A program made the position numbers and the translations under genes. Below, piece after piece: positions 1 to 64,000 of a DNA stretch of 64,000 nucleotides. Positions within the stretch are counted from its first letter, which is position 1. The number at the start of each line of letters is the position of its first letter. The stretch comes from Lentzea sp. NBRC 102530 (GTDB taxonomy: Bacteria > Actinomycetota > Actinomycetes > Mycobacteriales > Pseudonocardiaceae): contig NZ_BSTF01000002.1 in assembly GCF_030269365.1 (NCBI RefSeq), positions 558,001 through 622,000 of the forward strand. The letters run 5' to 3'. Under the pieces are notes generated by a model. The model searched no databases and was not told the DNA's origin. It saw only the letters and a list, made by a program, of their open reading frames with translations.

Positions 1-1
1 T

Positions 2-1456
2 GTGGACAGTGACGGCACGGCGGACGACCCGCGCCTGCTCGCCGCGTACCTGGAACTGCCGGCCGAGACCCGCGCCGCGCTGCACGACGCACGAGCCGAG
101 GAACTCGCCGAGTCCGAGGACTTCTCGCTGCGGCTCGGCGCGATCCCGTTCCACCTGGAGCACGGCAGCGACCCGGCGGGAGCCGGCGCGCAGGCGTTGC
201 GGGTGGCGCTGGACCACTGCCACAAGGTCGGGCTCTACCAGGCCGCGGCGGACCACGGGCTGCGCGGCCGGGCGGCGGCGGACCGCGAGACCGACCCGGA
301 CCTGTGGTGGCACCTCACGTTCCAGACGGGCATCGTGCTGGCCGCCGTCGGGCGCGCCGCCGAGGCCGAGACGCTCTACGTCGAGGGCCGCGCCGCCTCC
401 ACGGACGCGGGGGTGCACCTGGAACTGGCCTACTCCACGGCCATGCTGCACGCGCGGCACTACTCCGAGGCCGAACGCGACTACGTGCGCGCACGGGCTT
501 GGATGAACCTCGCCATCGCGCTCGCGTCCCAGCTGACCGACCCGAAGATGGAAGCGTTCCAGTCCGTCTTCACCCGCAACGGCCTCGCGCTGGTCGAGGT
601 CCGCGAGCAGAAGCCGCAGGTGGCGCTCGACCTCGTCAACGAGGGGATCGCGCGGCTCGACCGCGACCTCGAACCGGACGAGCAGGTGCTGCACCGCCTC
701 GTGCTGCGCTACAACCGGGCACAGGTCTACGGCGCGATGGGCAGGCTCGACGAGGCGCTCGCCGACTACAGCTACGTGCTCGAACGCGACCCGAACTTCC
801 CCGAGCACCACTTCAACGTCGGCAACGTGCTGCGCAAGCTCGGCAGGGACGAGGAGGCGATCGAGGCCTACCGCGAGGCGTTGCGGCTCTCGCCGCCGTT
901 CCCCGAGGCCTACTACAACATCGGCGACGCACGGCTGGCGCTCGGCGACGTCGAGGGTGCGATGGCGGACTTCGGTTACGTCATCGAACTCGACCCCAAG
1001 CACGTCGACGCGCGCATCAACCGCGCCGGGCACCTGCTGGCGAACGGCGACGTCGACGGGGCGTGGCGCGATGTCGCCGCCGCGCTGGAGCTGGCCCCGG
1101 ACAACGCGCACCTGTTGTGCCTCAAGGGCCAGCTGCTGGTCGAGCAGGACGAGTACGCGGCGGCCTCCGAGGCGTTGGCGCAGGCGGTGCAGCGCAACGG
1201 CAAGCTGGCCGAGGCGTGGGCGATCCGCGGCTCGATCGCGGTGGCCTCCGGCGAACTGACCGACGCGATCAGCTACCTGAGCCGGGCGTTGACGCTCGAC
1301 GACAACCCGGAGGTCCGCTACAACCGCGCGATCGCCTATGAGGAGTCCGGCGAACTCGCGGCCGCGATCCTCGACTACGACGCGGTGCTCGCGGTGACCG
1401 ACGACGAGGACGCCCGCGAGCGCAGGGAACTCTGCGCCGCGGCGTCGGTCAGCTAG
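2..1456 (+). CDS. Tetratricopeptide-repeat protein, at the window edge
   Basis: The protein has 484 residues if the GTG at base 2 is the start. That codon is at the very edge, so the gene may begin further left. From about residue 236 to the end there are successive TPR units of the pattern YNRAQVYGAMGRLDEALADY, each a pair of helices with small residues at the packing positions. The first 230 residues are helical and TPR-like but diverged. There is no signal peptide or membrane segment, so it is probably a cytoplasmic protein-binding scaffold. It lies 10 nt before the flavin reductase gene and is likely co-transcribed with it. No enzymatic motif is visible and its partner is unknown. Confidence 0.8.
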   Translation: MDSDGTADDPRLLAAYLELPAETRAALHDARAEELAESEDFSLRLGAIPFHLEHGSDPAGAGAQALRVALDHCHKVGLYQAAADHGLRGRAAADRETDPDLWWHLTFQTGIVLAAVGRAAEAETLYVEGRAASTDAGVHLELAYSTAMLHARHYSEAERDYVRARAWMNLAIALASQLTDPKMEAFQSVFTRNGLALVEVREQKPQVALDLVNEGIARLDRDLEPDEQVLHRLVLRYNRAQVYGAMGRLDEALADYSYVLERDPNFPEHHFNVGNVLRKLGRDEEAIEAYREALRLSPPFPEAYYNIGDARLALGDVEGAMADFGYVIELDPKHVDARINRAGHLLANGDVDGAWRDVAAALELAPDNAHLLCLKGQLLVEQDEYAAASEALAQAVQRNGKLAEAWAIRGSIAVASGELTDAISYLSRALTLDDNPEVRYNRAIAYEESGELAAAILDYDAVLAVTDDEDARERRELCAAASVS

Positions 1457-1466
1457 GGGAAACGCC

Positions 1467-1985
1467 GTGACAGCAACGGAGAACGTGGCCACCGGAGCAC
1501 CGGTGGCCGCGTTCACCGACGCCATGAGCCGGCTGGTCTCCGGCCTCGCCGTCGTCACGACGCGGCAGGAGACCGGGCGGCCGTGCGGGCTGCTCGTGTC
1601 CTCGATCTGTTCGTACAGTGTGGATCCACCTTCCGTGCTCGTGGTGGTCGACCACGCGTCGCGGTGCCGCGAGCCCTTGACGCACTGCGCGGAGTTCGGT
1701 GTGCACGTGCTCGGCAGCGCGCAGGAGCGCACGGCGCGGACGTTCGCGAGCCGGGGCGCCGACAAGTTCGCCGAGATCGGGTGGGAGTGGGACGGGTCGG
1801 TGCCCCGCCTCTGCGCCGCGCCGATCTACCTGCGGTGCACCGCTTCCGCCGTGCTGGACCACGGCGATCACACGATCCTGATCGGTGAGGTGACGCGGGC
1901 CGAGGTCCGCGAGGCCGAGCCGCTGGTGTTCTACCGCCGCCTCTTCGACTGGAGGCTAAGGGGAAACGGTGTGCGCCAGCTGTAG
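1467..1985 (+). CDS. Flavin reductase family protein
   Basis: The 172-residue protein has the FMN-binding split-barrel fold of flavin reductases. The block LLVSSICSYSVDPPSVLVVV (about residues 37-56) is the usual flavin-contact region, followed by HVLGSAQERTARTFASR (about 75-91). Such proteins use NAD(P)H to reduce FMN or FAD for a partner monooxygenase. The GTG start at 1467 is supported by AGGGGA at 1455-1460, six bases upstream. It follows the TPR gene closely. Its last 30 bases overlap the end of the convergent SARP gene. No partner oxygenase is next to it in this window, so the pairing is unknown; it could serve a cluster left of the edge. Confidence 0.85.
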   Translation: MTATENVATGAPVAAFTDAMSRLVSGLAVVTTRQETGRPCGLLVSSICSYSVDPPSVLVVVDHASRCREPLTHCAEFGVHVLGSAQERTARTFASRGADKFAEIGWEWDGSVPRLCAAPIYLRCTASAVLDHGDHTILIGEVTRAEVREAEPLVFYRRLFDWRLRGNGVRQL

Positions 1986-2801
1986 CCCGGTGAGCACCCG
2001 TTCGTGCCGGTGCTCCCGGTCGAACGGGTCCTCGCCGTTGAGGATCACCTGGTGCATGGCGCGCAGCCGCGGTCCCGGTTCGATCCCGGCCTGACTCGTG
2101 AGCAGCCGGTACGCCCGCGCGTAGGCCGTCAACGCGTCCGCCCGGCGTTCCGCCTGGCACAGCGCCAGCATCAGCTGTTCGTGGAAGCGTTCCCACAACG
2201 GGTAGGTCCGGCACAGCTCCTCGAGGTCGAACACGGCCTGGTGCCCGTCGCCGTTGCACAGCATCACGTCGAACCTGTTGCGCAGCAGTTCGAGGTACTC
2301 CTTCTCCAGCCGCGCGATGTCGTGCTCGAAGATGCCGGTCTCGCGCAGGTCCGCGAGCGGGGCGCCGCGCCACAACGCCAGCGCGGCGGCGAACTTCTCC
2401 CGCGCGTACCGGCAGTCGTTGGTGGACATGGCCAGTTGCCCCTGACGCGCCAGTTCGCGGAACCTGGTCAGGTCGAGCTGGTCGGGGTCCAGGCTGAGGA
2501 CGTAGCCCGAGGGGCGGGTGTTGAGCACGGGGTGCGTGGTGCGCGAGTTCCAGCCGGGGGCGAGGACGCGCCGCACCGACGTGACGTACCCGTGCAGCGC
2601 GGCGATCGCGGACCTGGGCGCGCCCCGCGTCCACAGCTGGTCCACGATGCGACTCGTCGGCACGAACTCGTTGGCGTGCAAGGCGAGCAACGCCAGCAGC
2701 GCGCGCTGCTTCAACGCCGTCGGCGTGCACCGGCGGCTGCCCCGCGTCACCTCGAACGTGCCGAGGACCCGGAACCGCGGCGGTTCTTCTCCCGTTGTCA
2801 C
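1956..2801 (-). CDS. SARP-type transcriptional regulator (AfsR/BTAD family)
   Basis: The 281-residue protein has an N-terminal OmpR-type winged helix (about residues 10-100, including ALKQRALLALLALHANEFVP and the GYVTSVRRVLAP segment). A bacterial transcriptional activation domain made of TPR-like helices follows (about 105-250). This is the short SARP architecture without an NTPase domain. SARPs usually activate secondary-metabolite genes by binding direct repeats near -35 boxes. The GTG start is preceded by GGGAGG about 11 bases away, slightly far. It reads away from the esterase and converges on the flavin reductase. Its target is not evident; a cluster left of this window is possible. Confidence 0.88.
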   Translation of the reverse strand: MTTGEEPPRFRVLGTFEVTRGSRRCTPTALKQRALLALLALHANEFVPTSRIVDQLWTRGAPRSAIAALHGYVTSVRRVLAPGWNSRTTHPVLNTRPSGYVLSLDPDQLDLTRFRELARQGQLAMSTNDCRYAREKFAAALALWRGAPLADLRETGIFEHDIARLEKEYLELLRNRFDVMLCNGDGHQAVFDLEELCRTYPLWERFHEQLMLALCQAERRADALTAYARAYRLLTSQAGIEPGPRLRAMHQVILNGEDPFDREHRHERVLTGLQLAHTVSP

Positions 2802-2894
2802 GTGAATCGCCGCCTCCCGGTATGTCCGACTCCGAGAGTGTTCATCAGGCGACGGTCAGTTAGATAGTGGTCACCTCGAAACTGCCGGTCCGTC

Positions 2895-4106
2895 TTATGG
2901 CACACCCCGCCAGGTGATCGGGAGGCCGTGCGTCGGGCCGGGGATCCCGTTCCTGGCAAAGGAGATCCACGAGGAGCGCAGTGCGCGGCCGAACTGCTTC
3001 ACGTGCTCCCACGGCGTCTGTCCGAGCATGGGCGAACCGGCCCAGGCCCGTGCGGACCCCAGCAGGAGCGGCAACTCGACGCAGTGCGTGGCCCCGTAGG
3101 CGGAGCCGGCCGGGCGCCAGGCGTTGTAGTAGGTGAACACCCGCGCGCCGCGTTCCTCCACGCGCCGGGCGAAGTCGGGGTCCGCGAACACGCCGCCGGT
3201 GCGGTCGCCGCCGAACGCCGTCATCTCGTCGGCGTTCCACCCGTGAACGATCTCGACACCGGTCAAGTCCTGTGGCTCCCACGGCGTGACGACCGGCCGG
3301 AACGGCATGGACACACCTCGGTAACGCCCGGCGACGTGTGCCTGGGCCGCGAGCAGGTCGGCGGGGGAGCGGGAGTGCACGAGTCCGCGCAGCAGCGCGC
3401 TGAACGCGGTACCGGTCCCGGCGGCCTCGTTGTGGGCCAACGGTTCGACGCCGTGCGGCAGGCTCTGCAACACCGCGCGCCGGAACAACCGCTCGGGGTG
3501 GTCGAGCAGCAGCAGGGCCGACAGCGCGCCCGCCGACTGCCCGAACACCGTCACCTGCCCGGGGTCGCCGCCGAAGCGGGCGATGTTGTCGCGCACCCAC
3601 CGCAACGCCTCGGCCTGGTCGAGCAGGCCGAGGTTGCCGTCGCTCACGTCCTGCGCGACGAGGAAACCCAACGCGCCCAAACGGTAGTTGACGCTCACCA
3701 CCACGACATCGCCCTCTGCGGACAACGCCGACCCGTCGTACCAGTCGAGCAGGCCCGCCCCGCTGCTGAACCCGCCGCCGTGCAGCCACACCAGCACCGG
3801 GCGCCTGCCGTTGTCGAGCGCGGGTGTCGAGATCGACAGGTTCAGGCAGTCCTCGCCCTGCGGCCGCGGATCGAGCGGCGGCCCCATCACGGCCTCGAGC
3901 CGCGAGCGCGGCTGCGGGCAGATCTGTCCGGAGGATTTCTCGGTGCGTGCGCGCACGGGTGGGGCGAAGCGGGCAGCGGTGGCGTAGCGCAGGGGACCGG
4001 TTCGGACTGTCACCGGACCACCGTCGCGCCTCGCGTCCTGCACGGCAAATGCGGATTCCGGCAGCCGGTATAGCCGTGCGGGCATGGCGAGGGCGCTGAT
4101 CGGCAT
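2895..4106 (-). CDS. Type-B carboxylesterase
   Basis: The 403-residue alpha/beta-hydrolase belongs to the carboxylesterase type B family. It has the oxyanion-hole segment VLVWLHGGGF and the nucleophile elbow GQSAG (Ser near residue 190). The acid is probably the Glu of NADEM (near 294) and the base the His of GATHCVEL (near 340). The family usually runs about 500 residues, so this is a short member. No signal peptide is visible. A second in-frame ATG at 4085 is an alternative start. It should hydrolyse carboxylic esters; the substrate is unknown. It is divergent from the transporter at 4180 and reads toward the SARP gene. Confidence 0.85.
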   Translation of the reverse strand: MPISALAMPARLYRLPESAFAVQDARRDGGPVTVRTGPLRYATAARFAPPVRARTEKSSGQICPQPRSRLEAVMGPPLDPRPQGEDCLNLSISTPALDNGRRPVLVWLHGGGFSSGAGLLDWYDGSALSAEGDVVVVSVNYRLGALGFLVAQDVSDGNLGLLDQAEALRWVRDNIARFGGDPGQVTVFGQSAGALSALLLLDHPERLFRRAVLQSLPHGVEPLAHNEAAGTGTAFSALLRGLVHSRSPADLLAAQAHVAGRYRGVSMPFRPVVTPWEPQDLTGVEIVHGWNADEMTAFGGDRTGGVFADPDFARRVEERGARVFTYYNAWRPAGSAYGATHCVELPLLLGSARAWAGSPMLGQTPWEHVKQFGRALRSSWISFARNGIPGPTHGLPITWRGVP

Positions 4107-4179
4107 TTGTGCGGCTGTGCGACCGGGGTCACGCTTTCGGCCAACACAACCCCGTCAACCCCGACCCGGGCAGGCCACC

Positions 4180-5481
4180 ATGAGTGAACGAGGCGCCACG
4201 TCGCAACGGAAGGTCGCGCTCGCGACACTCACCGGCGCGACGCTGGAGTGGTACGACTTCTTCCTGTACGGCACGGCTTCCGCGCTGATCTTCAACAAGC
4301 AGTTCTTCCCGTCGCTGTCCCCGGCGGCGGGCACGCTGGCCGCGTTCAGCACGTTCGCCGTCGGGTTCATCGCCCGCCCGCTCGGCGGCCTCGTCTTCGG
4401 CCACTACGGCGACCGCATCGGCCGCAAGATGACGCTCGTGGTGTCGTTGGTGCTGATGGGAATCGGTTCGACGCTCATCGGCGTGCTGCCCGGCTTCGCC
4501 ACCATCGGCGTGTGGGCCCCGATCCTGCTGGTCGCGTTGCGCGTCGTGCAGGGCATCGGCCTCGGCGGCGAGAACGCCGGCGCGAACCTGATGGCCCTGG
4601 AACACGCGCCGCCGGACCAGCGCAACCGCTACGCGGGCTTCCCCCAGATGGGCACGCCGGCCGGTCTGGTGCTGGCCAAGACCGTCTTCCTGATCACCAG
4701 CACGGTGATGCCCGCCGCGGCCTTCACGTCGTGGGGCTGGCGGATCCCGTTCCTGCTCAGCGCCGCGCTGGTCGTCGTCGGCCTGGTCATCCGCCTGCGC
4801 GTGACCGAGACCCCGTCGTTCGCGAAGGCCGTCGAACGCCACGAGATCGTGCGCTTCCCCCTGAAGGAGGCGCTGTCCGTCGGCGCGGGCAAGCTCGTGC
4901 CGACCCTGGTGCTCAGCATCGCGAACTCCGCCGTGGCGTACCTGTTCCTGGTGTTCAGCCTCTCCTACGGCACCGCGCAACTGGGGCTGAACCGGCAGTT
5001 CCTGCTGATCACCGTGACCGTGGCGGCTGCCTTGTGGTTCCTCACGATTCCGGTGTGGACGTCCATTGCGGACCGTCGCGGGCGGCGCGGCATGTTCGTG
5101 TGGGGTTCGGTGGCGCTGCTGGTGTGGGCGGCCGCGTTCTTCCCGTTGCTCAACACGAAGAACACGGCCGTCATCGTGCTGGCCCTGGTCGGCATGGGCC
5201 TGATCATCCCGGTCACCCACTGCGTGCAGGGAGCGATCGTCGCGGACACGTTCTCGGCGAACGTCCGCTACTCCGGCTCGTCCCTGCTGCTGCAACTCGC
5301 GGCGCTGCTCGGCGGCGGCCTGGCGCCGCTGGTGTCCACCGCGATCCTGAACGAGACCGGTGCCACGACCGGCGTCAGCGCCTACATCACGGCGGTGTGC
5401 GCGCTGAGCCTGCTGGCCGCCGTACTGGCGTTCCGGACGTCACCGGTCTCGCGCAGGGTGGACGCTCCGGTCACCGCCTAG
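4180..5481 (+). CDS. MFS transporter, metabolite:H+ symporter type
   Basis: The 433-residue protein has about 12 membrane segments. GATLEWYDFFLYG in the first segment is the hallmark of the metabolite:H+ symporter branch (dicarboxylate, proline/betaine and shikimate carriers). The loop motif GHYGDRIGRKMTL between segments 2 and 3 is the MFS signature. I chose the ATG at 4180 because the protein then starts just before the family's conserved first helix; an upstream in-frame ATG at 4084 would overlap the divergent esterase. The substrate is probably a small organic acid or betaine. Its stop overlaps the end of the convergent peroxidase gene by 4 bp. Confidence 0.88.
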   Translation: MSERGATSQRKVALATLTGATLEWYDFFLYGTASALIFNKQFFPSLSPAAGTLAAFSTFAVGFIARPLGGLVFGHYGDRIGRKMTLVVSLVLMGIGSTLIGVLPGFATIGVWAPILLVALRVVQGIGLGGENAGANLMALEHAPPDQRNRYAGFPQMGTPAGLVLAKTVFLITSTVMPAAAFTSWGWRIPFLLSAALVVVGLVIRLRVTETPSFAKAVERHEIVRFPLKEALSVGAGKLVPTLVLSIANSAVAYLFLVFSLSYGTAQLGLNRQFLLITVTVAAALWFLTIPVWTSIADRRGRRGMFVWGSVALLVWAAAFFPLLNTKNTAVIVLALVGMGLIIPVTHCVQGAIVADTFSANVRYSGSSLLLQLAALLGGGLAPLVSTAILNETGATTGVSAYITAVCALSLLAAVLAFRTSPVSRRVDAPVTA

Positions 5482-5963
5482 CGCAGGGCGGCCTCGATCG
5501 CCTCGGTGATCGAGGCGTCCTCGGGCTCGGTGCGCGGGCGGAACCGGCCGAGCACCTGCCCGTCCCGCGAGACCAGGAACTTCTCGAAGTTCCACTGGAC
5601 GTCACCGGCGGTGCCGTCGGCGTCGGCGTGCTGGGTCAGCTCCCGGTAGACCGGGTGCTGGTCCGGGCCGTTGACCTCGATCTTCTCGAACAGCGGGAAC
5701 GACACCCCGTAGGTCGTGGAGCAGAACGTGGCGATCTCCTCCGACGTGCCCGGCTCCTGGCCCATGAACTGGTTGCACGGGAAGCCGACCACGGAGAAGC
5801 CCTCGGCCCCGTACTTCTCCTGCAGCCGCTCCAGGCCCGCGTACTGCGGGGTGAGGCCGCAGCGCGAGGCGACGTTGACGACGAGCGCGACCTTCCCCTT
5901 GAGCGCGCCGAGGTCGCCGGGCTCGCCCGCGAGGGTGTGGACCGGGATGTCGTAGATCTCCAT
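5478..5963 (-). CDS. Glutathione peroxidase family (thiol peroxidase)
   Basis: The 161-residue thioredoxin-fold peroxidase has the catalytic Cys35 in NVASRCGLTPQY, the FPCNQF motif with Cys63, Gln69 in GQEPG, and Trp124-Asn125 in QWNFEKF. These make up the conserved catalytic set. It uses Cys rather than selenocysteine. Actinomycetes generally lack glutathione, so thioredoxin or mycothiol-linked reductants are more likely electron donors; Cys63 could be the resolving residue. There is no signal sequence, so it acts in the cytoplasm against hydrogen peroxide or lipid hydroperoxides. It is monocistronic and converges on the transporter gene. Confidence 0.93.
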   Translation of the reverse strand: MEIYDIPVHTLAGEPGDLGALKGKVALVVNVASRCGLTPQYAGLERLQEKYGAEGFSVVGFPCNQFMGQEPGTSEEIATFCSTTYGVSFPLFEKIEVNGPDQHPVYRELTQHADADGTAGDVQWNFEKFLVSRDGQVLGRFRPRTEPEDASITEAIEAALR

Positions 5964-6064
5964 GACTCGAACCTAGTTGATGGGGCAGAGCCGTTACACA
6001 ACCAGCACACAACGTGCACGTCGCGCGTGCGGTCCGGCGACATCGCTCCGTCAGGCTCGGTGTC

Positions 6065-6619
6065 GTGGCTGGTAAGGGACTGTGGATCGCGGTAGTGGTG
6101 GTGGCGGTGCTCGCGGGGTGCTCGCCGGGAAGTTCGCCGGGCGGCGCGACCGGCGCGGGGGTGGATGCCGGTGCGCCGAGCGGGAGGGCTGTCGCCGGGG
6201 ACGGCAGCATCCCCGAGGGGCAGAGCATCTCGCTGGACGACGACCAGCACGCCGCGATCGCCAACCTCGACCCCGCGCTGCTCGCGGCGGTGCGCAAGGC
6301 GGCGGCGGACGCGAAGAGCCGCGTGGAGTTCCGGGTGACGTCCGGGTGGCGCAGCAAGGAGTACCAGCAGCGGTTGCTGGACCAGGCCATCGACCTCTAC
6401 CGCAGCGAGGAGGAGGCGTTGCGGTGGGTGCACCCGCCGGACAAGTCCGCGCACGTCACGGGCAAGGCCATCGACATCGGGCCGACGAACGCCGACGACT
6501 GGCTCATCCAGCACGGCTCCGACTACGGGCTGTGCCAGGCCTACGCCAACGAGATGTGGCACTTCGAGCTGCTCACGACGCCGGGCGAGCCGTGCCCGCA
6601 GCCGAAGAGCAACGCCTGA
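6065..6619 (+). CDS. VanY-like D-Ala-D-Ala carboxypeptidase lipoprotein
   Basis: From the GTG at 6065 the protein has 184 residues. It begins with a short hydrophobic signal ending in the lipobox VLAGC, so it should be a membrane-anchored lipoprotein. The LAS/VanY metallopeptidase signature is clear: SGWRSKEYQQ, then SAHVTGKAIDI (the S-x-H-x-x-G-x-A-x-D zinc motif), then the MWHFEL zinc and base motif. The family trims terminal D-Ala from cell-wall peptides. An in-frame ATG at 6014 would add 17 arginine-rich residues before the signal and fits a lipoprotein less well. It stands alone between the peroxidase and the PaaX gene; no glycopeptide-resistance genes are next to it. Confidence 0.88.
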   Translation: MAGKGLWIAVVVVAVLAGCSPGSSPGGATGAGVDAGAPSGRAVAGDGSIPEGQSISLDDDQHAAIANLDPALLAAVRKAAADAKSRVEFRVTSGWRSKEYQQRLLDQAIDLYRSEEEALRWVHPPDKSAHVTGKAIDIGPTNADDWLIQHGSDYGLCQAYANEMWHFELLTTPGEPCPQPKSNA

Positions 6620-6623
6620 CCGG

Positions 6624-7451
6624 TCAGCTGCGGTGGATCACGGTCTGCGCGTGCTCGCGGGCCGGGGCGCTCAGCGTCGTGTTGAGCTGCTCGAACAACG
6701 CCTCCGCCGTCACGCCGTTCCACCCCGGCGGCAGCAGCGACAACGGCAGGCCCGGGTCGCTGTACGGCAGGCGGCGCCACGCGGTGAGCATCGGCACGTA
6801 CAGCTGGAACGCCTGTTCCGGCGTGGTGGCGCCGGCGTCGACGAACGGGCGGTGGCGGCGCAGGAAGTCCGCGTAGAGGTCCGCGAGTTCGTCGAGGTCC
6901 CACCAGGTGCGCACCTTGGAGCGCAGGTCGCCGAACGCGAAGTGCTGACCGGTGAAGATGTCGACGTACTCGGCCAGGCCGCGGCGTTCCAGGGTGCGGC
7001 GGGTCTCGGTGGCGAGGTTGCCGGGCGCGACCCACACGCCCGGTGCGGCGGTGCCGAAGCCGAGCTGGGTGAGGCTGGTGCGCAGGGCGTGCCGCTTGTC
7101 GCGTTCGGACTCCGGCACCGAGAACACCACGACCAGCCAGCCGTCTTCGGCGGTGGCGCGGCGGCGTTCGAAGATGCGGGTGTCGCCCTCGGCCAGGGTT
7201 TCGAGGGTGGATTCGGCCAGCACGTAGCCGGCGGCGCCGTCGCGGCGTTCGGCCACGACGACACCCCGGCGCTTCAACCGCGAGATCGACGAGCGGACCG
7301 CCTGGCCCTCGACGCCCAGGTCGGCCATGAGCTGCACGACCGACGCCACGGAGAGCCAGTTGTGCTCCGTGCGCGCGTAGAGGCCGAAGATCGTGATGAT
7401 GAGCGGGCCCAGCCGGTCGCGTACGGCGGGAGCCGCGGCTTCGACGGTCAT
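6624..7451 (-). CDS. PaaX-family transcriptional regulator
   Basis: The 275-residue protein has the PaaX architecture: an N-terminal winged helix (about residues 10-90, with SSISRLKRRGVVVAERR), a central domain and a C-terminal PaaX domain. PaaX proteins are repressors released by aryl-CoA thioesters; phenylacetyl-CoA is the classic effector. Here it is the last gene of the leftward group, 31 nt after the FAH-family gene. The divergent group encodes an aryl-CoA ligase and an aryl-CoA monooxygenase, so an aryl-CoA effector is likely. The target is probably the 40-bp divergent promoter near 8830-8869. Confidence 0.88.
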   Translation of the reverse strand: MTVEAAAPAVRDRLGPLIITIFGLYARTEHNWLSVASVVQLMADLGVEGQAVRSSISRLKRRGVVVAERRDGAAGYVLAESTLETLAEGDTRIFERRRATAEDGWLVVVFSVPESERDKRHALRTSLTQLGFGTAAPGVWVAPGNLATETRRTLERRGLAEYVDIFTGQHFAFGDLRSKVRTWWDLDELADLYADFLRRHRPFVDAGATTPEQAFQLYVPMLTAWRRLPYSDPGLPLSLLPPGWNGVTAEALFEQLNTTLSAPAREHAQTVIHRS

Positions 7452-7482
7452 GTCCGCGACGTTCAGCGGTCTTCCTCCTTGA

Positions 7483-8355
7483 TCAGGTCGCGAGCTTAAC
7501 GCCCGGGCTCGCGAGGTCCGTCAGCGTGACGGTGTTGCGCAGCTCGCCGAGCCCGCTGACCCGCGTCACGACCACGTCGCCGTCCTGCAGGAACACCTGC
7601 GGCTCGCGGGCGTTGCCGACCCCGCTCGGGGTGCCGGTCAGGATCACGTCCCCGGCGCGCAGCGTCATGCCCTGGCTGAGTTCGGCGATGATCTGCGCGA
7701 ACGGGAACGCCATCTGCGCGCTCGACGCGTCCTGCACCAGCACCCCGTTGAGCTCGCACCGCACCCGCAACGCCGTGAGGTCCGCGATCTCGTCGAGGGT
7801 GGTCAGCCACGGGCCGAGCGGCATGGTGGCGTCGAGGCTCTTGCCCTTGAGCCACTGGCCGCCGTGCGCGCGTTGCAGGTCGCGCTGCGAGACGTCGTTG
7901 GCGACGAGGAACCCGAAGACGTGGTCGAGCGCCTTCTCCTCGGGGATCGAACGGCCGTCCAGGCCGATGACCATCGCGATCTCCGCTTCGTAGTCCCATT
8001 GCCGGGACACGGTCGGGTCGAACGCGATCGGGTCGGACGGGCCGATCACGGTGTCCGGGCCCTTGGTGAAGAACGTCGGCCGCAGCGGGCGGGACGCCGG
8101 GTCCTGGCCCTCGCGCTTGCCCGCCGACTCCTCGAAGTGGTCCCAGTAGTTCCAGCCGGTGCACAGGACGTCCCGGTTGAAGCGCCCCACCGGGGACAGC
8201 AGGCCGTCCAGTGGCACGACCTCGCCGGTGAGCTCGACGGGCGCGCCGCGCACCACCTCGTCCACCGAGACGGACATCAGCGAGACGACACGGTCCGCCT
8301 CGTCGACGACACCCCCGCGGCGCACACCGCCGACGGACACAGACGCGAGCTTCAC
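7483..8355 (-). CDS. Fumarylacetoacetate hydrolase (FAH) family protein
   Basis: I place the start at GTG 8355 because GGAGGGG lies about seven bases upstream; this gives 290 residues. The FAH fold follows a small N-terminal domain. The acidic metal-site residues are in YEAEIAMVIG and the NDVSQRDLQ segment, and the TGTPSGVG loop is present. Family members include fumarylpyruvate hydrolase, acylpyruvases, 4-oxalocrotonate decarboxylase and 2-hydroxydienoate hydratase/isomerase. It therefore fits a late step after aromatic ring cleavage. It is between the RidA-like gene (57-nt gap) and paaX-like gene (31-nt gap). The exact reaction cannot be assigned from sequence. Confidence 0.88.
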   Translation of the reverse strand: MKLASVSVGGVRRGGVVDEADRVVSLMSVSVDEVVRGAPVELTGEVVPLDGLLSPVGRFNRDVLCTGWNYWDHFEESAGKREGQDPASRPLRPTFFTKGPDTVIGPSDPIAFDPTVSRQWDYEAEIAMVIGLDGRSIPEEKALDHVFGFLVANDVSQRDLQRAHGGQWLKGKSLDATMPLGPWLTTLDEIADLTALRVRCELNGVLVQDASSAQMAFPFAQIIAELSQGMTLRAGDVILTGTPSGVGNAREPQVFLQDGDVVVTRVSGLGELRNTVTLTDLASPGVKLAT

Positions 8356-8412
8356 TCCGGCACCCCTCCGATATCGCGTGAACATTTCGGTGATCGTGGA
8401 AACGACATCGAT

Positions 8413-8829
8413 TCAGGTGGGCCTGACGAGGCGTTCCTCCGGGATCACCGCGACGCCGAGGATCTCGATGAGCGCCTCCGGCTGCCACAGCGCGGTGCAG
8501 CCGATGCCCGCCATCGCCGGGTAGACCGGTCCGGCGAGCTCGCGCCACACCTTGCCGATCTCCTTGCCGTGCGCCTGGTAGTCCGGGATGTCGGTGAGGT
8601 AGATCGTGATGCTGACCAGGTCCTCCGGCTCGCCGCCGGCCGCGCGCAACGTCGTCAGGACGTTGCCGAACGCCTGGCGGAACTGCTCGACGATGCCGCC
8701 CGGAACGATCCTCATGTCCGCGTCCAGCGCGGTCTGGCCGCCCAGGTGCAGCGTCGTGCCGGACAGCGTGCCGTGGGAGTAGCCGCTCGGTGCCGGGAGG
8801 CCGGCCGGGTTCACTGCCAAAGGCTTCAT
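8413..8829 (-). CDS. RidA/YjgF-family protein lacking the usual active-site Arg
   Basis: From ATG 8829 the protein has 138 residues, the normal RidA length; a longer reading frame upstream overlaps the divergent cupin gene. The fold is recognisable in VEQFRQAFGNVLTTLRAAGG and the C-terminal IEILGVAVIP. RidA enzymes hydrolyse reactive enamines and imines using an Arg in a YPAR-type motif. Here that stretch reads YPAMAGIG, so the Arg is missing, while the Glu in IEI is kept. Enamine deamination is therefore uncertain. It is the first gene of the leftward group with the FAH and PaaX genes. No clear Shine-Dalgarno sequence is present, so a short or absent leader is possible. Confidence 0.87.
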   Translation of the reverse strand: MKPLAVNPAGLPAPSGYSHGTLSGTTLHLGGQTALDADMRIVPGGIVEQFRQAFGNVLTTLRAAGGEPEDLVSITIYLTDIPDYQAHGKEIGKVWRELAGPVYPAMAGIGCTALWQPEALIEILGVAVIPEERLVRPT

Positions 8830-8830
8830 G

Positions 8831-8869
8831 AGTATTGACAGTATCTGACGGTCGTGAAGAATACGAGAT
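8831..8869. promoter_or_regulatory. Divergent promoter/operator region with tandem repeat
   Basis: Only 40 bp separate the RidA-like and cupin start codons. The stretch is AT-richer than its surroundings. It holds a near-direct repeat, AGTATTGAC then AGTATCTGAC (8831-8849), and an outer inverted pair GTATT (8832-8836) and AATAC (8860-8864). TTGACA at 8835-8840 is a perfect -35-like hexamer facing the cupin gene, with AGAATA 17 bp downstream and only seven bases before the ATG, which would give a leaderless transcript. The repeats are candidate PaaX-type operator sites. The assignment is inference. Confidence 0.5.
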
Positions 8870-9352
8870 ATGGAGCCCGACTTCAGCAGGTACCAGCTCG
8901 AAGGCGACAACTCGATGTACCGGCTGCCCAGCGGCCTGGTGGCGCCCGTCGTCACGCGCGGCGGCGCGGAGAACCCGGACACGGCGAACTCCGGTGGCGC
9001 GATCCGGATCTCGGGCGTGAGCATCCAGCACACGCCGGCGACGAGGCTGTGGTTCGGCAAGGTCACGAACGAGCCGGGCTACCGCTCCGTCACCCACCAC
9101 CACGGCGAGGCCGAGACGGGCGGCTACGTGCTGTCGGGACGGGCGCGGATCTACTTCGGCGAGAAGTTCGAGGACTACCTCGACATGGAGGAGGGCGACT
9201 GGGTGTTCGTGCCGCCGTTCATGCCGCACATCGAGTGCAACCTCGACCGCAACAACCCGCTGACGTGGATGACCACGCGGACGCCGGAGAACATCGTCGT
9301 GAACCTCGACGACGTGCCGGACGAGGACCTGCGCGACTGGCTGACCCGATGA
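8870..9352 (+). CDS. Single-domain cupin protein with complete metal site
   Basis: The 160-residue protein carries a full cupin motif set. Motif 1 has His76, His78 and Glu82 in HHHGEAETGGYVLSG; motif 2 has His120 and Asn124 in PPFMPHIECN. This predicts a mononuclear Fe, Mn or similar site. The size is like 3-hydroxyanthranilate 3,4-dioxygenase and many small cupin dioxygenases and isomerases, and much smaller than gentisate dioxygenase. It is the first gene of the rightward aromatic operon and overlaps the thioesterase gene by ATGA. A ring-cleavage or isomerase role on an amino- or hydroxy-aromatic product is plausible but unproven. Confidence 0.85.
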   Translation: MEPDFSRYQLEGDNSMYRLPSGLVAPVVTRGGAENPDTANSGGAIRISGVSIQHTPATRLWFGKVTNEPGYRSVTHHHGEAETGGYVLSGRARIYFGEKFEDYLDMEEGDWVFVPPFMPHIECNLDRNNPLTWMTTRTPENIVVNLDDVPDEDLRDWLTR

Positions 9353-10239
9353 CGACCTCCGCGATCTTCACCGAGGCCGTCACGCTGGAGAAGGCGGAGG
9401 CGGAGCACTTCGACCTCGCCTTCACCGCCGTCACCCAGCCCTGCCCGTGGCCCAAGGCGTACGGCGGTGACCTGGTCGCCGCCGCCGCGGCCGCCGCCAT
9501 GCGGTCGGTGACCGACGGCAAGACCATGCACTCGATGCACAGCTACTTCCTGCGCCCGGCCGACATCGGCGCCCAGGTGCGTTACGAGGTCGAGCTGCTG
9601 CGCGACGGCCGCGGCTACAGCACGCGGCAGGTCCGCGGCTACCAGAACGGCAAGCCCCTCTACGTCTGCCTGGCGAACTTCGCGGCGGGCGAGGCGGGCG
9701 GGACCTACGCGGCCGAGTTCACCGACGACCTGCCGGCGCCCGAGGAGTTGCCGTCCTCGGCGGACTACCTGCAGGGCCGCGACGGCGGCACGATGACCGG
9801 CGAGTCGAAGGCGTACTGGGCCGGGGGCCGCAGCTTCGACATGCGGCACGTGCCCGGCCCGGTCTACCTCGCGGTCGAGGGTGCCAAGGTGCCGCACCAG
9901 GCCGTGTGGATCAAGCCGTTCGACCCGCTGCGGCCGGTCGACGGGCTGACCGACGCCCAACGCGACCTCGCCGCGCTCGCCTACGTCTGCGACTACACGA
10001 TCCTCGAGCCGGTGCTGCGCGTGCTCGACCTGCCCTGGGCACAGCCCGGGCTCGTCACCGCGAGCCTCGACCACGCCATGTGGTTCCACCGCCCGGGCCG
10101 CGTGGACGACTGGCTGCTCTACGTGCAGGAGGCCGTCGCCGCCGACTCCGGCCGCGGACTCGGCCACGGCCGCTTCTTCACCCGCGACCACCGGCACCTC
10201 GCCACCGTTGCCCAGGAGGGCATGATCCGCGCTTCCTGA
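9349..10239 (+). CDS. TesB-type acyl-CoA thioesterase
   Basis: The 296-residue protein is a double hot-dog thioesterase of the TesB (acyl-CoA thioesterase II) family. The N-terminal half has YGGDLVAAAAAAAMRSV and MHSYFLRPADIG; the C-terminal half has ASLDHAMWFHRP, where the catalytic Asp lies in LDH. The ATG at 9349 overlaps the cupin stop codon. In this setting, between a ring-modifying cupin and an aryl-CoA ligase, it probably releases CoA from a hydroxylated aryl-CoA or a ring-opened CoA ester. That would make the pathway CoA-primed but end in free acids. The substrate is inferred only from the neighbours. Confidence 0.9.
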   Translation: MTTSAIFTEAVTLEKAEAEHFDLAFTAVTQPCPWPKAYGGDLVAAAAAAAMRSVTDGKTMHSMHSYFLRPADIGAQVRYEVELLRDGRGYSTRQVRGYQNGKPLYVCLANFAAGEAGGTYAAEFTDDLPAPEELPSSADYLQGRDGGTMTGESKAYWAGGRSFDMRHVPGPVYLAVEGAKVPHQAVWIKPFDPLRPVDGLTDAQRDLAALAYVCDYTILEPVLRVLDLPWAQPGLVTASLDHAMWFHRPGRVDDWLLYVQEAVAADSGRGLGHGRFFTRDHRHLATVAQEGMIRAS

Positions 10240-10266
10240 CCCGCCGCCCGCGGAAGGACTTCACCG

Positions 10267-11853
10267 ATGGACACCTTCGCCCGCGACCACCTCCCCCCGG
10301 CGGCGTTGTGGCCGACGATCGAGTTCACGACGCCGGAGCTGACCTACCCCGAACGCCTCAACGCCGCCGTCGAGCTCATCGACGTCCCGGTGGCGGCGTT
10401 CGGCCCCGACCGTCCCGCGCTGCGCACCCCGGCGGGCGAGGTCTGGACGTACGGAGAGCTGCGGACCCGTGCGAACCAGGTCGCGGAGGTGCTGACCGAG
10501 GACCTCGGACTCCTGCCAGGACAACGGGTCCTGCTGCGCTCGCCGAACAACCCGTGGACCGCGGCCGCGTGGCTCGGCGTCCTCAAGGCGGGCGGTGTCG
10601 TGGTCACGACCATGGCGGCGCTGCGGACCCGTGAGCTCACGCCGATCGTCGACCGCACCCGGCCGTCCATCGCGCTCGTGGACCCCCGGTTCGCCGAGGA
10701 CCTCCAGGACTTCCCGGACCTGAAGGTCGTGGACCACGACGACCTCGCGGCCCGCACGAGCACCAAGCCCGGAGAGTTCGTGGCGGTCGACACGGCCGCG
10801 GACGACGTCGCGTTGCTCGCGCCCACGTCCGGCAGCACCGGCGCACCGAAGATCACCGCGCACTTCCACCGCGACGTGCTGTCCATCGACAACACCTTCG
10901 GCCGGCACGTCCTGAAGCTCACCGGGAACGACCTCGTCGCGTGCACCGCGCCGTTCGCGTTCACGTTCGGCCTGGGCATGCTGCTCGTGTTCCCGCTCAG
11001 AGCCGGCGCCTGCGCGCTGCTGACCGAGGCCGCCACCCCGGCGCAGGTCGCGGACCTCGTGCAGCAGCACGGGGTCACGGTCCTCGCCACCGCGCCCACG
11101 GCGTACAAGGCGATCCTGCGCGACGGCCTCGAAGGCAAACTCGCCGGGCTGCGCAGCGCCGTGTCCGCGGGCGAGCACATCCCGCGGGAGACCTGGCAGC
11201 GGATCCACGACGCGCTGGGGCTCAAGGTGATCGACGGCATCGGCGCCACGGAGTTGCTGCACATCTTCCTCTCCGCCGCCGGCGACGACATCCGGCCCGG
11301 CTCCACCGGCAAGCCGGTCCCCGGCTACCGCGCGACCGTGCTCGGCGTCGACGGAGAGGAACTCGGGCCGGGCGAACCCGGACGGCTCGGCGTGATCGGT
11401 CCGGTCGGCTGCCGCTACCTCGACGACCCGCGGCAGGAGGACTACGTGGTGGGCGGCTGGAACGTCACCGGCGACGTCTTCCACCGCGACGAGGACGGCT
11501 ACTTCCACTACCACGCCCGCAGCGACCACATGATCGTCTCCTCCGGCTACAACATCGGTGGCCCCGAGGTCGAGGAGGCCATCGACACGCACCCGGACGT
11601 GCTGGAGTCGGCCGTCATCGCCAAGCCCGACGAGGAACGCGGCTCCGTCGTGTGCGCGTTCGTGGTGCTGCGCGAGGGCGTCCCGGCCGACGACGCGAAG
11701 GCGCGCGAGATCCAGGACCACGTCAAGCAGACCATCGCGCCGTACAAGTACCCGCGCGAGGTGCGGTTCCGGACCTCGTTGCCCCGCAACGCGAGCGGCA
11801 AGCTGCAGCGCTTCGCCCTGCGCAAGATCGTCGAAGAAGAGGTCCGAGCATGA
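10267..11853 (+). CDS. Benzoate/2-aminobenzoate-CoA ligase family enzyme
   Basis: The 528-residue ANL-superfamily ligase has the phosphate-binding loop LAPTSGSTGAPK (from about residue 184), an adenylation core including DGIGATELLHIF, and the C-terminal catalytic Lys in RNASGKLQRF. The overall length and TELLH motif match the benzoate-CoA ligase subfamily, which also includes 2-aminobenzoate-CoA ligase. It should convert an aromatic acid, ATP and CoA to aryl-CoA. AGGAC at 10255-10259 serves as the ribosome site, 27 nt after the thioesterase stop. Its TGA overlaps the ATG of the monooxygenase/reductase. That coupling suggests anthranilate or salicylate as substrate. Confidence 0.88.
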   Translation: MDTFARDHLPPAALWPTIEFTTPELTYPERLNAAVELIDVPVAAFGPDRPALRTPAGEVWTYGELRTRANQVAEVLTEDLGLLPGQRVLLRSPNNPWTAAAWLGVLKAGGVVVTTMAALRTRELTPIVDRTRPSIALVDPRFAEDLQDFPDLKVVDHDDLAARTSTKPGEFVAVDTAADDVALLAPTSGSTGAPKITAHFHRDVLSIDNTFGRHVLKLTGNDLVACTAPFAFTFGLGMLLVFPLRAGACALLTEAATPAQVADLVQQHGVTVLATAPTAYKAILRDGLEGKLAGLRSAVSAGEHIPRETWQRIHDALGLKVIDGIGATELLHIFLSAAGDDIRPGSTGKPVPGYRATVLGVDGEELGPGEPGRLGVIGPVGCRYLDDPRQEDYVVGGWNVTGDVFHRDEDGYFHYHARSDHMIVSSGYNIGGPEVEEAIDTHPDVLESAVIAKPDEERGSVVCAFVVLREGVPADDAKAREIQDHVKQTIAPYKYPREVRFRTSLPRNASGKLQRFALRKIVEEEVRA

Positions 11854-14222
11854 AGATCGCGTCCAAAAGGATCGCCATCGTCGGCGGCGGCCCCGGTGGG
11901 CTCTACCTCGCCGCGTTGATGAAGCAGCTCGACCCCGCCCACGTCGTGACGGTGTGGGAGCGCGAGGCGCCGGACGTCACGTTCGGCTTCGGCGTCGTGT
12001 TCTCGGACGAGACGCTGGGCGGGATCGAGAACGCCGACCCGGAGTTCGCCGACGCGATGGCCCGCCGGTTCGCGCGGTGGACGGACATCGACATCCACTA
12101 CCGCGGCGAGACGCACACCGTGGGCGGGCAGGGGTTCGCCGCGATGAGCCGCAGGGAACTGCTGCACCTGCTCCAGCGGCGCTGCCTCGACCTCGGCGTG
12201 GACGTGCGGTTCTCGACACCCGCGCCCGCCGTCCGGGACCTGCGCGCCTCGCACGACCTCGTCGTCGGCGCGGACGGCGTCAACTCCCAGGTGCGGCAGG
12301 CGTTCCAGGACGTCTTCCGCTCCACAGCGGACCGCAGGCGCAACAGGTACATGTGGCTCGGCACGGACCTGGTCTTCGAGGCGTTCCAGTTCTACATCAA
12401 GGACACGCCGTGGGGGACCGTGCAGGTCCACGGTTATCCCTACTCCGACAAGGGTTCGACGTTCATCGTCGAGATGCACGAGGACGTGTGGCGGCGCGCC
12501 GGGTTCGACACCGGTGAACAGTTCCCGCCCGGCGTCTCCGACGAGCGCGCCGTCGACCGGATCCGCGAACTGTTCGCCGCCGAGCTCGACGGTCACGAGC
12601 TGTACGCGAACAACTCGAAGTGGCTGAGCTTCACGACCGTCCGCAACGCCCGGTGGCACGACGGCAACCTCGTGCTGGTCGGGGACGCCGCGCACACCGC
12701 GCACTTCTCGATCGGCTCCGGCACGAAGCTCGCGATGGAGGACTCGCTCGCGCTCGCCGCGTGCCTGCACGAACACGCCGACGTCGAAACCGCCCTGACG
12801 GCCTACGAGGCCGAACGGCGGCCCGTCGTCGAGTCGACCCAGCGCGCGGCCCAGGCGTCGCTGGAGTGGTTCGAGAACATCGGCATGTACACCGGCCAGG
12901 ACCCGACCCGGTTCTGCTTCAACCTGCTCACGCGCTCGCGCCGGATCACCTACGACAACCTGCGCACGCGCGACGCCGAGTTCGCCGACCGGGTCGACGC
13001 CGGGTTCGCCGCCTCCCAGGGGCTCGCGGAGGTGGTTCCGGCGATGTTCCAGCCGTTCCGGCTCGGGCAGCTGGAGCTGAAGAACCGGGTGATCGTGTCC
13101 GCGATGGACATGTACTCGGCGGAGGACGGCGTGCCCGGCGACTTCCACCTCGTGCACCTGGGCTCGAAGGCGATGGGGGGCGCGGGCCTGGTCATGACCG
13201 AGATGGTGTGCGTCTCGCCGGAGGGCCGGATCACGCCCGGCTGCACGGGCCTGTGGAACGACGAGCAGCGCGACTCGTGGGCGAGGATCGTCCGGTTCGC
13301 CCACGAACGCGGCACCGCCCGGATCGGCCTGCAGCTCGGCCACTCCGGCCGCAAGGGCTCCACCCGGCTCATGTGGGAGGGCATGGACGAGCCGCTGCCC
13401 GAGGGTGGCTGGGAGGTCTGCGGCCCGTCCCCGCTGCCGTACGGCCCGGCGTCGCCCGTGCCGGCCGAGGTCACCCGCGCGGACCTGGACCGGATCACGG
13501 CCGAGTTCGTCGCGGCGGCACGGCGGGGTGCCCAGGCGGGCTTCGACCTGCTCGAACTGCACTGCGCGCACGGCTACCTGCTGTCGTCGTTCCTCTCGCC
13601 GGTCGCGAACCAGCGCACGGATGAGTACGGCGGCTCGGTGGAGAACCGGCTGCGGTACCCGCTGGAGGTGTTCGACGCCGTCCGCGCGGTGTGGCCCGCG
13701 CAACGGCCGATGATCGTGCGCATCTCGGCGACCGACTGGGTCGACGGCGGCAACACCGAGCACGACGCAGTGGAGATCGCCCGCGCGTTCGTCGCGCACG
13801 GAGCCGACGCGATCGACGTGTCCAGCGGCCAGGTCACCGCGGCCGAGCGGCCCGCGTACGGGCGCAGTTACCAGACCCCGTTCGCCGACCGGATCCGGCA
13901 CGAGGTGACCGGCGCCGCCGTGATCGCGGTCGGGGCGATCGCCTCGTACGACGACGTCAACTCGATCCTGCTGGCGGGCCGCGCGGACCTGTGCGCGATC
14001 GGCCGCACACACCTCTACGACCCGCACTGGACGTTGCACGCGGCGGCCGAACAGGGCTACCAGGCCGAGTGGCCGGTCCAGTACCGGGCGGGCAGCCGCA
14101 AACCGCCGTCGGCGCGCACGGACGCCGTCAAGCCCCGGCTGTCGCTGCTGCGAGCAGACCCGCCGGACCGCGTCGTCCATCTCAGGTGGACTCCGCACCG
14201 CGAGCGCGCGACGCTCGGATGA
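11850..14222 (+). CDS. Bifunctional aryl-CoA monooxygenase / old yellow enzyme (2-aminobenzoyl-CoA monooxygenase/reductase type)
   Basis: From the ATG overlapping the ligase stop the protein has 790 residues and two fused domains. Residues 1-380 are a class A flavin monooxygenase: Rossmann motif VGGGPGGLYLAALM near residue 11 and the GD motif LVGDAAHTAHFS near residue 275. Residues 396 to about 760 are an old-yellow-enzyme TIM barrel starting FQPFRLGQLELKNRV, with QLGHSGRKG and HCAHGYL (near residue 569). This is the architecture of Azoarcus 2-aminobenzoyl-CoA monooxygenase/reductase and of actinobacterial salicylyl-CoA 5-hydroxylases. It hydroxylates, and possibly then reduces, the CoA-activated ring. 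The bound ring substituent (amino or hydroxyl) cannot be told from sequence. Confidence 0.92.
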   Translation: MKIASKRIAIVGGGPGGLYLAALMKQLDPAHVVTVWEREAPDVTFGFGVVFSDETLGGIENADPEFADAMARRFARWTDIDIHYRGETHTVGGQGFAAMSRRELLHLLQRRCLDLGVDVRFSTPAPAVRDLRASHDLVVGADGVNSQVRQAFQDVFRSTADRRRNRYMWLGTDLVFEAFQFYIKDTPWGTVQVHGYPYSDKGSTFIVEMHEDVWRRAGFDTGEQFPPGVSDERAVDRIRELFAAELDGHELYANNSKWLSFTTVRNARWHDGNLVLVGDAAHTAHFSIGSGTKLAMEDSLALAACLHEHADVETALTAYEAERRPVVESTQRAAQASLEWFENIGMYTGQDPTRFCFNLLTRSRRITYDNLRTRDAEFADRVDAGFAASQGLAEVVPAMFQPFRLGQLELKNRVIVSAMDMYSAEDGVPGDFHLVHLGSKAMGGAGLVMTEMVCVSPEGRITPGCTGLWNDEQRDSWARIVRFAHERGTARIGLQLGHSGRKGSTRLMWEGMDEPLPEGGWEVCGPSPLPYGPASPVPAEVTRADLDRITAEFVAAARRGAQAGFDLLELHCAHGYLLSSFLSPVANQRTDEYGGSVENRLRYPLEVFDAVRAVWPAQRPMIVRISATDWVDGGNTEHDAVEIARAFVAHGADAIDVSSGQVTAAERPAYGRSYQTPFADRIRHEVTGAAVIAVGAIASYDDVNSILLAGRADLCAIGRTHLYDPHWTLHAAAEQGYQAEWPVQYRAGSRKPPSARTDAVKPRLSLLRADPPDRVVHLRWTPHRERATLG

Positions 14223-14303
14223 CCCGTCCGGGCGAACCTTCCCGCGTGAATGGGGCCAAACCGATACGCTGAGCGCAGGGCCGGTCGGCATGTGGGGGGA
14301 CGG

Positions 14304-14966
14304 GTGCAGGCGCCGTCGACGGTTGTGCAGTTCGTGTTCGTCGTGTTGCTGGTGCTGCCGGGGGTGACTTACCAGTTCGTCCGTGAGCGCGTGCGCGGGC
14401 CGCTGCCGGGTGAGCGCGACCTCGGTGAGCGGGTGTTGCGCGCTGTCGTCGCCTCCATCGCCCTGGACGCGGTGTACCTGCTGGCCGCCGGTCCCGCGCT
14501 GGTCAGGCTTGCCAAGGGGACCGGCCAACCGGCGTGGAACGGGTTCACCCAGCAGCCTCGGCTGACCGGTGCGGTGGCGGTGCTGCTGTTCCTGGTCGTG
14601 CCGGGCGTCCTCGCCGCTGTGGTGTCGCTGGCCGAGCGGAAGCGCCGCACGGCCCGTTACCTGCGCACGCCCACCGCGTGGGACCACGCGTTCCGCGATC
14701 GTGAACCGTGCTTCGTGCGCGTGCGGCTCAAGGACGGCAACTGGGCCGGAGGCTGGTACGGCCCGGCGTCGTACGCGTCGTCCTACCCGCACCCTGCCGA
14801 GCTCTACCTGGAGTCGGCCAGGGTGATGGCGCCGGACGGCTCGTTCGGCGCCAGGGTGCCCGGCTCGGTCGGCCTCCGGCTGCGTGCCGAGGACTTCGAC
14901 GTGCTCGAGTTCGTGCGACCCGAGAAGAAGGGGGAGAAGGATGACCTACCCGGAACTGACACCTGA
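14304..14966 (+). CDS. DUF6338-like integral membrane protein
   Basis: I set the start at GTG 14304, six bases after a GGGGGGA ribosome site; this gives 220 residues. There are hydrophobic segments near residues 4-20, 45-65 and 88-112, and then a cytosolic C-terminal half with CFVRVRLKDGNWAGGWYGP and SSYPHPAELYLESARVM. That half resembles DUF6338-type proteins, whose soluble domain looks like a small beta fold. The function is unknown. It overlaps the next small gene by 26 bp and heads an apparent three-gene unit with a TPR-CHAT protein, so a membrane-anchoring or sensing role for that unit is possible. Confidence 0.75.
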   Translation: MQAPSTVVQFVFVVLLVLPGVTYQFVRERVRGPLPGERDLGERVLRAVVASIALDAVYLLAAGPALVRLAKGTGQPAWNGFTQQPRLTGAVAVLLFLVVPGVLAAVVSLAERKRRTARYLRTPTAWDHAFRDREPCFVRVRLKDGNWAGGWYGPASYASSYPHPAELYLESARVMAPDGSFGARVPGSVGLRLRAEDFDVLEFVRPEKKGEKDDLPGTDT

Positions 14967-15084
14967 GGAGATGGCGTTCCTGGCGTCGGGCAACCGCGGC
15001 TACCAGCCGGGCAAGGACGTCGCGGAGCCGGAGGAGGCACCGCGCGGACCGGCGGGGCCGTCCCGCGCCCCGGACGAGGACTGA
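14941..15084 (+). CDS. Small hypothetical protein (47 residues)
   Basis: A short gene starts at ATG 14941, directly preceded by a strong purine-rich ribosome site (GGGGGAGAAGG at 14930-14940). The product starts MTYPELTPEEMAFLASGNRG and ends in an acidic, Pro-rich tail. It has no membrane segment. It overlaps the end of the DUF6338-like gene and stops 4 nt before the TPR-CHAT gene, so the three are probably co-translated. Its small size and position suggest an adaptor between the membrane protein and the CHAT protein. That is inference; no known family is recognised. Confidence 0.6.
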   Translation: MTYPELTPEEMAFLASGNRGYQPGKDVAEPEEAPRGPAGPSRAPDED

Positions 15085-15088
15085 CCAG

Positions 15089-18000
15089 GTGGACTGGGGG
15101 CGCCGCTTCGAGGAAGCGCTGCGGATCGCCCAGGTCGCCCTGACCTCGAAGAGCCTGGCCGACGCCGTGGTGGCGGGCCGCAGGGCAGTGGCGGCGCCGG
15201 GCGGCGGTGTGCACCGCGCACAACTCGCGGCCGTCCTGTACTGGCGGTACCAGCAGGGAGGAGTCCTGGCCAACCTGTACGAGGCGCGCGAGCTGGACCG
15301 GGCCGCGGTCGCGGACGATCCGGAGAACGCCTACAAGGCCAGCAACTTCGCGCTGCTGTTGAAGAAGCTGTTCGAGGAGGCCGGTGACCCCGCCGACCTG
15401 GCGGAGGCGGAAACGATGGCGCGCCGCGCTGTGGCGTTGAGCCCTCACTCTCCCGCCTACCGCCGGATGTTGTCGATGGTGCTGCGCACCGCTTTCACCC
15501 GCACCGGCGACCAAGCCGTTCTCGAAGAGGCCGTCGAGTTGTCGGCGGAGGCCCTCGAACTACCGGACGACCAGGGCGATCCAGCGCACTACCAGTACTC
15601 CTTCGCTCTGTCACTCGCCGACTGGTACGACGCCGTGAGAAGCCTGGATGCGTTGGACGAAGCGATCACCGCGGCTCGCTCGGCGGTGTCGTTGTCCCGG
15701 CCTGGGGCCCAGGACACCATCGATCGCCAAGCACACCTCTGCGCGATGCTGGACACCCGCTGGGAGTTGACCGGGACCGCGCAACACAAGGCCGAGCTGG
15801 TCGACGCGACCACGACGCTCGCGATGATCTCGCCGCATGGACACACGTCGCGGGACATGGCCGAGCGAAACCTGCTCGCGCTGCAGGGCCGCGACCCGCT
15901 GAAGCCACTGCCGGACGAGGCCGAACTGCTCGCCGCGGAAGCCGTCCGCCGCCTCGCGCGGTACAAGCAAACAGGCGAAGTTGAGCGGCTGGAAGAGGGG
16001 ATCGCGCTCGCGAGGGCGGCGGTGCAGGCCGGCACTCCGATCCAGGAGCGCCGCGCGAGCCACCTGGACACGTTGGCCGTCGCGTTGAAGGAGCGGGTCA
16101 ACGCGGTAGGAGGTGATCTGGCGGAGAGTCTCGACCTGCACCGCCAGGCGATCGAGCTGGATCCGTGCGCGCGCCACCTCTCGAACGCGAGTGGCACGTT
16201 GCTCAGAATCTTCCGCGCCAACGGCGAGTTCGCGCTGGTGGACAAGGCGATCGAGCTCACCCGTGCCGCGGTGGCCCAGCTGCCGGACGCCGCCAACCTC
16301 GGGATGCTGGCTGTGTGCCTCAACCACCGGTACGAGGTGACCGGGGAACTCGCGGTGCTCGAGGAGGCGATCACCCACGCTCGGGCGGCCACGCGCCAGA
16401 TCGACGAGGGGGATGCCTGGCACAACGCGGCCAACCTGGCGACGTTGCTGTACAGCTGGTTCGCGCGCACAGGGGAGCTGGCGGGGTTGCGGGAATGCGC
16501 CGCGATGCGGGAGACGGTGCTCGCCGGTGTCCCGGTGCGCCATCCGAAACGAGCAGAACACCTCTGCAACCTGGCAGCGGTGCAGCACGAGATCTTCGAT
16601 CGCTCCGGAGATCAGAAGGCGTTGAACGCCGCGATCACGGCCCGCCGCGCGGCGGTGGAACTCACCCCGGAGTGGCACCAGGACAGGTTCCGGTATCTGG
16701 CGGGTCTGAGCAGTTTGATGGTGGCCAAGGGCGAGGTCGGGGAGGGCGTTTCGCTCGCCAGGCAGGCGCTGCGTCACACGGATCCCTACCACCGCGCTCA
16801 CAGGTTGATGGTGCTCGCTCAGGCGTTGGGCGCTGAGCATGCGCTGACGGCCGACCCGGCCACCTTGACCGAGGCGCTGGAGGTGTTGCGCACCGCGTCC
16901 GAGGTGGCGGTGTCACCTGTGGAGGAGCGTCTCGGCGCCGCCGTGAAGTGGGGCGAGCTCGCTGCCCGCACCGGCAGGCGCGAGGAGGCGGCGGTGGCCA
17001 TGGCCACCGCCGTGGGGTTGTTGCCGCGACTGGCTTCGCGGAGGCTCGGCCGGGGCGACGCCCAACACTTCCTCCGGAGGTTCACCGGCCTCGCGGGCAA
17101 GGCGGCCGCGTGCGCGCTCGACGCCGGAGGTCCCGCGGCCGCCGTGGTCGTCCTCGAAGTCGGTCGCGGCGTGCTGTCCGCTCAGGCGCTCGACGTTCGC
17201 GAAGACCTGAGTGCGCTGCGCGAGGACGCACCCGCGCTCGCGCAGCGGTTTGACGAGCTGAGCGAGGCGATCGAGAACGACCAGAATGCTGACCGGGTGG
17301 CGCTCTCGGCGGCGTTCGACGAGGTGTTGAACGGTATCCGGGCCGTCCCCGGCCACGAGGACTTCCTGCGCCGCCCCACGTTCGCCGAGTTGGTCGACGT
17401 GGCATCGGAAGGGCCTGTTGTCCTGGTCAACACCAGCCCGACCCGGTGCGACGCGCTGATCCTGACGCCTGACGAGGTGCTGCCGGTGACGTTGCCCGCG
17501 CTCTCGGACGCTGAGCTTCGTCGCAGAGTGAAGGCCTTCCACACAGGGCTTGCCGAGCAGGAGAACAGCGCACGGGAACTCGCTGTGCTGCAGACGCTGG
17601 AGTGGTTGTGGCACGCGGTCGTCCGCCCGGTTGTCGCCGCGCTGCCGCCGGCCGGGGCTGAGCTGCCGCGGGTGTGGTGGTCGCCGGTCGGCCCGCTGGC
17701 GCTGCTGCCCTTGCACGCGGCCGGCGTCCACGGCGGGGAGTGGATCGGCGACCACATGATCTCCTCCTACACCACGACGATCCGCGCCCTGCGGTACGCC
17801 CGGCGCGCCCCTTCGGGGGGCCGTCCGCGGCAGTTGATCGTCTCGATGCCCAAGACCCCCGGCGACGAGGACCTGCCCAACGCGGAACGGGAGGCGGCCG
17901 CCGTGGCGATGACTGTGCCCGGCGCGAAGCGGTTGAGCGCGGACGAGGCGAATCGCGCCGCGGTGGTGCGGGCGTTGGCGGACAGAACCTGGGCGCACTT

Positions 18001-18412
18001 CGCGTGTCATGGGAACGCGGATCCGGCGGATCCGTCTCGCAGCTGCCTCGCGCTCTTCGACGGACCCCTGACGGTGCCGGAGATCGCCCGGCTGCGGCTG
18101 GCCGATGCGGAGTTCGCCTACCTTTCGGCGTGCGACACCGCGCGGGCGGAACCGACCTTGTCGGATGAGGCGATTCACCTCGCCGGCGCGTTCCAGACGG
18201 CGGGGTTCCGGCACGTCGTCGGAACCCAGTGGGCCGTGAACGACGAGATGGCGCGCTATGCCGCCGGTCTCGTCTACGACGAGGTCATGGGGGAGGGTGA
18301 GCCCGACGCCGCTCGCTCCGCGGCGGCACTGCACTCGGTGCAGGCGGCGCTCAGGGAGGGGTTCCCGAACATCCCCTCACTGTGGGCGACGTTCCTGCAT
18401 GCCGGTGCCTGA
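15089..18412 (+). CDS. TPR-CHAT protein (caspase-like peptidase domain)
   Basis: The 1,107-residue protein starts at GTG 15089. About residues 1-700 are TPR-like helical repeats, with recurring blocks ending in EAVELSAEALELP or AITHARAATRQ. The C-terminal part, from about 780 to the end, is a CHAT domain, a caspase/separase-clan peptidase. The catalytic pair is visible as His974 in HFACHG and Cys1015 in LSACDTA, followed by GFRHVVGTQWAVND. TPR-CHAT proteins are thought to cut a target after a signal is sensed through the repeats; Csx29 of type III-E CRISPR is a well-known relative. No nuclease, reverse transcriptase or STAND gene is next to it. Target and trigger are unknown. Confidence 0.88.
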   Translation: MDWGRRFEEALRIAQVALTSKSLADAVVAGRRAVAAPGGGVHRAQLAAVLYWRYQQGGVLANLYEARELDRAAVADDPENAYKASNFALLLKKLFEEAGDPADLAEAETMARRAVALSPHSPAYRRMLSMVLRTAFTRTGDQAVLEEAVELSAEALELPDDQGDPAHYQYSFALSLADWYDAVRSLDALDEAITAARSAVSLSRPGAQDTIDRQAHLCAMLDTRWELTGTAQHKAELVDATTTLAMISPHGHTSRDMAERNLLALQGRDPLKPLPDEAELLAAEAVRRLARYKQTGEVERLEEGIALARAAVQAGTPIQERRASHLDTLAVALKERVNAVGGDLAESLDLHRQAIELDPCARHLSNASGTLLRIFRANGEFALVDKAIELTRAAVAQLPDAANLGMLAVCLNHRYEVTGELAVLEEAITHARAATRQIDEGDAWHNAANLATLLYSWFARTGELAGLRECAAMRETVLAGVPVRHPKRAEHLCNLAAVQHEIFDRSGDQKALNAAITARRAAVELTPEWHQDRFRYLAGLSSLMVAKGEVGEGVSLARQALRHTDPYHRAHRLMVLAQALGAEHALTADPATLTEALEVLRTASEVAVSPVEERLGAAVKWGELAARTGRREEAAVAMATAVGLLPRLASRRLGRGDAQHFLRRFTGLAGKAAACALDAGGPAAAVVVLEVGRGVLSAQALDVREDLSALREDAPALAQRFDELSEAIENDQNADRVALSAAFDEVLNGIRAVPGHEDFLRRPTFAELVDVASEGPVVLVNTSPTRCDALILTPDEVLPVTLPALSDAELRRRVKAFHTGLAEQENSARELAVLQTLEWLWHAVVRPVVAALPPAGAELPRVWWSPVGPLALLPLHAAGVHGGEWIGDHMISSYTTTIRALRYARRAPSGGRPRQLIVSMPKTPGDEDLPNAEREAAAVAMTVPGAKRLSADEANRAAVVRALADRTWAHFACHGNADPADPSRSCLALFDGPLTVPEIARLRLADAEFAYLSACDTARAEPTLSDEAIHLAGAFQTAGFRHVVGTQWAVNDEMARYAAGLVYDEVMGEGEPDAARSAAALHSVQAALREGFPNIPSLWATFLHAGA

Positions 18413-18629
18413 GCACATTTGACCTGTGGATGGGCATTTCAGCGGCGTTCAGGTGAAACTTCATTCGGCTATGAATTGGAATCTGTCGCGAGGTCACACG
18501 TGCGGCTTCGGCGCGTTGGTCTGATGGGGCAGACATCCGACGCACGCGGGTGAGTGGGTGTTTCACGCACGAGCGGCGTCCCTAGCGTCTGCGGTCTGTT
18601 CCCGAACCGCCGCTGAAGGGATTCCGCTC

Positions 18630-20951
18630 GTGCGAAGACGTTTGCCGGCAATGCTGCTCGCGGGCGTGCTCGCCGGCAGCACGCTGACCGCCGCAGTGCC
18701 CGTGGCCGCCCAGCCACCCGTCTCCACCCTCGCCAAGTCCGTGCAGGGCGTGTCCGATCCCGCCTCGCACGGCGCCACCGCCTCGTGGGTCGTGTCCTAC
18801 GACAACGCCGCGAACGGTGCCGCCACCATCACCGACCCGATCGGCGCGGGCCAGAGCCTGCTCGCCGGGTCGTTGCAGGTCCCGCCGGGCTGGACCGGCA
18901 CAGAAGGCAATCCGATCACCGCCACGCACCCGGACGTGCGCAACGGCGGCAAGTCCCTCGCGAACGTGCTGACGCCGCCGGTGCAGGCCAGCGCGAGTCC
19001 CACCGGCGGTGACGGGTTCATCCCGATCCTGCACCGCACCCCGCAAGGCCGGCTGCAGGCCTGGAACGTCTACCACCACCTGGGTCTCGCCAACGCGAAG
19101 CTGGTGTGCACCGACGTCTCGACCAGTTCGCTGTGCGCCGGCGGACCGTGGCCGAAACCGCTCAACACGGCTGCCGGCCCGTTCGGTTCCGGCAACACCG
19201 GCGACATCGCCAGCCCGCTCACCGCGCAGTACGTCCGCGACACGGCCGATCCCGCCCGCGTGTACTACTCGGCCGTGACGGCGTCCTCGATCGGCGTCGG
19301 CTGCCTCGACCTCGGCGCTCCCGGCAACTGCGGCTACTGGCCGTTGATGAACCGCAGTGGGCAGACGTTCGAGATGGCCGGACTCGTCCAGGTCGGCGGG
19401 AACCTCTACGGCGTCGCGAACTCCGGTCAGGTCCTGTGCTGGACGCCCGCGACGCAGACCGCGTGCGGCGGCCAGCCCTACGCGCCGGTCGTGCCGTTCA
19501 CCAACCACGGCGGCTACTACCTCGGCGCGCTCGCCGTCGCCGGCGGCAAGCTGTTCGCGTCGTCGACGCCGTCCCTGGGTGGTGGCACGCCGACGATGGG
19601 CTGCTTCGACCCCGGCACCGCGGCCAGGTGTGCGGGCTGGCCGTCGGCCAAACCGCTGGCCTCCGCCGGCAACTACAGCTACAACGCCTTCACCGCCTAC
19701 AGCACGACGGGCCAGGAGACCGGTGCGTGCTCGAGCACGGCCGGCGCCACGAACGTCACCACCTGCTTCGCCATCGACGGGACGCCCCTGTCCCACGGCT
19801 TCACCGCGCTGGAGAGCAACACGTGGGTGTTCACGCCGGAGGTCGTCCGCACCGGTGACCGGGTGCGCAGCTACTTCGGCATCTGGAGCGGCCCGTACGT
19901 CGGCGCGACCCTGTGCCACGACTGGAGCACCGGTACCGCGTGTGCCGGCGTGCCGTCGCGCATCTACCACCCCGGCGTCAACGGCGGGAACACGAGGGAC
20001 TACGGCTACGCCTACGACGCGCCCACCGGTTGCCTGATCGGGCTCGGTGACGCCGGCGTGCTGTTCTCCATGGATCCTGACACGGGAGCGTCGCCATGCG
20101 TGCGCAGTGGCGCTTCCGTGTCGCTCACCCCCTCGCAGTTCTACTGCGACGGCCAGCAGCACGCGACGAGTTACACGAAGGCGCGGCTCGTCGGGGTGAC
20201 GCCGGCGAACGTGAACTTCGGTGCCTCGAGTGTGCGGGCGACGGACGGCGGCGGCAATCCCGTTGCCGTGCCCGGGTTCGCGCCCGACGGCACGGTCGAC
20301 CTGTCCGGTGTCACGGCGTCCTCGTTGACGGTCACGGCGTCGCTGGTGCTGAACAACGCCGGGGACTTCGGCAACGGCAACCAGCCGTCGCTGTCCGTCG
20401 AGTTCTCCGGTGACGCGCCGCAGGTGTGCTTCCGCACCACGATCTCCGCGGACTGCGCGGTCACGTCCGTCGCGAACACCGCGGGCGGGACCGACGGGAC
20501 GGGCTCGTTCTCGTCCAACACGGTGACGCGCCAGGTCGCGCCGGGTGCGGCGTGCCTGCCCGACGTGGTGGTGAACAAGGAGATCTGCGGTTCCTACACG
20601 CCGTCGCACTGCAAGGCGGGCGGCGCGGGACCGTGGCTCAAGCAGGCGCCGGTCGGTGTGCTGGGCCTGCTGAACGCCACCGCGTACTGGCGGGTGACCG
20701 TGACGAACAACGGGCCGATCGCGATCGTCGACGCGTACGTGGTCGACGACGTGGAACCGAACTGCCAGGCCGGGCCGTTCTCGTTGCAGCCCGGTGAGTC
20801 CAAAGTGGTGCATTGCTCGACCTACGCGTTGCTGTCGCTGTTCCCCTTGACCAACAAGGCGAAGGCGAAGTACACGCCGGTCGGCGCGACGCGCATGTAC
20901 ACCGAGTGGTCGTCCGCGAAGGCCTGCTCGCTGCTCTGCGTGCTGGGCTGA
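18630..20951 (+). CDS. Secreted protein with C-terminal DUF11-like domain
   Basis: From GTG 18630, ten bases after GAAGGG, the protein has 773 residues. It starts with a Sec signal (VRRRLPAMLLAGVLAGSTLTAAVPVAAQ). The middle (about 100-480) has repeated short blocks of Cys-containing beta strands such as GCLDLGAPGNCGYWP and GCFDPGTAARCAGWP, suggesting a disulfide-bonded propeller-like surface. The C-terminal third has repeat-domain features (VTVTNNGPIAIVDAYVVDD) like DUF11-type adhesin modules. There is no LPXTG anchor or catalytic motif. It is probably a secreted or wall-associated structural protein. It stands alone, with a 217-bp upstream region and the convergent response-regulator gene downstream. 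Confidence 0.8.
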   Translation: MRRRLPAMLLAGVLAGSTLTAAVPVAAQPPVSTLAKSVQGVSDPASHGATASWVVSYDNAANGAATITDPIGAGQSLLAGSLQVPPGWTGTEGNPITATHPDVRNGGKSLANVLTPPVQASASPTGGDGFIPILHRTPQGRLQAWNVYHHLGLANAKLVCTDVSTSSLCAGGPWPKPLNTAAGPFGSGNTGDIASPLTAQYVRDTADPARVYYSAVTASSIGVGCLDLGAPGNCGYWPLMNRSGQTFEMAGLVQVGGNLYGVANSGQVLCWTPATQTACGGQPYAPVVPFTNHGGYYLGALAVAGGKLFASSTPSLGGGTPTMGCFDPGTAARCAGWPSAKPLASAGNYSYNAFTAYSTTGQETGACSSTAGATNVTTCFAIDGTPLSHGFTALESNTWVFTPEVVRTGDRVRSYFGIWSGPYVGATLCHDWSTGTACAGVPSRIYHPGVNGGNTRDYGYAYDAPTGCLIGLGDAGVLFSMDPDTGASPCVRSGASVSLTPSQFYCDGQQHATSYTKARLVGVTPANVNFGASSVRATDGGGNPVAVPGFAPDGTVDLSGVTASSLTVTASLVLNNAGDFGNGNQPSLSVEFSGDAPQVCFRTTISADCAVTSVANTAGGTDGTGSFSSNTVTRQVAPGAACLPDVVVNKEICGSYTPSHCKAGGAGPWLKQAPVGVLGLLNATAYWRVTVTNNGPIAIVDAYVVDDVEPNCQAGPFSLQPGESKVVHCSTYALLSLFPLTNKAKAKYTPVGATRMYTEWSSAKACSLLCVLG

Positions 20952-20970
20952 GCAGGCGCGTGGAGGAGCA

Positions 20971-21603
20971 TCAGCCGTACTCGGCCAGGTAGGTCAGGAC
21001 GGCGAGAACCCTGCGGTGCTCCTCCACGTTCGCGGCCAGGCCCAGCTTGGCCATGATGCTGCCGACGTGGGTCTCGACCGTGCGTTCGGTGAGCCAGAGC
21101 CGTTTGGCGATGGCCACGTTCGTGCACCCCTCGGCCATCAGTCCGAGCACCTCGCGTTCGCGCGGGGTGAGCGCCCCGGTGGTGGGCCGTCCGAGCAGCC
21201 GGCCCACCACCTCGGGGTCGAGGGCGGACCCGCCCGCCGCGACGCGCGCGATGGACTCCAGGAACTCGTCCACGTCGAGCACGCGGTCCTTCAGCAGGTA
21301 CCCGAAGCCGCCCTGGCTGACCAGGTCGACCGAGTGCTTCGTCTCGATGTGCTGGGACAGCAGGACTATCGCGACTCCCGGCTGGGCCTCGCGGATCTTG
21401 CGGGCGGCTCGCGCGCCGTCGTCCTTGAGCTCGGGTGGCATCCGCACGTCCACGATGGCCAGATCCGGGTCCGCTGATTTCACGACGCTGATCAGGGTGT
21501 CGGCGTCGGCGGCCTTGCCCACGACGTCGTGGCCCGCGTGGGTGAGCAGGCTCGCGAGGCCTTCCCGGAACAACGCGCTGTCCTCGCCGATCACGATGCG
21601 CAC
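20971..21603 (-). CDS. NarL/LuxR-type response regulator
   Basis: The 210-residue protein begins at GTG 21603, overlapping the end of the kinase gene by 13 nt. The receiver domain has the acidic pair Glu7-Asp8 and the phosphorylation site Asp52 in AIVDVRMPP. The LuxR helix-turn-helix at about 145-190 reads LTPREREVLGLMAEGCTN. It is the partner of the upstream sensor kinase and should bind DNA when phosphorylated. The most likely nearby target is the divergent membrane-protein gene at 23716, which is inference. The gene converges on the secreted-protein gene, with about 19 bp between the stops. Confidence 0.95.
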   Translation of the reverse strand: MRIVIGEDSALFREGLASLLTHAGHDVVGKAADADTLISVVKSADPDLAIVDVRMPPELKDDGARAARKIREAQPGVAIVLLSQHIETKHSVDLVSQGGFGYLLKDRVLDVDEFLESIARVAAGGSALDPEVVGRLLGRPTTGALTPREREVLGLMAEGCTNVAIAKRLWLTERTVETHVGSIMAKLGLAANVEEHRRVLAVLTYLAEYG

Positions 21604-23543
21604 GGCAGCACCGCCTGGATCGTCGTGCCGCCGCCGGGCCTGCTGGTGAGGCGCAGCTTCCCGCCGATCGCCGCGACCCGGTCGGCCAGTCCGGCCAGCC
21701 CGGAACCGTTGTGCGGATCGGCTCCGCCCCTGCCGTCGTCCTTGATGGACACGTTCACCTCGTCGGCCCTGTGCGTGACGCGGACGGTGATGGTGCTGGC
21801 CCTGGCGTGCTTGGCGGCGTTGGTGATGGCCTCGGCGGCGACGAAGTAGGCGGTGATCGCCACGTCGTCGGCCAGGTCGACGGCCGTGATGTCCAGTGCC
21901 ACCGGCACGGGCAGTGTGTGGGTGAGGGCCTGCAGGGCCGCGTGCAGGCCGTCGTCGAGGCTGGTGGGCCTGAGGCCGTGCGCGATCTGGCGCAGCTCCG
22001 CGATGGCGGTGGCCAGTTCGGCGACCCCCTGGTCGAGCAGCGCGTGCACGTCGACCTCGCCGCTGGGCAGCCTCCTCTGGGCGAGCCGCATCGCCATGCC
22101 GAGGGACACCAGCCGTTGCTGGGCGCCGTCGTGCAGGTCGCGTTCGAGCCGGTGCCGTTCGGCGTCCCCGGCCTGCACGATCCTGGCCCGGCTCGCCTCC
22201 ACCTCCCGCAGGGCGGCGGCCAGTTCGCCGCGCAGGCGGGCGACCTCGACCAGGTTCGCCGCCTTCTCCGCGACGACCTTGAGCGCTGAGGTGTCCTCGG
22301 CCGCGATGACGCCGATCTGCGTGCCTCCCAGCGTGATCGGCACGAGCCCGGTGTCGGTCACCGGGTCGCCGTTCGCGTCCACGAAACCCGGGGTGTTCGG
22401 GAGCAACAGGCCCACTCGCAGCGTCGGATCGCGGAGCGCTTCTTTGAGCGTCGCCTCGAGCTCCTCTGGTTGCGCCGCCTGGGTGTGCACGCGCTGCTGG
22501 AGCTCCTCGACGGCCTGGAGCGCCGCCCTGGTGCGCGGGAACAGCCTGCGGTCCACGGCTTTCTGCAGGTGTTTCCTGACGGGGGTGAGCAGCACGGCGC
22601 AGACCGCGGTCGCGCCGGCCGCGGCGACGGGGGAGTCCCGCCCCACGACGAGGCCGAGCGCCAGCGCCGCCACCCCGTACGCGCCCACGAGGACCAGCAG
22701 GACGATCGTGTAGCTGATGGTGTCGGCCAGCACGCGGTCGACGTCGTAGAGGTCGTGCCGCAACATCGCCACGCCGACCGAGCAGAACAAGGCGACGATC
22801 GTGACGATCCCGAACACCGTCGCCACCACACCGCTGCGGCCGGTCACGACGATCTCGGCCAGGCACACCACCGGGTACGCCGTCACCGCCAGCCCGGCGA
22901 ACGCGAGCCACTTGAGCTGGGCCCTGATCACGCCTTCCGCCTTGCGGAACCGCACGGCGAGGGAGACACCGGCCGCGATGACCGTGAAGACGAGCCCGAT
23001 GGTCACCGCGTAGCTGAGGACGTTGAGGGTGTCCGTGGCCTGCCCCCACGGCTTGGCGAGGTCCTGCATGGGTTCGGTGAACGGTTCCCGCGGCATCGTG
23101 CCGAGCGCCTGCTGTGCCAGCGCCAGCACGACGATCGCCGGCGGCAGGGCCTTCCAGCGGCCGGGCAACGTGCCGTTCGGGAAGTGCAGCAACAGCAACG
23201 CCACGGCGGCCAGCAGCCACCAACCGCTCTCGTTCAGCAGCGCCACCACGCGGGGGTCGAGCGGTACGGCGTCCGGGTCGTCCAGCCAGGTGCGGTAGTA
23301 GACGTCGCGGGTGGCCAGGAAGACCACGATCGCGCCCACCCAGGCCAGCAGCGGGCCCACGGGGTTGTCCCGGACGCGGTACTCGATCGTCACGCCCAGG
23401 GCGGCCATCGCCAGGCCGAGGACGGCCGTGCCGGTGAACGCCGGGGTGCTCGCCGGGGTGTGGAACAGCAGCCAGACGCCGCCTGCCGTCATCACGACGG
23501 CGGCGCTCAGGAGAGTCAGGCCGACGGGCCGCTGCCACCTCAT
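21591..23543 (-). CDS. Membrane sensor histidine kinase (NarL/DesK type)
   Basis: From ATG 23543 the protein has 650 residues. The first 300 or so contain about nine to ten membrane helices. A diverged GAF-like region then precedes the HisKA_3 box LERDLHDGAQQRL with the phosphorylated His near residue 471. The ATPase domain has GSGLAGLADRVAAIGG and ends in TTIQAVLPC. The large membrane sensor resembles those that detect lipids or envelope state. It is translationally coupled to the response regulator. A divergent membrane-protein gene lies 172 bp upstream. The signal is unknown. Confidence 0.93.
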   Translation of the reverse strand: MRWQRPVGLTLLSAAVVMTAGGVWLLFHTPASTPAFTGTAVLGLAMAALGVTIEYRVRDNPVGPLLAWVGAIVVFLATRDVYYRTWLDDPDAVPLDPRVVALLNESGWWLLAAVALLLLHFPNGTLPGRWKALPPAIVVLALAQQALGTMPREPFTEPMQDLAKPWGQATDTLNVLSYAVTIGLVFTVIAAGVSLAVRFRKAEGVIRAQLKWLAFAGLAVTAYPVVCLAEIVVTGRSGVVATVFGIVTIVALFCSVGVAMLRHDLYDVDRVLADTISYTIVLLVLVGAYGVAALALGLVVGRDSPVAAAGATAVCAVLLTPVRKHLQKAVDRRLFPRTRAALQAVEELQQRVHTQAAQPEELEATLKEALRDPTLRVGLLLPNTPGFVDANGDPVTDTGLVPITLGGTQIGVIAAEDTSALKVVAEKAANLVEVARLRGELAAALREVEASRARIVQAGDAERHRLERDLHDGAQQRLVSLGMAMRLAQRRLPSGEVDVHALLDQGVAELATAIAELRQIAHGLRPTSLDDGLHAALQALTHTLPVPVALDITAVDLADDVAITAYFVAAEAITNAAKHARASTITVRVTHRADEVNVSIKDDGRGGADPHNGSGLAGLADRVAAIGGKLRLTSRPGGGTTIQAVLPCAS

Positions 23544-23715
23544 CGGGCCAGGGTAAGGCCGGTTTCGGCGGATGGCCTCCGTGCTGCCACGGAGAACCGG
23601 TCCAGGGGCCGTACCGATGTGGGAGGGAGGGGTTCGCGGGTTCGCTGTGGGCCACGAAAGACCACCGCTCGTCTCGACACAGCCACCAGAGCCGAACCCT
23701 GAAAGGGGCGAGACC

Positions 23716-24408
23716 ATGTCCGTCGACCTCACCGCGGCACCCACCGCCGCCGAGACCTCCACCCGAACCCGGACGGCCCTGCTCGCCGCCGTCCTGGGCG
23801 TCACCTCGATCGCCGCGGTCGTCGGTGGCCTGCTCTGGCCGGAACCGGCTGCGGGCGGCGAGACCTACGCGTACACCGACATCGCGGCCGGCCGCGAACT
23901 CTGGTGGACGCTCCTGACCGGTCTCGCCGCCATGCAGGTCCTCAACATCCCGCTCCAGGCGCTCGCGACGATGGTCCTGGTGCGTGACCGGGGCAGCGCC
24001 TGGGCGACCTGGGGCGGTGCGCTCATGTGGACCGGCGGTGGGCTGCAGGGCGCGGCGGTGGCCGGTTGGGCAGCGGCGTACTTCTACCCGACCGACCCCG
24101 CCGTGGACCCCGCCGCCGGTACCGCCGTCGTCGAGGCGGCCAACAACGACGCCCACCTGTTCGCGTTGATGGTTCCCGGTGCCGCGCTGGTGTTGCTGGG
24201 CACCGTGTTGCAGTGCGTGGGGCTGTTCCGCTCGCGCGCCGTTCCGAGGTGGGTGCCGGTGCTGTCGCTGTTCGTCGTGCTCTCGTTCGTGATCCCCGGC
24301 AGCGGCCTGGCCGGCCTGCTGACGAGCATCCCGATGGCGGTGGGCGCGATCGGACTCGGCTACTTCGCCTGGCGCGTCACCGCGCGTCCGGACCGGTCAG
24401 GATCCTGA
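23716..24408 (+). CDS. Integral membrane protein, function unknown
   Basis: The start at ATG 23716 follows GAAAGGGGCGAG and gives 230 residues. There are about five to six hydrophobic segments (near 24-44, 66-90, 98-118, 148-170, 180-200 and 205-222). The extracytoplasmic loop between segments 1 and 2 contains [13 protein letters not shown]. No transporter or enzyme motif is recognised. It is divergent from the two-component system, which may control it. Its 3' end overlaps the convergent acetoacetate-decarboxylase-like gene by 32 bp. Confidence 0.75.
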
Positions 24409-25297
24409 GGTCGTCGACGGTGTAGGACAGCGAGCCGCGGAAGCCGACGCCCGTGCGCTGGATGCGCAGGTCGGCGAGTTCCTCGCCCGGCACGTGCTGG
24501 AACGACAGGGATCCCGCGCCCACCCAGGTGTCGGCCATGGTCAGGTTCTTGAGGATCGACTGGGTCAGTTCGTGCACGGCCGGGTCGTCGTGCCGGCCCG
24601 CCTGCAGGCGCGGGAACTGGCGCAGGTTCACGATCGGGCGGGTCAGCGCCGGGATCGCGGGCGCGGTGCGTTCCAGGGTCACCTCGGCCTCGGCGAGGCG
24701 CCTGCCCGCGGTCGAGGCCGTGGCGGCGAACCTGCCGCCGGGGCCGACGACCGGCGCGGCCCTGCCCGGCACCGCGAAGGCGCGGGTCTGGTGGACGGCG
24801 CCGAGCTTCTTCGGGAAGCCCTGGAACCAGCCGCGGGCGAGCGAGGCGTCGTTGTCCACCCAGATGAACGGGCACCAGGCCACGTTCGTGCCGGTGAACT
24901 GGGCGTCGAGGAAGATCAGGAACTCGGAGTACTGGCTGCGCACCGGGTCCAGGTAGTCGTCGGCGTCGGTGGAGAACTGCCAGTCGATGAAGATCGCCCA
25001 GCCGTGGCCGGGGGACACGGGGTCGGGGGTGAGGCCCGTGGGCAGGGAGGCCGCCGCGGCCTCCGGGGTGGTCCAGAACTCGACGCCCACCGCGTCGCCG
25101 ACGTAGTGCCACGGCGGCGCCTGGACGATGCTCGCGGTGCCCTTCGCGCTCAGCGGCAGGCTGTAGCCCTTGAGGCGTTCGCTCGCGGACGCCGGGGGAC
25201 TGGAGGCGACGGCCGGCGTGGCCATCGCCCCCGCGACGACACCGGCGAGACCGGCACCGATCAGGCTGCGGCGCCCGATGTCGTTCTGCTCAGACAT
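24377..25297 (-). CDS. Tat-exported acetoacetate decarboxylase-like protein
   Basis: From ATG 25297 the protein has 306 residues. It opens with a twin-arginine signal ([20 protein letters not shown], cleavage after AVASS). The mature part has the acetoacetate decarboxylase fold, with GFPKKLG carrying the Lys pair that forms the Schiff base in true decarboxylases. Export by Tat, which moves folded proteins, is unusual for this fold, since the classic enzyme is cytoplasmic. It may act on a beta-keto acid or related ketone outside the cell, or be a non-decarboxylating family member. It is convergent with the membrane-protein gene and has no obvious operon partner. Confidence 0.85.
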
Positions 25298-25381
25298 GGT
25301 TCTCCTCAACGAGATGTGGAAAAGCACTCCACCCACTCGCACGGATCTGAGGACCGTCGCACCTCACCCTTGAGACGCACA

Positions 25382-26611
25382 TCACCGCCGTACCAACGGA
25401 AACTGTTCCCGGTCCGCGTTCCGGTCCCTTGTGGACAGCCACGCCACCAGCGCGACCGCCGCGGCCGCGACCCCGGCGAGGGCGGTGAACGCGAGGACCA
25501 CCAGCACGACGGCGAACGCGACGGCGGCGGCCACCCGCACCCCGCCGGACAGCACCCGCCACGCCGAGGCCGTGCACCCGAGGTACACCAGCAGGAACAT
25601 CGTGCTCGGCACGGCGACCAGCGAGTCGAGGTCCAGCACCCCCAGGCCGAACAGGCTGATCAACACCCCGCTCGACGCGAGGATCGCGGTGTTCAGCCAG
25701 TGCGGCGGCGTGTCGCACTCCCGCGGGTCGCGCGTGAGCGAACGGGCCAGGGTCGCCGCCCCGGACACGTAGGCGTTGATCGTCCCGATGGTGAGGACGA
25801 CGGCGGACACGGAGGCCAGTGCCACGCCGGCCGGTCCGACGGCGAGCACGAGCAGCTTCGCGACGGGCGTGGAGCCACCACCGTCCGGGCCGAGCGCGCC
25901 GATGGTGACGGCCGCGAGCGCCAGGTACAGCACGCTGGTGACGACGAGCGTGATCGCGACGATCCGCGGCAACTGGCGCCGCGGGTCGGCCAGCCGGGCG
26001 GTGAGTGGGGCCGCCGCCTCCCAGCCCACGAACGCGAGCATCAACGGCGCGGCGGCCGTTCCGACCGCCGTCCAGCCGTGCGGGGCGAACGGCGTCCAGT
26101 TGCCCGCGTCCGAGGACGACGCCCCGCCGGCGACGCTGAGCATCACCACGCCCAGCAACAACACCACGAGCCCGGACTGCACGGCCGAGGACGTGCGCAG
26201 CCCGCGCGAGGTGATCACCAGCACCACCGCCGTGATCCCGGCGGCGGCCAGGCACGCCGTCACCCGTCCCGAGCCGGTGAGCTCGGCGACGTAGCTCGCG
26301 CCGATCATGCTCACGATCGGCGTGCCGGTGATGATCCCGGCGAGGAACGTCCACGAGGTCGTGGCCGCCGCACGAGCGCCGAGACCGGCGGCGACGTACC
26401 CGCGCACGCCGGTCGCGGACGGCAGCCGGACGCCGAGCGCGGCGAAGACCCAGCCGAGCAGTCCGGACAGCACGAGCAGGCCGGACCAGGCGAGGACGGA
26501 CGCCGGACCGGCGATCGACGCGGTCAGGCCGGGCACGACCAGCAACCCGGGACCCAGCAGTGCCCCGACGTACATCGCCGACGCGCGCGGCACGGTGAGA
26601 GAGGAGGACAT
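25382..26611 (-). CDS. APC-family amino acid permease/exporter
   Basis: The 409-residue protein has about 12 membrane helices and the APC first-helix pattern YVGALLGPGLLVVPGL (a G-x-G-type substrate loop). It is shorter than most importers and closest in character to the YjeH-type methionine and branched-chain exporters. GAGGAGG directly precedes the ATG at 26611. An Lrp/AsnC regulator is divergent from it, the usual arrangement for amino acid exporters. That regulator is likely its controller, with an amino acid as effector. The precise substrate is not visible. Confidence 0.85.
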   Translation of the reverse strand: MSSSLTVPRASAMYVGALLGPGLLVVPGLTASIAGPASVLAWSGLLVLSGLLGWVFAALGVRLPSATGVRGYVAAGLGARAAATTSWTFLAGIITGTPIVSMIGASYVAELTGSGRVTACLAAAGITAVVLVITSRGLRTSSAVQSGLVVLLLGVVMLSVAGGASSSDAGNWTPFAPHGWTAVGTAAAPLMLAFVGWEAAAPLTARLADPRRQLPRIVAITLVVTSVLYLALAAVTIGALGPDGGGSTPVAKLLVLAVGPAGVALASVSAVVLTIGTINAYVSGAATLARSLTRDPRECDTPPHWLNTAILASSGVLISLFGLGVLDLDSLVAVPSTMFLLVYLGCTASAWRVLSGGVRVAAAVAFAVVLVVLAFTALAGVAAAAVALVAWLSTRDRNADREQFPLVRR

Positions 26612-26620
26612 GCCGTGAAT

Positions 26621-26639
26621 TCTCGAGCGCGAGTCGAGA
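26621..26639. promoter_or_regulatory. Inverted repeat between permease and Lrp genes
   Basis: TCTCGA, seven bases, then TCGAGA form a 19-bp interrupted palindrome in the 112-bp divergent region, ten bases upstream of the permease ATG. The size fits an Lrp/AsnC dimer site. Placed this close to the permease start it could block or activate that promoter. Binding is not shown. Confidence 0.45.
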
Positions 26640-26723
26640 CAGCCGCTGCGAAACTGAAGCGCTCAGAAAGCGTTCGGTGCAATCCTGTTGCGTCGAGAGC
26701 CTGATCGTTCGAACATCGTGCAC

Positions 26724-27197
26724 ATGGACAGGTTCGACGCCGTCGACCGGGCCATCCTGCGCCGCCTGCAGATCGACGGCCGGGTGCCCAACAACGAACT
26801 CGCCGAGGCCGTGCGCCTCTCGCCCTCCGCGTGCCTGCGCCGCGTGCGTGCGCTGGAGAGCGCCGGCATCATCGCGGGCTACCGCGCCGAACTCGACCGC
26901 GAGAAGGCGGGCCTGGACCTCACGGTCTTCCTGGAGATCAAGGTGAACAACCACTCCACCGAGACCGCGCGAGAGGTCGAGGACGGCCTGCTCGCGATCC
27001 CGGCCGTCGTGGCGTGCCACCTCGTGACCGGTTCGGCCGACTTCTTCGCCGAAGGGGTGCTACCGGACCTGCCGTCCTACGAGCGGTTGCTGCTGACGCA
27101 CGTCGTCGCCATCCCGGCGGTGAGCGACGTGCGCAGTTCGTTCGCCATCAGGACGATGCGGTCGCGCGGGCCGTTGCCGGTGGACCACCTGCGGTAG
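26724..27197 (+). CDS. Lrp/AsnC family regulator
   Basis: From ATG 26724 the protein has 157 residues. The helix-turn-helix is at about 8-55 (DAVDRAILRRLQIDGRVPNN then LSPSACLRRVRALE), followed by the RAM ligand-binding domain (about 65-150, with VVACHLVTGSADFFAEG). It is divergent from the APC permease and presumably senses the amino acid that protein moves. Another in-frame start (26688) would add 12 residues outside the conserved fold. Confidence 0.92.
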   Translation: MDRFDAVDRAILRRLQIDGRVPNNELAEAVRLSPSACLRRVRALESAGIIAGYRAELDREKAGLDLTVFLEIKVNNHSTETAREVEDGLLAIPAVVACHLVTGSADFFAEGVLPDLPSYERLLLTHVVAIPAVSDVRSSFAIRTMRSRGPLPVDHLR

Positions 27198-27200
27198 TGC

Positions 27201-28226
27201 TCAGGCCGGCACCGCGTGGTGCGCGAGCAGGCTCTCCGCGGTCTCGGCGATGCTGTCCCCGATCGGGCGCGGCCGCCACCCGAGCACCCGCTCGGCCTTG
27301 GCGCTGGTCGCGTTGAAGTCGTGGCCGAGCTGCGGCCGCAACGACCTCATCACCGGGTTGACCATCGCCAGAGCACGCGCGACCGCCAGCGGGATCTCCT
27401 TCGTCGGGGCCTTCGCGGCACGGTCGCCGAGACGGGCGCGCAGGATCCGCGAGACCTCGACGATCCGCAGGCTCGGCCCGGCGGTGGCGAGGAACCGCTC
27501 ACCGTTCGCGGCCGGGTCCGTCATGGCGCGCAGGTGCAGGTCGGCGACGTCACGCACGTCGACCCAGCCCGTGCCGAACGGGGGACAGGCGGGCAGGCGG
27601 CCGTCGAGCATGCCGCGGATCGTGCGCAGCGAGGGCGGGTCGTCCGGGCCGAGCACCGGGCCGATGACCGCGGCGGGGTGCACGGCGGCCAGTTCGAGGC
27701 CGTCGCCCCCGGTCCTGACGAACTCCCACGCGGCGCGTTCGGCCAGGGTCTTCGACCGCTGGTACGGGGCGATGTCGGCGTCGACGTTCGTCCAGTCCTC
27801 CTCGGTGAACGGCTCCGAGCGGCGCGGGTGCCCGTAGGCGACGGCGCCGAGCGCGCTGGTGAGCACGACGCGCTTCACCCCGGCGTCGCGGGAGGCCTGC
27901 AACACGCGCAGCACGCCGTCGCGGGCGGCCGAGATCATCGCCTCCTCGCTCTCCGGCGAGTGGCGCAGCGTCGGCGAGGCGACGTGCAGGACGAAGTCAC
28001 AGCCCGCGACCGCCTGCGCCCAGCCCTCGTCGCTGTTCAGGTCGGCGCGGAAGACGGTCAGCCGCGCGTCCTCGAACTCGGTCGCGCCGTGCAGCAACGC
28101 GCGCAGCTCCGGCTCCCGTTTCAGGTCGCGAACCGTCGTGCGGACGTCGTGTCCCGCCTCCAGCAACGCGAGCGCGCACCAGCTGCCGATGAACCCGGTA
28201 CCGCCGGTGACCAGCACGTTCGACAT
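27201..28226 (-). CDS. Extended SDR, dihydroflavonol reductase-like
   Basis: The 341-residue protein has the NAD(P) loop VTGGTGFIGSW at residues 5-15, the Ser of VVLTSALGAVAYG and the YQRSK catalytic Tyr-Lys pair, so it should be an active extended short-chain dehydrogenase. Its best functional resemblance is to dihydroflavonol-4-reductase-like enzymes that reduce aldehydes or ketones. The substrate is unknown. A promoter with TetR-like operators sits between it and the divergent TetR gene, so it is the probable repressed target. GAAGGAGAG precedes the ATG. Confidence 0.88.
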   Translation of the reverse strand: MSNVLVTGGTGFIGSWCALALLEAGHDVRTTVRDLKREPELRALLHGATEFEDARLTVFRADLNSDEGWAQAVAGCDFVLHVASPTLRHSPESEEAMISAARDGVLRVLQASRDAGVKRVVLTSALGAVAYGHPRRSEPFTEEDWTNVDADIAPYQRSKTLAERAAWEFVRTGGDGLELAAVHPAAVIGPVLGPDDPPSLRTIRGMLDGRLPACPPFGTGWVDVRDVADLHLRAMTDPAANGERFLATAGPSLRIVEVSRILRARLGDRAAKAPTKEIPLAVARALAMVNPVMRSLRPQLGHDFNATSAKAERVLGWRPRPIGDSIAETAESLLAHHAVPA

Positions 28227-28249
28227 GGGTCTCTCCTTCAGGCGAACTC

Positions 28250-28264
28250 GCGGAGGATCCTCCG
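28250..28264. promoter_or_regulatory. TetR-type operator 1
   Basis: The stretch contains the perfect 14-bp palindrome CGGAGGATCCTCCG (28251-28264). It lies in the expected first transcribed bases of the leftward SDR gene, 24 bp before its ATG. It shares GCGGAGGAT with operator 2, 33 bp away. Confidence 0.6.
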
Positions 28265-28276
28265 GGAGTGTCGCCG

Positions 28277-28305
28277 AAGCTAGCGGAGGATTGTCCGCAT
28301 GTCAA
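28277..28305 (-). promoter_or_regulatory. Promoter of the SDR gene with operator 2 in its spacer
   Basis: Reading leftward, TTGACA (28305-28300), a 17-bp spacer and TAGCTT (28282-28277) form a good vegetative-type promoter. The 16-bp sequence GCGGAGGATTGTCCGC (28283-28298), an inverted repeat of GCGGA and TCCGC, fills almost the whole spacer. A repressor on it would exclude RNA polymerase. The divergent TetR protein is the obvious candidate. Confidence 0.65.
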
Positions 28306-28327
28306 AGGCAGGGCATCATCTGGAGGT

Positions 28328-28912
28328 ATGAACGAGGAGTCGCCCGGCACGTACGGCACCCAGCGCAAGGCCGCCGCGCGCAACCGCGTCGCGATCATCG
28401 ACGCGGCTCACGAGCTGTTCGCCGAGAACCCGCTCGTGACGCTCAGCGAGGTCGCCAAGCGCGCGGGGGTCGGCCCGGGAACGCTCTACCGGCACTTCCC
28501 GACCCGCGAGGACCTGATCCTCGCGGCCTACCAGCACGACATCGAACGCATGACCACCGACGCCGACGCCGTGCTGGAGCGCCACGCCTCGGCCAAGGCG
28601 GCGTTCGTCGAGTGGTTCGAGACGCTCTCGTCCTACATCCGCCTCAAGCACGGCCTCGGAGACGCGCTGCACGGCGACGCGGCCCAGGAGATGGTCCGCG
28701 CGGCCTGGGGACCGGCCACGGAGGCGGTGTCGAAGCTGGTCGGCGCGTGCGTCGCCGAGGGCACGATGGCGCCGGGTCACGACCCGGCGGACATCATCAT
28801 GCTGATGAGCTTCCTGTGGCGCGTCCCGAACGACGAGGCCGGCGTGGCCCAGGGGCGGCGCCTGACCGCGGCGGTGTTCGCCGGCCTCGAGAACGCGCCG
28901 AAACCGCTCTAG
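28328..28912 (+). CDS. TetR-family regulator
   Basis: The ATG at 28328 follows GGAGGT and gives 194 residues. The TetR helix-turn-helix spans about 15-65 (AAHELFAENPLVTLSEVAKR then PGTLYRHFPTREDL). The ligand domain has no recognisable specificity. It probably represses the divergent SDR gene through the two palindromes at 28250-28298 and may also regulate itself. Its stop codon TAG shares the palindrome CTAG with the stop of the convergent epimerase-like gene. Confidence 0.92.
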   Translation: MNEESPGTYGTQRKAAARNRVAIIDAAHELFAENPLVTLSEVAKRAGVGPGTLYRHFPTREDLILAAYQHDIERMTTDADAVLERHASAKAAFVEWFETLSSYIRLKHGLGDALHGDAAQEMVRAAWGPATEAVSKLVGACVAEGTMAPGHDPADIIMLMSFLWRVPNDEAGVAQGRRLTAAVFAGLENAPKPL

Positions 28913-29739
28913 CGCGCGAACTCCGCAAGTGGATCGGTGTGCTTCGGCGTCCAGCCGAGCTCCGCTTGCGCGCGGGCGGGCGTGAACCGCTGGTCCAGCG
29001 CGAACGCGTCGGCGATCGGCCCCATCCGCGTGCGGGCCTCTTCGAGGGACAGCGCGGCGGTCCGGCCTTCGAGGCCCGCGCCGTGGCTGAGCGCGGTGGC
29101 GACCTCGCGGGCCGTCGGGTCCACACCGCCTACGCCGAGGTACACCGAACCGGGTCGCGCTTCGAGTGCCGCGACGTAGAGGTCCGCGAGGTCGTCGACG
29201 TGCACGAGCGACCAGTGGTTCGCGCCGTCGCCGATGTACGGGATCGCGCCCGCCGCCCTGCCGGGCTGTGTGAAGAACACGTCGATGAGGCGGTTCTCCC
29301 TGCCGTACAACAGTCCTGGCCTGATCACGACGCCACCGCCCGCGAGCACCTTCGCCTCGACCTCCTCGCGCCACGCGACGAGCGCGGGAGGGTTCCACGG
29401 CGCGTCCTCGTCGGCGATGCCGCTCGTGTCGCCGTAGACCCACGTGCCGCCCGTGTGGACGTACGTGCCGTTGCCCTGCATCGCGGTGGCTGCGGCCAGG
29501 TCGGCCTCGCCGCTGTCGGCCTGCGCGAGGTGGATCACGGCGTCGGCCTGCTGCGCGGCGGCGGTCAGCACGTCGAGGTCCGCCAGGCCGCCGCGCACCG
29601 GCGTCGCGCCGGACTCGGTGACGGCCGCGGCGGCCACGTCGGTGCGGGCGAGCGCCTCGACGACGTGCCCGTGCCGGCGGAGCGCGGCGACGGTCGCCCC
29701 GCCGATGTAGCCGGAGGCCCCGGTGACGAACACCTTCAT
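28909..29739 (-). CDS. NAD(P)-binding epimerase/dehydratase-like protein
   Basis: From ATG 29739 the protein has 276 residues. The Rossmann loop VTGASGYIGGATV is at residues 5-17. The region where catalytic Tyr-x3-Lys would be reads TWVYGDTSG, so the classic Lys is missing and this looks like the atypical SDR subgroup of NAD(P)H-binding proteins. HWSLVHVDDLADLY is the typical extended-SDR segment. The function is unknown. The 4-bp CTAG at 28909-28912 contains the stop codons of both this gene and the TetR gene. Confidence 0.82.
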   Translation of the reverse strand: MKVFVTGASGYIGGATVAALRRHGHVVEALARTDVAAAAVTESGATPVRGGLADLDVLTAAAQQADAVIHLAQADSGEADLAAATAMQGNGTYVHTGGTWVYGDTSGIADEDAPWNPPALVAWREEVEAKVLAGGGVVIRPGLLYGRENRLIDVFFTQPGRAAGAIPYIGDGANHWSLVHVDDLADLYVAALEARPGSVYLGVGGVDPTAREVATALSHGAGLEGRTAALSLEEARTRMGPIADAFALDQRFTPARAQAELGWTPKHTDPLAEFAR

Positions 29740-29952
29740 GGTGGTTCCCTTCCTGAAGTGGTGCCTCCAGCCTCGGCCCCGTTCGCCCGGGCCGTCCAAG
29801 ACCTGTTGCGTCGTGCCCGATACCCGCAGGGCATCGCTCCACATCGGACTGCGGGCGGGTGGTCCGGTGCCGCGCCGGCAGGCCTTCGCCACGTCTTCGA
29901 CGCTCGGCGGGAAGCGCCGGCGGTAGCGGGCCGAGCCTGTTCCGGGGTCATT

Positions 29953-29971
29953 CAGATGATGATGTAATCTG
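29953..29971. promoter_or_regulatory. AT-rich inverted repeat before the TetR-redoxin gene
   Basis: CAGAT, nine bases, then ATCTG make a 19-bp interrupted palindrome about 37 bp upstream of the TetR-like gene at 30008. It lies in an unusually AT-rich patch (29951-29990) that is probably the promoter. Autoregulation by the TetR protein is the simplest reading. Confidence 0.45.
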
Positions 29972-30007
29972 GATTTTCAGAACATTCCAATGGCATCGGG
30001 AGCGGTG

Positions 30008-31081
30008 ATGGTCCGGCTCACTCGGGTCGAGCAGCAGGCGCGCACACGGGCCGCGGTACTGGCGGCCGCGCGGGAGGAGTTCGCCGAGCACGGGTTCGGC
30101 CCGGCCAAGGTCGACCGGATCGCGGAACGGGCGGACCTCACCCGCGGGGCGGTGTACTCGAACTTCCCGAGCAAGCGCGCGCTGTACCTGGCCGTGCTGA
30201 TCGACCTGGTCGAACAGGACTCCGGCGAACCGCTCGCGTCGGTGTCGCCGTCGTCGGAGCCGGCCGCGCTCGGGGTGTTCGCGCGGGTGTGGCTCGAGCG
30301 GTTGCCGCTGGTCGGCGACCCGGCGCCGGGCGGGCGGTTGCAGCTGCGGTCGCTCGACGGGGTGTTCGACGACGAGACCGAGCCGTCCGTGCTGGCGCAG
30401 GTGGCGAGGCTGGAGGCGTTGCTGCTGGCCCTCGCGCTGGAACAGGGCGCCCCGGTGCGGCGCGTGCGGCTCGCCGAACTCGTGCTGACCCTGCTCGACG
30501 GGGCGGGGCACCGGGCCGCGACGGCGCCGGGGTCCGGGGACCCGTTCGACGTGGCGCACGCGTGCCGGCACCTCGCCGGGATCGACCTGCAGGACACCTG
30601 GGCGCCGCCGCACCTGCCGTACGTCGCGCCGGCGCAGGCGTGCGCGGACGTCTGGTCGCCGCCGGGTGATCTGGTGGACGTGATCAGCGGCGAGCCCGTC
30701 GACCTCGGGCGCGGCCTGGTCGTGGTGCTGGGCGCGGGACGCCTCGGCGCGGCCGAGGAGGCCGTGCGCTCGGCGCAGCCCGGTGAGCAGGTCGTGGTGG
30801 CGGTCGTGACGGGCGATCCCGAGGAGACCGGTCGCCTCGTGCGGTTGCGGCTGCTCGACGCCGTAGCGAGCCTGCGCCGGGTGTTCGCCGCCTCGTCGTG
30901 GCGGCCCGTCCGGCTGGTGCTGGACGACGGCGCGCGGGTGGCGTCGGCGATCGGGCTCGCGGACCCCGGCGACGAGACCGAGTCCGCGGTCAGCGTGCGT
31001 GACGGTGTGGTCGTCGCTCGGGCGCACGGCCGCGGCGCCGGTCACGCGGTGGGCGCGCGCGACCGGGAGGCGATGCCGTGA
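30008..31081 (+). CDS. TetR-type regulator with extra C-terminal redoxin-like domain
   Basis: The ATG at 30008 follows CGGGAG by five bases; the protein has 357 residues, far longer than the usual TetR of about 200. Residues 1-60 are the helix-turn-helix (AAREEFAEHGFGPAKVDRIA, then GAVYSNFPSKRALY). Residues about 215-340 contain GRGLVVVLGAGRLG and VRLVLDDGARVASAIGLADP, which read like a peroxiredoxin/AhpC fold stripped of its catalytic Cys. It could be a redox-fold ligand domain. The stop overlaps the next gene as GTGA, so it is coupled to the helix-turn-helix and PPDK-like genes. Confidence 0.8.
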   Translation: MVRLTRVEQQARTRAAVLAAAREEFAEHGFGPAKVDRIAERADLTRGAVYSNFPSKRALYLAVLIDLVEQDSGEPLASVSPSSEPAALGVFARVWLERLPLVGDPAPGGRLQLRSLDGVFDDETEPSVLAQVARLEALLLALALEQGAPVRRVRLAELVLTLLDGAGHRAATAPGSGDPFDVAHACRHLAGIDLQDTWAPPHLPYVAPAQACADVWSPPGDLVDVISGEPVDLGRGLVVVLGAGRLGAAEEAVRSAQPGEQVVVAVVTGDPEETGRLVRLRLLDAVASLRRVFAASSWRPVRLVLDDGARVASAIGLADPGDETESAVSVRDGVVVARAHGRGAGHAVGARDREAMP

Positions 31082-31668
31082 ACCCCGTCCTGCACGCCCT
31101 GCGCTGCGTCGGCAGCACCAGCCCCGCCCGCGTCGCCTGGTTCACCGGGCTCTCCGAGTCCGACGTGGAGTCCGACCTGATCGACCTCGCGGTGGCCGGC
31201 CTGGTGAGCTACGAACGCGCGTTCGGCGCCTGGTCGCTCACCGAGACCGGCCGTGCGCGCGACGCCTTCGACACCAGCGCCGAACTCGACGCCTCCGGCA
31301 CGCGTCCGGCGCTGGCAGCGGCGTTCGAGGACTTCCTGGTGCTCAACCCGGAACTGCTCGACCTCTGCACGGCGTGGCAGATCCGTTCGGACGGCACGGT
31401 CAACGACCACACCGACACCGCCTACGATGCGCGCGTCCTGGCGCTGTTCGCCGACCTGCACGCCCGCGCCGTCGAGGTGATCGCCGCCCTGGCCGCAGCC
31501 GCACCCCGCTTCGCCCGTTACTCGCTCCGCCTGACCTCGTCCCTGCGTCGGGCCCAGGCGGGCGAGCTGGACCGGCTGGCCGACACGATGGACTCGTACC
31601 ACGCGATCTGGGCCGAGCTGCACGAAGACCTGCTGGCCACCCGGGGGATCACCCGATGGTCTGGCTGA
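31078..31668 (+). CDS. Putative winged-helix protein next to a PPDK-like gene
   Basis: The 196-residue protein starts with GTG inside the upstream stop. Residues 1-65 (VLHALRCVGSTSPARVAWF ... GLVSYERAFGAWSLTETGRA) look like a winged helix. The remainder is helical, with DTAYDARVLALFADLHARAV and a C-terminal DSYHAIWAELHEDLLA. No family is securely recognised. It overlaps the PPDK-like gene by 13 bp, so the two proteins are made together. It may be a regulatory or substrate-binding partner that replaces part of the missing PPDK C-terminus; this is inference. Confidence 0.7.
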   Translation: MNPVLHALRCVGSTSPARVAWFTGLSESDVESDLIDLAVAGLVSYERAFGAWSLTETGRARDAFDTSAELDASGTRPALAAAFEDFLVLNPELLDLCTAWQIRSDGTVNDHTDTAYDARVLALFADLHARAVEVIAALAAAAPRFARYSLRLTSSLRRAQAGELDRLADTMDSYHAIWAELHEDLLATRGITRWSG

Positions 31669-32978
31669 AGCACCTCTCCGCGGACCTGACCGACCCGCCG
31701 GAGGTGGTGGGCGGCAAGGCGCACGGCCTGGTCCTGCTGCACCGCCTCGGTCTCCCGGTGCCCGCCGGTTTCGTGGTCACCACCGAGGCGTGCCGCGCGT
31801 TCCTGCACGACTCGCTCCCCGACGGGTTCTGGTCCTCGCTGGCATCCGCCGTCGACACCCTGGGCGCACCGCTCGTGTCCGTGCGTTCGGGTGCGGCCGT
31901 GTCGATGCCGGGCATGATGGACACGATCCTCACCGTGCCGCCGGACGCCGTGCCCGAGGCCGTCCGCTCGGTCTTCGCGTCCTGGCACACCCCGCGCGCC
32001 CGCACCTACCGCACCCTGCACGACATCCCGCACGACCTGGGCACGGCCGTCATCGTGCAACGGATGGTGTTCGGTGACCGCGACGAGCACAGCGGCTCCG
32101 GCGTGGCGTTCAGCCGCGACCCCGACACCGGCGCGCGCACACCGTTCGGCGAAGTCCTCTTCGGACACCAGGGTTCCGCCGTCGTCTCCGGCACCTCGCT
32201 GACCCGCCCGCTGTCCGCCCTCGCCCGCGAACCTGCTGTGTGGCAGGACCTCCTGGCCGCTCTGGACCTGCTGGAACGCCACTACCGCGATGCCTGCTAC
32301 GTCGAGTTCACCTACGAGTCGGGCACCTTGTGGTTGTTGCAGGTGCGGCCGGGACGGTTCGCCGGGGCCGCGGCCGTCCGCCTGGCCGTCGACCTCGCCG
32401 ACGAGGGGGTGATCGGCCGGGACGAGGCGTTGGTGCGGGTGTCGCCCGAGGACCTGCGGCATGTCCGCACGCCGCGACTCGTGGCGGGTGCGGAGGTGCT
32501 GGGACGGGGAACGGGCGTGTGTCCCGGGGTCGCCGTGGGGCGGGTCGCGGTGACCGCGGACGAGGCGGTGCGGATGGCGGTCGGCGGACCGGTCGTGCTG
32601 GTGCGGCCGGAGACGTCGCCGGACGACATCCGGGGCCTGGCGGCGGCGACCGGCGTCGTGACCGCTCGCGGAGGGCCGGCCAGTCATGCCGCCGTGGTGG
32701 CGCGGTCGATGGGCAAGCCCGCGGTCGTCGGGCTGGCCGCGCTCGAGGTGGGGCGTGAGTCGGTCGTGGTGGGCGGGCGCACGGTCGGGGTGGGGGAGGT
32801 GGTCAGCCTCGACGGGACCAGCGGTGCCGTGGTGCTCGGTGCGGCCGAGGTGGTGGCGGGCGGGGCGGACGGGTCGGTGCGGCGGCTGCTCGGGTGGGTG
32901 GACGACGTGGTGGGAGCGGCTTCCGGGGACGACGCCGACCGACTGCGCGCGGCGCAGGTCGAGCTGCGGCGGGCCTGA
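31656..32978 (+). CDS. Truncated pyruvate, phosphate dikinase-like protein
   Basis: The 440-residue protein has the PPDK N-terminal nucleotide-binding domain (GGKAHGLVLLHRLGLPVPAG, and SVRSGAAVSMPGMMDTIL near residues 69-86). It also has the swivelling phospho-His domain (TARGGPASHAAVVARSMGKP, His near 348). It ends there, so the C-terminal PEP/pyruvate TIM barrel of the 870-900-residue enzyme is absent. The short M. tuberculosis PpdK (Rv1127c) shows that such truncated forms exist. It may phosphorylate another acceptor through the His, possibly one tied to the overlapping 196-residue partner. Full dikinase activity is unlikely without a separate PEP-binding protein. Confidence 0.85.
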   Translation: MVWLKHLSADLTDPPEVVGGKAHGLVLLHRLGLPVPAGFVVTTEACRAFLHDSLPDGFWSSLASAVDTLGAPLVSVRSGAAVSMPGMMDTILTVPPDAVPEAVRSVFASWHTPRARTYRTLHDIPHDLGTAVIVQRMVFGDRDEHSGSGVAFSRDPDTGARTPFGEVLFGHQGSAVVSGTSLTRPLSALAREPAVWQDLLAALDLLERHYRDACYVEFTYESGTLWLLQVRPGRFAGAAAVRLAVDLADEGVIGRDEALVRVSPEDLRHVRTPRLVAGAEVLGRGTGVCPGVAVGRVAVTADEAVRMAVGGPVVLVRPETSPDDIRGLAAATGVVTARGGPASHAAVVARSMGKPAVVGLAALEVGRESVVVGGRTVGVGEVVSLDGTSGAVVLGAAEVVAGGADGSVRRLLGWVDDVVGAASGDDADRLRAAQVELRRA

Positions 32979-33002
32979 GCGCGGGCTCTGTCCGACGAGG
33001 TC

Positions 33003-33027
33003 GCCGCGCGGGCGTGATCAGCGCGGC
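33003..33027. terminator. Candidate hairpin between convergent genes
   Basis: GCCGCGC (33003-33009) and GCGCGGC (33021-33027) form a perfect 7-bp stem with an 11-base loop in the 61-bp space between the convergent PPDK-like and phosphatase genes. There is no T-run, as is common in actinobacterial terminators. Confidence 0.4.
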
Positions 33028-33039
33028 GGCCGCGCCGGG

Positions 33040-33630
33040 TCAGGGGCGGGTGCCCGGCCCGAAGCCAGTCCACCGCAACTCCTCCGGCAGGTGGCTCATG
33101 TCGTTGTACACCACCAAGGTCGGCGGCGTGCCCTCCCGGAACCGGAGCGCCGTCAACGCCGTGTTCCCGCAGCTCATCGCCAGCCACCGGTCGGCCGGCG
33201 CGCCCAGCGCGTGCCGCACCAGCCACGCCACCTGGTAGGCGTGTGTCACCAGCACCTCGTGCGCCTCCACGTCGGCGGGCCGGGCGAACCTGTCCGTCAA
33301 CGCCTGGGCCAACCGCTCCCCGGTCGCCGCCTCCGCGGCGGAGTAGCCGTCGAAGAACCCGGCCCAGGCGGGCGGTGGCGACGCGGGCACGTGCGGCACG
33401 TGGTCGACCAGCTCAGGTGCCTCCGAGACAGGCACCCCCGGCAGGTGCTGGCCGAGCAGTTCGGCCGTGCGCGCGGCACGCGCCAGCGGCGAGTGCCAGA
33501 CGGCGGTGATCGGGGAGCGGGACAGGCGTTCGCCCAGGAAGCGGGTCTGCCGTTCGCCGGCCGGGGTCAGGTCGCCGAACGCGTCCGCGGCGCCGTGGCG
33601 GACCACGTAGAGGTGTCGTGTTGGCACCAT
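33040..33630 (-). CDS. Histidine phosphatase superfamily protein
   Basis: From ATG 33630 the protein has 196 residues and belongs to the phosphoglycerate-mutase-like histidine phosphatases. The phospho-accepting His is in VVRHGAADAFGDLTPAGERQ (His about 10). Supporting Arg and His residues are in HSPLARAARTAE and LVTHAYQVAW. It probably dephosphorylates a small molecule; the substrate is unknown. A perfect palindrome (33634-33648) lies just before the start and there is no clear ribosome site, so translation may begin near the 5' end of the transcript. Confidence 0.88.
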   Translation of the reverse strand: MVPTRHLYVVRHGAADAFGDLTPAGERQTRFLGERLSRSPITAVWHSPLARAARTAELLGQHLPGVPVSEAPELVDHVPHVPASPPPAWAGFFDGYSAAEAATGERLAQALTDRFARPADVEAHEVLVTHAYQVAWLVRHALGAPADRWLAMSCGNTALTALRFREGTPPTLVVYNDMSHLPEELRWTGFGPGTRP

Positions 33631-33633
33631 CGG

Positions 33634-33648
33634 GATGTTAGCAACATC
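33634..33648. promoter_or_regulatory. Palindrome GATGTT-AGC-AACATC
   Basis: This perfect 6-bp inverted repeat with a 3-bp centre lies four bases upstream of the phosphatase ATG. A related shorter palindrome, GTTG-TAG-CAAC, is at 33746-33756 in the same divergent region. Both share AGCAACA. They are candidate binding sites for one regulator. Confidence 0.5.
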
Positions 33649-33676
33649 TGAACACGTTTGGGGTAGTGGTGACACT

Positions 33677-33715
33677 GCTGCGGACGAGTGAACTCCTGGC
33701 CACTCGTCATGCAGC
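33677..33715. repeat. Long hairpin in a divergent intergenic region
   Basis: GCTGC plus GACGAGTG (33677-33690) pairs with CACTCGTC plus GCAGC (33701-33715). The 13 paired bases have a small bulge and a 10-base loop. It sits between two divergent genes, so it is not an ordinary transcription terminator. It could be an operator, a structured leader of the phosphatase transcript, or a small RNA. Confidence 0.55.
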
Positions 33716-33818
33716 GGCCCCACGGTCGTTTGACCATGTCTGGACGTTGTAGCAACACAGAAGTCGTGCGGGGGCACGCATTCCAGTCGGGGCCGACTGA
33801 GTAGGAGGCAGGGAGTCG

Positions 33819-34265
33819 ATGCACCGGCTCGACGACGTGCAGGCCAGGGAGTTGACGCTGGCCGCCGTGGGCGCGGTCAACCGCCGTGATCACCAGTGGT
33901 CCGTGGAGGCCGCGAGGTGTCTGGCGGGAGACGAACGGACGCGGGTGGTCGCGATCGACACGTGCGCGGCGGTCCTGCTGCGCGGTGTTCCTCGCGGTGC
34001 GCTGGCGCCGTCCGCTCGCATTCCGGTGTCCTTGCCCGGCGAGGACCCCCAGACGACGGCGGTGGCCTCGGATCTCCTGAGCGGCCTGGCGTCCGGTGAT
34101 GACCAGCGGGTGTCGTTGGTTTTGGCGAGGTTGACGGAGGAGCAGCAGTTCGTCGCTGTGCTCGTGTTGGTGCGTGCGGCGGCGGCGTGGATCGACGCGT
34201 ACATGGGCATCGACGGTGACACTGTGGACGCCTACTACGCGATCTCCAAAGCGGAGTTGACCTGA
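33819..34265 (+). CDS. Hypothetical protein upstream of the carotenoid operon
   Basis: The 148-residue protein starts at ATG 33819 after the ribosome site GGAGG. It is mostly helical, with DERTRVVAIDTCAAVLLRGV, a helix RVSLVLARLTEEQQFVAVLVLVRAAAAWIDAY and no membrane or catalytic motif. No family is recognised. It ends 73 bp before crtYc and reads the same way, so it could be co-transcribed with the carotenoid genes or be a separate unit. Role unknown. Confidence 0.65.
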   Translation: MHRLDDVQARELTLAAVGAVNRRDHQWSVEAARCLAGDERTRVVAIDTCAAVLLRGVPRGALAPSARIPVSLPGEDPQTTAVASDLLSGLASGDDQRVSLVLARLTEEQQFVAVLVLVRAAAAWIDAYMGIDGDTVDAYYAISKAELT

Positions 34266-34289
34266 CCGGCGAAGAAAGATCGCTCGCCG

Positions 34290-34318
34290 TTGTGCAGAGT
34301 CGACGGACCGCCCATACG
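34290..34318 (+). promoter_or_regulatory. Possible promoter of the crtYc operon
   Basis: TTGTGC (34290-34295), a 17-bp spacer and CATACG (34313-34318) form a weak vegetative-type promoter 20 bp before the crtYc ATG. The spacer contains GAGTCGA (34297-34303), which is also found in the spacer of the whiB-litR promoter. The shared element suggests common control, but it is only seven bases. Confidence 0.35.
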
Positions 34319-34338
34319 GTCGTTGTGGGAGGTCCGAG

Positions 34339-34665
34339 ATGCGAAGCCAGTACGAGTACCTGGCGGTTCTGGGTGTGTGCGTGCTCATCACCGTGCCGCT
34401 GGAGTGGATGGGACGCGGCGTGTACCGCCGTGCTCCCGAGCTCGCCCGGGCCGTCGCACCCGTGCTGGTCGTGCTCGCGGTCTGGGACTTCGTCGCGATC
34501 CTGCGCGGCCACTGGAGCTTCCACCCGGAGGCGACGACGGGGGTGCTGATCGGCGGCGTGCTGCCCATCGAGGAAGTGCTGTTCTTCGTGGCGATCCCGC
34601 TGTGCGCGGTGCTGACCTACGAGGCGGTGCGCGGGCATCAGGAACGCTGGTTGCGCAATGGTTGA
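34339..34665 (+). CDS. crtYc: Lycopene cyclase subunit (C-type)
   Basis: The 108-residue membrane protein has three hydrophobic helices and the CrtYc signature PIEEVLFFVAIPLC; the Glu residues are essential in this family. With CrtYd it forms the heterodimeric lycopene cyclase of actinobacteria that makes beta rings on lycopene. GGGAGG at 34327-34332 is the ribosome site. The gene overlaps crtYd by 8 bp. It is the first of six overlapping genes in the rightward carotenoid operon. Confidence 0.9.
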   Translation: MRSQYEYLAVLGVCVLITVPLEWMGRGVYRRAPELARAVAPVLVVLAVWDFVAILRGHWSFHPEATTGVLIGGVLPIEEVLFFVAIPLCAVLTYEAVRGHQERWLRNG

Positions 34666-34975
34666 GGAGTACTCGTTCGCCGCGGCGACGGCGGTGGTCG
34701 TGGTGTTGCTGCTGGAGTTCTGCCTGCTGCGCACCGGGTTGTTCAGGAGACCGGCGTACTGGATCACGATGGCGATCGTGCTCGGGTTCCAGGTGCCGGT
34801 GGACGGCTGGCTGACGAGACTCGACGCCCCGATCGTGTTGTACGCGGACTGGGCGATCAGCGGGGTGCGGGTGCCGTGGGACATCCCCGTGGAGGACTTC
34901 CTCTACGGGTTCGCCATGGTCACCGCCGTGTTGCTGTTGTGGGAACGGGGAAGGCTCGCACGTGAACAAGCTTGA
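34658..34975 (+). CDS. crtYd: Lycopene cyclase subunit (D-type)
   Basis: The 105-residue membrane protein has three helices and the CrtYd motif IPVEDFLYGFAM with its conserved Glu-Asp pair. It is the second half of the heterodimeric beta-cyclase. The small size and close overlap with crtYc (8 bp) and with the methyltransferase gene (14 bp) suggest coupled translation and fixed stoichiometry. Confidence 0.9.
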   Translation: MVEEYSFAAATAVVVVLLLEFCLLRTGLFRRPAYWITMAIVLGFQVPVDGWLTRLDAPIVLYADWAISGVRVPWDIPVEDFLYGFAMVTAVLLLWERGRLAREQA

Positions 34976-35651
34976 GGTACCGGGGAAGTTCGACCGCGCG
35001 GCGCGCGGCTACGACCTCCTCGTCGGGCTCAACCCCGGCTACCACCAGGCGCTGCGCCGCTCGGCGGGAGCGCTCGGCCTGCGGCCCGGCATGCGGGTGC
35101 TCGACCTGGGCTGCGGCACCGGCGCGTCCACCGCGGCGCTGCTCACCGCCGCGCCCGGCGTGGAGGTCGTCGCCGTGGACGCGTCCGCGGGCATGATCGC
35201 GCGAGCGAGGCAGAAGCGCTGGCCGGACCGGGTGAGGTTCGTCCACAGCCGCGCGGAGGACGTCGACGAGGGCGAGTTCGACGCGGTGTTCGCCGCCTAC
35301 CTGGTGCGCAACCTGCCCGAACCCGACACGACGCTGACCAGGGTCCGCGAGATGCTCAAGCCGGGCGGAACCCTGGTGCTGCACGAGTACTCGGTGCGCG
35401 ACTCGCCGATCAGCACGGCCGTGTGGACGGCGCTGTGCGGGTTCGTCGTGCCGATGGGCTGGCTGGTCACCGGTGACCGCAGCCTCTACACCTACCTGTG
35501 GCGCAGCGTCATGGACTTCGACGGCGCCACGGACCTCCGGAACCGGCTGCGGCGCAACGGCTTCACCGCCGTGCGCAGCGCGCCCGTGCCCGGCATGCAA
35601 CTGGGCGTCGTGCACACGTTCCGCGGCCAGGCACCGGAGGCGCGGTCGTGA
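34962..35651 (+). CDS. crtT: Carotenoid-cluster SAM methyltransferase
   Basis: The 229-residue class I methyltransferase has the SAM motif VLDLGCGTGASTAALL (about 45-60), the acidic VVAVDASAGM and the post-motif LKPGGTLVLHEYS. It resembles the UbiE/menG type. In Streptomyces griseus a methyltransferase gene named crtT lies beside crtU and crtY, and this gene has the same position between the cyclase and crtU. Its methyl acceptor is not known to me. The start is GTG inside the end of crtYd, and it overlaps crtU as GTGA. The symbol rests mainly on context. Confidence 0.7.
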   Translation: MNKLEVPGKFDRAARGYDLLVGLNPGYHQALRRSAGALGLRPGMRVLDLGCGTGASTAALLTAAPGVEVVAVDASAGMIARARQKRWPDRVRFVHSRAEDVDEGEFDAVFAAYLVRNLPEPDTTLTRVREMLKPGGTLVLHEYSVRDSPISTAVWTALCGFVVPMGWLVTGDRSLYTYLWRSVMDFDGATDLRNRLRRNGFTAVRSAPVPGMQLGVVHTFRGQAPEARS

Positions 35652-37171
35652 AGGATCGCAGGGCCGTACGGATCCCGGCACCGGCAGGGCGCGCGCAGTT
35701 CGACGGGGACGCGCCCGTGGTCGTGGTGGTGGGTGGCGGCATCGCCGGGCTCGCCGCCGCGACGCTGCTCGCCGAACGCGGCGCGAAAGTCGTGCTGTGC
35801 GAACGGGAGAACCACCTCGGTGGCCGCGTCGGCGGGTGGAGCACGAGGCTGAAGGACGGCAGCGAAGCCACGATGACGCGCGGTTTCCACGCGTTCTTCC
35901 GGCAGTACTACAACCTCCGGTCCCTCCTCAAGCGCGTGGACCCGGCGGGCCGGGCCCTCACGCCGCTGCCCGACTACCCGCTGCAGCACGCCTCCGGGCA
36001 CCGCGACACGTTCGCCACGCTGCCCACCGCCGTGCCGTGGAACGCGCTGGCGTTCCTCCGGAGCAGCCCCACGTTCCGCTGGGGCGACCTGCCGGACGTC
36101 AACGCCCGCGCGGCCCTGAGCCTGCTCGACGTGTCCGTGCCGCGGGTGTACGAGGAGCTCGACGGCCTCGACGCCGCGACCTACCTGCAACGCATCAGGT
36201 TCCCCGAGGCCGCGCACGCCCTGGCGTTCGAGGTGTTCTCCCGCAGCTTCTTCGCGCACCCCACGCAGATGTCGGCGGCGGAACTGGCGCTGATGTTCCA
36301 CATCTACTTCCTCGGCTCCAGCGAGGGACTGCTGTTCGACGTCGCCGCCGACCCGTTCCCGCACGGCCTGTGGGAACCGCTGCGCCGCCACCTCGCCCTG
36401 CTGGGCGCGACGGTGTGCACGGGCACCGAGGTCGGCGCCGTGCGCCCCGGCGAGCGCAAGCGCTTCGAGGTCGGCATCGGCGAGGGCGCCATCGAGGCGG
36501 ACGCGGTCGTGCTCGCCGCCGACGTCCCCGGCCTGCGCGCCCTGGTCGACGCCTCACCGGCGCTCGCCGACCAGGCCTGGCGGGACAAGGTCGGCGCACT
36601 CCGCACGGCACCGAGGTTCCTGGTGTCGCGGTACTGGCTCGACGCCCCGGTCGACGCGGACCGGCCGGGCTTCCTCGGCACCGGCGGCCACGACCTGCTC
36701 GACAACATCAGCGTCCTCGACCACTACGAGCACGAGGCACGGGCCTGGGCGGCGCGCACCGGCGGTTCCGTCGTGGAGCTGCACGGCTACGCGCTGCCGT
36801 CCGATGTGGATGAAGAGGATGCGAAGTCCCGGCTGTGGACCCAGCTCACCGAGGTCTACCCGGAGACCAAACGCGCGGCGATCATCGACGAACGGCACGA
36901 GCTGCGCGCCGACTGCCCGTTGTTCCCCGCCGGTGGCCATGCCGGCAGGCCCACCGTCACGACGCCGGACGAGTTCCTGGTCGTCGCGGGCGACCTGGTG
37001 CGGATCGACCTGCCCGTCGCGTTGATGGAACGGGCCGCCACCACGGGTTTCGCCGCCGCCAACCACCTGCTGAGCCGCTGGGGCGTCGCGGGCACCGAGC
37101 TGTGGACCGTGCCGACCGAGGGCCGCGTGCCGCTGCTGCGCTCGGCCGCCCGACGCTGGAGGACGCTGTGA
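35648..37171 (+). CDS. crtU: Beta-carotene desaturase/methyltransferase (aromatic ring formation)
   Basis: The 507-residue FAD protein has the dinucleotide motif VVVVGGGIAGLAAATLLAER (about 26-45), the LGGRVGGW segment and a C-terminal FAD contact. The characteristic GSEATMTRGFHAFFRQYYNL near residue 75 is typical of CrtU. CrtU desaturates beta rings and moves a methyl group to give the aromatic rings of isorenieratene. With the cyclase genes upstream this predicts an aromatic carotenoid. The GTG start overlaps the methyltransferase stop. Confidence 0.85.
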   Translation: MKDRRAVRIPAPAGRAQFDGDAPVVVVVGGGIAGLAAATLLAERGAKVVLCERENHLGGRVGGWSTRLKDGSEATMTRGFHAFFRQYYNLRSLLKRVDPAGRALTPLPDYPLQHASGHRDTFATLPTAVPWNALAFLRSSPTFRWGDLPDVNARAALSLLDVSVPRVYEELDGLDAATYLQRIRFPEAAHALAFEVFSRSFFAHPTQMSAAELALMFHIYFLGSSEGLLFDVAADPFPHGLWEPLRRHLALLGATVCTGTEVGAVRPGERKRFEVGIGEGAIEADAVVLAADVPGLRALVDASPALADQAWRDKVGALRTAPRFLVSRYWLDAPVDADRPGFLGTGGHDLLDNISVLDHYEHEARAWAARTGGSVVELHGYALPSDVDEEDAKSRLWTQLTEVYPETKRAAIIDERHELRADCPLFPAGGHAGRPTVTTPDEFLVVAGDLVRIDLPVALMERAATTGFAAANHLLSRWGVAGTELWTVPTEGRVPLLRSAARRWRTL

Positions 37172-38379
37172 TCGTCGTGGTGGGAGCCGGGCTGGCCGGC
37201 CTGAGCGCCGCGCTGGAGCTGACGGCGGCGGGGCGTGAGGTCACCGTGCTGGAGGCGGCGGACGAGGTCGGCGGCCGGGTCCGGACCGACGTCGAGGACG
37301 GCGTGCGGTTCGACCGCGGCTTCCAGATCCTGCTGCCCGCCTACCCGGACCTGGTGCGGCTGAACCTGGACCCGTTGCCGCTGCGGCACTTCCGGCCCGG
37401 CGTGTTCGTGCACGACGACGGCAGGCACGACCTGCTGGCCGATCCCCGCAGCGGGCCGTCGGCGTGGGACGGATTCCTGCGCCAGCACGTGCTGAGCGCG
37501 CGGGACGTGGCCGCCGTCGCCCGGTTCTCCGGCCCGGACGCGTTCGGCCCGGCCCGGCCGTTGCTCTCCGCCCCCGACCGCCCGACCAGGGACGCGCTCC
37601 GAGCCCTCGGCCTGTCGGACCGCGCGGTCGAGGCGGTGTTCCAGCCGTTCCTGTCCGGGGTCTTCCTCGAACGCGAGCTGACCACGTCGTCGCGGTTCTT
37701 CCACCTGGTGTGGCGCAGCTTCGCCCGGGGTGGCGCCGCCGTGCCCGCGCTGGGCATGGGGGAGCTGCCGAAGGCGATGGCGGAACGGCTGCCCGCCCAC
37801 AGCGTCCAGCTGCACACCACCGTGCGTGCCGTCCACGACAACGGCGTGGACCTGGAGGAGGGCGGCAGGATCGCCGCCGACGCCGTGGTCGTCGCCACCG
37901 ACGGGACGACCGCCGCCCGCCTGCTGCCGGGCCTCGCCGAACCGCGCTGGAACGGCGTGACCACCTGGTACTTCCGTCCGCCGAGGTCCCCGCTGCGGGA
38001 CGGCTGCCTGGTCGTGGACGCCGGCGGCGGCCCGGTCGCGAACACGGCCGTGATGTCCGAGGTCTCCCGGCCGTACTCACCGAAGGCCCCGCTCGTGCAG
38101 GCCTCGGTGCTCGGCGACGCCGACGAGCAGTCGGTCCGCAAGCACCTGGAACGCCTGTACCGCGCCGACACCAGCCGGTGGGAGATGCTGCGGCGCTACG
38201 AGATCCCGCGCGCCCTGCCCGCGATGACGGCCCCGCACCGGCTCAAGCAGTCGGTCCGCGCGGGCGAACGCCGGTACGTGTGCGGCGACCACCGCGACAC
38301 CAGCTCGATCCAGGGCGCCCTGCACTCCGGGCGCAGAGCCGCGCACGCCGTGCTGACCGACCTGAACGGTGCTCGATGA
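37168..38379 (+). CDS. FAD-dependent oxidoreductase in the carotenoid operon
   Basis: The 403-residue protein has the motif VVVGAGLAGLSAALELTAAG (residues 3-22), VGGRVRT and a C-terminal YVCGDHRDTSSIQGALHSGR, the FAD-binding end of the amine-oxidase/carotene-desaturase superfamily. It is shorter than CrtI and CrtU and cannot be assigned to a standard carotenoid step. It could desaturate, oxygenate or modify the end group. It overlaps both crtU (GTGA) and the photolyase gene (ATGA), so it is firmly part of the operon. Confidence 0.8.
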   Translation: MIVVVGAGLAGLSAALELTAAGREVTVLEAADEVGGRVRTDVEDGVRFDRGFQILLPAYPDLVRLNLDPLPLRHFRPGVFVHDDGRHDLLADPRSGPSAWDGFLRQHVLSARDVAAVARFSGPDAFGPARPLLSAPDRPTRDALRALGLSDRAVEAVFQPFLSGVFLERELTTSSRFFHLVWRSFARGGAAVPALGMGELPKAMAERLPAHSVQLHTTVRAVHDNGVDLEEGGRIAADAVVVATDGTTAARLLPGLAEPRWNGVTTWYFRPPRSPLRDGCLVVDAGGGPVANTAVMSEVSRPYSPKAPLVQASVLGDADEQSVRKHLERLYRADTSRWEMLRRYEIPRALPAMTAPHRLKQSVRAGERRYVCGDHRDTSSIQGALHSGRRAAHAVLTDLNGAR

Positions 38380-39818
38380 CCCTGGTGTTGTTCGGAGACC
38401 AGCTCGGCCCCCACTTCCTCACCGGGAACGAGGACGTCGTGCTGGTCGAGTCCGCCGCAGCGTTGCGCCGCAGGCCCTACCACCGGCAGAAGCTGCACCT
38501 CGTGCTGTCCGGCATGCGGCACCTCGCCGCCGAGTTCCCCGATCGCGTCACCCTCGTGCGAGCCGAGACCTACGGCGAGGCGATCCGCAAGCTCAAGGGA
38601 CCGGTGTCGGCGTACCAGCCGGGGTCGGCCGCCGCGGTGCGGATGCTCGAAGACCTGGGCGTGCGGATCCTGCCCACCAATGCGTTCGCGTTGTCCCGCG
38701 ACGAGTTCGCGGCCTGGGCGGGCACCCGCGAGAAGTTCCTGATGGAGGACTTCTACCACTTCCAACGAGCCCGGTTCGACGTCCTGATGGAGGGCAGCGA
38801 CCCGGTCGGCGGCCGGTGGAACTTCGACGCCGAGAACCGCGAGCCCGCACCGAAACGCCCCCGGCTGGACGTCCCGGCGCCGTGGTGGCCCGAAGAGGAC
38901 GAGATCGACGCCGAGGTCCGGGCCGACCTGGACGCGCTGGACCTGCCGGCCGTGGGCAGGGACGGGCCGCGCAGGTTCGCCATCACGCGCGCGGAGGCGT
39001 TGCAGGCGCTGGAGGTCTTCGTCCGCGACCGGCTGCCGCACTTCGGCCCGCACGAGGACGCCGTGCTGACCAAGGACTGGACGATGGCGCACTCGCTGCT
39101 GTCCGTCCCCCTCAACCACGGCCTGCTGCACCCGCTCGAGGTCGTCTACGCGGCCGAGGACGCCTACCGCGCCGGCGACGCGCCCCTGGCGAGCGTCGAG
39201 GGGTTCGTCCGGCAGGTGCTCGGCTGGCGCGAGTACGTCTGGCAGCTGTACTGGCACCTCGGCGACGACTACCGCGACCGCAACGGTTTCCGCGCCACCA
39301 CCGCACTGCCGCGGTGGTGGACGGACCTCAAGCCCGGCACCGTCCGGGCCGCCTGCCTGCGGACCGCGCTCGAAGGCGTCCGCGACCACGGCTGGGTGCA
39401 CCACATCCAGCGGCTGATGGTGCTCGGGAACCACGCCCTGCAACGGGGTTACGACCCGGCCGCGCTCAACGACTGGTTCGTCACGTCGTTCGTCGACGGC
39501 TTCCCGTGGGTGATGCCGGTGAACGTCATCGGCATGAGCCAGCACGCGGACGGCGGTGTGATCGCCACCAAGCCGTACCTGAGCGGCGGCGCCTACCTCA
39601 ACCGCATGACCGACCACTGCAAGACCTGTTGGTTCGACCCCAGGAAACGTACGGGCGAACGCGCGTGCCCGTTCACCGCCGGCTACTGGGCGTGGCTCGA
39701 CCAGCACGAGCAGCAGGTGAGCGGCAACCACCGGATGGTCCGCGCGGTGCAGGGACTGCGCCGGCTCGCCGACCTGAACGAGGTGCGGCAGCAGGAGAAG
39801 ACGAGGGAGATCTTCTGA
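38376..39818 (+). CDS. Iron-sulfur bacterial cryptochrome/(6-4) photolyase
   Basis: The 480-residue protein is of the FeS-BCP/PhrB class (deoxyribodipyrimidine photolyase-related). The N-terminal Rossmann domain starts VLFGDQLGPHF. The FAD-binding helical domain contains WMAHSLL-like (DWTMAHSLLSVPLNHGLL) and RLMVLGNHALQRGYDP. The four Cys that hold the [4Fe-4S] cluster are Cys327, Cys415, Cys418 and Cys431 (HCKTC and RACPF). It should use light to repair (6-4) photoproducts or act as a photoreceptor. Coupling to carotenoid genes fits a light-protection operon. It converges on litR. Confidence 0.9.
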   Translation: MTLVLFGDQLGPHFLTGNEDVVLVESAAALRRRPYHRQKLHLVLSGMRHLAAEFPDRVTLVRAETYGEAIRKLKGPVSAYQPGSAAAVRMLEDLGVRILPTNAFALSRDEFAAWAGTREKFLMEDFYHFQRARFDVLMEGSDPVGGRWNFDAENREPAPKRPRLDVPAPWWPEEDEIDAEVRADLDALDLPAVGRDGPRRFAITRAEALQALEVFVRDRLPHFGPHEDAVLTKDWTMAHSLLSVPLNHGLLHPLEVVYAAEDAYRAGDAPLASVEGFVRQVLGWREYVWQLYWHLGDDYRDRNGFRATTALPRWWTDLKPGTVRAACLRTALEGVRDHGWVHHIQRLMVLGNHALQRGYDPAALNDWFVTSFVDGFPWVMPVNVIGMSQHADGGVIATKPYLSGGAYLNRMTDHCKTCWFDPRKRTGERACPFTAGYWAWLDQHEQQVSGNHRMVRAVQGLRRLADLNEVRQQEKTREIF

Positions 39819-39902
39819 CGGCACGAGTGGAGGAAGAGCGGGCGATCCCCTGAGCACTCGGCCGGAAGGCCTGTCCATGGTCGCGCCGGTTTCGCGAGCG
39901 TG

Positions 39903-39959
39903 CTTCACGTTGCTGGAGTGCACGCGAGGTCCCCCGCGTGCGGTCAGTGAAACGTGAAG
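39903..39959. repeat. Dispersed inverted-repeat element, copy A
   Basis: The arms CTTCACGTT (39903-39911) and AACGTGAAG (39951-39959) pair perfectly. The inner arms GCACGCGAGG (39920-39929) and CCCCGCGTGC (39932-39941) pair at 9 of 10. Bases 39932-39959 are nearly identical to 53020-53046 in copy B. It sits between the convergent photolyase and litR genes, where it could terminate both transcripts. Confidence 0.65.
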
Positions 39960-39996
39960 GTGGTTCAGGGGCGCGGCAGGACTGTCGGCCAGATGT

Positions 39997-40860
39997 TCAG
40001 CGCACGCGGTCGAGCACGAGCTGCACGGCGTCGTTCAGCGACGCCGGCCGACGCACGAACGACGGCAGTTGCAGGCCGTGCCACCCGGCGCCGGCGACCG
40101 CGACCAGCGCGTCCGACCGCGACCCCAGTTCCGCGAGCGGCACCTGCAGCGCGAGGTCGGGGCTGTGCGCCCAGACCAGGACCACGCTCGGCCGCAACCG
40201 TTCCGCGGCGTCGCACAACGCGGGAGCGGGCACCCGAGCACCGAGGTTGCCCCACATGCAGCCCTCTTCGGACAACGCCGCGCCGAGCGCTTCCAGCGGC
40301 AGCCAGTGTTGTTCGTCCGGAGCGCACGACAGCAACGCGGCGAGCACGCCCGGTTCGGTGGTGCGGGGGATGCCGCGCAACGCGTGCAGCACGCTCGCGC
40401 TGGCCAGGTGTTCTACCTCGACGCCCTGCCCGGTGTCGGCGACCAGTTCCCCGAGCGCGACCATCGCCGGGACGAACACCGACTCCCACGCCGACACGAC
40501 GCCGTGCCCGTTGAGGAGCTTCGAGGCCACGTCGGACATGGCCGGTTCGTCGAGGCGTTTCGCCGCGTCCAGGAAGTGGTGCTGCGCCATCGCGGCGTCC
40601 TCGGCGCAGATCGGCGTGCGCGTCCCCGCAGGAGGCGCGACCGGGCGTTGCCGGGCCAGCACCGCCGCCGCGGCGGCCGCGACGCCCTGGGAGGTCAGCA
40701 CGACCATCCGGCGCAGGACCTCGACGTCCGCGTCCTCGTACCGGCGGTGACCGCCGTCCGTGCGCGCCGAAGGACCCAGGCCGTAACGCTGGTCCCAGGT
40801 TCTCAGGGTGGTGGGGGCGATGCCGAGCATGCCCGCCACGGCGCGGGGCGTGTACGTCAC
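39997..40860 (-). CDS. litR: LitR/CarH-like MerR regulator with B12-binding domain
   Basis: The 287-residue protein starts at GTG 40860. Residues 1-70 are a MerR winged helix (TPRAVAGMLGIAPTTLRTWD, RRYEDADVEVLRRM). The rest is the B12-binding module of light-sensing repressors. The EH pair is present as Glu150-His151. The helix residue that is Trp in CarH (W-x9-EH) is Val140 here. The lower-ligand motif is Glu183-Gln-His185. Such proteins repress carotenoid genes in the dark with adenosylcobalamin and release DNA in light. The start overlaps the WhiB stop as GTGA. The Trp loss makes normal B12 use uncertain. Confidence 0.8.
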   Translation of the reverse strand: MTYTPRAVAGMLGIAPTTLRTWDQRYGLGPSARTDGGHRRYEDADVEVLRRMVVLTSQGVAAAAAAVLARQRPVAPPAGTRTPICAEDAAMAQHHFLDAAKRLDEPAMSDVASKLLNGHGVVSAWESVFVPAMVALGELVADTGQGVEVEHLASASVLHALRGIPRTTEPGVLAALLSCAPDEQHWLPLEALGAALSEEGCMWGNLGARVPAPALCDAAERLRPSVVLVWAHSPDLALQVPLAELGSRSDALVAVAGAGWHGLQLPSFVRRPASLNDAVQLVLDRVR

Positions 40861-41144
40861 GTCCTGCGCGCGCGTTTCGCCAGAATCTCCCTCAACTCGC
40901 TCTCTCCGAGTCCGCCCCAGATGCCGAAGGTCTCCTGGACCTCCAGCGCGTGCGACCGACATTTTTCCATGACCGGGCAGCGTTGGCAGATGGCCTTCGC
41001 CGCGGCCTCCCTCCGGTCGCGCGCGGAGCCGCGTTCGTTGGGCGTGTGGAAGAAGTAGGCGCTGTCCATGCCTCGGCAGAGGCCGGCGAGCTGCCAGTCC
41101 CAGGACTCCGCGACCGGCTGAGGCAGACGGGACAATTCGGGCAT
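40857..41144 (-). CDS. WhiB-family iron-sulfur regulator
   Basis: From ATG 41144, nine bases after GAGGA, the protein has 95 residues. The four cluster-binding Cys are Cys23, Cys53, Cys56 and Cys62, and the G-x-W-G-G turn is GIWGGLGESE. A basic C-terminal tail (AKRARRT) would contact DNA. WhiB-like proteins bind a [4Fe-4S] cluster and the housekeeping sigma factor and respond to oxygen or nitric oxide. Here it is directly coupled to the LitR gene by GTGA, with one promoter upstream. This suggests redox input into carotenoid control. Confidence 0.9.
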   Translation of the reverse strand: MPELSRLPQPVAESWDWQLAGLCRGMDSAYFFHTPNERGSARDRREAAAKAICQRCPVMEKCRSHALEVQETFGIWGGLGESELREILAKRARRT

Positions 41145-41187
41145 GGCGCACGTCCTCGGATGAGTCGACCTCGGTGGTGGGAGCACC

Positions 41188-41224
41188 ATCCTAAAATCGA
41201 CTCAGAAACGACGCAACTCGACTC
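41188..41224 (-). promoter_or_regulatory. whiB-litR promoter with CarH-like tandem repeats
   Basis: Reading leftward, TTGCGT (41216-41211), 17 bp, then TAGGAT (41193-41188) form a promoter for whiB-litR. Three copies of an nCGACnC element overlie it on the + strand: TCGACTC at 41197-41203, ACGACGC at 41208-41214 and TCGACTC at 41218-41224. They are spaced 11 and 10 bp, about one helical turn. Three tandem repeats about 11 bp apart spanning the -35 box is the layout known for Thermus CarH operators. An inverted GAGTCGA is at 41162-41168. Confidence 0.6.
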
Positions 41225-41226
41225 GC

Positions 41227-42192
41227 TCAGTCCGGAAAACGACCCTTCCGGCGCAGTGAGTACCGACGTTCGGCGTACGCGAGGTCGTCGCGCCACAACC
41301 GGGCCGCCGCCCAGCGCATGACCGGCCGCAACGCCCCCGCGGCGGGCCTTGCCAGCGCGAACCCGCGCCGGTGCGAATGCGCGATGGTCGCCTCGACGAC
41401 GGCGGTGCGACCGGGACCGATCGGCGTCGCGTGGGTCTCGACGACGCTGCCCTCGCCCTCTCCCTCCACGATGTGCATGACGACCGTGCGCGGCTCCGGG
41501 CAGGTGAACGCGGCGAGCACCGGCACGCCGACCCGTCCGGCCAGCCGGAACGTCACCTCCACCAGGAACCTGTCCTCGGTCTCGGTCGGCGTCTCCAGCA
41601 CGTCCAGGTTCGCGAACGAGTACGGGTGGAACCACGCGCCGTGCCACGGGTCGAGCCGGTTCGCGACCACGTCCTCGGGGTCGCAGCGGCCGATCAGCGT
41701 GGCCACCGCGTCGATCGACCCGGCCGGCGGGCGCTCGGGGAGCACCGGGGCGGGCAGGGGTTCCTCACCCCCTGCCTCGTCGAGGCGCACCCAGACCAGC
41801 ACGCCGTCGTCGTGCGCGGGGAACGGCGTCCAGGAACCGAACCGCTTGCCGTTGAGCGCGAGCCCGTGCCAGCGGCAGATGAGCTTGCCCTCGGCCACGG
41901 CGCCGTCGCACAGGGGAGCGCCGAGGTGCGGGCACGACCCGGAGCCCGCCAGCAGCGTGTCGTGCGGCCCGCGCCAGAGCACGAGCTCCTGGCCCGCGAT
42001 GACGCGCCCGGTCGGCCTGCCCTTGACGACGTCCGAGCTCGCGCCCGCGACGAACCAGTTGCCGGACGGCCGGGCGCTCGCACGCTTGAGGGCCGCCTCG
42101 ATCAACGCCGGTTTGGCGTCCTGCCAGGTGGGGCGCTGCTCGCGCCACGGCGGGCTGGAGTAGATCCGCAACGGGAACCGGTCAGGCAGCAC
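41227..42192 (-). CDS. Rieske [2Fe-2S] protein of the carotenoid cluster
   Basis: The 321-residue protein has an N-terminal Rieske domain with CPHLGAPLCDGAV and CRWHGLAL (two Cys-x-His pairs). A larger C-terminal part lacks an obvious catalytic-iron 2-His-1-carboxylate motif but has the DPWHGAWFHPYSF segment. It resembles DUF5914-type proteins found near carotenoid genes. It may oxygenate a carotenoid end group. The GTG start lies within the last bases of crtB (11-bp overlap), so the two are translated together. Its end is 82 bp before the whiB start. The reaction is unknown. Confidence 0.82.
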   Translation of the reverse strand: MLPDRFPLRIYSSPPWREQRPTWQDAKPALIEAALKRASARPSGNWFVAGASSDVVKGRPTGRVIAGQELVLWRGPHDTLLAGSGSCPHLGAPLCDGAVAEGKLICRWHGLALNGKRFGSWTPFPAHDDGVLVWVRLDEAGGEEPLPAPVLPERPPAGSIDAVATLIGRCDPEDVVANRLDPWHGAWFHPYSFANLDVLETPTETEDRFLVEVTFRLAGRVGVPVLAAFTCPEPRTVVMHIVEGEGEGSVVETHATPIGPGRTAVVEATIAHSHRRGFALARPAAGALRPVMRWAAARLWRDDLAYAERRYSLRRKGRFPD

Positions 42193-43108
42193 GGGCGAAC
42201 ACCGCCCTCGCCAGCGCGGGCAGGGCGACGGCGAGCCGCCTGCCGTTCGACACGACGACGCGGCGGGACAGCACGTCGCAGTCCGCGTCCTCGACCAGGT
42301 CGAGGATCCGCCCGTACAGGCGGTAGGCGGTGAGCACGCACGGCCGGGAGCGCGGCGCGAGCATGCCGATGCCCGGCCACGCCCGCTCGTACACCTGCCG
42401 GGCCCGGCGCACCTGGTCCCGCAGGGCGGCGCGGACCTGCTGGTCGGCGTGTCCCCTGGCGCGGGCGTGCAGCAGGCGTTCGCGATCGACCCCGAACGCC
42501 GCGAGCTCGTCGGCGGGCAGGTACACCCGGCCGCGGTCGAGGTCCTCGCCGACGTCGCGGATGAAGTTCGTGAGCTGGAACGCGATGCCGAGCGCGGCCG
42601 CGGCGGGTTCGGCCTCCTCCCGCGAGGTGCTGGTGCCGAGCACCGGCAGCACCTGCAGGCCGATCACGGCGGCGGACCCGTGCACGTAGCGTTCGAGGTC
42701 GGCGTAGGTGGGGTAGTCGGTGACGGAGAGGTCCATCCGCATCGACGCCATGAAGTCCTGGAAGTGCTGGAGGGGGATGTCGTAGCGGTGCACGGTGTCG
42801 ACGAGCGCCGCCAGCACCGGGTCGTCCGGCGCCTCACCGGCCAGGGCGGCCCGCAGCCGCGCGTCGATCGCGGTCAGCGCCGCCGTCTTCTCGCCGAGTC
42901 CACTGTGGACGTCGTCGACCACGTCGTCCACCCAGCGGGCGAAGCCGTACAGCGCGTGCACGGCGGGCCGTTGCTCCGCGCTGAGCAACCTCGTTGCCAG
43001 GTAATAGGTCCGGCCGTGCTGGGCGTTGAGCTCGCGGCAGCGCCGGTACGCGTCGCGCAACGCCGGCGCAGTCACGCCCGCGGCGTCCAGTTCGCGTTCA
43101 GCCGACAT
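42182..43108 (-). CDS. crtB: Phytoene synthase
   Basis: From ATG 43108, seven bases after AAAGGA, the protein has 308 residues. The two Asp-rich motifs of squalene/phytoene synthases are present: DDVVDDV near residue 62 and DVGEDLDRGRVYLP near residue 185. It joins two geranylgeranyl diphosphates into phytoene. It is divergent from crtE across a 142-bp region and leads a pair with the Rieske gene. CrtE, CrtB and CrtI together supply lycopene for the rightward crtYcYd-crtU operon. Confidence 0.93.
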   Translation of the reverse strand: MSAERELDAAGVTAPALRDAYRRCRELNAQHGRTYYLATRLLSAEQRPAVHALYGFARWVDDVVDDVHSGLGEKTAALTAIDARLRAALAGEAPDDPVLAALVDTVHRYDIPLQHFQDFMASMRMDLSVTDYPTYADLERYVHGSAAVIGLQVLPVLGTSTSREEAEPAAAALGIAFQLTNFIRDVGEDLDRGRVYLPADELAAFGVDRERLLHARARGHADQQVRAALRDQVRRARQVYERAWPGIGMLAPRSRPCVLTAYRLYGRILDLVEDADCDVLSRRVVVSNGRRLAVALPALARAVFARAA

Positions 43109-43250
43109 CAGCTGTCCTTTCGCGGAGGAGGTCCCCCTCACGCTAAATCCGCGAGTTGCGCTCCGCACAACGGCGGTGCTCATCATGCAGACCCGCCGGT
43201 GCGCTGCTTAGCTCGGACGAGATGAACCCCAACTCCTCAAGGGACCGCCG
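43109..43250. promoter_or_regulatory. Divergent crtB/crtE intergenic region
   Basis: This 142-bp region must hold the promoters for both crtB (leftward) and crtE (rightward, ribosome site AAGGGA at 43239-43244). CGAGTTGCG at 43152-43160 is also found at the -35 region of the whiB-litR promoter, read in that promoter's direction. I see no strong -10 match on either strand and no perfect palindrome. Confidence 0.4.
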
Positions 43251-44321
43251 ATGTCGCTGCTGACCAGCGCTTGCCCGTCGCAGGTGGACGACTTCCGCGT
43301 CCAGCTCGACGGCGCTCTGCACGACTTCCTGCGCGTCCGCGAGGACCGCGCGCCCGAGCTCGCGGCCGAGCTGACCGGGTTGATCATGGCCGGGGGCAAG
43401 CGGATCCGGCCGACGTTCGCGTGGTGGGGCTGGCGGGCGGCCGGCGGGTCGACGCACGCGGACGACGTGGTGCGCGCGCTGGTGGCGTTGGAGCTGCTGC
43501 AGTGCTGCGCGCTCGTGCACGACGACGTGATGGACCGGTCTGCGACCAGGCGCGGCAAGCCGTCGGTGCACGAGACGTTCGCGGCCCGGCACCTGCGTGA
43601 GCGATGGGCCGGGAGCACCCGCCAGTACGGCGACTCGGCGGCGATCCTGGTCGGCGACCTCGCGCTGGCGTGGGCGGACGACGCGCTCGTCACGGCCGGG
43701 CTGCCCGCCGACGCGCTGCACCGCGCGTGGGAACCGTGGCAGTCCATGCGGACCGAGATGATCCTGGGCCAGCACCTCGACCTGCTCGCCGTCGCCCGGC
43801 GCGAGGAGTCGATGGAGCACGCCCTGCGGGTGGCCGCGCTGAAGACCGCCGCGTACACCGTGGAACGGCCGTTGCACCTCGGGGCGGCGTTGGCGGGCGC
43901 CCCGGAGGACGTCGTGGACTGCCTGCGGGCGTACGGGCACGACATCGGGGTCGCGTTCCAGCTGCGGGACGACCTGATCGGGGTGTTCGGCGACCCGTCG
44001 GTCACCGGCAAGCCGGTGGGGGAGGACCTGCGGGAGGGCAAGCGGACGCCGTTGATGTCGATCGCGCTCTCCCGCGCGCAGGGCAAACCTGCGGCGTTGA
44101 GGACACTCCGGCGTTGCCTGGAGAGCGGGGACAAGAGCGAGAGGATGATCGACGACGTGTGTGCGTTGCTCGTCGACCTGGGTGCGGTCGCCGTGGTGGA
44201 GAAGCACATCGCCCGGCTGGCGGAGTCGGGGCTCGCGGCGCTGGACCGCGCGGCGATCGACGCCGACGCACGCCACGCGCTGGTGCGCCTCGCCGGCCGT
44301 GCCGTGGCGAGGACGACCTGA
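43251..44321 (+). CDS. crtE: Geranylgeranyl diphosphate synthase
   Basis: The 356-residue trans-prenyltransferase has the first Asp-rich motif in CALVHDDVMDRSATRRGKPS (near residue 88) and the second in FQLRDDLIGVFGDP (near 243). It condenses isopentenyl units to a C20 diphosphate. The neighbours crtB and crtI fix its role in carotenoid synthesis. Its TGA overlaps the crtI ATG by one base, so the two are coupled. AAGGGA precedes the ATG. Confidence 0.92.
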   Translation: MSLLTSACPSQVDDFRVQLDGALHDFLRVREDRAPELAAELTGLIMAGGKRIRPTFAWWGWRAAGGSTHADDVVRALVALELLQCCALVHDDVMDRSATRRGKPSVHETFAARHLRERWAGSTRQYGDSAAILVGDLALAWADDALVTAGLPADALHRAWEPWQSMRTEMILGQHLDLLAVARREESMEHALRVAALKTAAYTVERPLHLGAALAGAPEDVVDCLRAYGHDIGVAFQLRDDLIGVFGDPSVTGKPVGEDLREGKRTPLMSIALSRAQGKPAALRTLRRCLESGDKSERMIDDVCALLVDLGAVAVVEKHIARLAESGLAALDRAAIDADARHALVRLAGRAVARTT

Positions 44322-45781
44322 TGGTGAACGTGGTGAAGGGCCGCACGGACCACGTGGTCGTTGTGGGTGCCGGTCTCTCGGGCTTGTCGGCGGCGTTGCA
44401 CCTGCGCGGCGCCGGGCACGAGGTGACGGTCCTCGAACGGCAGCCGCACCCCGGCGGGCTCGCGGGCCGCCTCGACGTGGACGGGCACCGGATCGACACC
44501 GGGCCGACCGTGCTGACCATGCCCGAACTGCTCGAGGACGCGTTCGCCGCCGTCGGGTCGAAGCTCGAGGACCACCTGGAACTGCTGCCGCTGCACCCGG
44601 CCTACCGCGCGTCGTTCGCCGACGGCACGGCGCTCGACGTGCACACCGACGCGGACCGGATGGAGCAGGCGGTCCGCGACTTCGCCGGGGACCGCGAGGC
44701 GCAGGGGTACCGCGACCTGCGGGCGTGGCTGACGAAGCTGTACGAGGTGGAGCGCGACAGGTTCATCGGCGCGAGCTTCGACTCGCCGCTCGACCTGGCC
44801 GGGCCGGACCTCGTGCGGCTCACCCGCCTGGGCGGATTCGGGTCGCTCGACAAGGCCGTCGGGCGGTTCCTGCGCGACGAACGGCTGCGGCGCGTCTTCA
44901 CGTTCCAGGCGCTGTACGCGGGGGTGGCGCCGAAGGACGCGCTGGCCGCCTACGCCGTGATCGCCTACATGGACACCGTGGCGGGAGTGTGGTTCCCGCG
45001 CGGCGGGATGCGGGCGGTACCGCAGGCGCTGGCCGACGCGGCCGCGGACGCCGGGGTGCGGTTCCACCACGGCGTCGAGGTCACCGAACTGGAACGCACC
45101 GGCGCGCGGGTCAGCGCGGTGCGGGCGGGGACCAGATTCCCCTGTGACGCGGTCGTTCTCGCCACCGGGCCCGCGCAGAGCAGCAGGTTGTTGCGCGGCC
45201 GGCCACGCCGGATCCGGCCGCTGCGGTGGTCGCCGTCGGCGGTGGTCGTGCACCTCAGCGCCCGTGCGGTGGCGGACGACCTCGCGCACCACACGATCTC
45301 GTTCGGCGGCAGCTGGAACGGCACGTTCGACGAGATCATCAAGCGGGGCAGGCTGATGAGCGACCCGTCGTTGCTGCTCACCACCCCGACGTTGACCGAC
45401 CCCGCGCTCGCGCCGGACGGGCGGCACCTGCAGTACCTGCTGGCGCCGTGCCCGAACCTCGACACCGCGCCGTTGCGCTGGGACAGGCTGGCCTCGCGGT
45501 ACGCGGAGGAGCTCGTGGACGAGATGGTGGCGCGCAAGCTCCTCGTGGACGCCGAACCGCTCGCGGTGGTGACGCCGGACGACTGGGCCCGCGACGGCCA
45601 GGCCGCGGGAACGCCGTTCTCCGCCGCTCACACGTTCGCGCAGACCGGTCCGTTCCGGCCGGGCAACCTGCCGTTCCGGGACGGGAACGTGGTGCTGGCG
45701 GGCAGCGGGACCACGCCCGGTGTCGGGATCCCGCCGGTGCTGATCTCGGGGAGGCTTGCCGCCGAACGGCTCCGCCGGTGA
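44321..45781 (+). CDS. crtI: Phytoene desaturase
   Basis: The 486-residue FAD protein has the motif VVVGAGLSGLSAALHLRGAG (about residues 13-32), PGGLAGRLDVDGHRIDTGPT and the C-terminal LAGSGTTPGVGIPPVLISGR that closes the FAD site. These are the CrtI features. It desaturates phytoene to lycopene. It starts one base before the end of crtE. Its stop overlaps a LacI-like palindrome (45780-45791) that belongs to the next gene's upstream region. Confidence 0.92.
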   Translation: MVNVVKGRTDHVVVVGAGLSGLSAALHLRGAGHEVTVLERQPHPGGLAGRLDVDGHRIDTGPTVLTMPELLEDAFAAVGSKLEDHLELLPLHPAYRASFADGTALDVHTDADRMEQAVRDFAGDREAQGYRDLRAWLTKLYEVERDRFIGASFDSPLDLAGPDLVRLTRLGGFGSLDKAVGRFLRDERLRRVFTFQALYAGVAPKDALAAYAVIAYMDTVAGVWFPRGGMRAVPQALADAAADAGVRFHHGVEVTELERTGARVSAVRAGTRFPCDAVVLATGPAQSSRLLRGRPRRIRPLRWSPSAVVVHLSARAVADDLAHHTISFGGSWNGTFDEIIKRGRLMSDPSLLLTTPTLTDPALAPDGRHLQYLLAPCPNLDTAPLRWDRLASRYAEELVDEMVARKLLVDAEPLAVVTPDDWARDGQAAGTPFSAAHTFAQTGPFRPGNLPFRDGNVVLAGSGTTPGVGIPPVLISGRLAAERLRR

Positions 45782-45791
45782 GAGCGCTTTC
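45780..45791. promoter_or_regulatory. LacI-type operator-like site
   Basis: GAGAGCGCTTTC matches the half-site pattern GAGAGC/GCTCTC at all but one position. It lies 39 bp before the GTG of the exported hydrolase. The same motif occurs near the GH2 gene, its LacI regulator and the discoidin gene. Confidence 0.4.
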
Positions 45792-45830
45792 TCGCTAGGT
45801 TGGGCCGCACGACGAGCTGCAGGGGGCGTT

Positions 45831-47201
45831 GTGCGGTCGGTGAAGCGGGTACTGGCGTTGTCCGTCGCGGTGCTGGTGTTCGCGGGGGGCGTGGCGCACG
45901 CCGAGGCGCACTCCCTCGCGTGGGCGCCCTGCCAGGACAACCCGGACGGTGAGTGCGCGACGCTGACCGTGCCGCTGGACTGGGCGAAGCCGCGGGGCGC
46001 GAAGATCGACCTCGCGATCGCCCGGCACAGGGCCACCGATCCGTCCCGGCGGATCGGTGTGCTCGTCGTCGACCCCGGCGGGCCGGGCGGGTCGGCGGCG
46101 GAGTTCGCGTTGTCCGGGCTGTTCAGCGCGGAGGTGCGGGCGCGGTTCGACATCGTCGGCGTCGACCAGCGCGGTACCGGTGGCAGCCAGGCGATCCGCT
46201 GCGACGACCTGGTCTTCGGCGGTCCGTCGATCCACCCCGCGGACGAGGCCGGGTTCGACGCGTTGCTGCGGCACAACCGGGACGTCCTGGAGAAGTGCCG
46301 CGAGCGCAGCGGTCCGGTGTTCGACCACGCCGACGGCGCGTCGGTGGCGCGGGACCTGGACGCGGCGCGCCGGGCGCTGGGTGAACGGAGGATCAGCTAC
46401 TTCGGGTTGTCGTACGGCACGACGTTCGGGCAGGTGTACGCCGAACGCTTCGGCCGCAACCTGAGGGCGATGGTGCTCGACAGCGTGGTCGACCACAGCG
46501 CGGACCTCCTGCGGTTCGTGGGAGACCGGGCGGCGGCCTCGGACGACGCGTTCCGCGAGTTCGAGAAGTGGTGTGCGGGCAGCACCGAATGCGCTGTGCA
46601 CGGTCAGGACGTGCGGGCGGCGTGGGAGGCGGCGCTGGTGCGCGCCGACGCCGAACCGGGTGGTCGGCAAAGCTTGTTGGACAGCATGTACTTCGCGTTG
46701 CGCGGCCCGGACTGGTTCTACGCCGCCGATCTCATCACCGGCACGCCGACGGCGAGGGGCCTGGCCTTCGAACCGAACTACGAGTCGGTCCGGCTGGCCA
46801 GCGTGTGCCAGGACTTCTCGTTGCGCCTGGAGAACTTCCGCGACTACCAGCGGATGCGGGAGGACGAGCTGCGCCGCGCACCGATCATGCGTGGCAGCTT
46901 CCTCGGCCACGACGAGGCGACCGCGTGCGCCGGGGTGGAGGGCAGGCCCGCCAACCCGCCGCACCGCCTCGACATCGGGGACGCACCGAAGATCATGGTG
47001 ATCAACGCGAGGTACGACCCGACCACCCCGCACGAGTGGGCGGTCAGCATCAGGAAGCAGGCGCCGCGCAACACGGCGTTGCTCACCTACGAGGGCTGGG
47101 GCCACATCGCCTACCCGCGCAGCGCCTGCACCAGGTCCAACGTCGACGACTACCTGCTGGACCTGAGGACTCCCGCCGTCAGCTGCCCTGCCGTGCCTTA
47201 G
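45831..47201 (+). CDS. Exported TAP-like alpha/beta-hydrolase (tripeptidyl aminopeptidase type)
   Basis: The GTG at 45831 follows AGGGGG and gives 456 residues with a Sec signal (VLALSVAVLVFAGGVAHAEA). The hydrolase fold has VVDPGGPGGSA (oxyanion region), the nucleophile in FGLSYGTTFG, the acid in NARYDPTTP and the base in GWGHIAYP, plus a C-terminal TAP-like domain. Secreted members of this family release tripeptides or hydrolyse esters. A GTG nine bases downstream (45840) is an alternative start. It is probably not part of carotenoid synthesis despite following crtI closely. Confidence 0.87.
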   Translation: MRSVKRVLALSVAVLVFAGGVAHAEAHSLAWAPCQDNPDGECATLTVPLDWAKPRGAKIDLAIARHRATDPSRRIGVLVVDPGGPGGSAAEFALSGLFSAEVRARFDIVGVDQRGTGGSQAIRCDDLVFGGPSIHPADEAGFDALLRHNRDVLEKCRERSGPVFDHADGASVARDLDAARRALGERRISYFGLSYGTTFGQVYAERFGRNLRAMVLDSVVDHSADLLRFVGDRAAASDDAFREFEKWCAGSTECAVHGQDVRAAWEAALVRADAEPGGRQSLLDSMYFALRGPDWFYAADLITGTPTARGLAFEPNYESVRLASVCQDFSLRLENFRDYQRMREDELRRAPIMRGSFLGHDEATACAGVEGRPANPPHRLDIGDAPKIMVINARYDPTTPHEWAVSIRKQAPRNTALLTYEGWGHIAYPRSACTRSNVDDYLLDLRTPAVSCPAVP

Positions 47202-48525
47202 CGATGTGCGCCCGGTACCAGTGGTAGCTGGCCCGCGGAGTGCGTTGCAGCGTCTGGTAGTCGACGTGCACCAGGCCGAACCGGTGCTTGTAGCCGTGCG
47301 CCCACTCGAAGTTGTCGAGCAGCGACCAGCAGAAGTAGCCCCGCAGGTCGACCCCCGCCGCCTGCGCGGCCGCGATGTGGTCACCGAGGAACGCGATCCG
47401 TTCGGCGTCCTCGAAGTCGGCGTTGTCGGGGTAGACGCAGCCGTTCTCGGTGACGTAGACCGGCGGCAGGCCGGGGTGGCGGGCCTTCAGGTCCGCCAGC
47501 GCGACCGTCATGCCCTCGGGTTCGACGGGCCAGCCCATGCCGGTGCGCGGGACGTCCGGCAGCCGCGTCGTGTCGACGCCGATGTCGTGGGCCGTGCGCT
47601 TGGCCGGGTCTGGCTCGCGGTGCGGGGCGTCGGCGACGTGCAGCCGGTAGTAGTAGTTGAGGCCGACGTAGTCCAGCGGCTGGCCGATCACCTCCAGGTC
47701 GCCGTCGTGCCGGAACGAGAAGTCGCTGATGTCGCCGAACATCGACGTCATCTCGTCCGGGTACGCGCCGCCGAACAGCGGGTCGGTGAACTGGCGGCGC
47801 AGCAGGACGTCCTGCCGGGTCGCGGCGGCCACGTCGGCGGGCGAGTCGGTGACCGGCACGGCGGGGGACTGGTTCAGCACGATGCCGAACTCGCCGGGCT
47901 CGCCGCCCGCGCGCATCGCCTGCACCGCCAGGCCGTGGCCGAGCAGCAGGTGGTGCGCGGCCGCCAGCGAGCCGTGGCCCTCACGGGCACCGGGCGCGTG
48001 CCGGCCCTCGCCGTAGCCGACGACCGCCGAGCAGTACGGCTCGTTCAGCGTCGTCCACTTGCGGACGACGTCCCCGAGTTCGTCGTGCACGAGGGCGGCG
48101 TAGTCGGCGAACCAGCCCGCCGTCGACCGGGTGCGCCAGCCGCCCTCGTCCTCGAGCGCCTGCGGCAGGTCCCAGTGGTACAGCGTGACGAACGGCTCGA
48201 TCCCGTTGTCCAGCAACGACTCCACCAGCCTGCGGTAGAAGTCGAGGCCGCGCCGCTCGATCCTGCCCCGTCCTTCCGGCTGGACCCGCGACCACGACAC
48301 CGAGAACCGGTACGCGTCGACGCCCAGGTCGACGAGCAGCCGCACGTCCTCGGCCCAGCGGTGGTAGTGGTCGGCCGCCACGTCGCCGGTGTCGCCGTTC
48401 GCCACGGCCCCCGGCACCTGCGCGAAGGTGTCCCAGATGGACGGTCCGCGGCCGTCGTCCCGTGCCGCCCCTTCGATCTGGAAGGCCGAGGTCGCCACGC
48501 CCCAGCGGAAAGCCGGATTGCTCAC
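47179..48525 (-). CDS. GH1 beta-glucosidase
   Basis: I place the start at GTG 48525, eight bases after GGAGA; a TTG 12 bases upstream is less likely. The 448-residue enzyme has the GH1 N-terminal FRWGVATSAFQIEGA, the acid/base Glu in TLNEPY (near residue 162) and the nucleophile Glu in VTENGC (near 363). There is no signal peptide, so it hydrolyses imported beta-glucosides in the cytoplasm. It is the last gene of the ABC importer operon, as bglC is in the Streptomyces cebEFG-bglC locus. Cellobiose or short beta-glucan fragments are the likely substrates. Confidence 0.93.
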   Translation of the reverse strand: MSNPAFRWGVATSAFQIEGAARDDGRGPSIWDTFAQVPGAVANGDTGDVAADHYHRWAEDVRLLVDLGVDAYRFSVSWSRVQPEGRGRIERRGLDFYRRLVESLLDNGIEPFVTLYHWDLPQALEDEGGWRTRSTAGWFADYAALVHDELGDVVRKWTTLNEPYCSAVVGYGEGRHAPGAREGHGSLAAAHHLLLGHGLAVQAMRAGGEPGEFGIVLNQSPAVPVTDSPADVAAATRQDVLLRRQFTDPLFGGAYPDEMTSMFGDISDFSFRHDGDLEVIGQPLDYVGLNYYYRLHVADAPHREPDPAKRTAHDIGVDTTRLPDVPRTGMGWPVEPEGMTVALADLKARHPGLPPVYVTENGCVYPDNADFEDAERIAFLGDHIAAAQAAGVDLRGYFCWSLLDNFEWAHGYKHRFGLVHVDYQTLQRTPRASYHWYRAHIAKARQGS

Positions 48526-48543
48526 AACAGTCTCCAAAAGAGG

Positions 48544-49431
48544 TCAGCCCTTGACGGCGCCGGACATGATGCCGCCGACGATCTGGCGGCCGAACAGCAG
48601 GAACACGGCCAGCACGGGTACCGTGCCGATCGTCGCGGCGGTCAGCACCAGCGTGTAGTCGGTGGTGTAGCCGCTGGCCAAGGTGGACAGCGCGGTCTGC
48701 ACGGTCGGGTTCTCCGGCGTGAGCACGACCAGCGGCCAGAAGAAGTCGTTCCAGGCCTGCATGAACGTGAACAGCCCCAGCACCGCGGCCGCCGGACGGG
48801 CCGCCGGCAGCGCGACGTGCCAGAACAGCCGCAGCGAGTGGCAGCCGTCCATCCGGCCCGCCTCCAGCAGTTCGTCCGGGATCGCCCGCTCGAAGTACTG
48901 GCGCATGAAGAACACGCCGAACGCGGTCACGAGCCCCGGCACGATCACCGCGTGGATCTCACCGGCCCAGCCGAACTCGGCCATCATCATGTAGAGCGGG
49001 ATGATGCCGAGCTCGGTCGGGATCGCCTGCGTGCCGATGATCAGCAGCAACAACACGTTGCGGCCGCGGAACTTCAGCTTGGCGAACGCGAACCCGGCGA
49101 GCGTCGAGAACAGCACGACCGAGACCGTCACCGTGCCCGCGACGACGATCGAGTTCAGCAACGCCAGCCCGAAGTCGGTGGTGTCGAAGACGCGGGCGAT
49201 GTTCGCGAACAGGTGACCGCCCGGCACCAGCACGGGCGGCACGCTGTCGATCGCGTCCGGTGTCTGCGAGGACACCACGAACGACCAGTACACGGGGAAG
49301 GCCGACCCGGCGAGCACGGCGATCAGGGCGGCGTAGGTCCACGGCCCGGCGACGCGCCTGGCCAGTCTGCGCGCCCTGCCGGCGGGCCCGGTGGGCCGCG
49401 CCGGGGCGGGACGTTCCAGCACAGCGGTCAT
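48544..49431 (-). CDS. Sugar ABC transporter permease (CUT1, MalG/CebG-like)
   Basis: From ATG 49431 the protein has 295 residues with six membrane helices. The EAA loop is visible as ELLEAGRMDGCHSLRLFWHV, where the coupling helix contacts the ATPase. It is the second permease of the importer, 5 nt after the first and 18 nt before the glucosidase start. No ATP-binding gene is in the cluster; Streptomyces CUT1 systems often share the MsiK ATPase encoded elsewhere, which would fit here. Confidence 0.92.
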   Translation of the reverse strand: MTAVLERPAPARPTGPAGRARRLARRVAGPWTYAALIAVLAGSAFPVYWSFVVSSQTPDAIDSVPPVLVPGGHLFANIARVFDTTDFGLALLNSIVVAGTVTVSVVLFSTLAGFAFAKLKFRGRNVLLLLIIGTQAIPTELGIIPLYMMMAEFGWAGEIHAVIVPGLVTAFGVFFMRQYFERAIPDELLEAGRMDGCHSLRLFWHVALPAARPAAAVLGLFTFMQAWNDFFWPLVVLTPENPTVQTALSTLASGYTTDYTLVLTAATIGTVPVLAVFLLFGRQIVGGIMSGAVKG

Positions 49432-49436
49432 GGGGG

Positions 49437-50357
49437 TCACTCCGTCCGGATCCGTTTGGTCACCAGGTAGCCGATCCCGGCGACGATCACCGTGGCGACG
49501 GCCAGCACGACCGCGATGGACGAGCTGTAGCCGAAGTCGTACTTCGTGAAGCCCTGCTCGTAGAGGTAGAGCGCCGCGGTCTGGAACTGCCGGTCGGAAC
49601 CACCCGTCGCGGCCGCCGCACCGGGGTTGAACAGCAACGGCTCGGCGAGCAGGCGCATGTTGCCGGTGGTCGCGATGATCGTCGTGAAGATGATCTGCGG
49701 CCGCAGCAGCGGAACGGTGATGCGCCAGAACTGCTGACGGCCGCTCGCCCCGTCCAGCGTGGCCGCCTCGTACAGCGACGGCGAGATCGCCTGCATCGAC
49801 GCCAGGAAGATCAGCGCGTGGTAGCCGGTCCAGCGCCACACCACCATCACGGCGATCGCGATGTGCGACGACGCCGTGCCGGCCTGCCAGTCGATCTGCC
49901 CGGCGCCGAACAGCCCGAGCACCCAGTTGATCAGACCGAAGTCGCGGCCGAACAGCTGCGCGAAGATGATCGTCACCGCCGCCACCGAGGTGATGTTCGG
50001 CAGGATCACCCCCATCCGGAACAGCGTCCGGGTGCGGACCTTGCGGTTGAGCAGCTGCGCTATGAACAACGCGAACAGGATCTGCGGGACCGTGGTCAGC
50101 AGCCACAGGCTGAGCGTGTTGCCCATGGCGTTCCAGAAGTACGGGTCCGCCATCAGCTTCGCGTAGTTGTCGAACCAGACGAGCTTCGCCGCGGCCTCGT
50201 CGAGCAGGTTGCGCTCCTGCAACGAGACCCAGATGGTGTAGAGCAGGGGGAACAGCCCGAAGACACCGAAGATCAGGAAGTACGGTGCCACGTAACCGTA
50301 GGGCGCGAACTTCGTGTCCCAGCGGTGCCTTCGGGTCGTCTTGTCGATCACTGCCAT
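49437..50357 (-). CDS. Sugar ABC transporter permease (CUT1, MalF/CebF-like)
   Basis: The 306-residue protein has six membrane helices and the EAA loop LYEAATLDGASGRQQFWRIT. It pairs with the following permease to form the membrane channel for an oligosaccharide importer. It lies 9 nt after the binding-protein gene and 5 nt before the next permease gene, in the operon binding protein-permease-permease-glucosidase. Confidence 0.92.
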   Translation of the reverse strand: MAVIDKTTRRHRWDTKFAPYGYVAPYFLIFGVFGLFPLLYTIWVSLQERNLLDEAAAKLVWFDNYAKLMADPYFWNAMGNTLSLWLLTTVPQILFALFIAQLLNRKVRTRTLFRMGVILPNITSVAAVTIIFAQLFGRDFGLINWVLGLFGAGQIDWQAGTASSHIAIAVMVVWRWTGYHALIFLASMQAISPSLYEAATLDGASGRQQFWRITVPLLRPQIIFTTIIATTGNMRLLAEPLLFNPGAAAATGGSDRQFQTAALYLYEQGFTKYDFGYSSSIAVVLAVATVIVAGIGYLVTKRIRTE

Positions 50358-50366
50358 GTCAGCGGA

Positions 50367-51623
50367 TCACTTCTGCACGTCGCCGACGAACTGGCGCCAC
50401 GAGTCCTCGCCGTTCTGCTTGCCCTGCTCGACGCGCTGCATCGCGTTGCCGATCGCGGTCTGGATGTCGCCCGCCTTCGGACCCTGGTACTGCGGGTTGA
50501 GCTTCTTCGCCGCGTCGGTGAACAGCTTGCCGATCGGGGCGTCGTTGAAGTACGGGTTCTTGAAGTCCACGATGGACGGGTCCTCGTACAGCTTCGGGAT
50601 CGACGGCAGCAGCCCGGCGCTCTTGAACACCTTGGCCTGCTGCTCGGGCGCGGTCAGCCACGCCGCCAGCTCCACGGCCTTGTCGACGTTCTTGCCGGAC
50701 TTCGGCACCGTGAGGTAAGAGCCGCCCCAGTTGCCGCCACCGCCGGGCACGGACGTGACGTCCCACTTGCCCGCAGCCTCCGGGCCGGCCTGGTCCTTGA
50801 TCTTGGCCATCTGCCAGGCGGGGCACGTGACGGTCGCGAACTGGCCCTGCTTGAACCCGGTGTTCCAGACGGGCGTGGAGTACAGCAGCTTCGAGGACAG
50901 GCCCGCGTTCACCCCGTCGACGACGAGGTTCCAGGCGTCCTTGACCTCCTTGTTCTCGCCCACGACGATCTTGTCGGACTTGTCGTAGTAGCCGACCGAG
51001 GCCTGGCCGACGATCGCGTTGAGCACGGTCGGGCCGCCGTCGAACCACTTCACGCCCTCGGGCGCCTTCTCCTGGAACTTCTTGCCCGCGTTCATGAAGT
51101 CCTGCCAGGTCGGCCAGAGCGCGGCGACCTGGTCGCGGTCGGCGGGCAGGCCCGCGTTCTGCAGCAGGTCGCGGCGGTAGCAGATGGCGAGGCCGCCGAC
51201 GTCGGTGCCGTAGCCGATCTGCTTGCCGTCCTTGCTGAGCGAGCCCTCCCACTTCCACGGCAGCCAGCGCTCCTTGAGCTGGTCACCGCCCTTGGTGTTG
51301 AGGTCGACGAACTTGTCGGGCGTGGCCTTGAACTGGTTGATGTACCCCGTGTCGACGGCCTCGATGTCGGCCGCGCCGCTGCTGGTGGCGAGGTGCGCGG
51401 CGAGGTTCTTGTGGTGGTCGGAGTAGGAGGCCGTCCGGTCGCTGATCTCGACGTCGGGGTGCGCCGCCGCGTACTCCTTGAGCAGTTCGGCGTACCCGAA
51501 GTTGCCGAACAACCCGATGGTGAGCTTGGTCTTGCCGCCGGACGCGGTGTCGCTGCCGCAACCGGCGAGCACCACGGCGGTCGCGAGCGCGACACAGCCG
51601 AGTGCGAGTGCTTTGGGGCGCAT
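50367..51623 (-). CDS. Sugar-binding lipoprotein of the CUT1 importer (CebE-like)
   Basis: The 418-residue extracellular binding protein has a lipobox at VVLAGC (Cys about 22), so it is anchored to the outer face of the membrane. Its fold is that of family 1 solute-binding proteins, with WPTWQDFMNAGKKFQ and a C-terminal WLTAPEQQAKVF. Gene order with two permeases, a GH1 glucosidase and a divergent LacI protein matches the cellobiose system of Streptomyces. Ligand identity is inferred from that order only. Confidence 0.92.
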   Translation of the reverse strand: MRPKALALGCVALATAVVLAGCGSDTASGGKTKLTIGLFGNFGYAELLKEYAAAHPDVEISDRTASYSDHHKNLAAHLATSSGAADIEAVDTGYINQFKATPDKFVDLNTKGGDQLKERWLPWKWEGSLSKDGKQIGYGTDVGGLAICYRRDLLQNAGLPADRDQVAALWPTWQDFMNAGKKFQEKAPEGVKWFDGGPTVLNAIVGQASVGYYDKSDKIVVGENKEVKDAWNLVVDGVNAGLSSKLLYSTPVWNTGFKQGQFATVTCPAWQMAKIKDQAGPEAAGKWDVTSVPGGGGNWGGSYLTVPKSGKNVDKAVELAAWLTAPEQQAKVFKSAGLLPSIPKLYEDPSIVDFKNPYFNDAPIGKLFTDAAKKLNPQYQGPKAGDIQTAIGNAMQRVEQGKQNGEDSWRQFVGDVQK

Positions 51624-51796
51624 TTCCAGGCCTCCGTTGGTTTCTGGGCGCGCTGAAGAAAGGTCAAGTGGTGGTGCGGGAAGGTGTGTGGCGCCTATGA
51701 CAGCGGTGTTGCGCGGCGTCAGTCAAGTAACGAACTGATAAACAGATCAACTTCGGCAGGCGTTTGACTAGGAGAACTGCTGCTCGTACGGTCTAT

Positions 51797-51808
51797 GTAA
51801 CCGCTTAC
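51797..51808. promoter_or_regulatory. LacI-family operator in the importer/LacI divergent region
   Basis: GTAACCGCTTAC has the arms GTAA and TTAC around a CG-centred core, the standard LacI/GalR operator form. It is 19 bp upstream of the lacI-like ATG and 174 bp from the importer start, so it probably mediates autoregulation and, with a second site not seen, importer control. Confidence 0.6.
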
Positions 51809-51826
51809 GATTTCAGTGGAGGCCGG

Positions 51827-52870
51827 ATGGCGACCGGGCGAGAGATCGCCCAGCTCTGCGGCGTGTCCGTGGCGACGGTGTCGCGCGTCTTCAACCAGCC
51901 GGAAACGGTGAACGAGGAGACGCGGGCCCGGGTGCTGCGGGTCGCGGACGAGCTGGACTACCGGCCCAACGAGTCGGCGCGGGCGTTGTCGACGAGGCAG
52001 TCGACGATGATCGGCCTGGTGTGGGACACCGACCACCGCAGACCGGACTGGCGGCACCCGTACCTCCAGGACCTGTTGATAGGCCTCAAATCCGCGCTGT
52101 CCGCGCACGGCTACCACCTGCTGATGCTCGCCACCAGCGGCGACGCCCGTGAGGTGGGCGCGTCGCTCGCGGACCCGGTCGGGTACGTGAACATGACCCG
52201 CCGCCACCACCTCGGCGGGCTGGTGCTGATCGACAGCGGGTCGGACGCCGAGGCGTTCGAGGCGTTCGCGCAGTCCGGGGTTCCGTGCGTGGCACTGGAC
52301 GTGGCCGTGGACGGACCGCGCGCCACCTACGTCACGTCGGACAACGTCGGCGGCGCGCAGGAGGCCGTCCGGCACCTGGTGGGCCTCGGGCACACCCGGA
52401 TCGCGACGATCACCGGGCCGCGCGGCAACCAGCCGTCGGACGCCCGCGTGTCGGGCTACCGCACGGCGTTGCTCGACGCGGGCTTCCCGTCGCGCGAGGA
52501 CTACGTGGTGCCCGGTGACTTCTACCGGGCGAGCGGAACCGCGGCCATGCGCCGGCTCCTCGCGTTGGACGAGCCGCCGACGGCGGTGTTCGCGGCCAGC
52601 GACGAGATGGCGGTCGGCGCGGTGCTCGCCGCCCGTGCCGCCGGCCTGCGCGTGCCGCAGGACCTGGCGCTGGTCGGGTTCGACGACATCGAGATCGCCT
52701 CCGTGGTCGATCCCGCGCTGACGACGGTGGCGCAGGACAAGCCGGGGTTCGGCGTGGCGGCCGCGAAGGCGATCATGGCGATGATCACCGAGGGCGCCCG
52801 GGCCGAGCCGATCGTGCTGCCCACGCGGCTGGTCGTCCGGGACTCCTGCGGCGGCCGGGAAGGGGCTTAG
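51827..52870 (+). CDS. LacI-family regulator of the importer/glucosidase operon
   Basis: The ATG at 51827 follows GTGGAGG and gives 347 residues. The LacI helix-turn-helix is at residues 1-55 (GREIAQLCGVSVATVSRVFN, and the hinge RPNESARALSTRQS). The periplasmic-binding-like domain follows. It is divergent from the binding-protein gene and is presumed to repress the importer and glucosidase until a sugar such as cellobiose binds, as CebR does. An additional upstream start (51764) would overlap the operator region and is unlikely. Confidence 0.93.
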   Translation: MATGREIAQLCGVSVATVSRVFNQPETVNEETRARVLRVADELDYRPNESARALSTRQSTMIGLVWDTDHRRPDWRHPYLQDLLIGLKSALSAHGYHLLMLATSGDAREVGASLADPVGYVNMTRRHHLGGLVLIDSGSDAEAFEAFAQSGVPCVALDVAVDGPRATYVTSDNVGGAQEAVRHLVGLGHTRIATITGPRGNQPSDARVSGYRTALLDAGFPSREDYVVPGDFYRASGTAAMRRLLALDEPPTAVFAASDEMAVGAVLAARAAGLRVPQDLALVGFDDIEIASVVDPALTTVAQDKPGFGVAAAKAIMAMITEGARAEPIVLPTRLVVRDSCGGREGA

Positions 52871-52943
52871 GCCGCGCACCGCTCACTCCGTGACCCTCGT
52901 CCGGCAGACCTGCGTGACACCGCCCGAACATCTTGCCGAAAGC

Positions 52944-53066
52944 CCGCCCTTCGCGAGCTCACCTCACGTTTCCCTGCGGCACGCGGGGACCCCGCGTGTC
53001 TTTCACGCGAACGAAAGCGCCCCGCGTGCGGTTCAGTGACGTGAAGCGGGCTCGCGAAGAGGGCGG
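52944..53066. repeat. Dispersed inverted-repeat element, copy B
   Basis: Three nested arm pairs are visible: TTCGCGAGC (52950-52958) with GCTCGCGAA (53050-53058), TCACGT (52964-52969) with ACGTGA (53039-53044), and GCACGCGGGG (52979-52988) with CCCCGCGTGC (53020-53029). A separate hairpin ACGCGGGG-A-CCCCGCGT occupies 52981-52997. The right side repeats copy A near 39932-39959. It sits between convergent genes. Confidence 0.7.
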
Positions 53067-53086
53067 AACAGCTGTCCGCTCATCGT

Positions 53087-53557
53087 CTACGCCTCGGTGG
53101 ACGCCGCCGCGATGAGCGCGATCAGCTGCCGCCGGAAGTGCTCGTAGTCGTCGACGGCGCCGAGCAGCGTGTCGGACTCGCGTTCCTCGCGGCGCGCGGC
53201 GGCCAGTGCCCTGCGCCCGGCCGGGGTGACCTTCACCGAGGTCCGCCTGCGGTCCTTCGGGTCCTGGCTGCGCACGACGTGGCCGCCGCGGTCGAGGTGC
53301 TCGATCGTGCGGCTCATGGTCTGGTCGGTCACCCGGCACAGCACGGCGAGTTCACGCTGCGAGCGCGGCCCGTCCGCGAGGTGGTGCAGGGTGATCATCC
53401 CGGCGTGGGTGAGGCCGCGGCTCGCGAGGAACTCCTCGAACCGCTTCTCCACGACGCGGGCCGCGACCGACAGGAGCCTGCCCGTCGGCCAGGAGGCGAC
53501 GTCCGCGCCCACCTGGTCGGGGCGGTCCTGCACCGCCAGTTCGTCTCCCTCGGCCAC
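53087..53557 (-). CDS. MarR-family regulator
   Basis: From GTG 53557 the protein has 156 residues. The winged helix (about 50-115) has LHHLADGPRSQRELAVLCRV, DQTMSRTIEHLDRGGHV and the wing RSQDPKDRRRTSVKVT. It is the last gene of the leftward unit that starts with the molybdenum hydroxylase subunits, 26 bp after the large subunit. It probably represses that unit and the divergent membrane gene through the palindromes near 56099-56149. The ligand is unknown. Confidence 0.88.
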   Translation of the reverse strand: MAEGDELAVQDRPDQVGADVASWPTGRLLSVAARVVEKRFEEFLASRGLTHAGMITLHHLADGPRSQRELAVLCRVTDQTMSRTIEHLDRGGHVVRSQDPKDRRRTSVKVTPAGRRALAAARREERESDTLLGAVDDYEHFRRQLIALIAAASTEA

Positions 53558-53583
53558 GGCCCCATCATCGCAGAGCGGCCCGA

Positions 53584-55611
53584 TCACCCCACGTCGGTCC
53601 CGATCGGCATGCCCGTCACGGGCGTGTCGCCGGCCAGCGCCGCCGAGATCGCCGCCGCGGCCGGGGGATAGGCGAGCTCGCCCAGCCCGCCGAGCGGGGC
53701 GTCGGACGGCACGATCGTGACGTCGACGTCCGGTGACTGGTCGATCCGCGCCCACGTGAAGTCGCCGAACGAGGACTCCGCGACGTGGCCGTCCCGGACC
53801 GTGATCTGCGCACCGAGCACTGTGGACAGCGCGTCGGACACGCAGCCCTCGACCTGGGCCCTGACCCCGGACGGGTGCAGCGCCACGCCCACGTCGACGG
53901 CCGCGTGCACCCGCAGGACCCTGCGCGCGGCGGGATCGGCGACGGCGATCACCGCGATCGCGGACCCGTACTCCTCCAGGCACGCGACGCCTCTGGCCGT
54001 GCCCGGCGCGGGTGGCCTGCTCCAGCCGGCGCGGTCGGCGACGGTGTCGAGCACGTTGCGCAGCCGCGAGGTCGCGGGCAGCAGGGTGCGGCGCAGCGCG
54101 ACCTGGTCGAGGCCCGCCCGCCGGCCGATCTCGCTGAGGAAGTTCTCCTCGGCGTAGGCGAACTGGCCCGAGTAGACCGACCGCCAGAAACCGGTGCGCA
54201 GCGGGGCCGGGCGCACGGTGACGGTGACCTCGCCCGGCACGGCGTAGGGGAAGTGGTCGCCGCTCGCCTTGATCAGGGCCGGGTTCGAGAAGATCGGCAG
54301 GACGGTCAACGGCCAGGTGACGACCTCGTGCGCACGCCGGACGGGCAGGCCGTCCTGCCCGATCTCGGCGGTCAGCCGGTGCACGGACATCGGCCGGTAC
54401 GAGTCGTGCCGCATGTCGTCGGCCCGCGTCCAGAGCACCTGGACGGGCACCCCGACGCGGCGCGAACAGGCCACCGCCTCCTGCACCTGGTCGGTCTCGA
54501 TGCGCCGCCCGAACGCCCCTCCGGACGCCGCCGCCTCGACCCGCACGGCCGTCGCGGGCAGTCCGAGTTGCTGGGCCACCAGGGTCTGGATCCGGCCGGG
54601 GTCCTGGGTCGGCACCCAGATCGTCGCGCCGTCCGGACGGACGTGCGCGGTCGCGTTCATCGGTTCCATCGGCGCGTGCGCGAGCAACGGCATCTCGAAC
54701 GTCCGCTGGAGGCCGGTGATCGGGCTCTGCGCGGGCAGGGCGGCGTGCAGGTCGGCGAGCCACGCCCGGCTGTCGGCGGCAGGGGTGCCGCCACGCCAGG
54801 TGATCTTCAGCGTGTCGCGGGCCTTCAACGCCTGGTAGGTCGACCGAGCGAGGACCGCCACGCCGCCCTGACCGTCGGCCGGAGCGGCGAGCGTGATCAC
54901 GTCGACCACACCGGGGATGGCGCGGGTCGCGCTGTCGTCAATGGTGTCCGGGACGGCGCCGATCCACGGCGGGCGCGCCACCACGGCCACCAGACCACCG
55001 GCTGGGCGGGAGTCGATGCCGTACTTCACCCGGCCGGTCGAGATGGTGCGGGCGTCCACGCGTCCGGCGCGGGTCTTGCCGAGAAGCCGCCACTGGTCCT
55101 GGGGGATGAGCGTCACGGGCACGGTGGCCGGGTCCAGCGCGGCGGCCGCGCGGACGAGCGCGCGGTACGGCAGCCTGCCCCGGCGCGGGTGGCGGACGGC
55201 GCCGTCCTTCGCGGTGCACTCGCTCACCGGCACCCGCCACCGTTGCGCGGCGGCCGTGACGAGCAGGCAGCGCGCGGTCGCGGCGGCCGTGCGGATCGGG
55301 GTGCTGAGCTGGCGCACCGACGTCGAGTTCGACACCGACTGCGAGCCGTACTTCGCCGAGTCGCCCGGCGCCTGCTCCAGGGTGACGTCACCGACCTCGA
55401 CCGCGAGTTCCTCGGCGACCATCAACGCGACGACGGTCCGCACGCCCTGCCCGCTGTCGGGCTTCGGCACGGTCGCGGTGATCCGGCCCGCGTCGTCGAG
55501 CCGGACGAAGACGTTCGGGACGAGGCCCTCGACGGCGAGCGCGGGTATCGGCACGGCCACCATCAGAGCGCCGGCGCCCGCGCCGCGCAACAACGTCCGC
55601 CTGCTGATCAC
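53584..55611 (-). CDS. Tat-exported molybdenum hydroxylase large subunit (IorB-like)
   Basis: The GTG at 55611 follows GGAGG and overlaps the small-subunit stop as GTGA. The 675-residue protein begins with a twin-arginine signal (ISRRTLLRGAGAGALMVAVP). It belongs to the xanthine-dehydrogenase family subgroup of isoquinoline 1-oxidoreductase beta subunits: SGGAFGRRIETDQ near residue 375 and the C-terminal GLGELAYPP with the catalytic Glu. The signal sequence implies a periplasmic or wall-side enzyme that oxidises aldehydes or N-heteroaromatics. No FAD subunit is present, as is normal for this subgroup. Confidence 0.9.
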   Translation of the reverse strand: MISRRTLLRGAGAGALMVAVPIPALAVEGLVPNVFVRLDDAGRITATVPKPDSGQGVRTVVALMVAEELAVEVGDVTLEQAPGDSAKYGSQSVSNSTSVRQLSTPIRTAAATARCLLVTAAAQRWRVPVSECTAKDGAVRHPRRGRLPYRALVRAAAALDPATVPVTLIPQDQWRLLGKTRAGRVDARTISTGRVKYGIDSRPAGGLVAVVARPPWIGAVPDTIDDSATRAIPGVVDVITLAAPADGQGGVAVLARSTYQALKARDTLKITWRGGTPAADSRAWLADLHAALPAQSPITGLQRTFEMPLLAHAPMEPMNATAHVRPDGATIWVPTQDPGRIQTLVAQQLGLPATAVRVEAAASGGAFGRRIETDQVQEAVACSRRVGVPVQVLWTRADDMRHDSYRPMSVHRLTAEIGQDGLPVRRAHEVVTWPLTVLPIFSNPALIKASGDHFPYAVPGEVTVTVRPAPLRTGFWRSVYSGQFAYAEENFLSEIGRRAGLDQVALRRTLLPATSRLRNVLDTVADRAGWSRPPAPGTARGVACLEEYGSAIAVIAVADPAARRVLRVHAAVDVGVALHPSGVRAQVEGCVSDALSTVLGAQITVRDGHVAESSFGDFTWARIDQSPDVDVTIVPSDAPLGGLGELAYPPAAAAISAALAGDTPVTGMPIGTDVG

Positions 55612-56078
55612 CGTTCCTCCCGCATGATCCGGGCGGCCCGGCGCACGGCGGCGCGGATGCGGGGATAGGTGCCGCACCGGCACACGTTGTCCCGCAACGC
55701 CTCGGAGATCGCCTCGTCGTCGGGGTCGGGATCACGGGCGAGCAGCGCCGCCGCGGCCATCATCTGACCGGGCTGGCAGTACCCGCACTGGGCCACGTCC
55801 AGCTCGCGCCACGCCCGTTGCACCGGGTGGTCGCCGTCGCGGGAGAGCCCCTCGATGGTCGTGATCCGCGCCCGCGCGCTGTCCGCCGCCGTCCGCACGC
55901 ACGGCCGGGCCGCCTGACCGTCCACATGGGACGTGCAGGCACCGCACAGACCGACCCCGCACCCGTACTTGACCCCCGTGAGCCCCAGCTCGTCGCGCAA
56001 CACCCAGAGCAGGGGAGTGTCCGCCTCGACGTCCACCTCGTGCCGTTCACCGTTGACGCGCAACAGATATCGGGCCAC
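55608..56078 (-). CDS. [2Fe-2S] subunit of the molybdenum hydroxylase (IorA-like)
   Basis: From GTG 56078, seven bases after GGAGG, the protein has 156 residues with both iron-sulfur domains: the plant-type site YGCGVGLCGACTSHVDGQ plus a Cys further on, and the C-terminal CGYCQPGQM and CRCGTYPRIR. It passes electrons from the molybdenum subunit. It has no signal of its own and is presumably exported with the Tat-tagged large subunit. It is divergent from the membrane gene at 56143; paired palindromes lie between them. Confidence 0.93.
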   Translation of the reverse strand: MARYLLRVNGERHEVDVEADTPLLWVLRDELGLTGVKYGCGVGLCGACTSHVDGQAARPCVRTAADSARARITTIEGLSRDGDHPVQRAWRELDVAQCGYCQPGQMMAAAALLARDPDPDDEAISEALRDNVCRCGTYPRIRAAVRRAARIMREER

Positions 56079-56095
56079 CGCGTTGCCTCCAGATT

Positions 56096-56113
56096 TGCTC
56101 AGGGTGCTGAACG
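56096..56113. promoter_or_regulatory. MarR-type operator, copy 1
   Basis: TGCTCAGGGTGCTGAACG, containing the imperfect palindrome TCAGGGTGCTGA, lies 18 bp upstream of the [2Fe-2S] subunit start. It matches copy 2 (56135-56152) at 16 of 18 bases. Confidence 0.6.
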
Positions 56114-56129
56114 TAGCACGCGCACCCTG

Positions 56130-56152
56130 CATAATGCTCAGCATGCTGAACG
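56130..56152 (+). promoter_or_regulatory. -10 box and MarR-type operator copy 2 over a start codon
   Basis: CATAAT (56130-56135) is a -10 hexamer match of 5 of 6, eight bases before the ATG at 56143, so the transcript is probably leaderless. TGCTCAGCATGCTGAACG (56135-56152) has the perfect 12-bp palindrome TCAGCATGCTGA (56138-56149), whose centre contains that ATG. A repressor here would cover the transcription start. It repeats copy 1, 39 bp upstream. Confidence 0.6.
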
Positions 56153-57129
56153 ATGTGCGGCGTGGCCGCGGGCTCCTGGTGTGGGCGGTGGTGGGGAGCG
56201 CGGTGCTCACCGGATTGGTGTGGTTGCTGGGACAACGGCTGCACGGGATCACGCTCCTGCCCGATCAGGGGGCCTCCTGGTACTACTGGAAGCTGCCCGA
56301 TCCGACCTTCTGGAGCAGGGCGTCCGCCTGGGTGGGCTACGCGGCCCACCAGCTGGTGTCGTGGGGGCTGATCTACTACGCCCAGACCAGGGTCCGGCGG
56401 TACACGACCGGGCTGCACCGGATGAACGTCGTCGCGCTGCTCGCGAACGGCGCGTTCATCGGGTTGCACGCCCTGCAGACCCAGGTGTTCTACGACGGCC
56501 TCGCGCAGGACGTCTCGATCTTCAGCTCGCAGGGCTCGGTGGTGCTGCTGCTCGTCGTGGTGCTGCTGATGGAGAACAAGCGCCGCGGCCTGGTGCTGAC
56601 CTGGTCGGCGCCGATCTCCGCACAGGTCGTCGCGTTCGCCCGGCGCTACCACGGCTACCTGTTCAGCTGGGCCGCGATCTACACGTTCTGGTACCACCCG
56701 ATGGAGTCGTCGAGCGGGCACCTCATCGGGTTCTTCTACATGTTCCTGCTGCTGGTGCAGAGCAGTCTGATGTTCACGACGTCCCACACGAACCGCTGGT
56801 GGACGATGACCCTCGAACTGCTCGTCGCCGTCCACGGCACGCTGGTCGCGGTCATGAACTCCGGGCCCGACGGCATCTGGCCGATGTTCTTCTTCGGGTT
56901 CGTGGCGATCTTCGTGCTCACCCAGATGCACGGCGTCGGGCTGAGCGCGACGACCCGGTGGTGGATCGGCGGGACGTTCGTCGTCGCCGCGCTGGCCGTC
57001 TACTCGTGGCGCGGGCTCGACCGGCTGGACGAGGTCGTGCGCATCCCGCTGATCGAGTACCTGCTGGTGGGTGTGCTCGCCGTGCTGATCTGGGCGGGGG
57101 TCAGGCTGGCCGCGCTCATCCGGTCATGA
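56143..57129 (+). CDS. Polytopic membrane protein, function unknown
   Basis: The 328-residue protein has about eight to nine hydrophobic helices and several aromatic-rich loops (WYYWKLPDPTFWSRASAWVG, YTFWYHPMESSSGHLIGF). No transporter or enzyme family is recognised. I chose ATG 56143 because a -10 box ends eight bases upstream; ATG 56134 is the alternative. It is divergent from the molybdenum hydroxylase genes and shares their palindromic operators, so it may export a substrate or carry electrons from that enzyme. Its stop overlaps the convergent GAF-ANTAR gene by 6 bp. Confidence 0.75.
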   Translation: MLNDVRRGRGLLVWAVVGSAVLTGLVWLLGQRLHGITLLPDQGASWYYWKLPDPTFWSRASAWVGYAAHQLVSWGLIYYAQTRVRRYTTGLHRMNVVALLANGAFIGLHALQTQVFYDGLAQDVSIFSSQGSVVLLLVVVLLMENKRRGLVLTWSAPISAQVVAFARRYHGYLFSWAAIYTFWYHPMESSSGHLIGFFYMFLLLVQSSLMFTTSHTNRWWTMTLELLVAVHGTLVAVMNSGPDGIWPMFFFGFVAIFVLTQMHGVGLSATTRWWIGGTFVVAALAVYSWRGLDRLDEVVRIPLIEYLLVGVLAVLIWAGVRLAALIRS

Positions 57130-57903
57130 CCGGGTGGCGGACTCCAGCAGCTTCACGGCGACGTCGCGGAGCTTGGTGTTCGCCCGCTGGGACTGCTCCA
57201 CCAGCATCGAGAACGCCTCGTCGGCGGTGCAGCTGTGGACGGCCATCAGCACGCCCTTCGCCTGTTCGATCACGGCACGGGACGTCAGGGCGCGTTCGAG
57301 GTGGCCCACGTGGTCCTGGGAGCGGCGCCAGCGCTGGGCGTTGGTGATCGTGGCGGACGCGGCCGTGGTGAACAGCCGCATCAGGCCCTCGTCGAACGGG
57401 TCGAACGCCGTCGCGGTGTAGCTGTAGACGTTCAGGGTGCCGATGTGGCGTACTTCGGTGTTGTCCGAGGCGGGGAGGACGACGGGCACGGACAGGTACG
57501 CGCGGACACCGGCCTTCCCGGCGGCGGCCTCGAACTCCGGCCACTCGTCGCGGTGCTCGCCGACCACGGCCCGGACCGGGACCAGCTTGGCCGCCGACTC
57601 GAGGCACGGCCCGCGGCCCGACTCGTACTGCTGCCGGTCCACCTCGACCAGGTCCCGGTCGGTGGCCGCGGCGGTGTGCGGCTGGGTGTCGGTGACGACG
57701 GAGACGGTCACGGCGTCGGCGTCGGGCAGGGCCCTCGTGGCTGTGTCGGCCACCCGCTGCAGCGCGTCGTCGAGGGACTCCTCGCCGGTGAAAGCGTCGT
57801 GGAGCGCCGTCAGCGCTTCGGTGGTCTCGTCCAGGCGGTCCAACGCGTCGGGGCGCTCGTCGCCCTGCTGTCTCACCGGACCGGTCTGCACGTAGTCGGC
57901 CAT
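57124..57903 (-). CDS. GAF-ANTAR regulator
   Basis: The 259-residue protein has an N-terminal GAF sensor domain (about 40-190, with RGPCLESAAKLVPVRAVVG) and a C-terminal ANTAR RNA-binding domain (about 195-255, with LERALTSRAVIEQAKGVLMA and SMLVEQSQRANTKLRDVAVK). ANTAR proteins bind paired hairpins in nascent RNA and prevent termination. Its own upstream region (57904-58100) holds strong hairpin-forming repeats. The signal is unknown. Confidence 0.92.
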   Translation of the reverse strand: MADYVQTGPVRQQGDERPDALDRLDETTEALTALHDAFTGEESLDDALQRVADTATRALPDADAVTVSVVTDTQPHTAAATDRDLVEVDRQQYESGRGPCLESAAKLVPVRAVVGEHRDEWPEFEAAAGKAGVRAYLSVPVVLPASDNTEVRHIGTLNVYSYTATAFDPFDEGLMRLFTTAASATITNAQRWRRSQDHVGHLERALTSRAVIEQAKGVLMAVHSCTADEAFSMLVEQSQRANTKLRDVAVKLLESATRS

Positions 57904-57991
57904 GCCGCAGCGCCCCTATCCCTCTCACCGGAATCCACGGCGCCGGCTGCTTGACGTCGTCCAGCGCATCGTACGGGGAGAGGCACAGGAA

Positions 57992-58043
57992 CCGCGCCGG
58001 CGGCGGGTTGCTGCAAGGTCTCAACGTCCCGTCGCCGGCGCGG
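57992..58043. repeat. Perfect 11-bp stem with 30-base loop
   Basis: CCGCGCCGGCG and CGCCGGCGCGG pair exactly. On the minus strand it would lie in the 5' leader of the GAF-ANTAR transcript, about 90-140 bases upstream of its start codon. It could be an attenuator; no T-run follows. Confidence 0.5.
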
Positions 58044-58074
58044 CCGGACCTGCCCGAAAGCGGGTCCTCCGGTG

Positions 58075-58092
58075 CGAACACGCGCGTGTTCG
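58075..58092. promoter_or_regulatory. 18-bp perfect palindrome
   Basis: CGAACACGCGCGTGTTCG is an uninterrupted inverted repeat. It lies 172 bp upstream of the GAF-ANTAR gene and 196 bp upstream of the GH2 gene, so it is likely an operator for one or both. The binding protein is unknown. Confidence 0.5.
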
Positions 58093-58243
58093 GCGATCTC
58101 TCAGTACCCCGGCGAGGCGACGCTCACACCGCCTTTCGAACGACAGCCGTCGTCCCGGTCGTTCCGGAAACTTGTCCGGTTTGACATGACCGATACCTCC
58201 GTTCGGCCGTAGCCCGCCGTCCGAGGCCTGTGCGTGGATGTAG

Positions 58244-58267
58244 GGGAGCGCTCTTACAACGTTGTAA
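58244..58267. promoter_or_regulatory. GH2 promoter operators (two adjoining palindromes)
   Basis: GGGAGCGCTCTT (58244-58255) carries the GAGCGCTC core also found before the lacI gene at 61419 and the discoidin gene. TTACAACGTTGTAA (58254-58267) is a different, perfect 14-bp palindrome overlapping it by two bases. They lie 21-44 bp before the GH2 ATG. Two LacI-type proteins, or one LacI and another regulator, could act here. Confidence 0.6.
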
Positions 58268-58287
58268 AACGAAGGGGATCTTCACTG

Positions 58288-61200
58288 ATGAAGAAAGCCG
58301 GCCCCGTCCTCGTCGCGCTGTTGCTGGCGCTGGGCATAGCGCCCGGGGTGCCGTCCGCGGGTGCTGCTGAACCCGTGCACGGCCTGAAGGGCGAGTACTT
58401 CAGCATGTCGGCACCGGGAGCGCGGGACTTCGCGACCCTCGGTGGGACCGTCCTCGACGCCGACGTCAACCACGGTGACCTGACCGGGGTGTTCGGGTTC
58501 CTCAACGGCAGGACCGAGCACACGACCGCCCGCTGGACCGGGCAGATCGCCGTGCCGCAGACCGGCGACTACACCTTCCACGCGATCGGCGACAACGGGT
58601 TCCGGTTGCTGGTCGACGGCCAGCCGGTGATCGACCACTGGGTCGGTGACTGGGACCGCGAGCAGACCAGTGCCCCGGTCACGCTCACCGCCGGGCGCCA
58701 GTACGACTTCAAGCTGGAGATGTTCCAGGACGTCGGTGGCGCCAACATGTTCCTGCGCTGGTCCAGCGCCACCACGCCGAAGCAGCTCGTGCCGACGTCC
58801 GCGTTCACGCCGCCGGCGGACTTCAAGGTCCTGCCGCGCACCGCGGAGGTCTCGAAGGACGGCCGCACCCTCACCGCCGACTTCGGCGGCCGGGTCACCG
58901 GCGCGTCCGACCTCAGGGACCACCTGCGGGTCGAGGTCGACGCCACCCCGTTCCCGATCTCGGTCATCACGACGAGCCGCACCAAGGCGACGATCCGGTT
59001 GTCCGAGCGCGTGCTGAAGGGCCAGCGGGTCCGGATGTACTACGACGGCGCCGGTGCGCTGGCGGTCGACGGGCAGAAGGTCGAGAAGACCGCCCGCACG
59101 ACCGGCAACGCCTCCACCGAGCGGCTCAGGACGCCGTGGGGCGAGAAGGCCGACCCGCGCAACCCGTTGCCGGAGTACCCGAGGCCGCAGCTGGAACGCG
59201 ACAAGTGGCTCAACCTCAACGGGCCGTGGGAGTTCGCCGCCGCGAAGGCCGGTGAGCAGCCGCAGTTCGGCAAGAAGCTGCGTGAGAAGGTCGTCGTCCC
59301 GTACCCGATCGAGTCGCAGCTCTCCGGGCTCGAACGGCACGAGGACCACATGTTCTACCGCCGCACCGTGACCGTCCCGCACGACTGGAAGATCGGCGGC
59401 GGGCAGCGGCTGAAGCTCCACTTCGGTGCCGTCGACTACGAGGCCAAGGTCTGGGTGAACGGCAAGCTGGTCGCCGAGCACACCGGTGGCTACACGGCGT
59501 TCAGCGCGGACATCACGGACGTGCTCAAGCGCGGTGAGCAGGAGATCGTCGTCGGCGTCACCGACACGACCGGGCCGCACCAGCCCAAGGGCAAGCAGGC
59601 GGTCAACCCCAGCGGCATCTTCTACACCCCGTCGTCGGGCATCTGGCAGACGGTGTGGATGGAACCCGTGGCGGACAAGGGGATCGACGAGATCAAGACG
59701 ACCCCGGACCTCGCCACCAGCACGCTCTCGGTCAACGTGAAGTCGGCCGGCAGTGGCACCGTCACGGCCGTCGCACGCGACGCCAAGGGCAAGCAGGTCG
59801 GCACGGTCACCGGCCCGGCGAACTCCGCGCTCACGCTGCCGGTGCCGAACGCGCACCTGTGGACGCCGGACGACCCGTACCTGTACAAGCTCGACATCAC
59901 GCTCGGCAAGGACAAGGTCAAGAGCTACTTCGGCATGCGCTCCACCGGCATCGCGAACGTCGGCGGCACGCCCAAGCTGACGCTCAACGGCCAGCCGATC
60001 TTCCACCTGATGCAGCTCGACCAGGGCTTCTACCCGGACGGCCTGAACACCGCGCCGAGCGACGAGGCGTTGGTCTTCGACCTGCAGGCCCAGAAGGACC
60101 TGGGCTTCAACTCGGTCCGCAAGCACATCAAGGCCGAACCCGCCCGCTGGTACTACCACGCCGACCGGCTCGGACTGCTCGTGTGGCAGGACTTCGTCGC
60201 CCTCGAGGACGGCACCGACCCGCTCGCCCAGGAGCGGTTCGTCGAGGAGGGCAAGGAGCTGATGCACCAGCTCCAGAACCACCCGTCGATCTACGCCTGG
60301 ATCGTGTTCAACGAGGGCTGGGGCGAGTGGGACCGCACCGCCACCGGGCAGATCACCGACGAGGTCAAGGCGCTGGACCCGAGCCGGATCGTCAGCGCGC
60401 ACAGCGGCGTGAACTGCTGCGCGTCCAAGGGCGACAGCGGCAAGGGCGACGTCATCGACCACCACGACTACAACAACACCGACCCGGCCCGCCCGGACGG
60501 CAAGCGCGTCGTGATGGACGGCGAGCACGGCGGGTTCACGCTGCGCACGCCCGGCCACCAGTGGCCGGTCCCGCCGATCGCGATCTACAGCGGTGTGGCG
60601 GACAAGGCGGCGCTGACGGCGAAGTACGTCGACAACACCCGCACGTTCTACCTCGGCCAGGCCCGGCAGGAGATGTCGGCGTCGGTCTACACCCAGGTCA
60701 CCGACCTGGAAGGCGAGCTCAACGGCCTGTGGACCTACGACCGCAAGCGCCTCAAGGTCGATCCGGGGCCGGTCCGCGAGATCAACCGGCGCGTCATCGA
60801 GGCCGGGGCCAACGCGGGCAAGCCGTACCCGTACGCGGGCAGTGGCGAGTGGAAGCTGAACGAGACCGGGGGCACCACGGCCAAGGACTCGACCGGCAAG
60901 AACCCGCTGTCGCTGACCCCGACCGGCGCCACCTGGAAGGACGGTGCGCTGGAGTTCCGCAACGGCTCGGCGGACACCTACGGCCCGGTGGTCGACACCA
61001 CCAAGGACTACACGGTGTCGGCGACGGTGCGGCTCGACGAGCTGCCCGGCAACTACGCGAGCGCGGTGAGCCAGGACGGCCGGCAGGCGGAGAACCCCTT
61101 CTACCTCCAGTACGGCCAGGGCGCGTTCGCGTTCAGCACGCCCGGCGGCAACCGCGCCCGGTACGAGGTCGTGCCGGAGCTCGGGCGCTGGTACGAGCTC

Positions 61201-61380
61201 AAGGGTGAGCGCAGGGGCAACGAGATCAGGCTCTACGTCGACGGCGCGCTGGTCGCCACGGCACCGGCCGGACCGGCGCTCGAGAGCACCGGGGCGTTCA
61301 CGGTCGGTCGCGCCAAGTACAACGGCCAGAACGTCGACTTCTGGAGGGGAGCGATCAAGGACGTGCGCGTCACCTCCTGA
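58288..61380 (+). CDS. Secreted GH2 glycosidase with PA14 and LamG-like domains
   Basis: The ATG at 58288 follows GAAGGGGA. The 1,030-residue protein has a Sec signal (GPVLVALLLALGIAPGVPSA), then a PA14 domain (about 30-165, with GLKGEYFSM and GDYTFHAIGDNGFRLLVDGQ). A GH2 core follows: sugar-binding beta-sandwich (PWEFAAAK, FYRRTVTVP), Ig-like domain and TIM barrel. The acid/base is Glu676 (VFNEGW) and the nucleophile Glu746 (MDGEHGG). A LamG-type lectin fold ends the protein (about 880-1030). GH2 covers beta-galactosidase, -mannosidase and -glucuronidase; this one has lost the usual LacZ pattern, so specificity is open. Confidence 0.9.
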   Translation: MKKAGPVLVALLLALGIAPGVPSAGAAEPVHGLKGEYFSMSAPGARDFATLGGTVLDADVNHGDLTGVFGFLNGRTEHTTARWTGQIAVPQTGDYTFHAIGDNGFRLLVDGQPVIDHWVGDWDREQTSAPVTLTAGRQYDFKLEMFQDVGGANMFLRWSSATTPKQLVPTSAFTPPADFKVLPRTAEVSKDGRTLTADFGGRVTGASDLRDHLRVEVDATPFPISVITTSRTKATIRLSERVLKGQRVRMYYDGAGALAVDGQKVEKTARTTGNASTERLRTPWGEKADPRNPLPEYPRPQLERDKWLNLNGPWEFAAAKAGEQPQFGKKLREKVVVPYPIESQLSGLERHEDHMFYRRTVTVPHDWKIGGGQRLKLHFGAVDYEAKVWVNGKLVAEHTGGYTAFSADITDVLKRGEQEIVVGVTDTTGPHQPKGKQAVNPSGIFYTPSSGIWQTVWMEPVADKGIDEIKTTPDLATSTLSVNVKSAGSGTVTAVARDAKGKQVGTVTGPANSALTLPVPNAHLWTPDDPYLYKLDITLGKDKVKSYFGMRSTGIANVGGTPKLTLNGQPIFHLMQLDQGFYPDGLNTAPSDEALVFDLQAQKDLGFNSVRKHIKAEPARWYYHADRLGLLVWQDFVALEDGTDPLAQERFVEEGKELMHQLQNHPSIYAWIVFNEGWGEWDRTATGQITDEVKALDPSRIVSAHSGVNCCASKGDSGKGDVIDHHDYNNTDPARPDGKRVVMDGEHGGFTLRTPGHQWPVPPIAIYSGVADKAALTAKYVDNTRTFYLGQARQEMSASVYTQVTDLEGELNGLWTYDRKRLKVDPGPVREINRRVIEAGANAGKPYPYAGSGEWKLNETGGTTAKDSTGKNPLSLTPTGATWKDGALEFRNGSADTYGPVVDTTKDYTVSATVRLDELPGNYASAVSQDGRQAENPFYLQYGQGAFAFSTPGGNRARYEVVPELGRWYELKGERRGNEIRLYVDGALVATAPAGPALESTGAFTVGRAKYNGQNVDFWRGAIKDVRVTS

Positions 61381-61386
61381 TCTCGG

Positions 61387-61398
61387 GAGAACGCTCTC
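61387..61398. promoter_or_regulatory. LacI operator before the second lacI gene
   Basis: GAGAACGCTCTC differs from the perfect palindrome GAGAGCGCTCTC by one base. It lies 20 bp upstream of the lacI ATG at 61419 and just after the GH2 stop, fitting autoregulation. Confidence 0.6.
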
Positions 61399-61418
61399 CG
61401 GCGTGGTACAACCGTGGC

Positions 61419-62432
61419 ATGAGCAAGGTTGCGCCCACGCTGGAGGACGTCGCGCGCGTCGCGGGAGTGTCGCGCGCGACGGTCTCGCGTGTCGTGAACG
61501 GCACGCGGAACGTCGATCCCGACATCCAGGAGACGGTGCGCAACGCGATCGAGCAGACCGGGTACACGCCGAACCGCGTGGCCCGGTCTCTCGTCACCCG
61601 CCGCACCGGCACCGTCGCGCTGGTGATCTCCGGCGCCGGCGGGGGATCGGACGTGTTCACCGACCCGTTCTTCGGCCGCGTCACGGCCGGGGTGGTCGAC
61701 TTCCTGCGCGGTCACAGCGTGCACCCGGTGCTGATGCTCGCGGACACCGACAAGGCGCGCACCGAGGTCGTCGAGTTCCTCCGGCAGGGCAGCGCGGACG
61801 GGGCGTTGCTCGTCACGACGCACGCCGCCGAGCCGTTGCCCGGCCGCCTGGTCGAGGCCGGGGTGCCCGCGGTGCTCTACGCGCGGCCCGGCAGCCCGAT
61901 GCCGATCAGCTACGTCGACATGGACCACCGCGCGGGCGGCAGGCTCGCCGCCGACCACCTGGTGACGTCCGGGCGGTACAACATCGCCACCATCTCCGGC
62001 CCGATGGACGTGCTCGCGAGCCAGGACCGGCACGCCGGGTTCCGCGACGCCATGGCGCGGCACGGTTTCCCGTACGTCCCGACGGTCGAGGGCGGGTTCA
62101 CCGCCGAGAGCGGGGCCGCCGCGACGCACCAGCTGCTCAAGGAGAGCCCGGACCTCGACGCGGTGTTCGCCGCGAACGACCTGATGGCGCAGGCGGCCGT
62201 GGACGTGCTGCTGGAACACGGGCTGCGGGTGCCGGAGGACGTCGCCGTGGTCGGGTTCGACGACAGCGCGCCCGCCCTGAACTGCCGGCCGCAGCTCACC
62301 ACGATCCGGCAACCGGTCGAGCGGATGGCGGCGCAGATGGCCGAACTCCTGCTCGGAGACCTGGAAAAACCGGGACAAAGGCCGAGATCCGTCATCTTCG
62401 AACCGGAACTCGTCGTGAGGGCCTCTGCCTGA
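61419..62432 (+). CDS. LacI-family regulator of the GH2/discoidin genes
   Basis: The 337-residue protein has the LacI helix-turn-helix at residues 1-58 (TLEDVARVAGVSRATVSRVV, with TPNRVARSLVTRRTG) and a ligand-binding domain (VFAANDLMAQAAVDVL, VAVVGFDDS). It lies 38 bp after the GH2 gene. Operator-like GAGAGCGCTCTC sites flank it upstream of itself, GH2 and the discoidin gene, so all three are probably controlled by it. The sugar effector is unknown. Confidence 0.92.
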   Translation: MSKVAPTLEDVARVAGVSRATVSRVVNGTRNVDPDIQETVRNAIEQTGYTPNRVARSLVTRRTGTVALVISGAGGGSDVFTDPFFGRVTAGVVDFLRGHSVHPVLMLADTDKARTEVVEFLRQGSADGALLVTTHAAEPLPGRLVEAGVPAVLYARPGSPMPISYVDMDHRAGGRLAADHLVTSGRYNIATISGPMDVLASQDRHAGFRDAMARHGFPYVPTVEGGFTAESGAAATHQLLKESPDLDAVFAANDLMAQAAVDVLLEHGLRVPEDVAVVGFDDSAPALNCRPQLTTIRQPVERMAAQMAELLLGDLEKPGQRPRSVIFEPELVVRASA

Positions 62433-62468
62433 TTGACCTGCCCGACACCCGGCGTTAACGTCCCTTGG

Positions 62469-62480
62469 GAGAGCGCTCTC
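62469..62480. promoter_or_regulatory. Perfect LacI-type operator before the discoidin gene
   Basis: GAGAGCGCTCTC is a perfect 12-bp palindrome 46 bp upstream of the ATG at 62527. It is the best match to the shared motif in this window. Confidence 0.65.
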
Positions 62481-62526
62481 ACGCCCCTGTCCAAGGCTTT
62501 CCGCCCTTCCCCTGTCAGGCAGGACC

Positions 62527-64000
62527 ATGGGATCGACCCTGTCCAGGGCCGCCGCGTTCGCCGCTGCCGCCCTGTGTTTGGTGACCACAGTCAGCGTGAC
62601 GTCGCAGGCGGGTGCCGCCGCCTGCGGCACCTCCAACGTCGCTCTCGGCAAGACCGCCACCGCGTCCTCGACCGAGAACGGTGGCACCCCGGCGTCGGCC
62701 GCGGTCGACGGCAACGCCGGAACGCGCTGGTCGTCGCAGTTCGCCGACCCGCAGTGGCTCCAGGTCGACCTCGGCTCCACCCAGCAGGTCTGCCGCGTCT
62801 CCCTGAGCTGGGAGGGCGCGTACGGCAAGGCGTTCCAGGTCCAGGTGTCCGACACGGCCGCCGCGAACTCGTGGCGCGATGTCTACTCGACCACGACCGG
62901 CACCGGTGGCACGCAGTCGGTCGACGTCAGCGGTTCCGGCCGGTACGTCAGGGTGCTCGGCACCCAGCGCGGCACCGGCTACGGCTATTCGTTGTGGGAG
63001 CTGGGAGTCTTCGCCACCGTGCCGGACACTCCGGGGGTGACGCCGACCGACCCGCGCAACCCGGACTTCGGCCCGAACGTGTACGTCTACGGCCCGGGAT
63101 CGTCGCAGTCGGAGATGCAGTCGCGGCTCGACACCATCGCCGCGCAGATGAAGACCAACCAGTTCGGGCCGCAGCGGCACGCCGTGCTGTTCAAGCCGGG
63201 CAGCTACAACGCCGACGTGAACCTGCGGTTCTACACGCAGATCGTCGGGCTCGGGCTGATGCCGGACGACGTGAACATCAACGGCCACATCCGGGTCGAG
63301 GCCGACTGGCTCCAGCAGGGCGACGACCCGAACAACCTCGGCAACGCCACGCAGAACTTCTGGCGCGGCACCGAGAACCTCTCGGTCACGTTGCCTCCCA
63401 ACCAGATCGAGCGCTGGGCGGTCTCGCAGGCGACGGCGTACCGGCGGATGCACCTGCGCGGCCAGGCGCACCTGTGGAACGGGTACGACGGCTGGGCCAG
63501 CGGTGGTCTGATCGTGGACAGCAAGATCGACGGCGTGACCGTCTCCGGCTCGCAGCAGCAGTTCCTCACCCGCAACAGCAACCTCGCCGGTGGCTGGTCG
63601 GGTTCGGTCTGGAACATGGTGTTCGCGGGCACGCAGGGCGCGCCGCCCGACAACTTCCCGAACCCGTCGCACACCACCGTCGACACCTCGCCCGTCACGC
63701 GCGAGAAGCCGTACCTGTACTTCACCAGCGGGGGTGAGTACCGCGTGTTCCTGCCCGCGTTGCGGCAGAACTCGCGCGGCACGAGCTGGGAGAACGGCAA
63801 CCCCGGCACGTCGGTGTCGTTGGCCGACTTCTTCATCGTCAAGCCCGGCACCCCGGCCGCGACGATCAACCTCGCGTTGCAGCAGGGCAAGCACCTGCTG
63901 CTCACGCCGGGCATCCACCAGCTCGACGACACGATCCGGGTCACCCGGCCGAACACCGTCGTGCTGGGCCTCGGCCTCGCGACGCTGACGCCGACCACGG
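62527..64000 (+). CDS. Secreted discoidin (F5/8C) plus beta-helix protein, right end cut by window
   Basis: An uninterrupted frame begins at ATG 62527 and runs to the window end (491 codons so far). It has a Sec signal (AAAFAAAALCLVTTVSVTSQ), then a discoidin/CBM32-like domain (about 38-160: NVALGKTATASST, AVDGNAGTRWSS, WLQVDLGSTQQVCRVSLSWE). A region starting near residue 180 (PNVYVYGPGSSQSEMQSRLD, VLFKPGSYNADVNLRFYTQI) reads like a right-handed parallel beta-helix of the pectate-lyase/GH55 fold. It is a likely polysaccharide-binding or -cutting enzyme co-regulated with the GH2 gene. Its end and catalytic residues lie outside the window. Confidence 0.85.
   Translation, partial: MGSTLSRAAAFAAAALCLVTTVSVTSQAGAAACGTSNVALGKTATASSTENGGTPASAAVDGNAGTRWSSQFADPQWLQVDLGSTQQVCRVSLSWEGAYGKAFQVQVSDTAAANSWRDVYSTTTGTGGTQSVDVSGSGRYVRVLGTQRGTGYGYSLWELGVFATVPDTPGVTPTDPRNPDFGPNVYVYGPGSSQSEMQSRLDTIAAQMKTNQFGPQRHAVLFKPGSYNADVNLRFYTQIVGLGLMPDDVNINGHIRVEADWLQQGDDPNNLGNATQNFWRGTENLSVTLPPNQIERWAVSQATAYRRMHLRGQAHLWNGYDGWASGGLIVDSKIDGVTVSGSQQQFLTRNSNLAGGWSGSVWNMVFAGTQGAPPDNFPNPSHTTVDTSPVTREKPYLYFTSGGEYRVFLPALRQNSRGTSWENGNPGTSVSLADFFIVKPGTPAATINLALQQGKHLLLTPGIHQLDDTIRVTRPNTVVLGLGLATLTPTT

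Follow-up and report, generated by a model that had tools for sequence, protein, structure and literature searches.

Streptomyces sp. WA46 reportedly degrades salicylate by a salicylate-CoA/gentisate route encoded by its sdg genes. The locus described here, from a Lentzea genome, resembles that system in CoA activation and in a related FAD monooxygenase half, but it has an added old-yellow-enzyme (OYE) half and a RidA protein, and none of its seven genes encodes a gentisate 1,2-dioxygenase, a two-domain cupin, its own cupin being a single-domain protein of 160 aa. With the 2-aminobenzoyl-CoA pathway of the Azoarcus type, as described in the accessible part of PMC4539516, it shares a CoA ligase of the same family and a fused enzyme with the motifs of both halves intact. 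It differs from this type in having no enoyl-CoA hydratase or acyl-CoA dehydrogenase in the cluster; a cupin and a TesB thioesterase are present instead, and a FAH-family protein is often added in such clusters. The same cluster is found on plasmid pAL1 of Arthrobacter sp. Rue61a (locus L177), which has the PaaX, RidA, FAH, cupin, TesB, ligase and fused-enzyme genes, although there the FAH gene precedes the cupin gene on the other strand, whereas in Lentzea it follows RidA, and a second PaaX gene lies after the fused enzyme. The sequence-only reading of the Lentzea DNA held that no such seven-gene set had been characterised. This has to be qualified, since the same set lies on pAL1 and its ligase was assayed. 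No published role for the pAL1 cupin, RidA or FAH was found in the accessible Rue61a text (PMC3534580). Likewise, no cupin, RidA or succinylpyruvate step in the 2-aminobenzoyl-CoA pathway was found in the accessible parts of the literature searched.

The locus occupies positions 6624-14222 of a 64-kb window, that is, of the whole stretch of DNA analysed. All seven genes are present and intact, and the claimed arrangement around one divergent region was confirmed in gene order and strands: PaaX, FAH and RidA on the reverse strand, cupin, TesB, ligase and fused enzyme on the forward strand. The start codons of RidA and cupin are separated by 40 bp, and 4-bp overlaps join cupin to TesB and ligase to fused enzyme. 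Pfam families match the naming throughout (PaaX, FAA_hydrolase, Ribonuc_L-PSP, Cupin_2, Acyl_CoA_thio/4HBT_3, AMP-binding and FAD_binding_3 + Oxidored_FMN, respectively).

The ligase (10267-11853) is an AMP-forming aryl-CoA ligase, probably of the anthranilate type, which reaches 323 bits against the benzoate-CoA ligase family model, below the cut-off of 375. Its best solved relative is the anthranilate-CoA ligase 4wv3, and it is 64% identical to the pAL1 ligase, which was assayed as an anthranilate-CoA ligase according to the accessible text of PMC3534580; a cloning primer given there maps to the start of the pAL1 ligase gene. The claim of a CoA-dependent, aminobenzoate-type locus is supported, and the seven-gene set very probably degrades anthranilate. 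Automatic annotation suggests otherwise: the NCBIfam label of the fused enzyme is bifunctional salicylyl-CoA 5-hydroxylase/oxidoreductase, in accordance with a cluster that would serve another CoA-activated aromatic acid, for example salicylate by way of gentisate. This is very improbable in view of the ligase relatives, and because Rue61a, in the accessible text, grows on none of salicylate, gentisate or 5-hydroxyanthranilate (PMC3534580). A RidA protein implies a nitrogen-bearing substrate, and the tryptophan 2,3-dioxygenase and kynureninase-family genes that adjoin the cluster in Rhodococcus qingshengii N9T-4 would yield anthranilate, which argues against salicylate. Salicylate/gentisate was rejected as the main reading on the Rue61a ligase assay and growth data, RidA and these neighbouring genes.

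Of the 23 other genomes of the genus Lentzea, 21 have the cupin at 93% identity or more, and a five-gene core (RidA, cupin, TesB, ligase and fused enzyme) is complete in 80/80 cupin loci, a top-ranked sample comprising the best 80 of 567, so the locus is more than a chance assembly. A conserved neighbourhood in other actinobacteria was found in that sample, and neither cupin nor RidA was absent from the syntenic loci, so the sequence-only reading was not contradicted there. Cupin and TesB accompany the fused enzyme in 9 of the 59 loci of this class and in 0/50 of the remainder, among which a hydratase is present in 42, an acyl-CoA dehydrogenase in 34 and at least one of the two in 42, the beta-oxidation type of these comparison loci being assigned from gene content and similarity. 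In the 9 cupin loci no hydratase or acyl-CoA dehydrogenase gene adjoins the fused gene; one cupin locus, L072, does hold such genes, one for a hydratase and two for acyl-CoA dehydrogenases, but no closer than 5.8 kb to the fused gene. Queries with hydratase, acyl-CoA dehydrogenase and SDR genes of beta-oxidation clusters hit nothing anywhere in the 64-kb window (E 1e-4). Together with the split across the 59 loci this upholds the claim of a lower pathway without beta-oxidation, and the pAL1 ligase assay, the conserved core and the same split support both the substrate class and the missing beta-oxidation. The thioesterase alone is not diagnostic, since 4HBT thioesterases are also present in proteobacterial beta-oxidation clusters. 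Rhizobium leguminosarum and R. rhizoryzae have cupin (67% identical), RidA, FAH and fused enzyme without ECH or ACAD.

The fused FAD monooxygenase/OYE reductase (11850-14222), of the 2-aminobenzoyl-CoA monooxygenase/reductase type, scores 1212.8 bits against NF006101 (cut-off 1078), shares 73% identity with its pAL1 counterpart over 787 residues and carries the motifs of both halves, HCAHGY in the OYE part and GGGPGGL in the FAD part. The reductase motif HxxHGY is kept in 72/72 cupin-cluster fused proteins compared. Five cupin clusters from Streptosporangiaceae have a fused enzyme that groups with enzymes of other clusters and shows the cupin-type residue at none of the 8 type-specific positions; a single clade for all cupin-cluster rows had an AU p of 0.00026, the 81-row tree covering three of these five cases. 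The R. leguminosarum fused enzyme shares 83% identity with its counterpart in an Azospirillum beta-oxidation cluster. Two separate cases are thus seen in which cupin clusters contain a fused enzyme from a beta-oxidation lineage. With these swapped rows set apart, eight positions separate cupin-type from other fused enzymes, one of them perfectly (Gln94 in 66/66 versus His or Asn in 49/49), so a difference in product between the types may exist.

Canonical RidA imine deaminases have a catalytic Arg105 in a PAR-S/T motif. In the RidA-family protein of the locus (8413-8829; PF01042, 73.3 bits) YPAM replaces this motif, as it does in 29/29 cupin-cluster RidAs shown and in RidAs of beta-oxidation clusters; Arg occupies the site in 0/41 RidAs from other loci and in 3/7 genome paralogues. 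The cluster RidA is a member of the same subfamily as the RidAs found alongside the fused enzyme in beta-oxidation clusters, and the PAM-motif kind is shared with such clusters from actinobacterial loci, Sagittula, Sinorhizobium, Azospirillum, Ruegeria and Deinococcus. Cupin-cluster RidAs form one clade (29 rows, support 99), which remains one clade while the Streptosporangiaceae fused enzymes are exchanged. Intact reductase residues, the shared RidA subfamily and the two exchanges indicate that the pathways probably branch after dearomatisation.

These observations do not support the order of reactions proposed from the sequence at first, in which the fused enzyme would hydroxylate the CoA ester alone, TesB would free 5-hydroxyanthranilate, the cupin would open the aromatic ring in the manner of gentisate and FAH would finish the degradation. 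The reductase motif is intact in 72/72 cupin-cluster proteins compared, RidA would have no task, and fused enzymes of beta-oxidation lineages serve cupin clusters. Opening 5-hydroxyanthranilate between C1 and C2 would moreover produce an amide, for which the seven genes include no amidase. TesB is present in 80/80 of the best 80 of 567 cupin loci and Gln94 marks cupin-type fused enzymes apart from swapped ones, both of which fit such a route. So does a 5-hydroxyanthranilate-gentisate route reported for Nocardia opaca (Cain 1968, cited in the accessible part of PMC4539516). In the accessible text on Rue61a, 5-hydroxyanthranilate is converted cometabolically and a presumed hydroxyanthraniloyl-CoA (C7H7NO3) is held by anthranilate-grown cells (PMC3534580), but the strain's failure to grow on 5-hydroxyanthranilate or gentisate speaks against it, and on balance we consider the route unlikely. 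A 3-hydroxyanthranilate or 2-aminomuconate-type meta route was set aside because the known relative of the fused enzyme acts at C5 and because the seven genes encode no aldehyde dehydrogenase, tautomerase or aldolase. Such meta routes have look-alikes of a small cupin, a RidA deaminase and a FAH decarboxylase.

We propose instead, with a probability of roughly 55%, that the locus is an anthranilate module in which the 2-aminobenzoyl-CoA pathway has a different lower half. The ligase would convert anthranilate to anthraniloyl-CoA, as was shown for its 64% identical pAL1 relative (accessible text of PMC3534580). The fused enzyme, judging from its intact domains, the natural exchanges and the reaction reported for the Azoarcus enzyme, would hydroxylate C5 and reduce the ring to the non-aromatic 2-amino-5-oxocyclohex-1-ene-carboxyl-CoA. 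RidA is the proposed deaminase of this CoA-bound enamine, whose hydrolysis would give 2,5-dioxocyclohexane-carboxyl-CoA and ammonia. In the least certain step the cupin, with Fe(II) and O2, would cleave C1-C2 of the beta-dicarbonyl to 2,4-dioxopimelate (succinylpyruvate), either while the substrate is still a thioester or once TesB has released the free acid, a dihydro relative of gentisate. The TesB-type double-hotdog acyl-CoA thioesterase (9349-10239), which scores 171 bits against TIGR00189, below its cut-off of 292.85, would remove CoA before or after this cleavage. The FAH-family protein would finally act as an acylpyruvase releasing succinate and pyruvate.

In anthranilate-grown Rue61a a C7H8O4-CoA was detected, possibly cyclohexanedione-carboxyl-CoA according to the authors (accessible text of PMC3534580), which, so read, is the product predicted for the RidA step. 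The strain also carries a second, chromosomal gene set, and a mutant lacking pAL1 can still use anthranilate for growth; for these reasons, and because of the hydroxyanthraniloyl-CoA, the metabolites in that text are not assignable to the pAL1 cluster.

The cupin (8870-9352) matches Cupin_2/Cupin_1 alone in Pfam and no NCBIfam model, including no curated dioxygenase model. A His/His/Glu/His metal site is made up by the two cupin motifs; H76, H78, E82 and H120 are invariant in 10/10 cluster cupins, while among 45 wider relatives the three His are invariant and Glu82 is not. An AlphaFold2 model (pLDDT 89.6) shows a small cupin fold; an earlier one from 10 rows (pLDDT 37.9) was discarded. By fold and by sequence its neighbours are generic (oxalate decarboxylase, TM1459, quercetinase), the fold search singled out no one function, and these neighbours give no hint of a C-C cleavage acting on a diketone. 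The cupin of a Ruegeria beta-oxidation cluster, considered as a counter-example, is unrelated (E 0.19). Dke1-type diketone dioxygenases have a 3-His site; the proposed O2-dependent cleavage of a beta-dicarbonyl is like theirs, but the cluster cupin has a 3-His plus Glu motif. As decarboxylases and isomerases are among its neighbours, the cupin might, after the same dearomatisation and RidA deamination, isomerise, decarboxylate or otherwise prepare the dione, with FAH or another hydrolase opening the ring. FAH-family enzymes are able to cleave C-C bonds of diketones and the FAH-cupin pairing is compatible with any order. Decarboxylation, however, would give 1,4-cyclohexanedione, which is no beta-diketone and would not be a FAH-type substrate. 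Ring opening is also more easily given to the cupin, since the cupin defines the set and a neighbouring FAH is absent in 31/80 of the best 80 of 567 cupin loci. We regard this alternative as doubtful, though less so than free 5-hydroxyanthranilate.

In the proposed module, the FAH-superfamily protein (7483-8355; PF01557, 234.8 bits), a putative 2,4-dioxopimelate hydrolase, starts with GTG at 8355, an alternative ATG at 8385 being possible. FAH-superfamily C-C hydrolases and decarboxylases have a His-x-x-Glu lid pair, and besides the FAA_hydrolase domain this pair is found here as H73-x-x-E76, invariant in 7/7 cluster FAHs. The proposed 2,4-diketo acid hydrolysis is like that of L-2,4-diketo-3-deoxyrhamnonate hydrolase and acylpyruvases, and a profile of 7 cluster FAHs matches the former (8gsr) at 2.8e-67. 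The best NCBIfam model for the Lentzea protein, the 2,4-diketo acid hydrolase NF053535 (2,4-didehydro-3-deoxy-L-rhamnonate hydrolase), gives 171.4 bits, below the equivalog cut-off of 500, and 425.9 bits with the R. leguminosarum FAH; the Lentzea protein thus lies in the same superfamily neighbourhood without being the same enzyme. Two FAH subtypes are differently placed within clusters. Three genomes without a neighbouring FAH were searched, and each has one 54-58% identical elsewhere; FAH was also near the cupin in 4/4 loci that were read at 43-60% identity and have no fused gene.

The regulator (6624-7451) matches Pfam PaaX, PaaX_M and PaaX_C above cut-off and TIGR02277 at 149.8 bits, below the cut-off of 264.55, and is therefore a PaaX-family member, not PaaX itself; its gene is present in 69/80 of the best 80 of 567 cupin loci. 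Between RidA and cupin lies a conserved 35-bp promoter/operator-like element, TATTGACnnTAnnTGACGnnnGTGAAnAAnACGAG (8833-8867), which with up to 4 mismatches is found in 67/94 cupin loci and 0/50 other fused-enzyme loci. PaaX probably acts through this element as the repressor of both divergent operons. In a search for a wider regulon, a near-identical 34-base pattern with up to 3 mismatches had one copy in the whole genome (reversed control 0), with no second site. A shorter pattern gave four additional 2-mismatch matches, and its reversed control gave one.

It is about an even chance that actinobacteria, and rhizobia by separate assembly, have, for the CoA-dependent breakdown of aromatics, a second lower half that is complete in itself, in which the ring is dearomatised as a CoA ester, deaminated by a dedicated RidA of thioester type, cut to 2,4-dioxopimelate as an alicyclic beta-dicarbonyl by a small cupin dioxygenase and split to succinate and pyruvate. 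The natural exchanges of fused enzymes between the two lower pathways are a rare evolutionary argument on an unstable intermediate. Each proposed step predicts a definite product, and gene sets from many genera are at hand. If the proposal is true, a common route for anthranilate, and hence for tryptophan, indole-type compounds and quinoline, is carried under a misleading salicylate label. Ring opening on this route would mean that a small cupin oxidatively cleaves a saturated cyclic beta-dicarbonyl, a reaction not found in the literature searched. The CoA-hybrid strategy would then be joined with a gentisate-style logic, and new reactions would be added both to the cupin family and to this RidA subfamily.

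All seven genes named in the sequence-only reading, situated at 6624-14222, were confirmed as intact by gene reading and by their Pfam and NCBIfam families. They form two divergent groups whose starts are separated by 40 bp: RidA (8829-8413), FAH (8355-7483) and the PaaX regulator (7451-6624) on the minus strand, and the cupin (8870-9352), TesB (9349-10239), the aryl-CoA ligase (10267-11853) and the fused monooxygenase/old-yellow-enzyme (OYE) protein (11850-14222) on the plus strand, with a 4-bp overlap at cupin/TesB and again at ligase/fused enzyme. In the host genome of 9.5 Mb, where the window occupies C2:558001-622000, the cupin has a single match, there is one full-length fused enzyme, and the RidA family has eight matches. 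Beta-oxidation gene queries against the entire 64-kb window gave zero matches.

Some other genes of the window were also noted. An MHS-family metabolite:H+ symporter (shikimate-transporter-like, 4180-5481) lies about 1.1 kb past the PaaX gene and is not a conserved cluster member. A flavin reductase-like protein (1467-1985; HsaB/StyB-like, under cut-offs) adjoins a BTAD regulator, with no neighbouring partner oxygenase noticed. At 15089-18412, preceded by a DUF6338 gene, is a protein of 1107 aa whose C-terminal part is a CHAT domain (PF12770), followed at 18651-20951 by a large DUF7617-domain protein, relatives of which are close to the cluster in nine other Lentzea loci.

Fused-gene neighbourhoods were compared within the class, where 57 of 345 genomes encode a fused enzyme that scores above the curated cut-off. 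Among 59 such neighbourhoods (the window's own excluded, two of the 59 under cut-off), nine possess both cupin and TesB (L048, L052, L069-L073, L079, L080). In the 50 loci without cupin, clustered called ORFs gave a hydratase in 40 and an acyl-CoA dehydrogenase in 29; on a tblastn recount these numbers were 42 and 34, with both present in 34 and neither in eight (L040, L043, L045, L085, L090, L094-L096), and tblastn found cupin and TesB in none of the 50. The sole hydratase match among the nine cupin loci is a cut gene (38.6%) where L072 ends. It and the two acyl-CoA dehydrogenase-family genes that come after it are at least 5.8 kb from the fused gene, on the opposite strand, and the sister loci L071 and L073 are without them. 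RidA is common to both kinds of cluster. Comparison with other loci supports the earlier description of the locus as anthranilate-type and free of beta-oxidation genes.

Within the genus, 21 of the 23 other genomes covered by a 60-genome search have a cupin of at least 93% identity, and the 36 genomes outside the genus gave weak matches (top 42% identity) or none. A cupin-profile scan of named genomes yielded 567 relatives, and the best 80 were retained. In every one of these the fetched stretch also holds RidA, TesB, the ligase and the fused enzyme; 69 have PaaX and 49 have FAH, which is absent from the fetched stretch in 31. Of the 49 FAHs, 29 are of the window-like subtype, every one between PaaX and RidA; the other 20 belong to a second subtype, and 15 of these sit between RidA and cupin. 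No hydratase match was found in the 80 loci, and one has a weak acyl-CoA dehydrogenase match (25%). As these are top-ranked loci, some on stretches ending at contig ends, they tell how closely the set keeps together where the cupins are near relatives, and not the general frequency of cupin linkage. Their hosts include Streptomyces, Kitasatospora, Nonomuraea, Actinoplanes, Nocardioides, Phycicoccus and others. In Streptomyces violaceusniger NBRC 13459 (L142) the fused enzyme, downstream of the ligase, was matched in four pieces, which suggests frameshifts or assembly errors. Of 94 cupin loci, a number in which two or more genomes are counted repeatedly, 67 have a 35-bp element (at most four mismatches) in the RidA-cupin interval; none of 50 other loci has it. 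It occurs once in the host genome and in two copies each in L052 and L157, and is likely a promoter/operator common to both divergent groups.

As to the substrate, the complete set recurs on plasmid pAL1 of Arthrobacter sp. Rue61a, as PaaX, RidA, FAH, cupin, TesB, ligase, fused enzyme and a second PaaX. The published account (PMC3534580) describes the pAL1 ligase, expressed in E. coli, as an anthranilate-CoA ligase, and the ligase primer printed there maps to the first base of the cluster's ligase gene. According to the same paper, cells growing on anthranilate hold anthraniloyl-CoA alongside the CoA ester of C7H7NO3, which is presumed to be hydroxyanthranilate, and that of C7H8O4, possibly cyclohexanedione-carboxyl-CoA; the strain did not grow on salicylate, gentisate or monohydroxy-anthranilates and converted 3- and 5-hydroxyanthranilate cometabolically, and without the plasmid it still grew on anthranilate, presumably through chromosomal paralogues (PMC3534580). 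Identity between window and pAL1 is 64% for the ligase and 73% for the fused enzyme. In Rhodococcus qingshengii N9T-4 the cluster adjoins genes for a tryptophan 2,3-dioxygenase and for a member of the kynureninase family, each scoring slightly under its curated cut-off. In R. erythropolis BG43 it is about 6 kb from aqdR, which has a link to alkylquinolones, and L079 and L122 have nearby a gene of the cyclase family and one for a TPP enzyme, by our guess an isatin hydrolase and an isatinate decarboxylase. All these observations fit anthranilate as the substrate. The label attached to 11850-14222 by NF006101, bifunctional salicylyl-CoA 5-hydroxylase/oxidoreductase, is misleading for cupin-cluster loci, because the ligase assay, RidA and the neighbours point to anthranilate.

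The sequence-only reading had proposed hydroxylation as the CoA ester, release of 5-hydroxyanthranilate and opening of the aromatic ring by the cupin. This order is unlikely in view of the reductase half and the ancestry of the fused enzymes. All 72 cupin-cluster fused enzymes examined (94 cupin loci minus 20 of Lentzea and the incomplete L137 and L142) have the reductase motif HxxHGY, as do 48 of 51 others, two rhizobial loci being among the 51. A tree of 81 fused enzymes, of which 30 come from cupin loci and 51 from elsewhere, recovers the cupin type as a single group with 27 members (support 91), but the enzymes of three Streptosporangiaceae cupin clusters nest among the others, beside L061 and the beta-oxidation loci L046 and L068. 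In a 43-row tree (23 cupin-cluster rows, 20 others) five Streptosporangiaceae fused enzymes (L052, L118, L120, L132, L157) joined at 100, and a single clade of all cupin-cluster rows, a group set beforehand by gene content, was rejected (AU p 0.00026). Cupin, TesB and RidA of these five clusters are all still of cupin type, and cupin-cluster RidAs form one clade (support 99, 29 rows). They carry a fused gene of the other lineage, which has apparently displaced the original. With the exchanged rows set apart, eight positions mark the cupin type (residue in at least 90% of 66 cupin-type rows and at most 10% of 49 others), and the exchanged enzymes (six rows, five genomes and one repeat) differ from the cupin type at all eight, which strengthens the argument from exchange. 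One position, Gln94, also separates the types fully, and on balance these counts leave the likelihood of the competing readings as it was.

The rhizobial cupin clusters are a separate case. Those of R. leguminosarum and R. rhizoryzae combine a fused enzyme with SDR, 4HBT thioesterase, RidA, cupin and FAH, and neither gave a hydratase or dehydrogenase match. The R. leguminosarum cupin is 67% identical to that of the window, while the fused enzyme of R. leguminosarum shares 83% identity with the one in an Azospirillum beta-oxidation cluster and 76% with a Sinorhizobium one. Together, the Streptosporangiaceae and rhizobial cases indicate that a fused enzyme of beta-oxidation lineage works with one lower half as well as with the other. 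This is the expected outcome if both receive the same product, and the branch between them probably sits after dearomatisation.

Canonical RidA has an arginine where RidAs from both kinds of cluster read PAM. YPAM is found in 29/29 cupin-cluster RidAs; in other loci PAM is present in most and arginine in 0/41, and 3/7 other RidA-family proteins of the host genome have arginine at this site. The PAM kind is also found in clusters of Sagittula, Sinorhizobium, Azospirillum, Ruegeria and Deinococcus; the Comamonas cluster has no RidA within the fetched stretch. A RidA with no need to grip a carboxylate would suit a thioester-bound enamine.

The top NCBIfam model for the FAHs is NF053535, with 171.4 (window), 189.0 (L069), 191.5 (pAL1) and 425.9 bits (R. 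leguminosarum) against a cut-off of 500 bits. L-2,4-diketo-3-deoxyrhamnonate hydrolase ranks third of the solved relatives, the top two carrying less specific names, and the cluster FAHs are most similar to 2,4-diketo acid hydrolases. The cupin has a 3-His plus Glu motif, the Glu being variable in wider relatives, and its confident structure model is a small cupin fold with generic structural neighbours. Among loci without a fused enzyme, the closest cupins that were read (Alloyangia, Pacificitalea, R. ruber and Arthrobacter StoSoilB3) have FAH nearby, and two of the four also alkene reductases. For distant cupins (about 37-42%) of Agrobacterium, Sinorhizobium and Streptomyces plasmids no annotated FAH was found within 10 kb, the Microvirga record being without annotation. 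We propose that the cupin would cleave 2,5-dioxocyclohexane-carboxylate or its CoA ester oxidatively between C1 and C2 to 2,4-dioxopimelate, a 2,4-diketo acid which FAH would split into succinate and pyruvate. Such a lower half would employ all six enzymes, with none missing.

Cupin relatives outside fused-enzyme clusters (L178 9028-9456, L180 8992-9423, L182 8962-9390, L206 5034-5474) have FAH genes nearby, some also SDR, alkene-reductase (OYE) or TRAP transporter genes, and perhaps belong to a broader family of enzymes that open cyclic-dione rings. A Ruegeria beta-oxidation cluster has its own cupin (L235 13535-13987), unrelated to the cluster cupin (E 0.19).

From all these results, the route through dearomatisation has more support than the other readings, with the cupin reaction within it predicted. 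The gene set can already be found in public databases and has been studied in part on pAL1, and is therefore not a new type of system; what is new here is a variant form of the 2-aminobenzoyl-CoA pathway.
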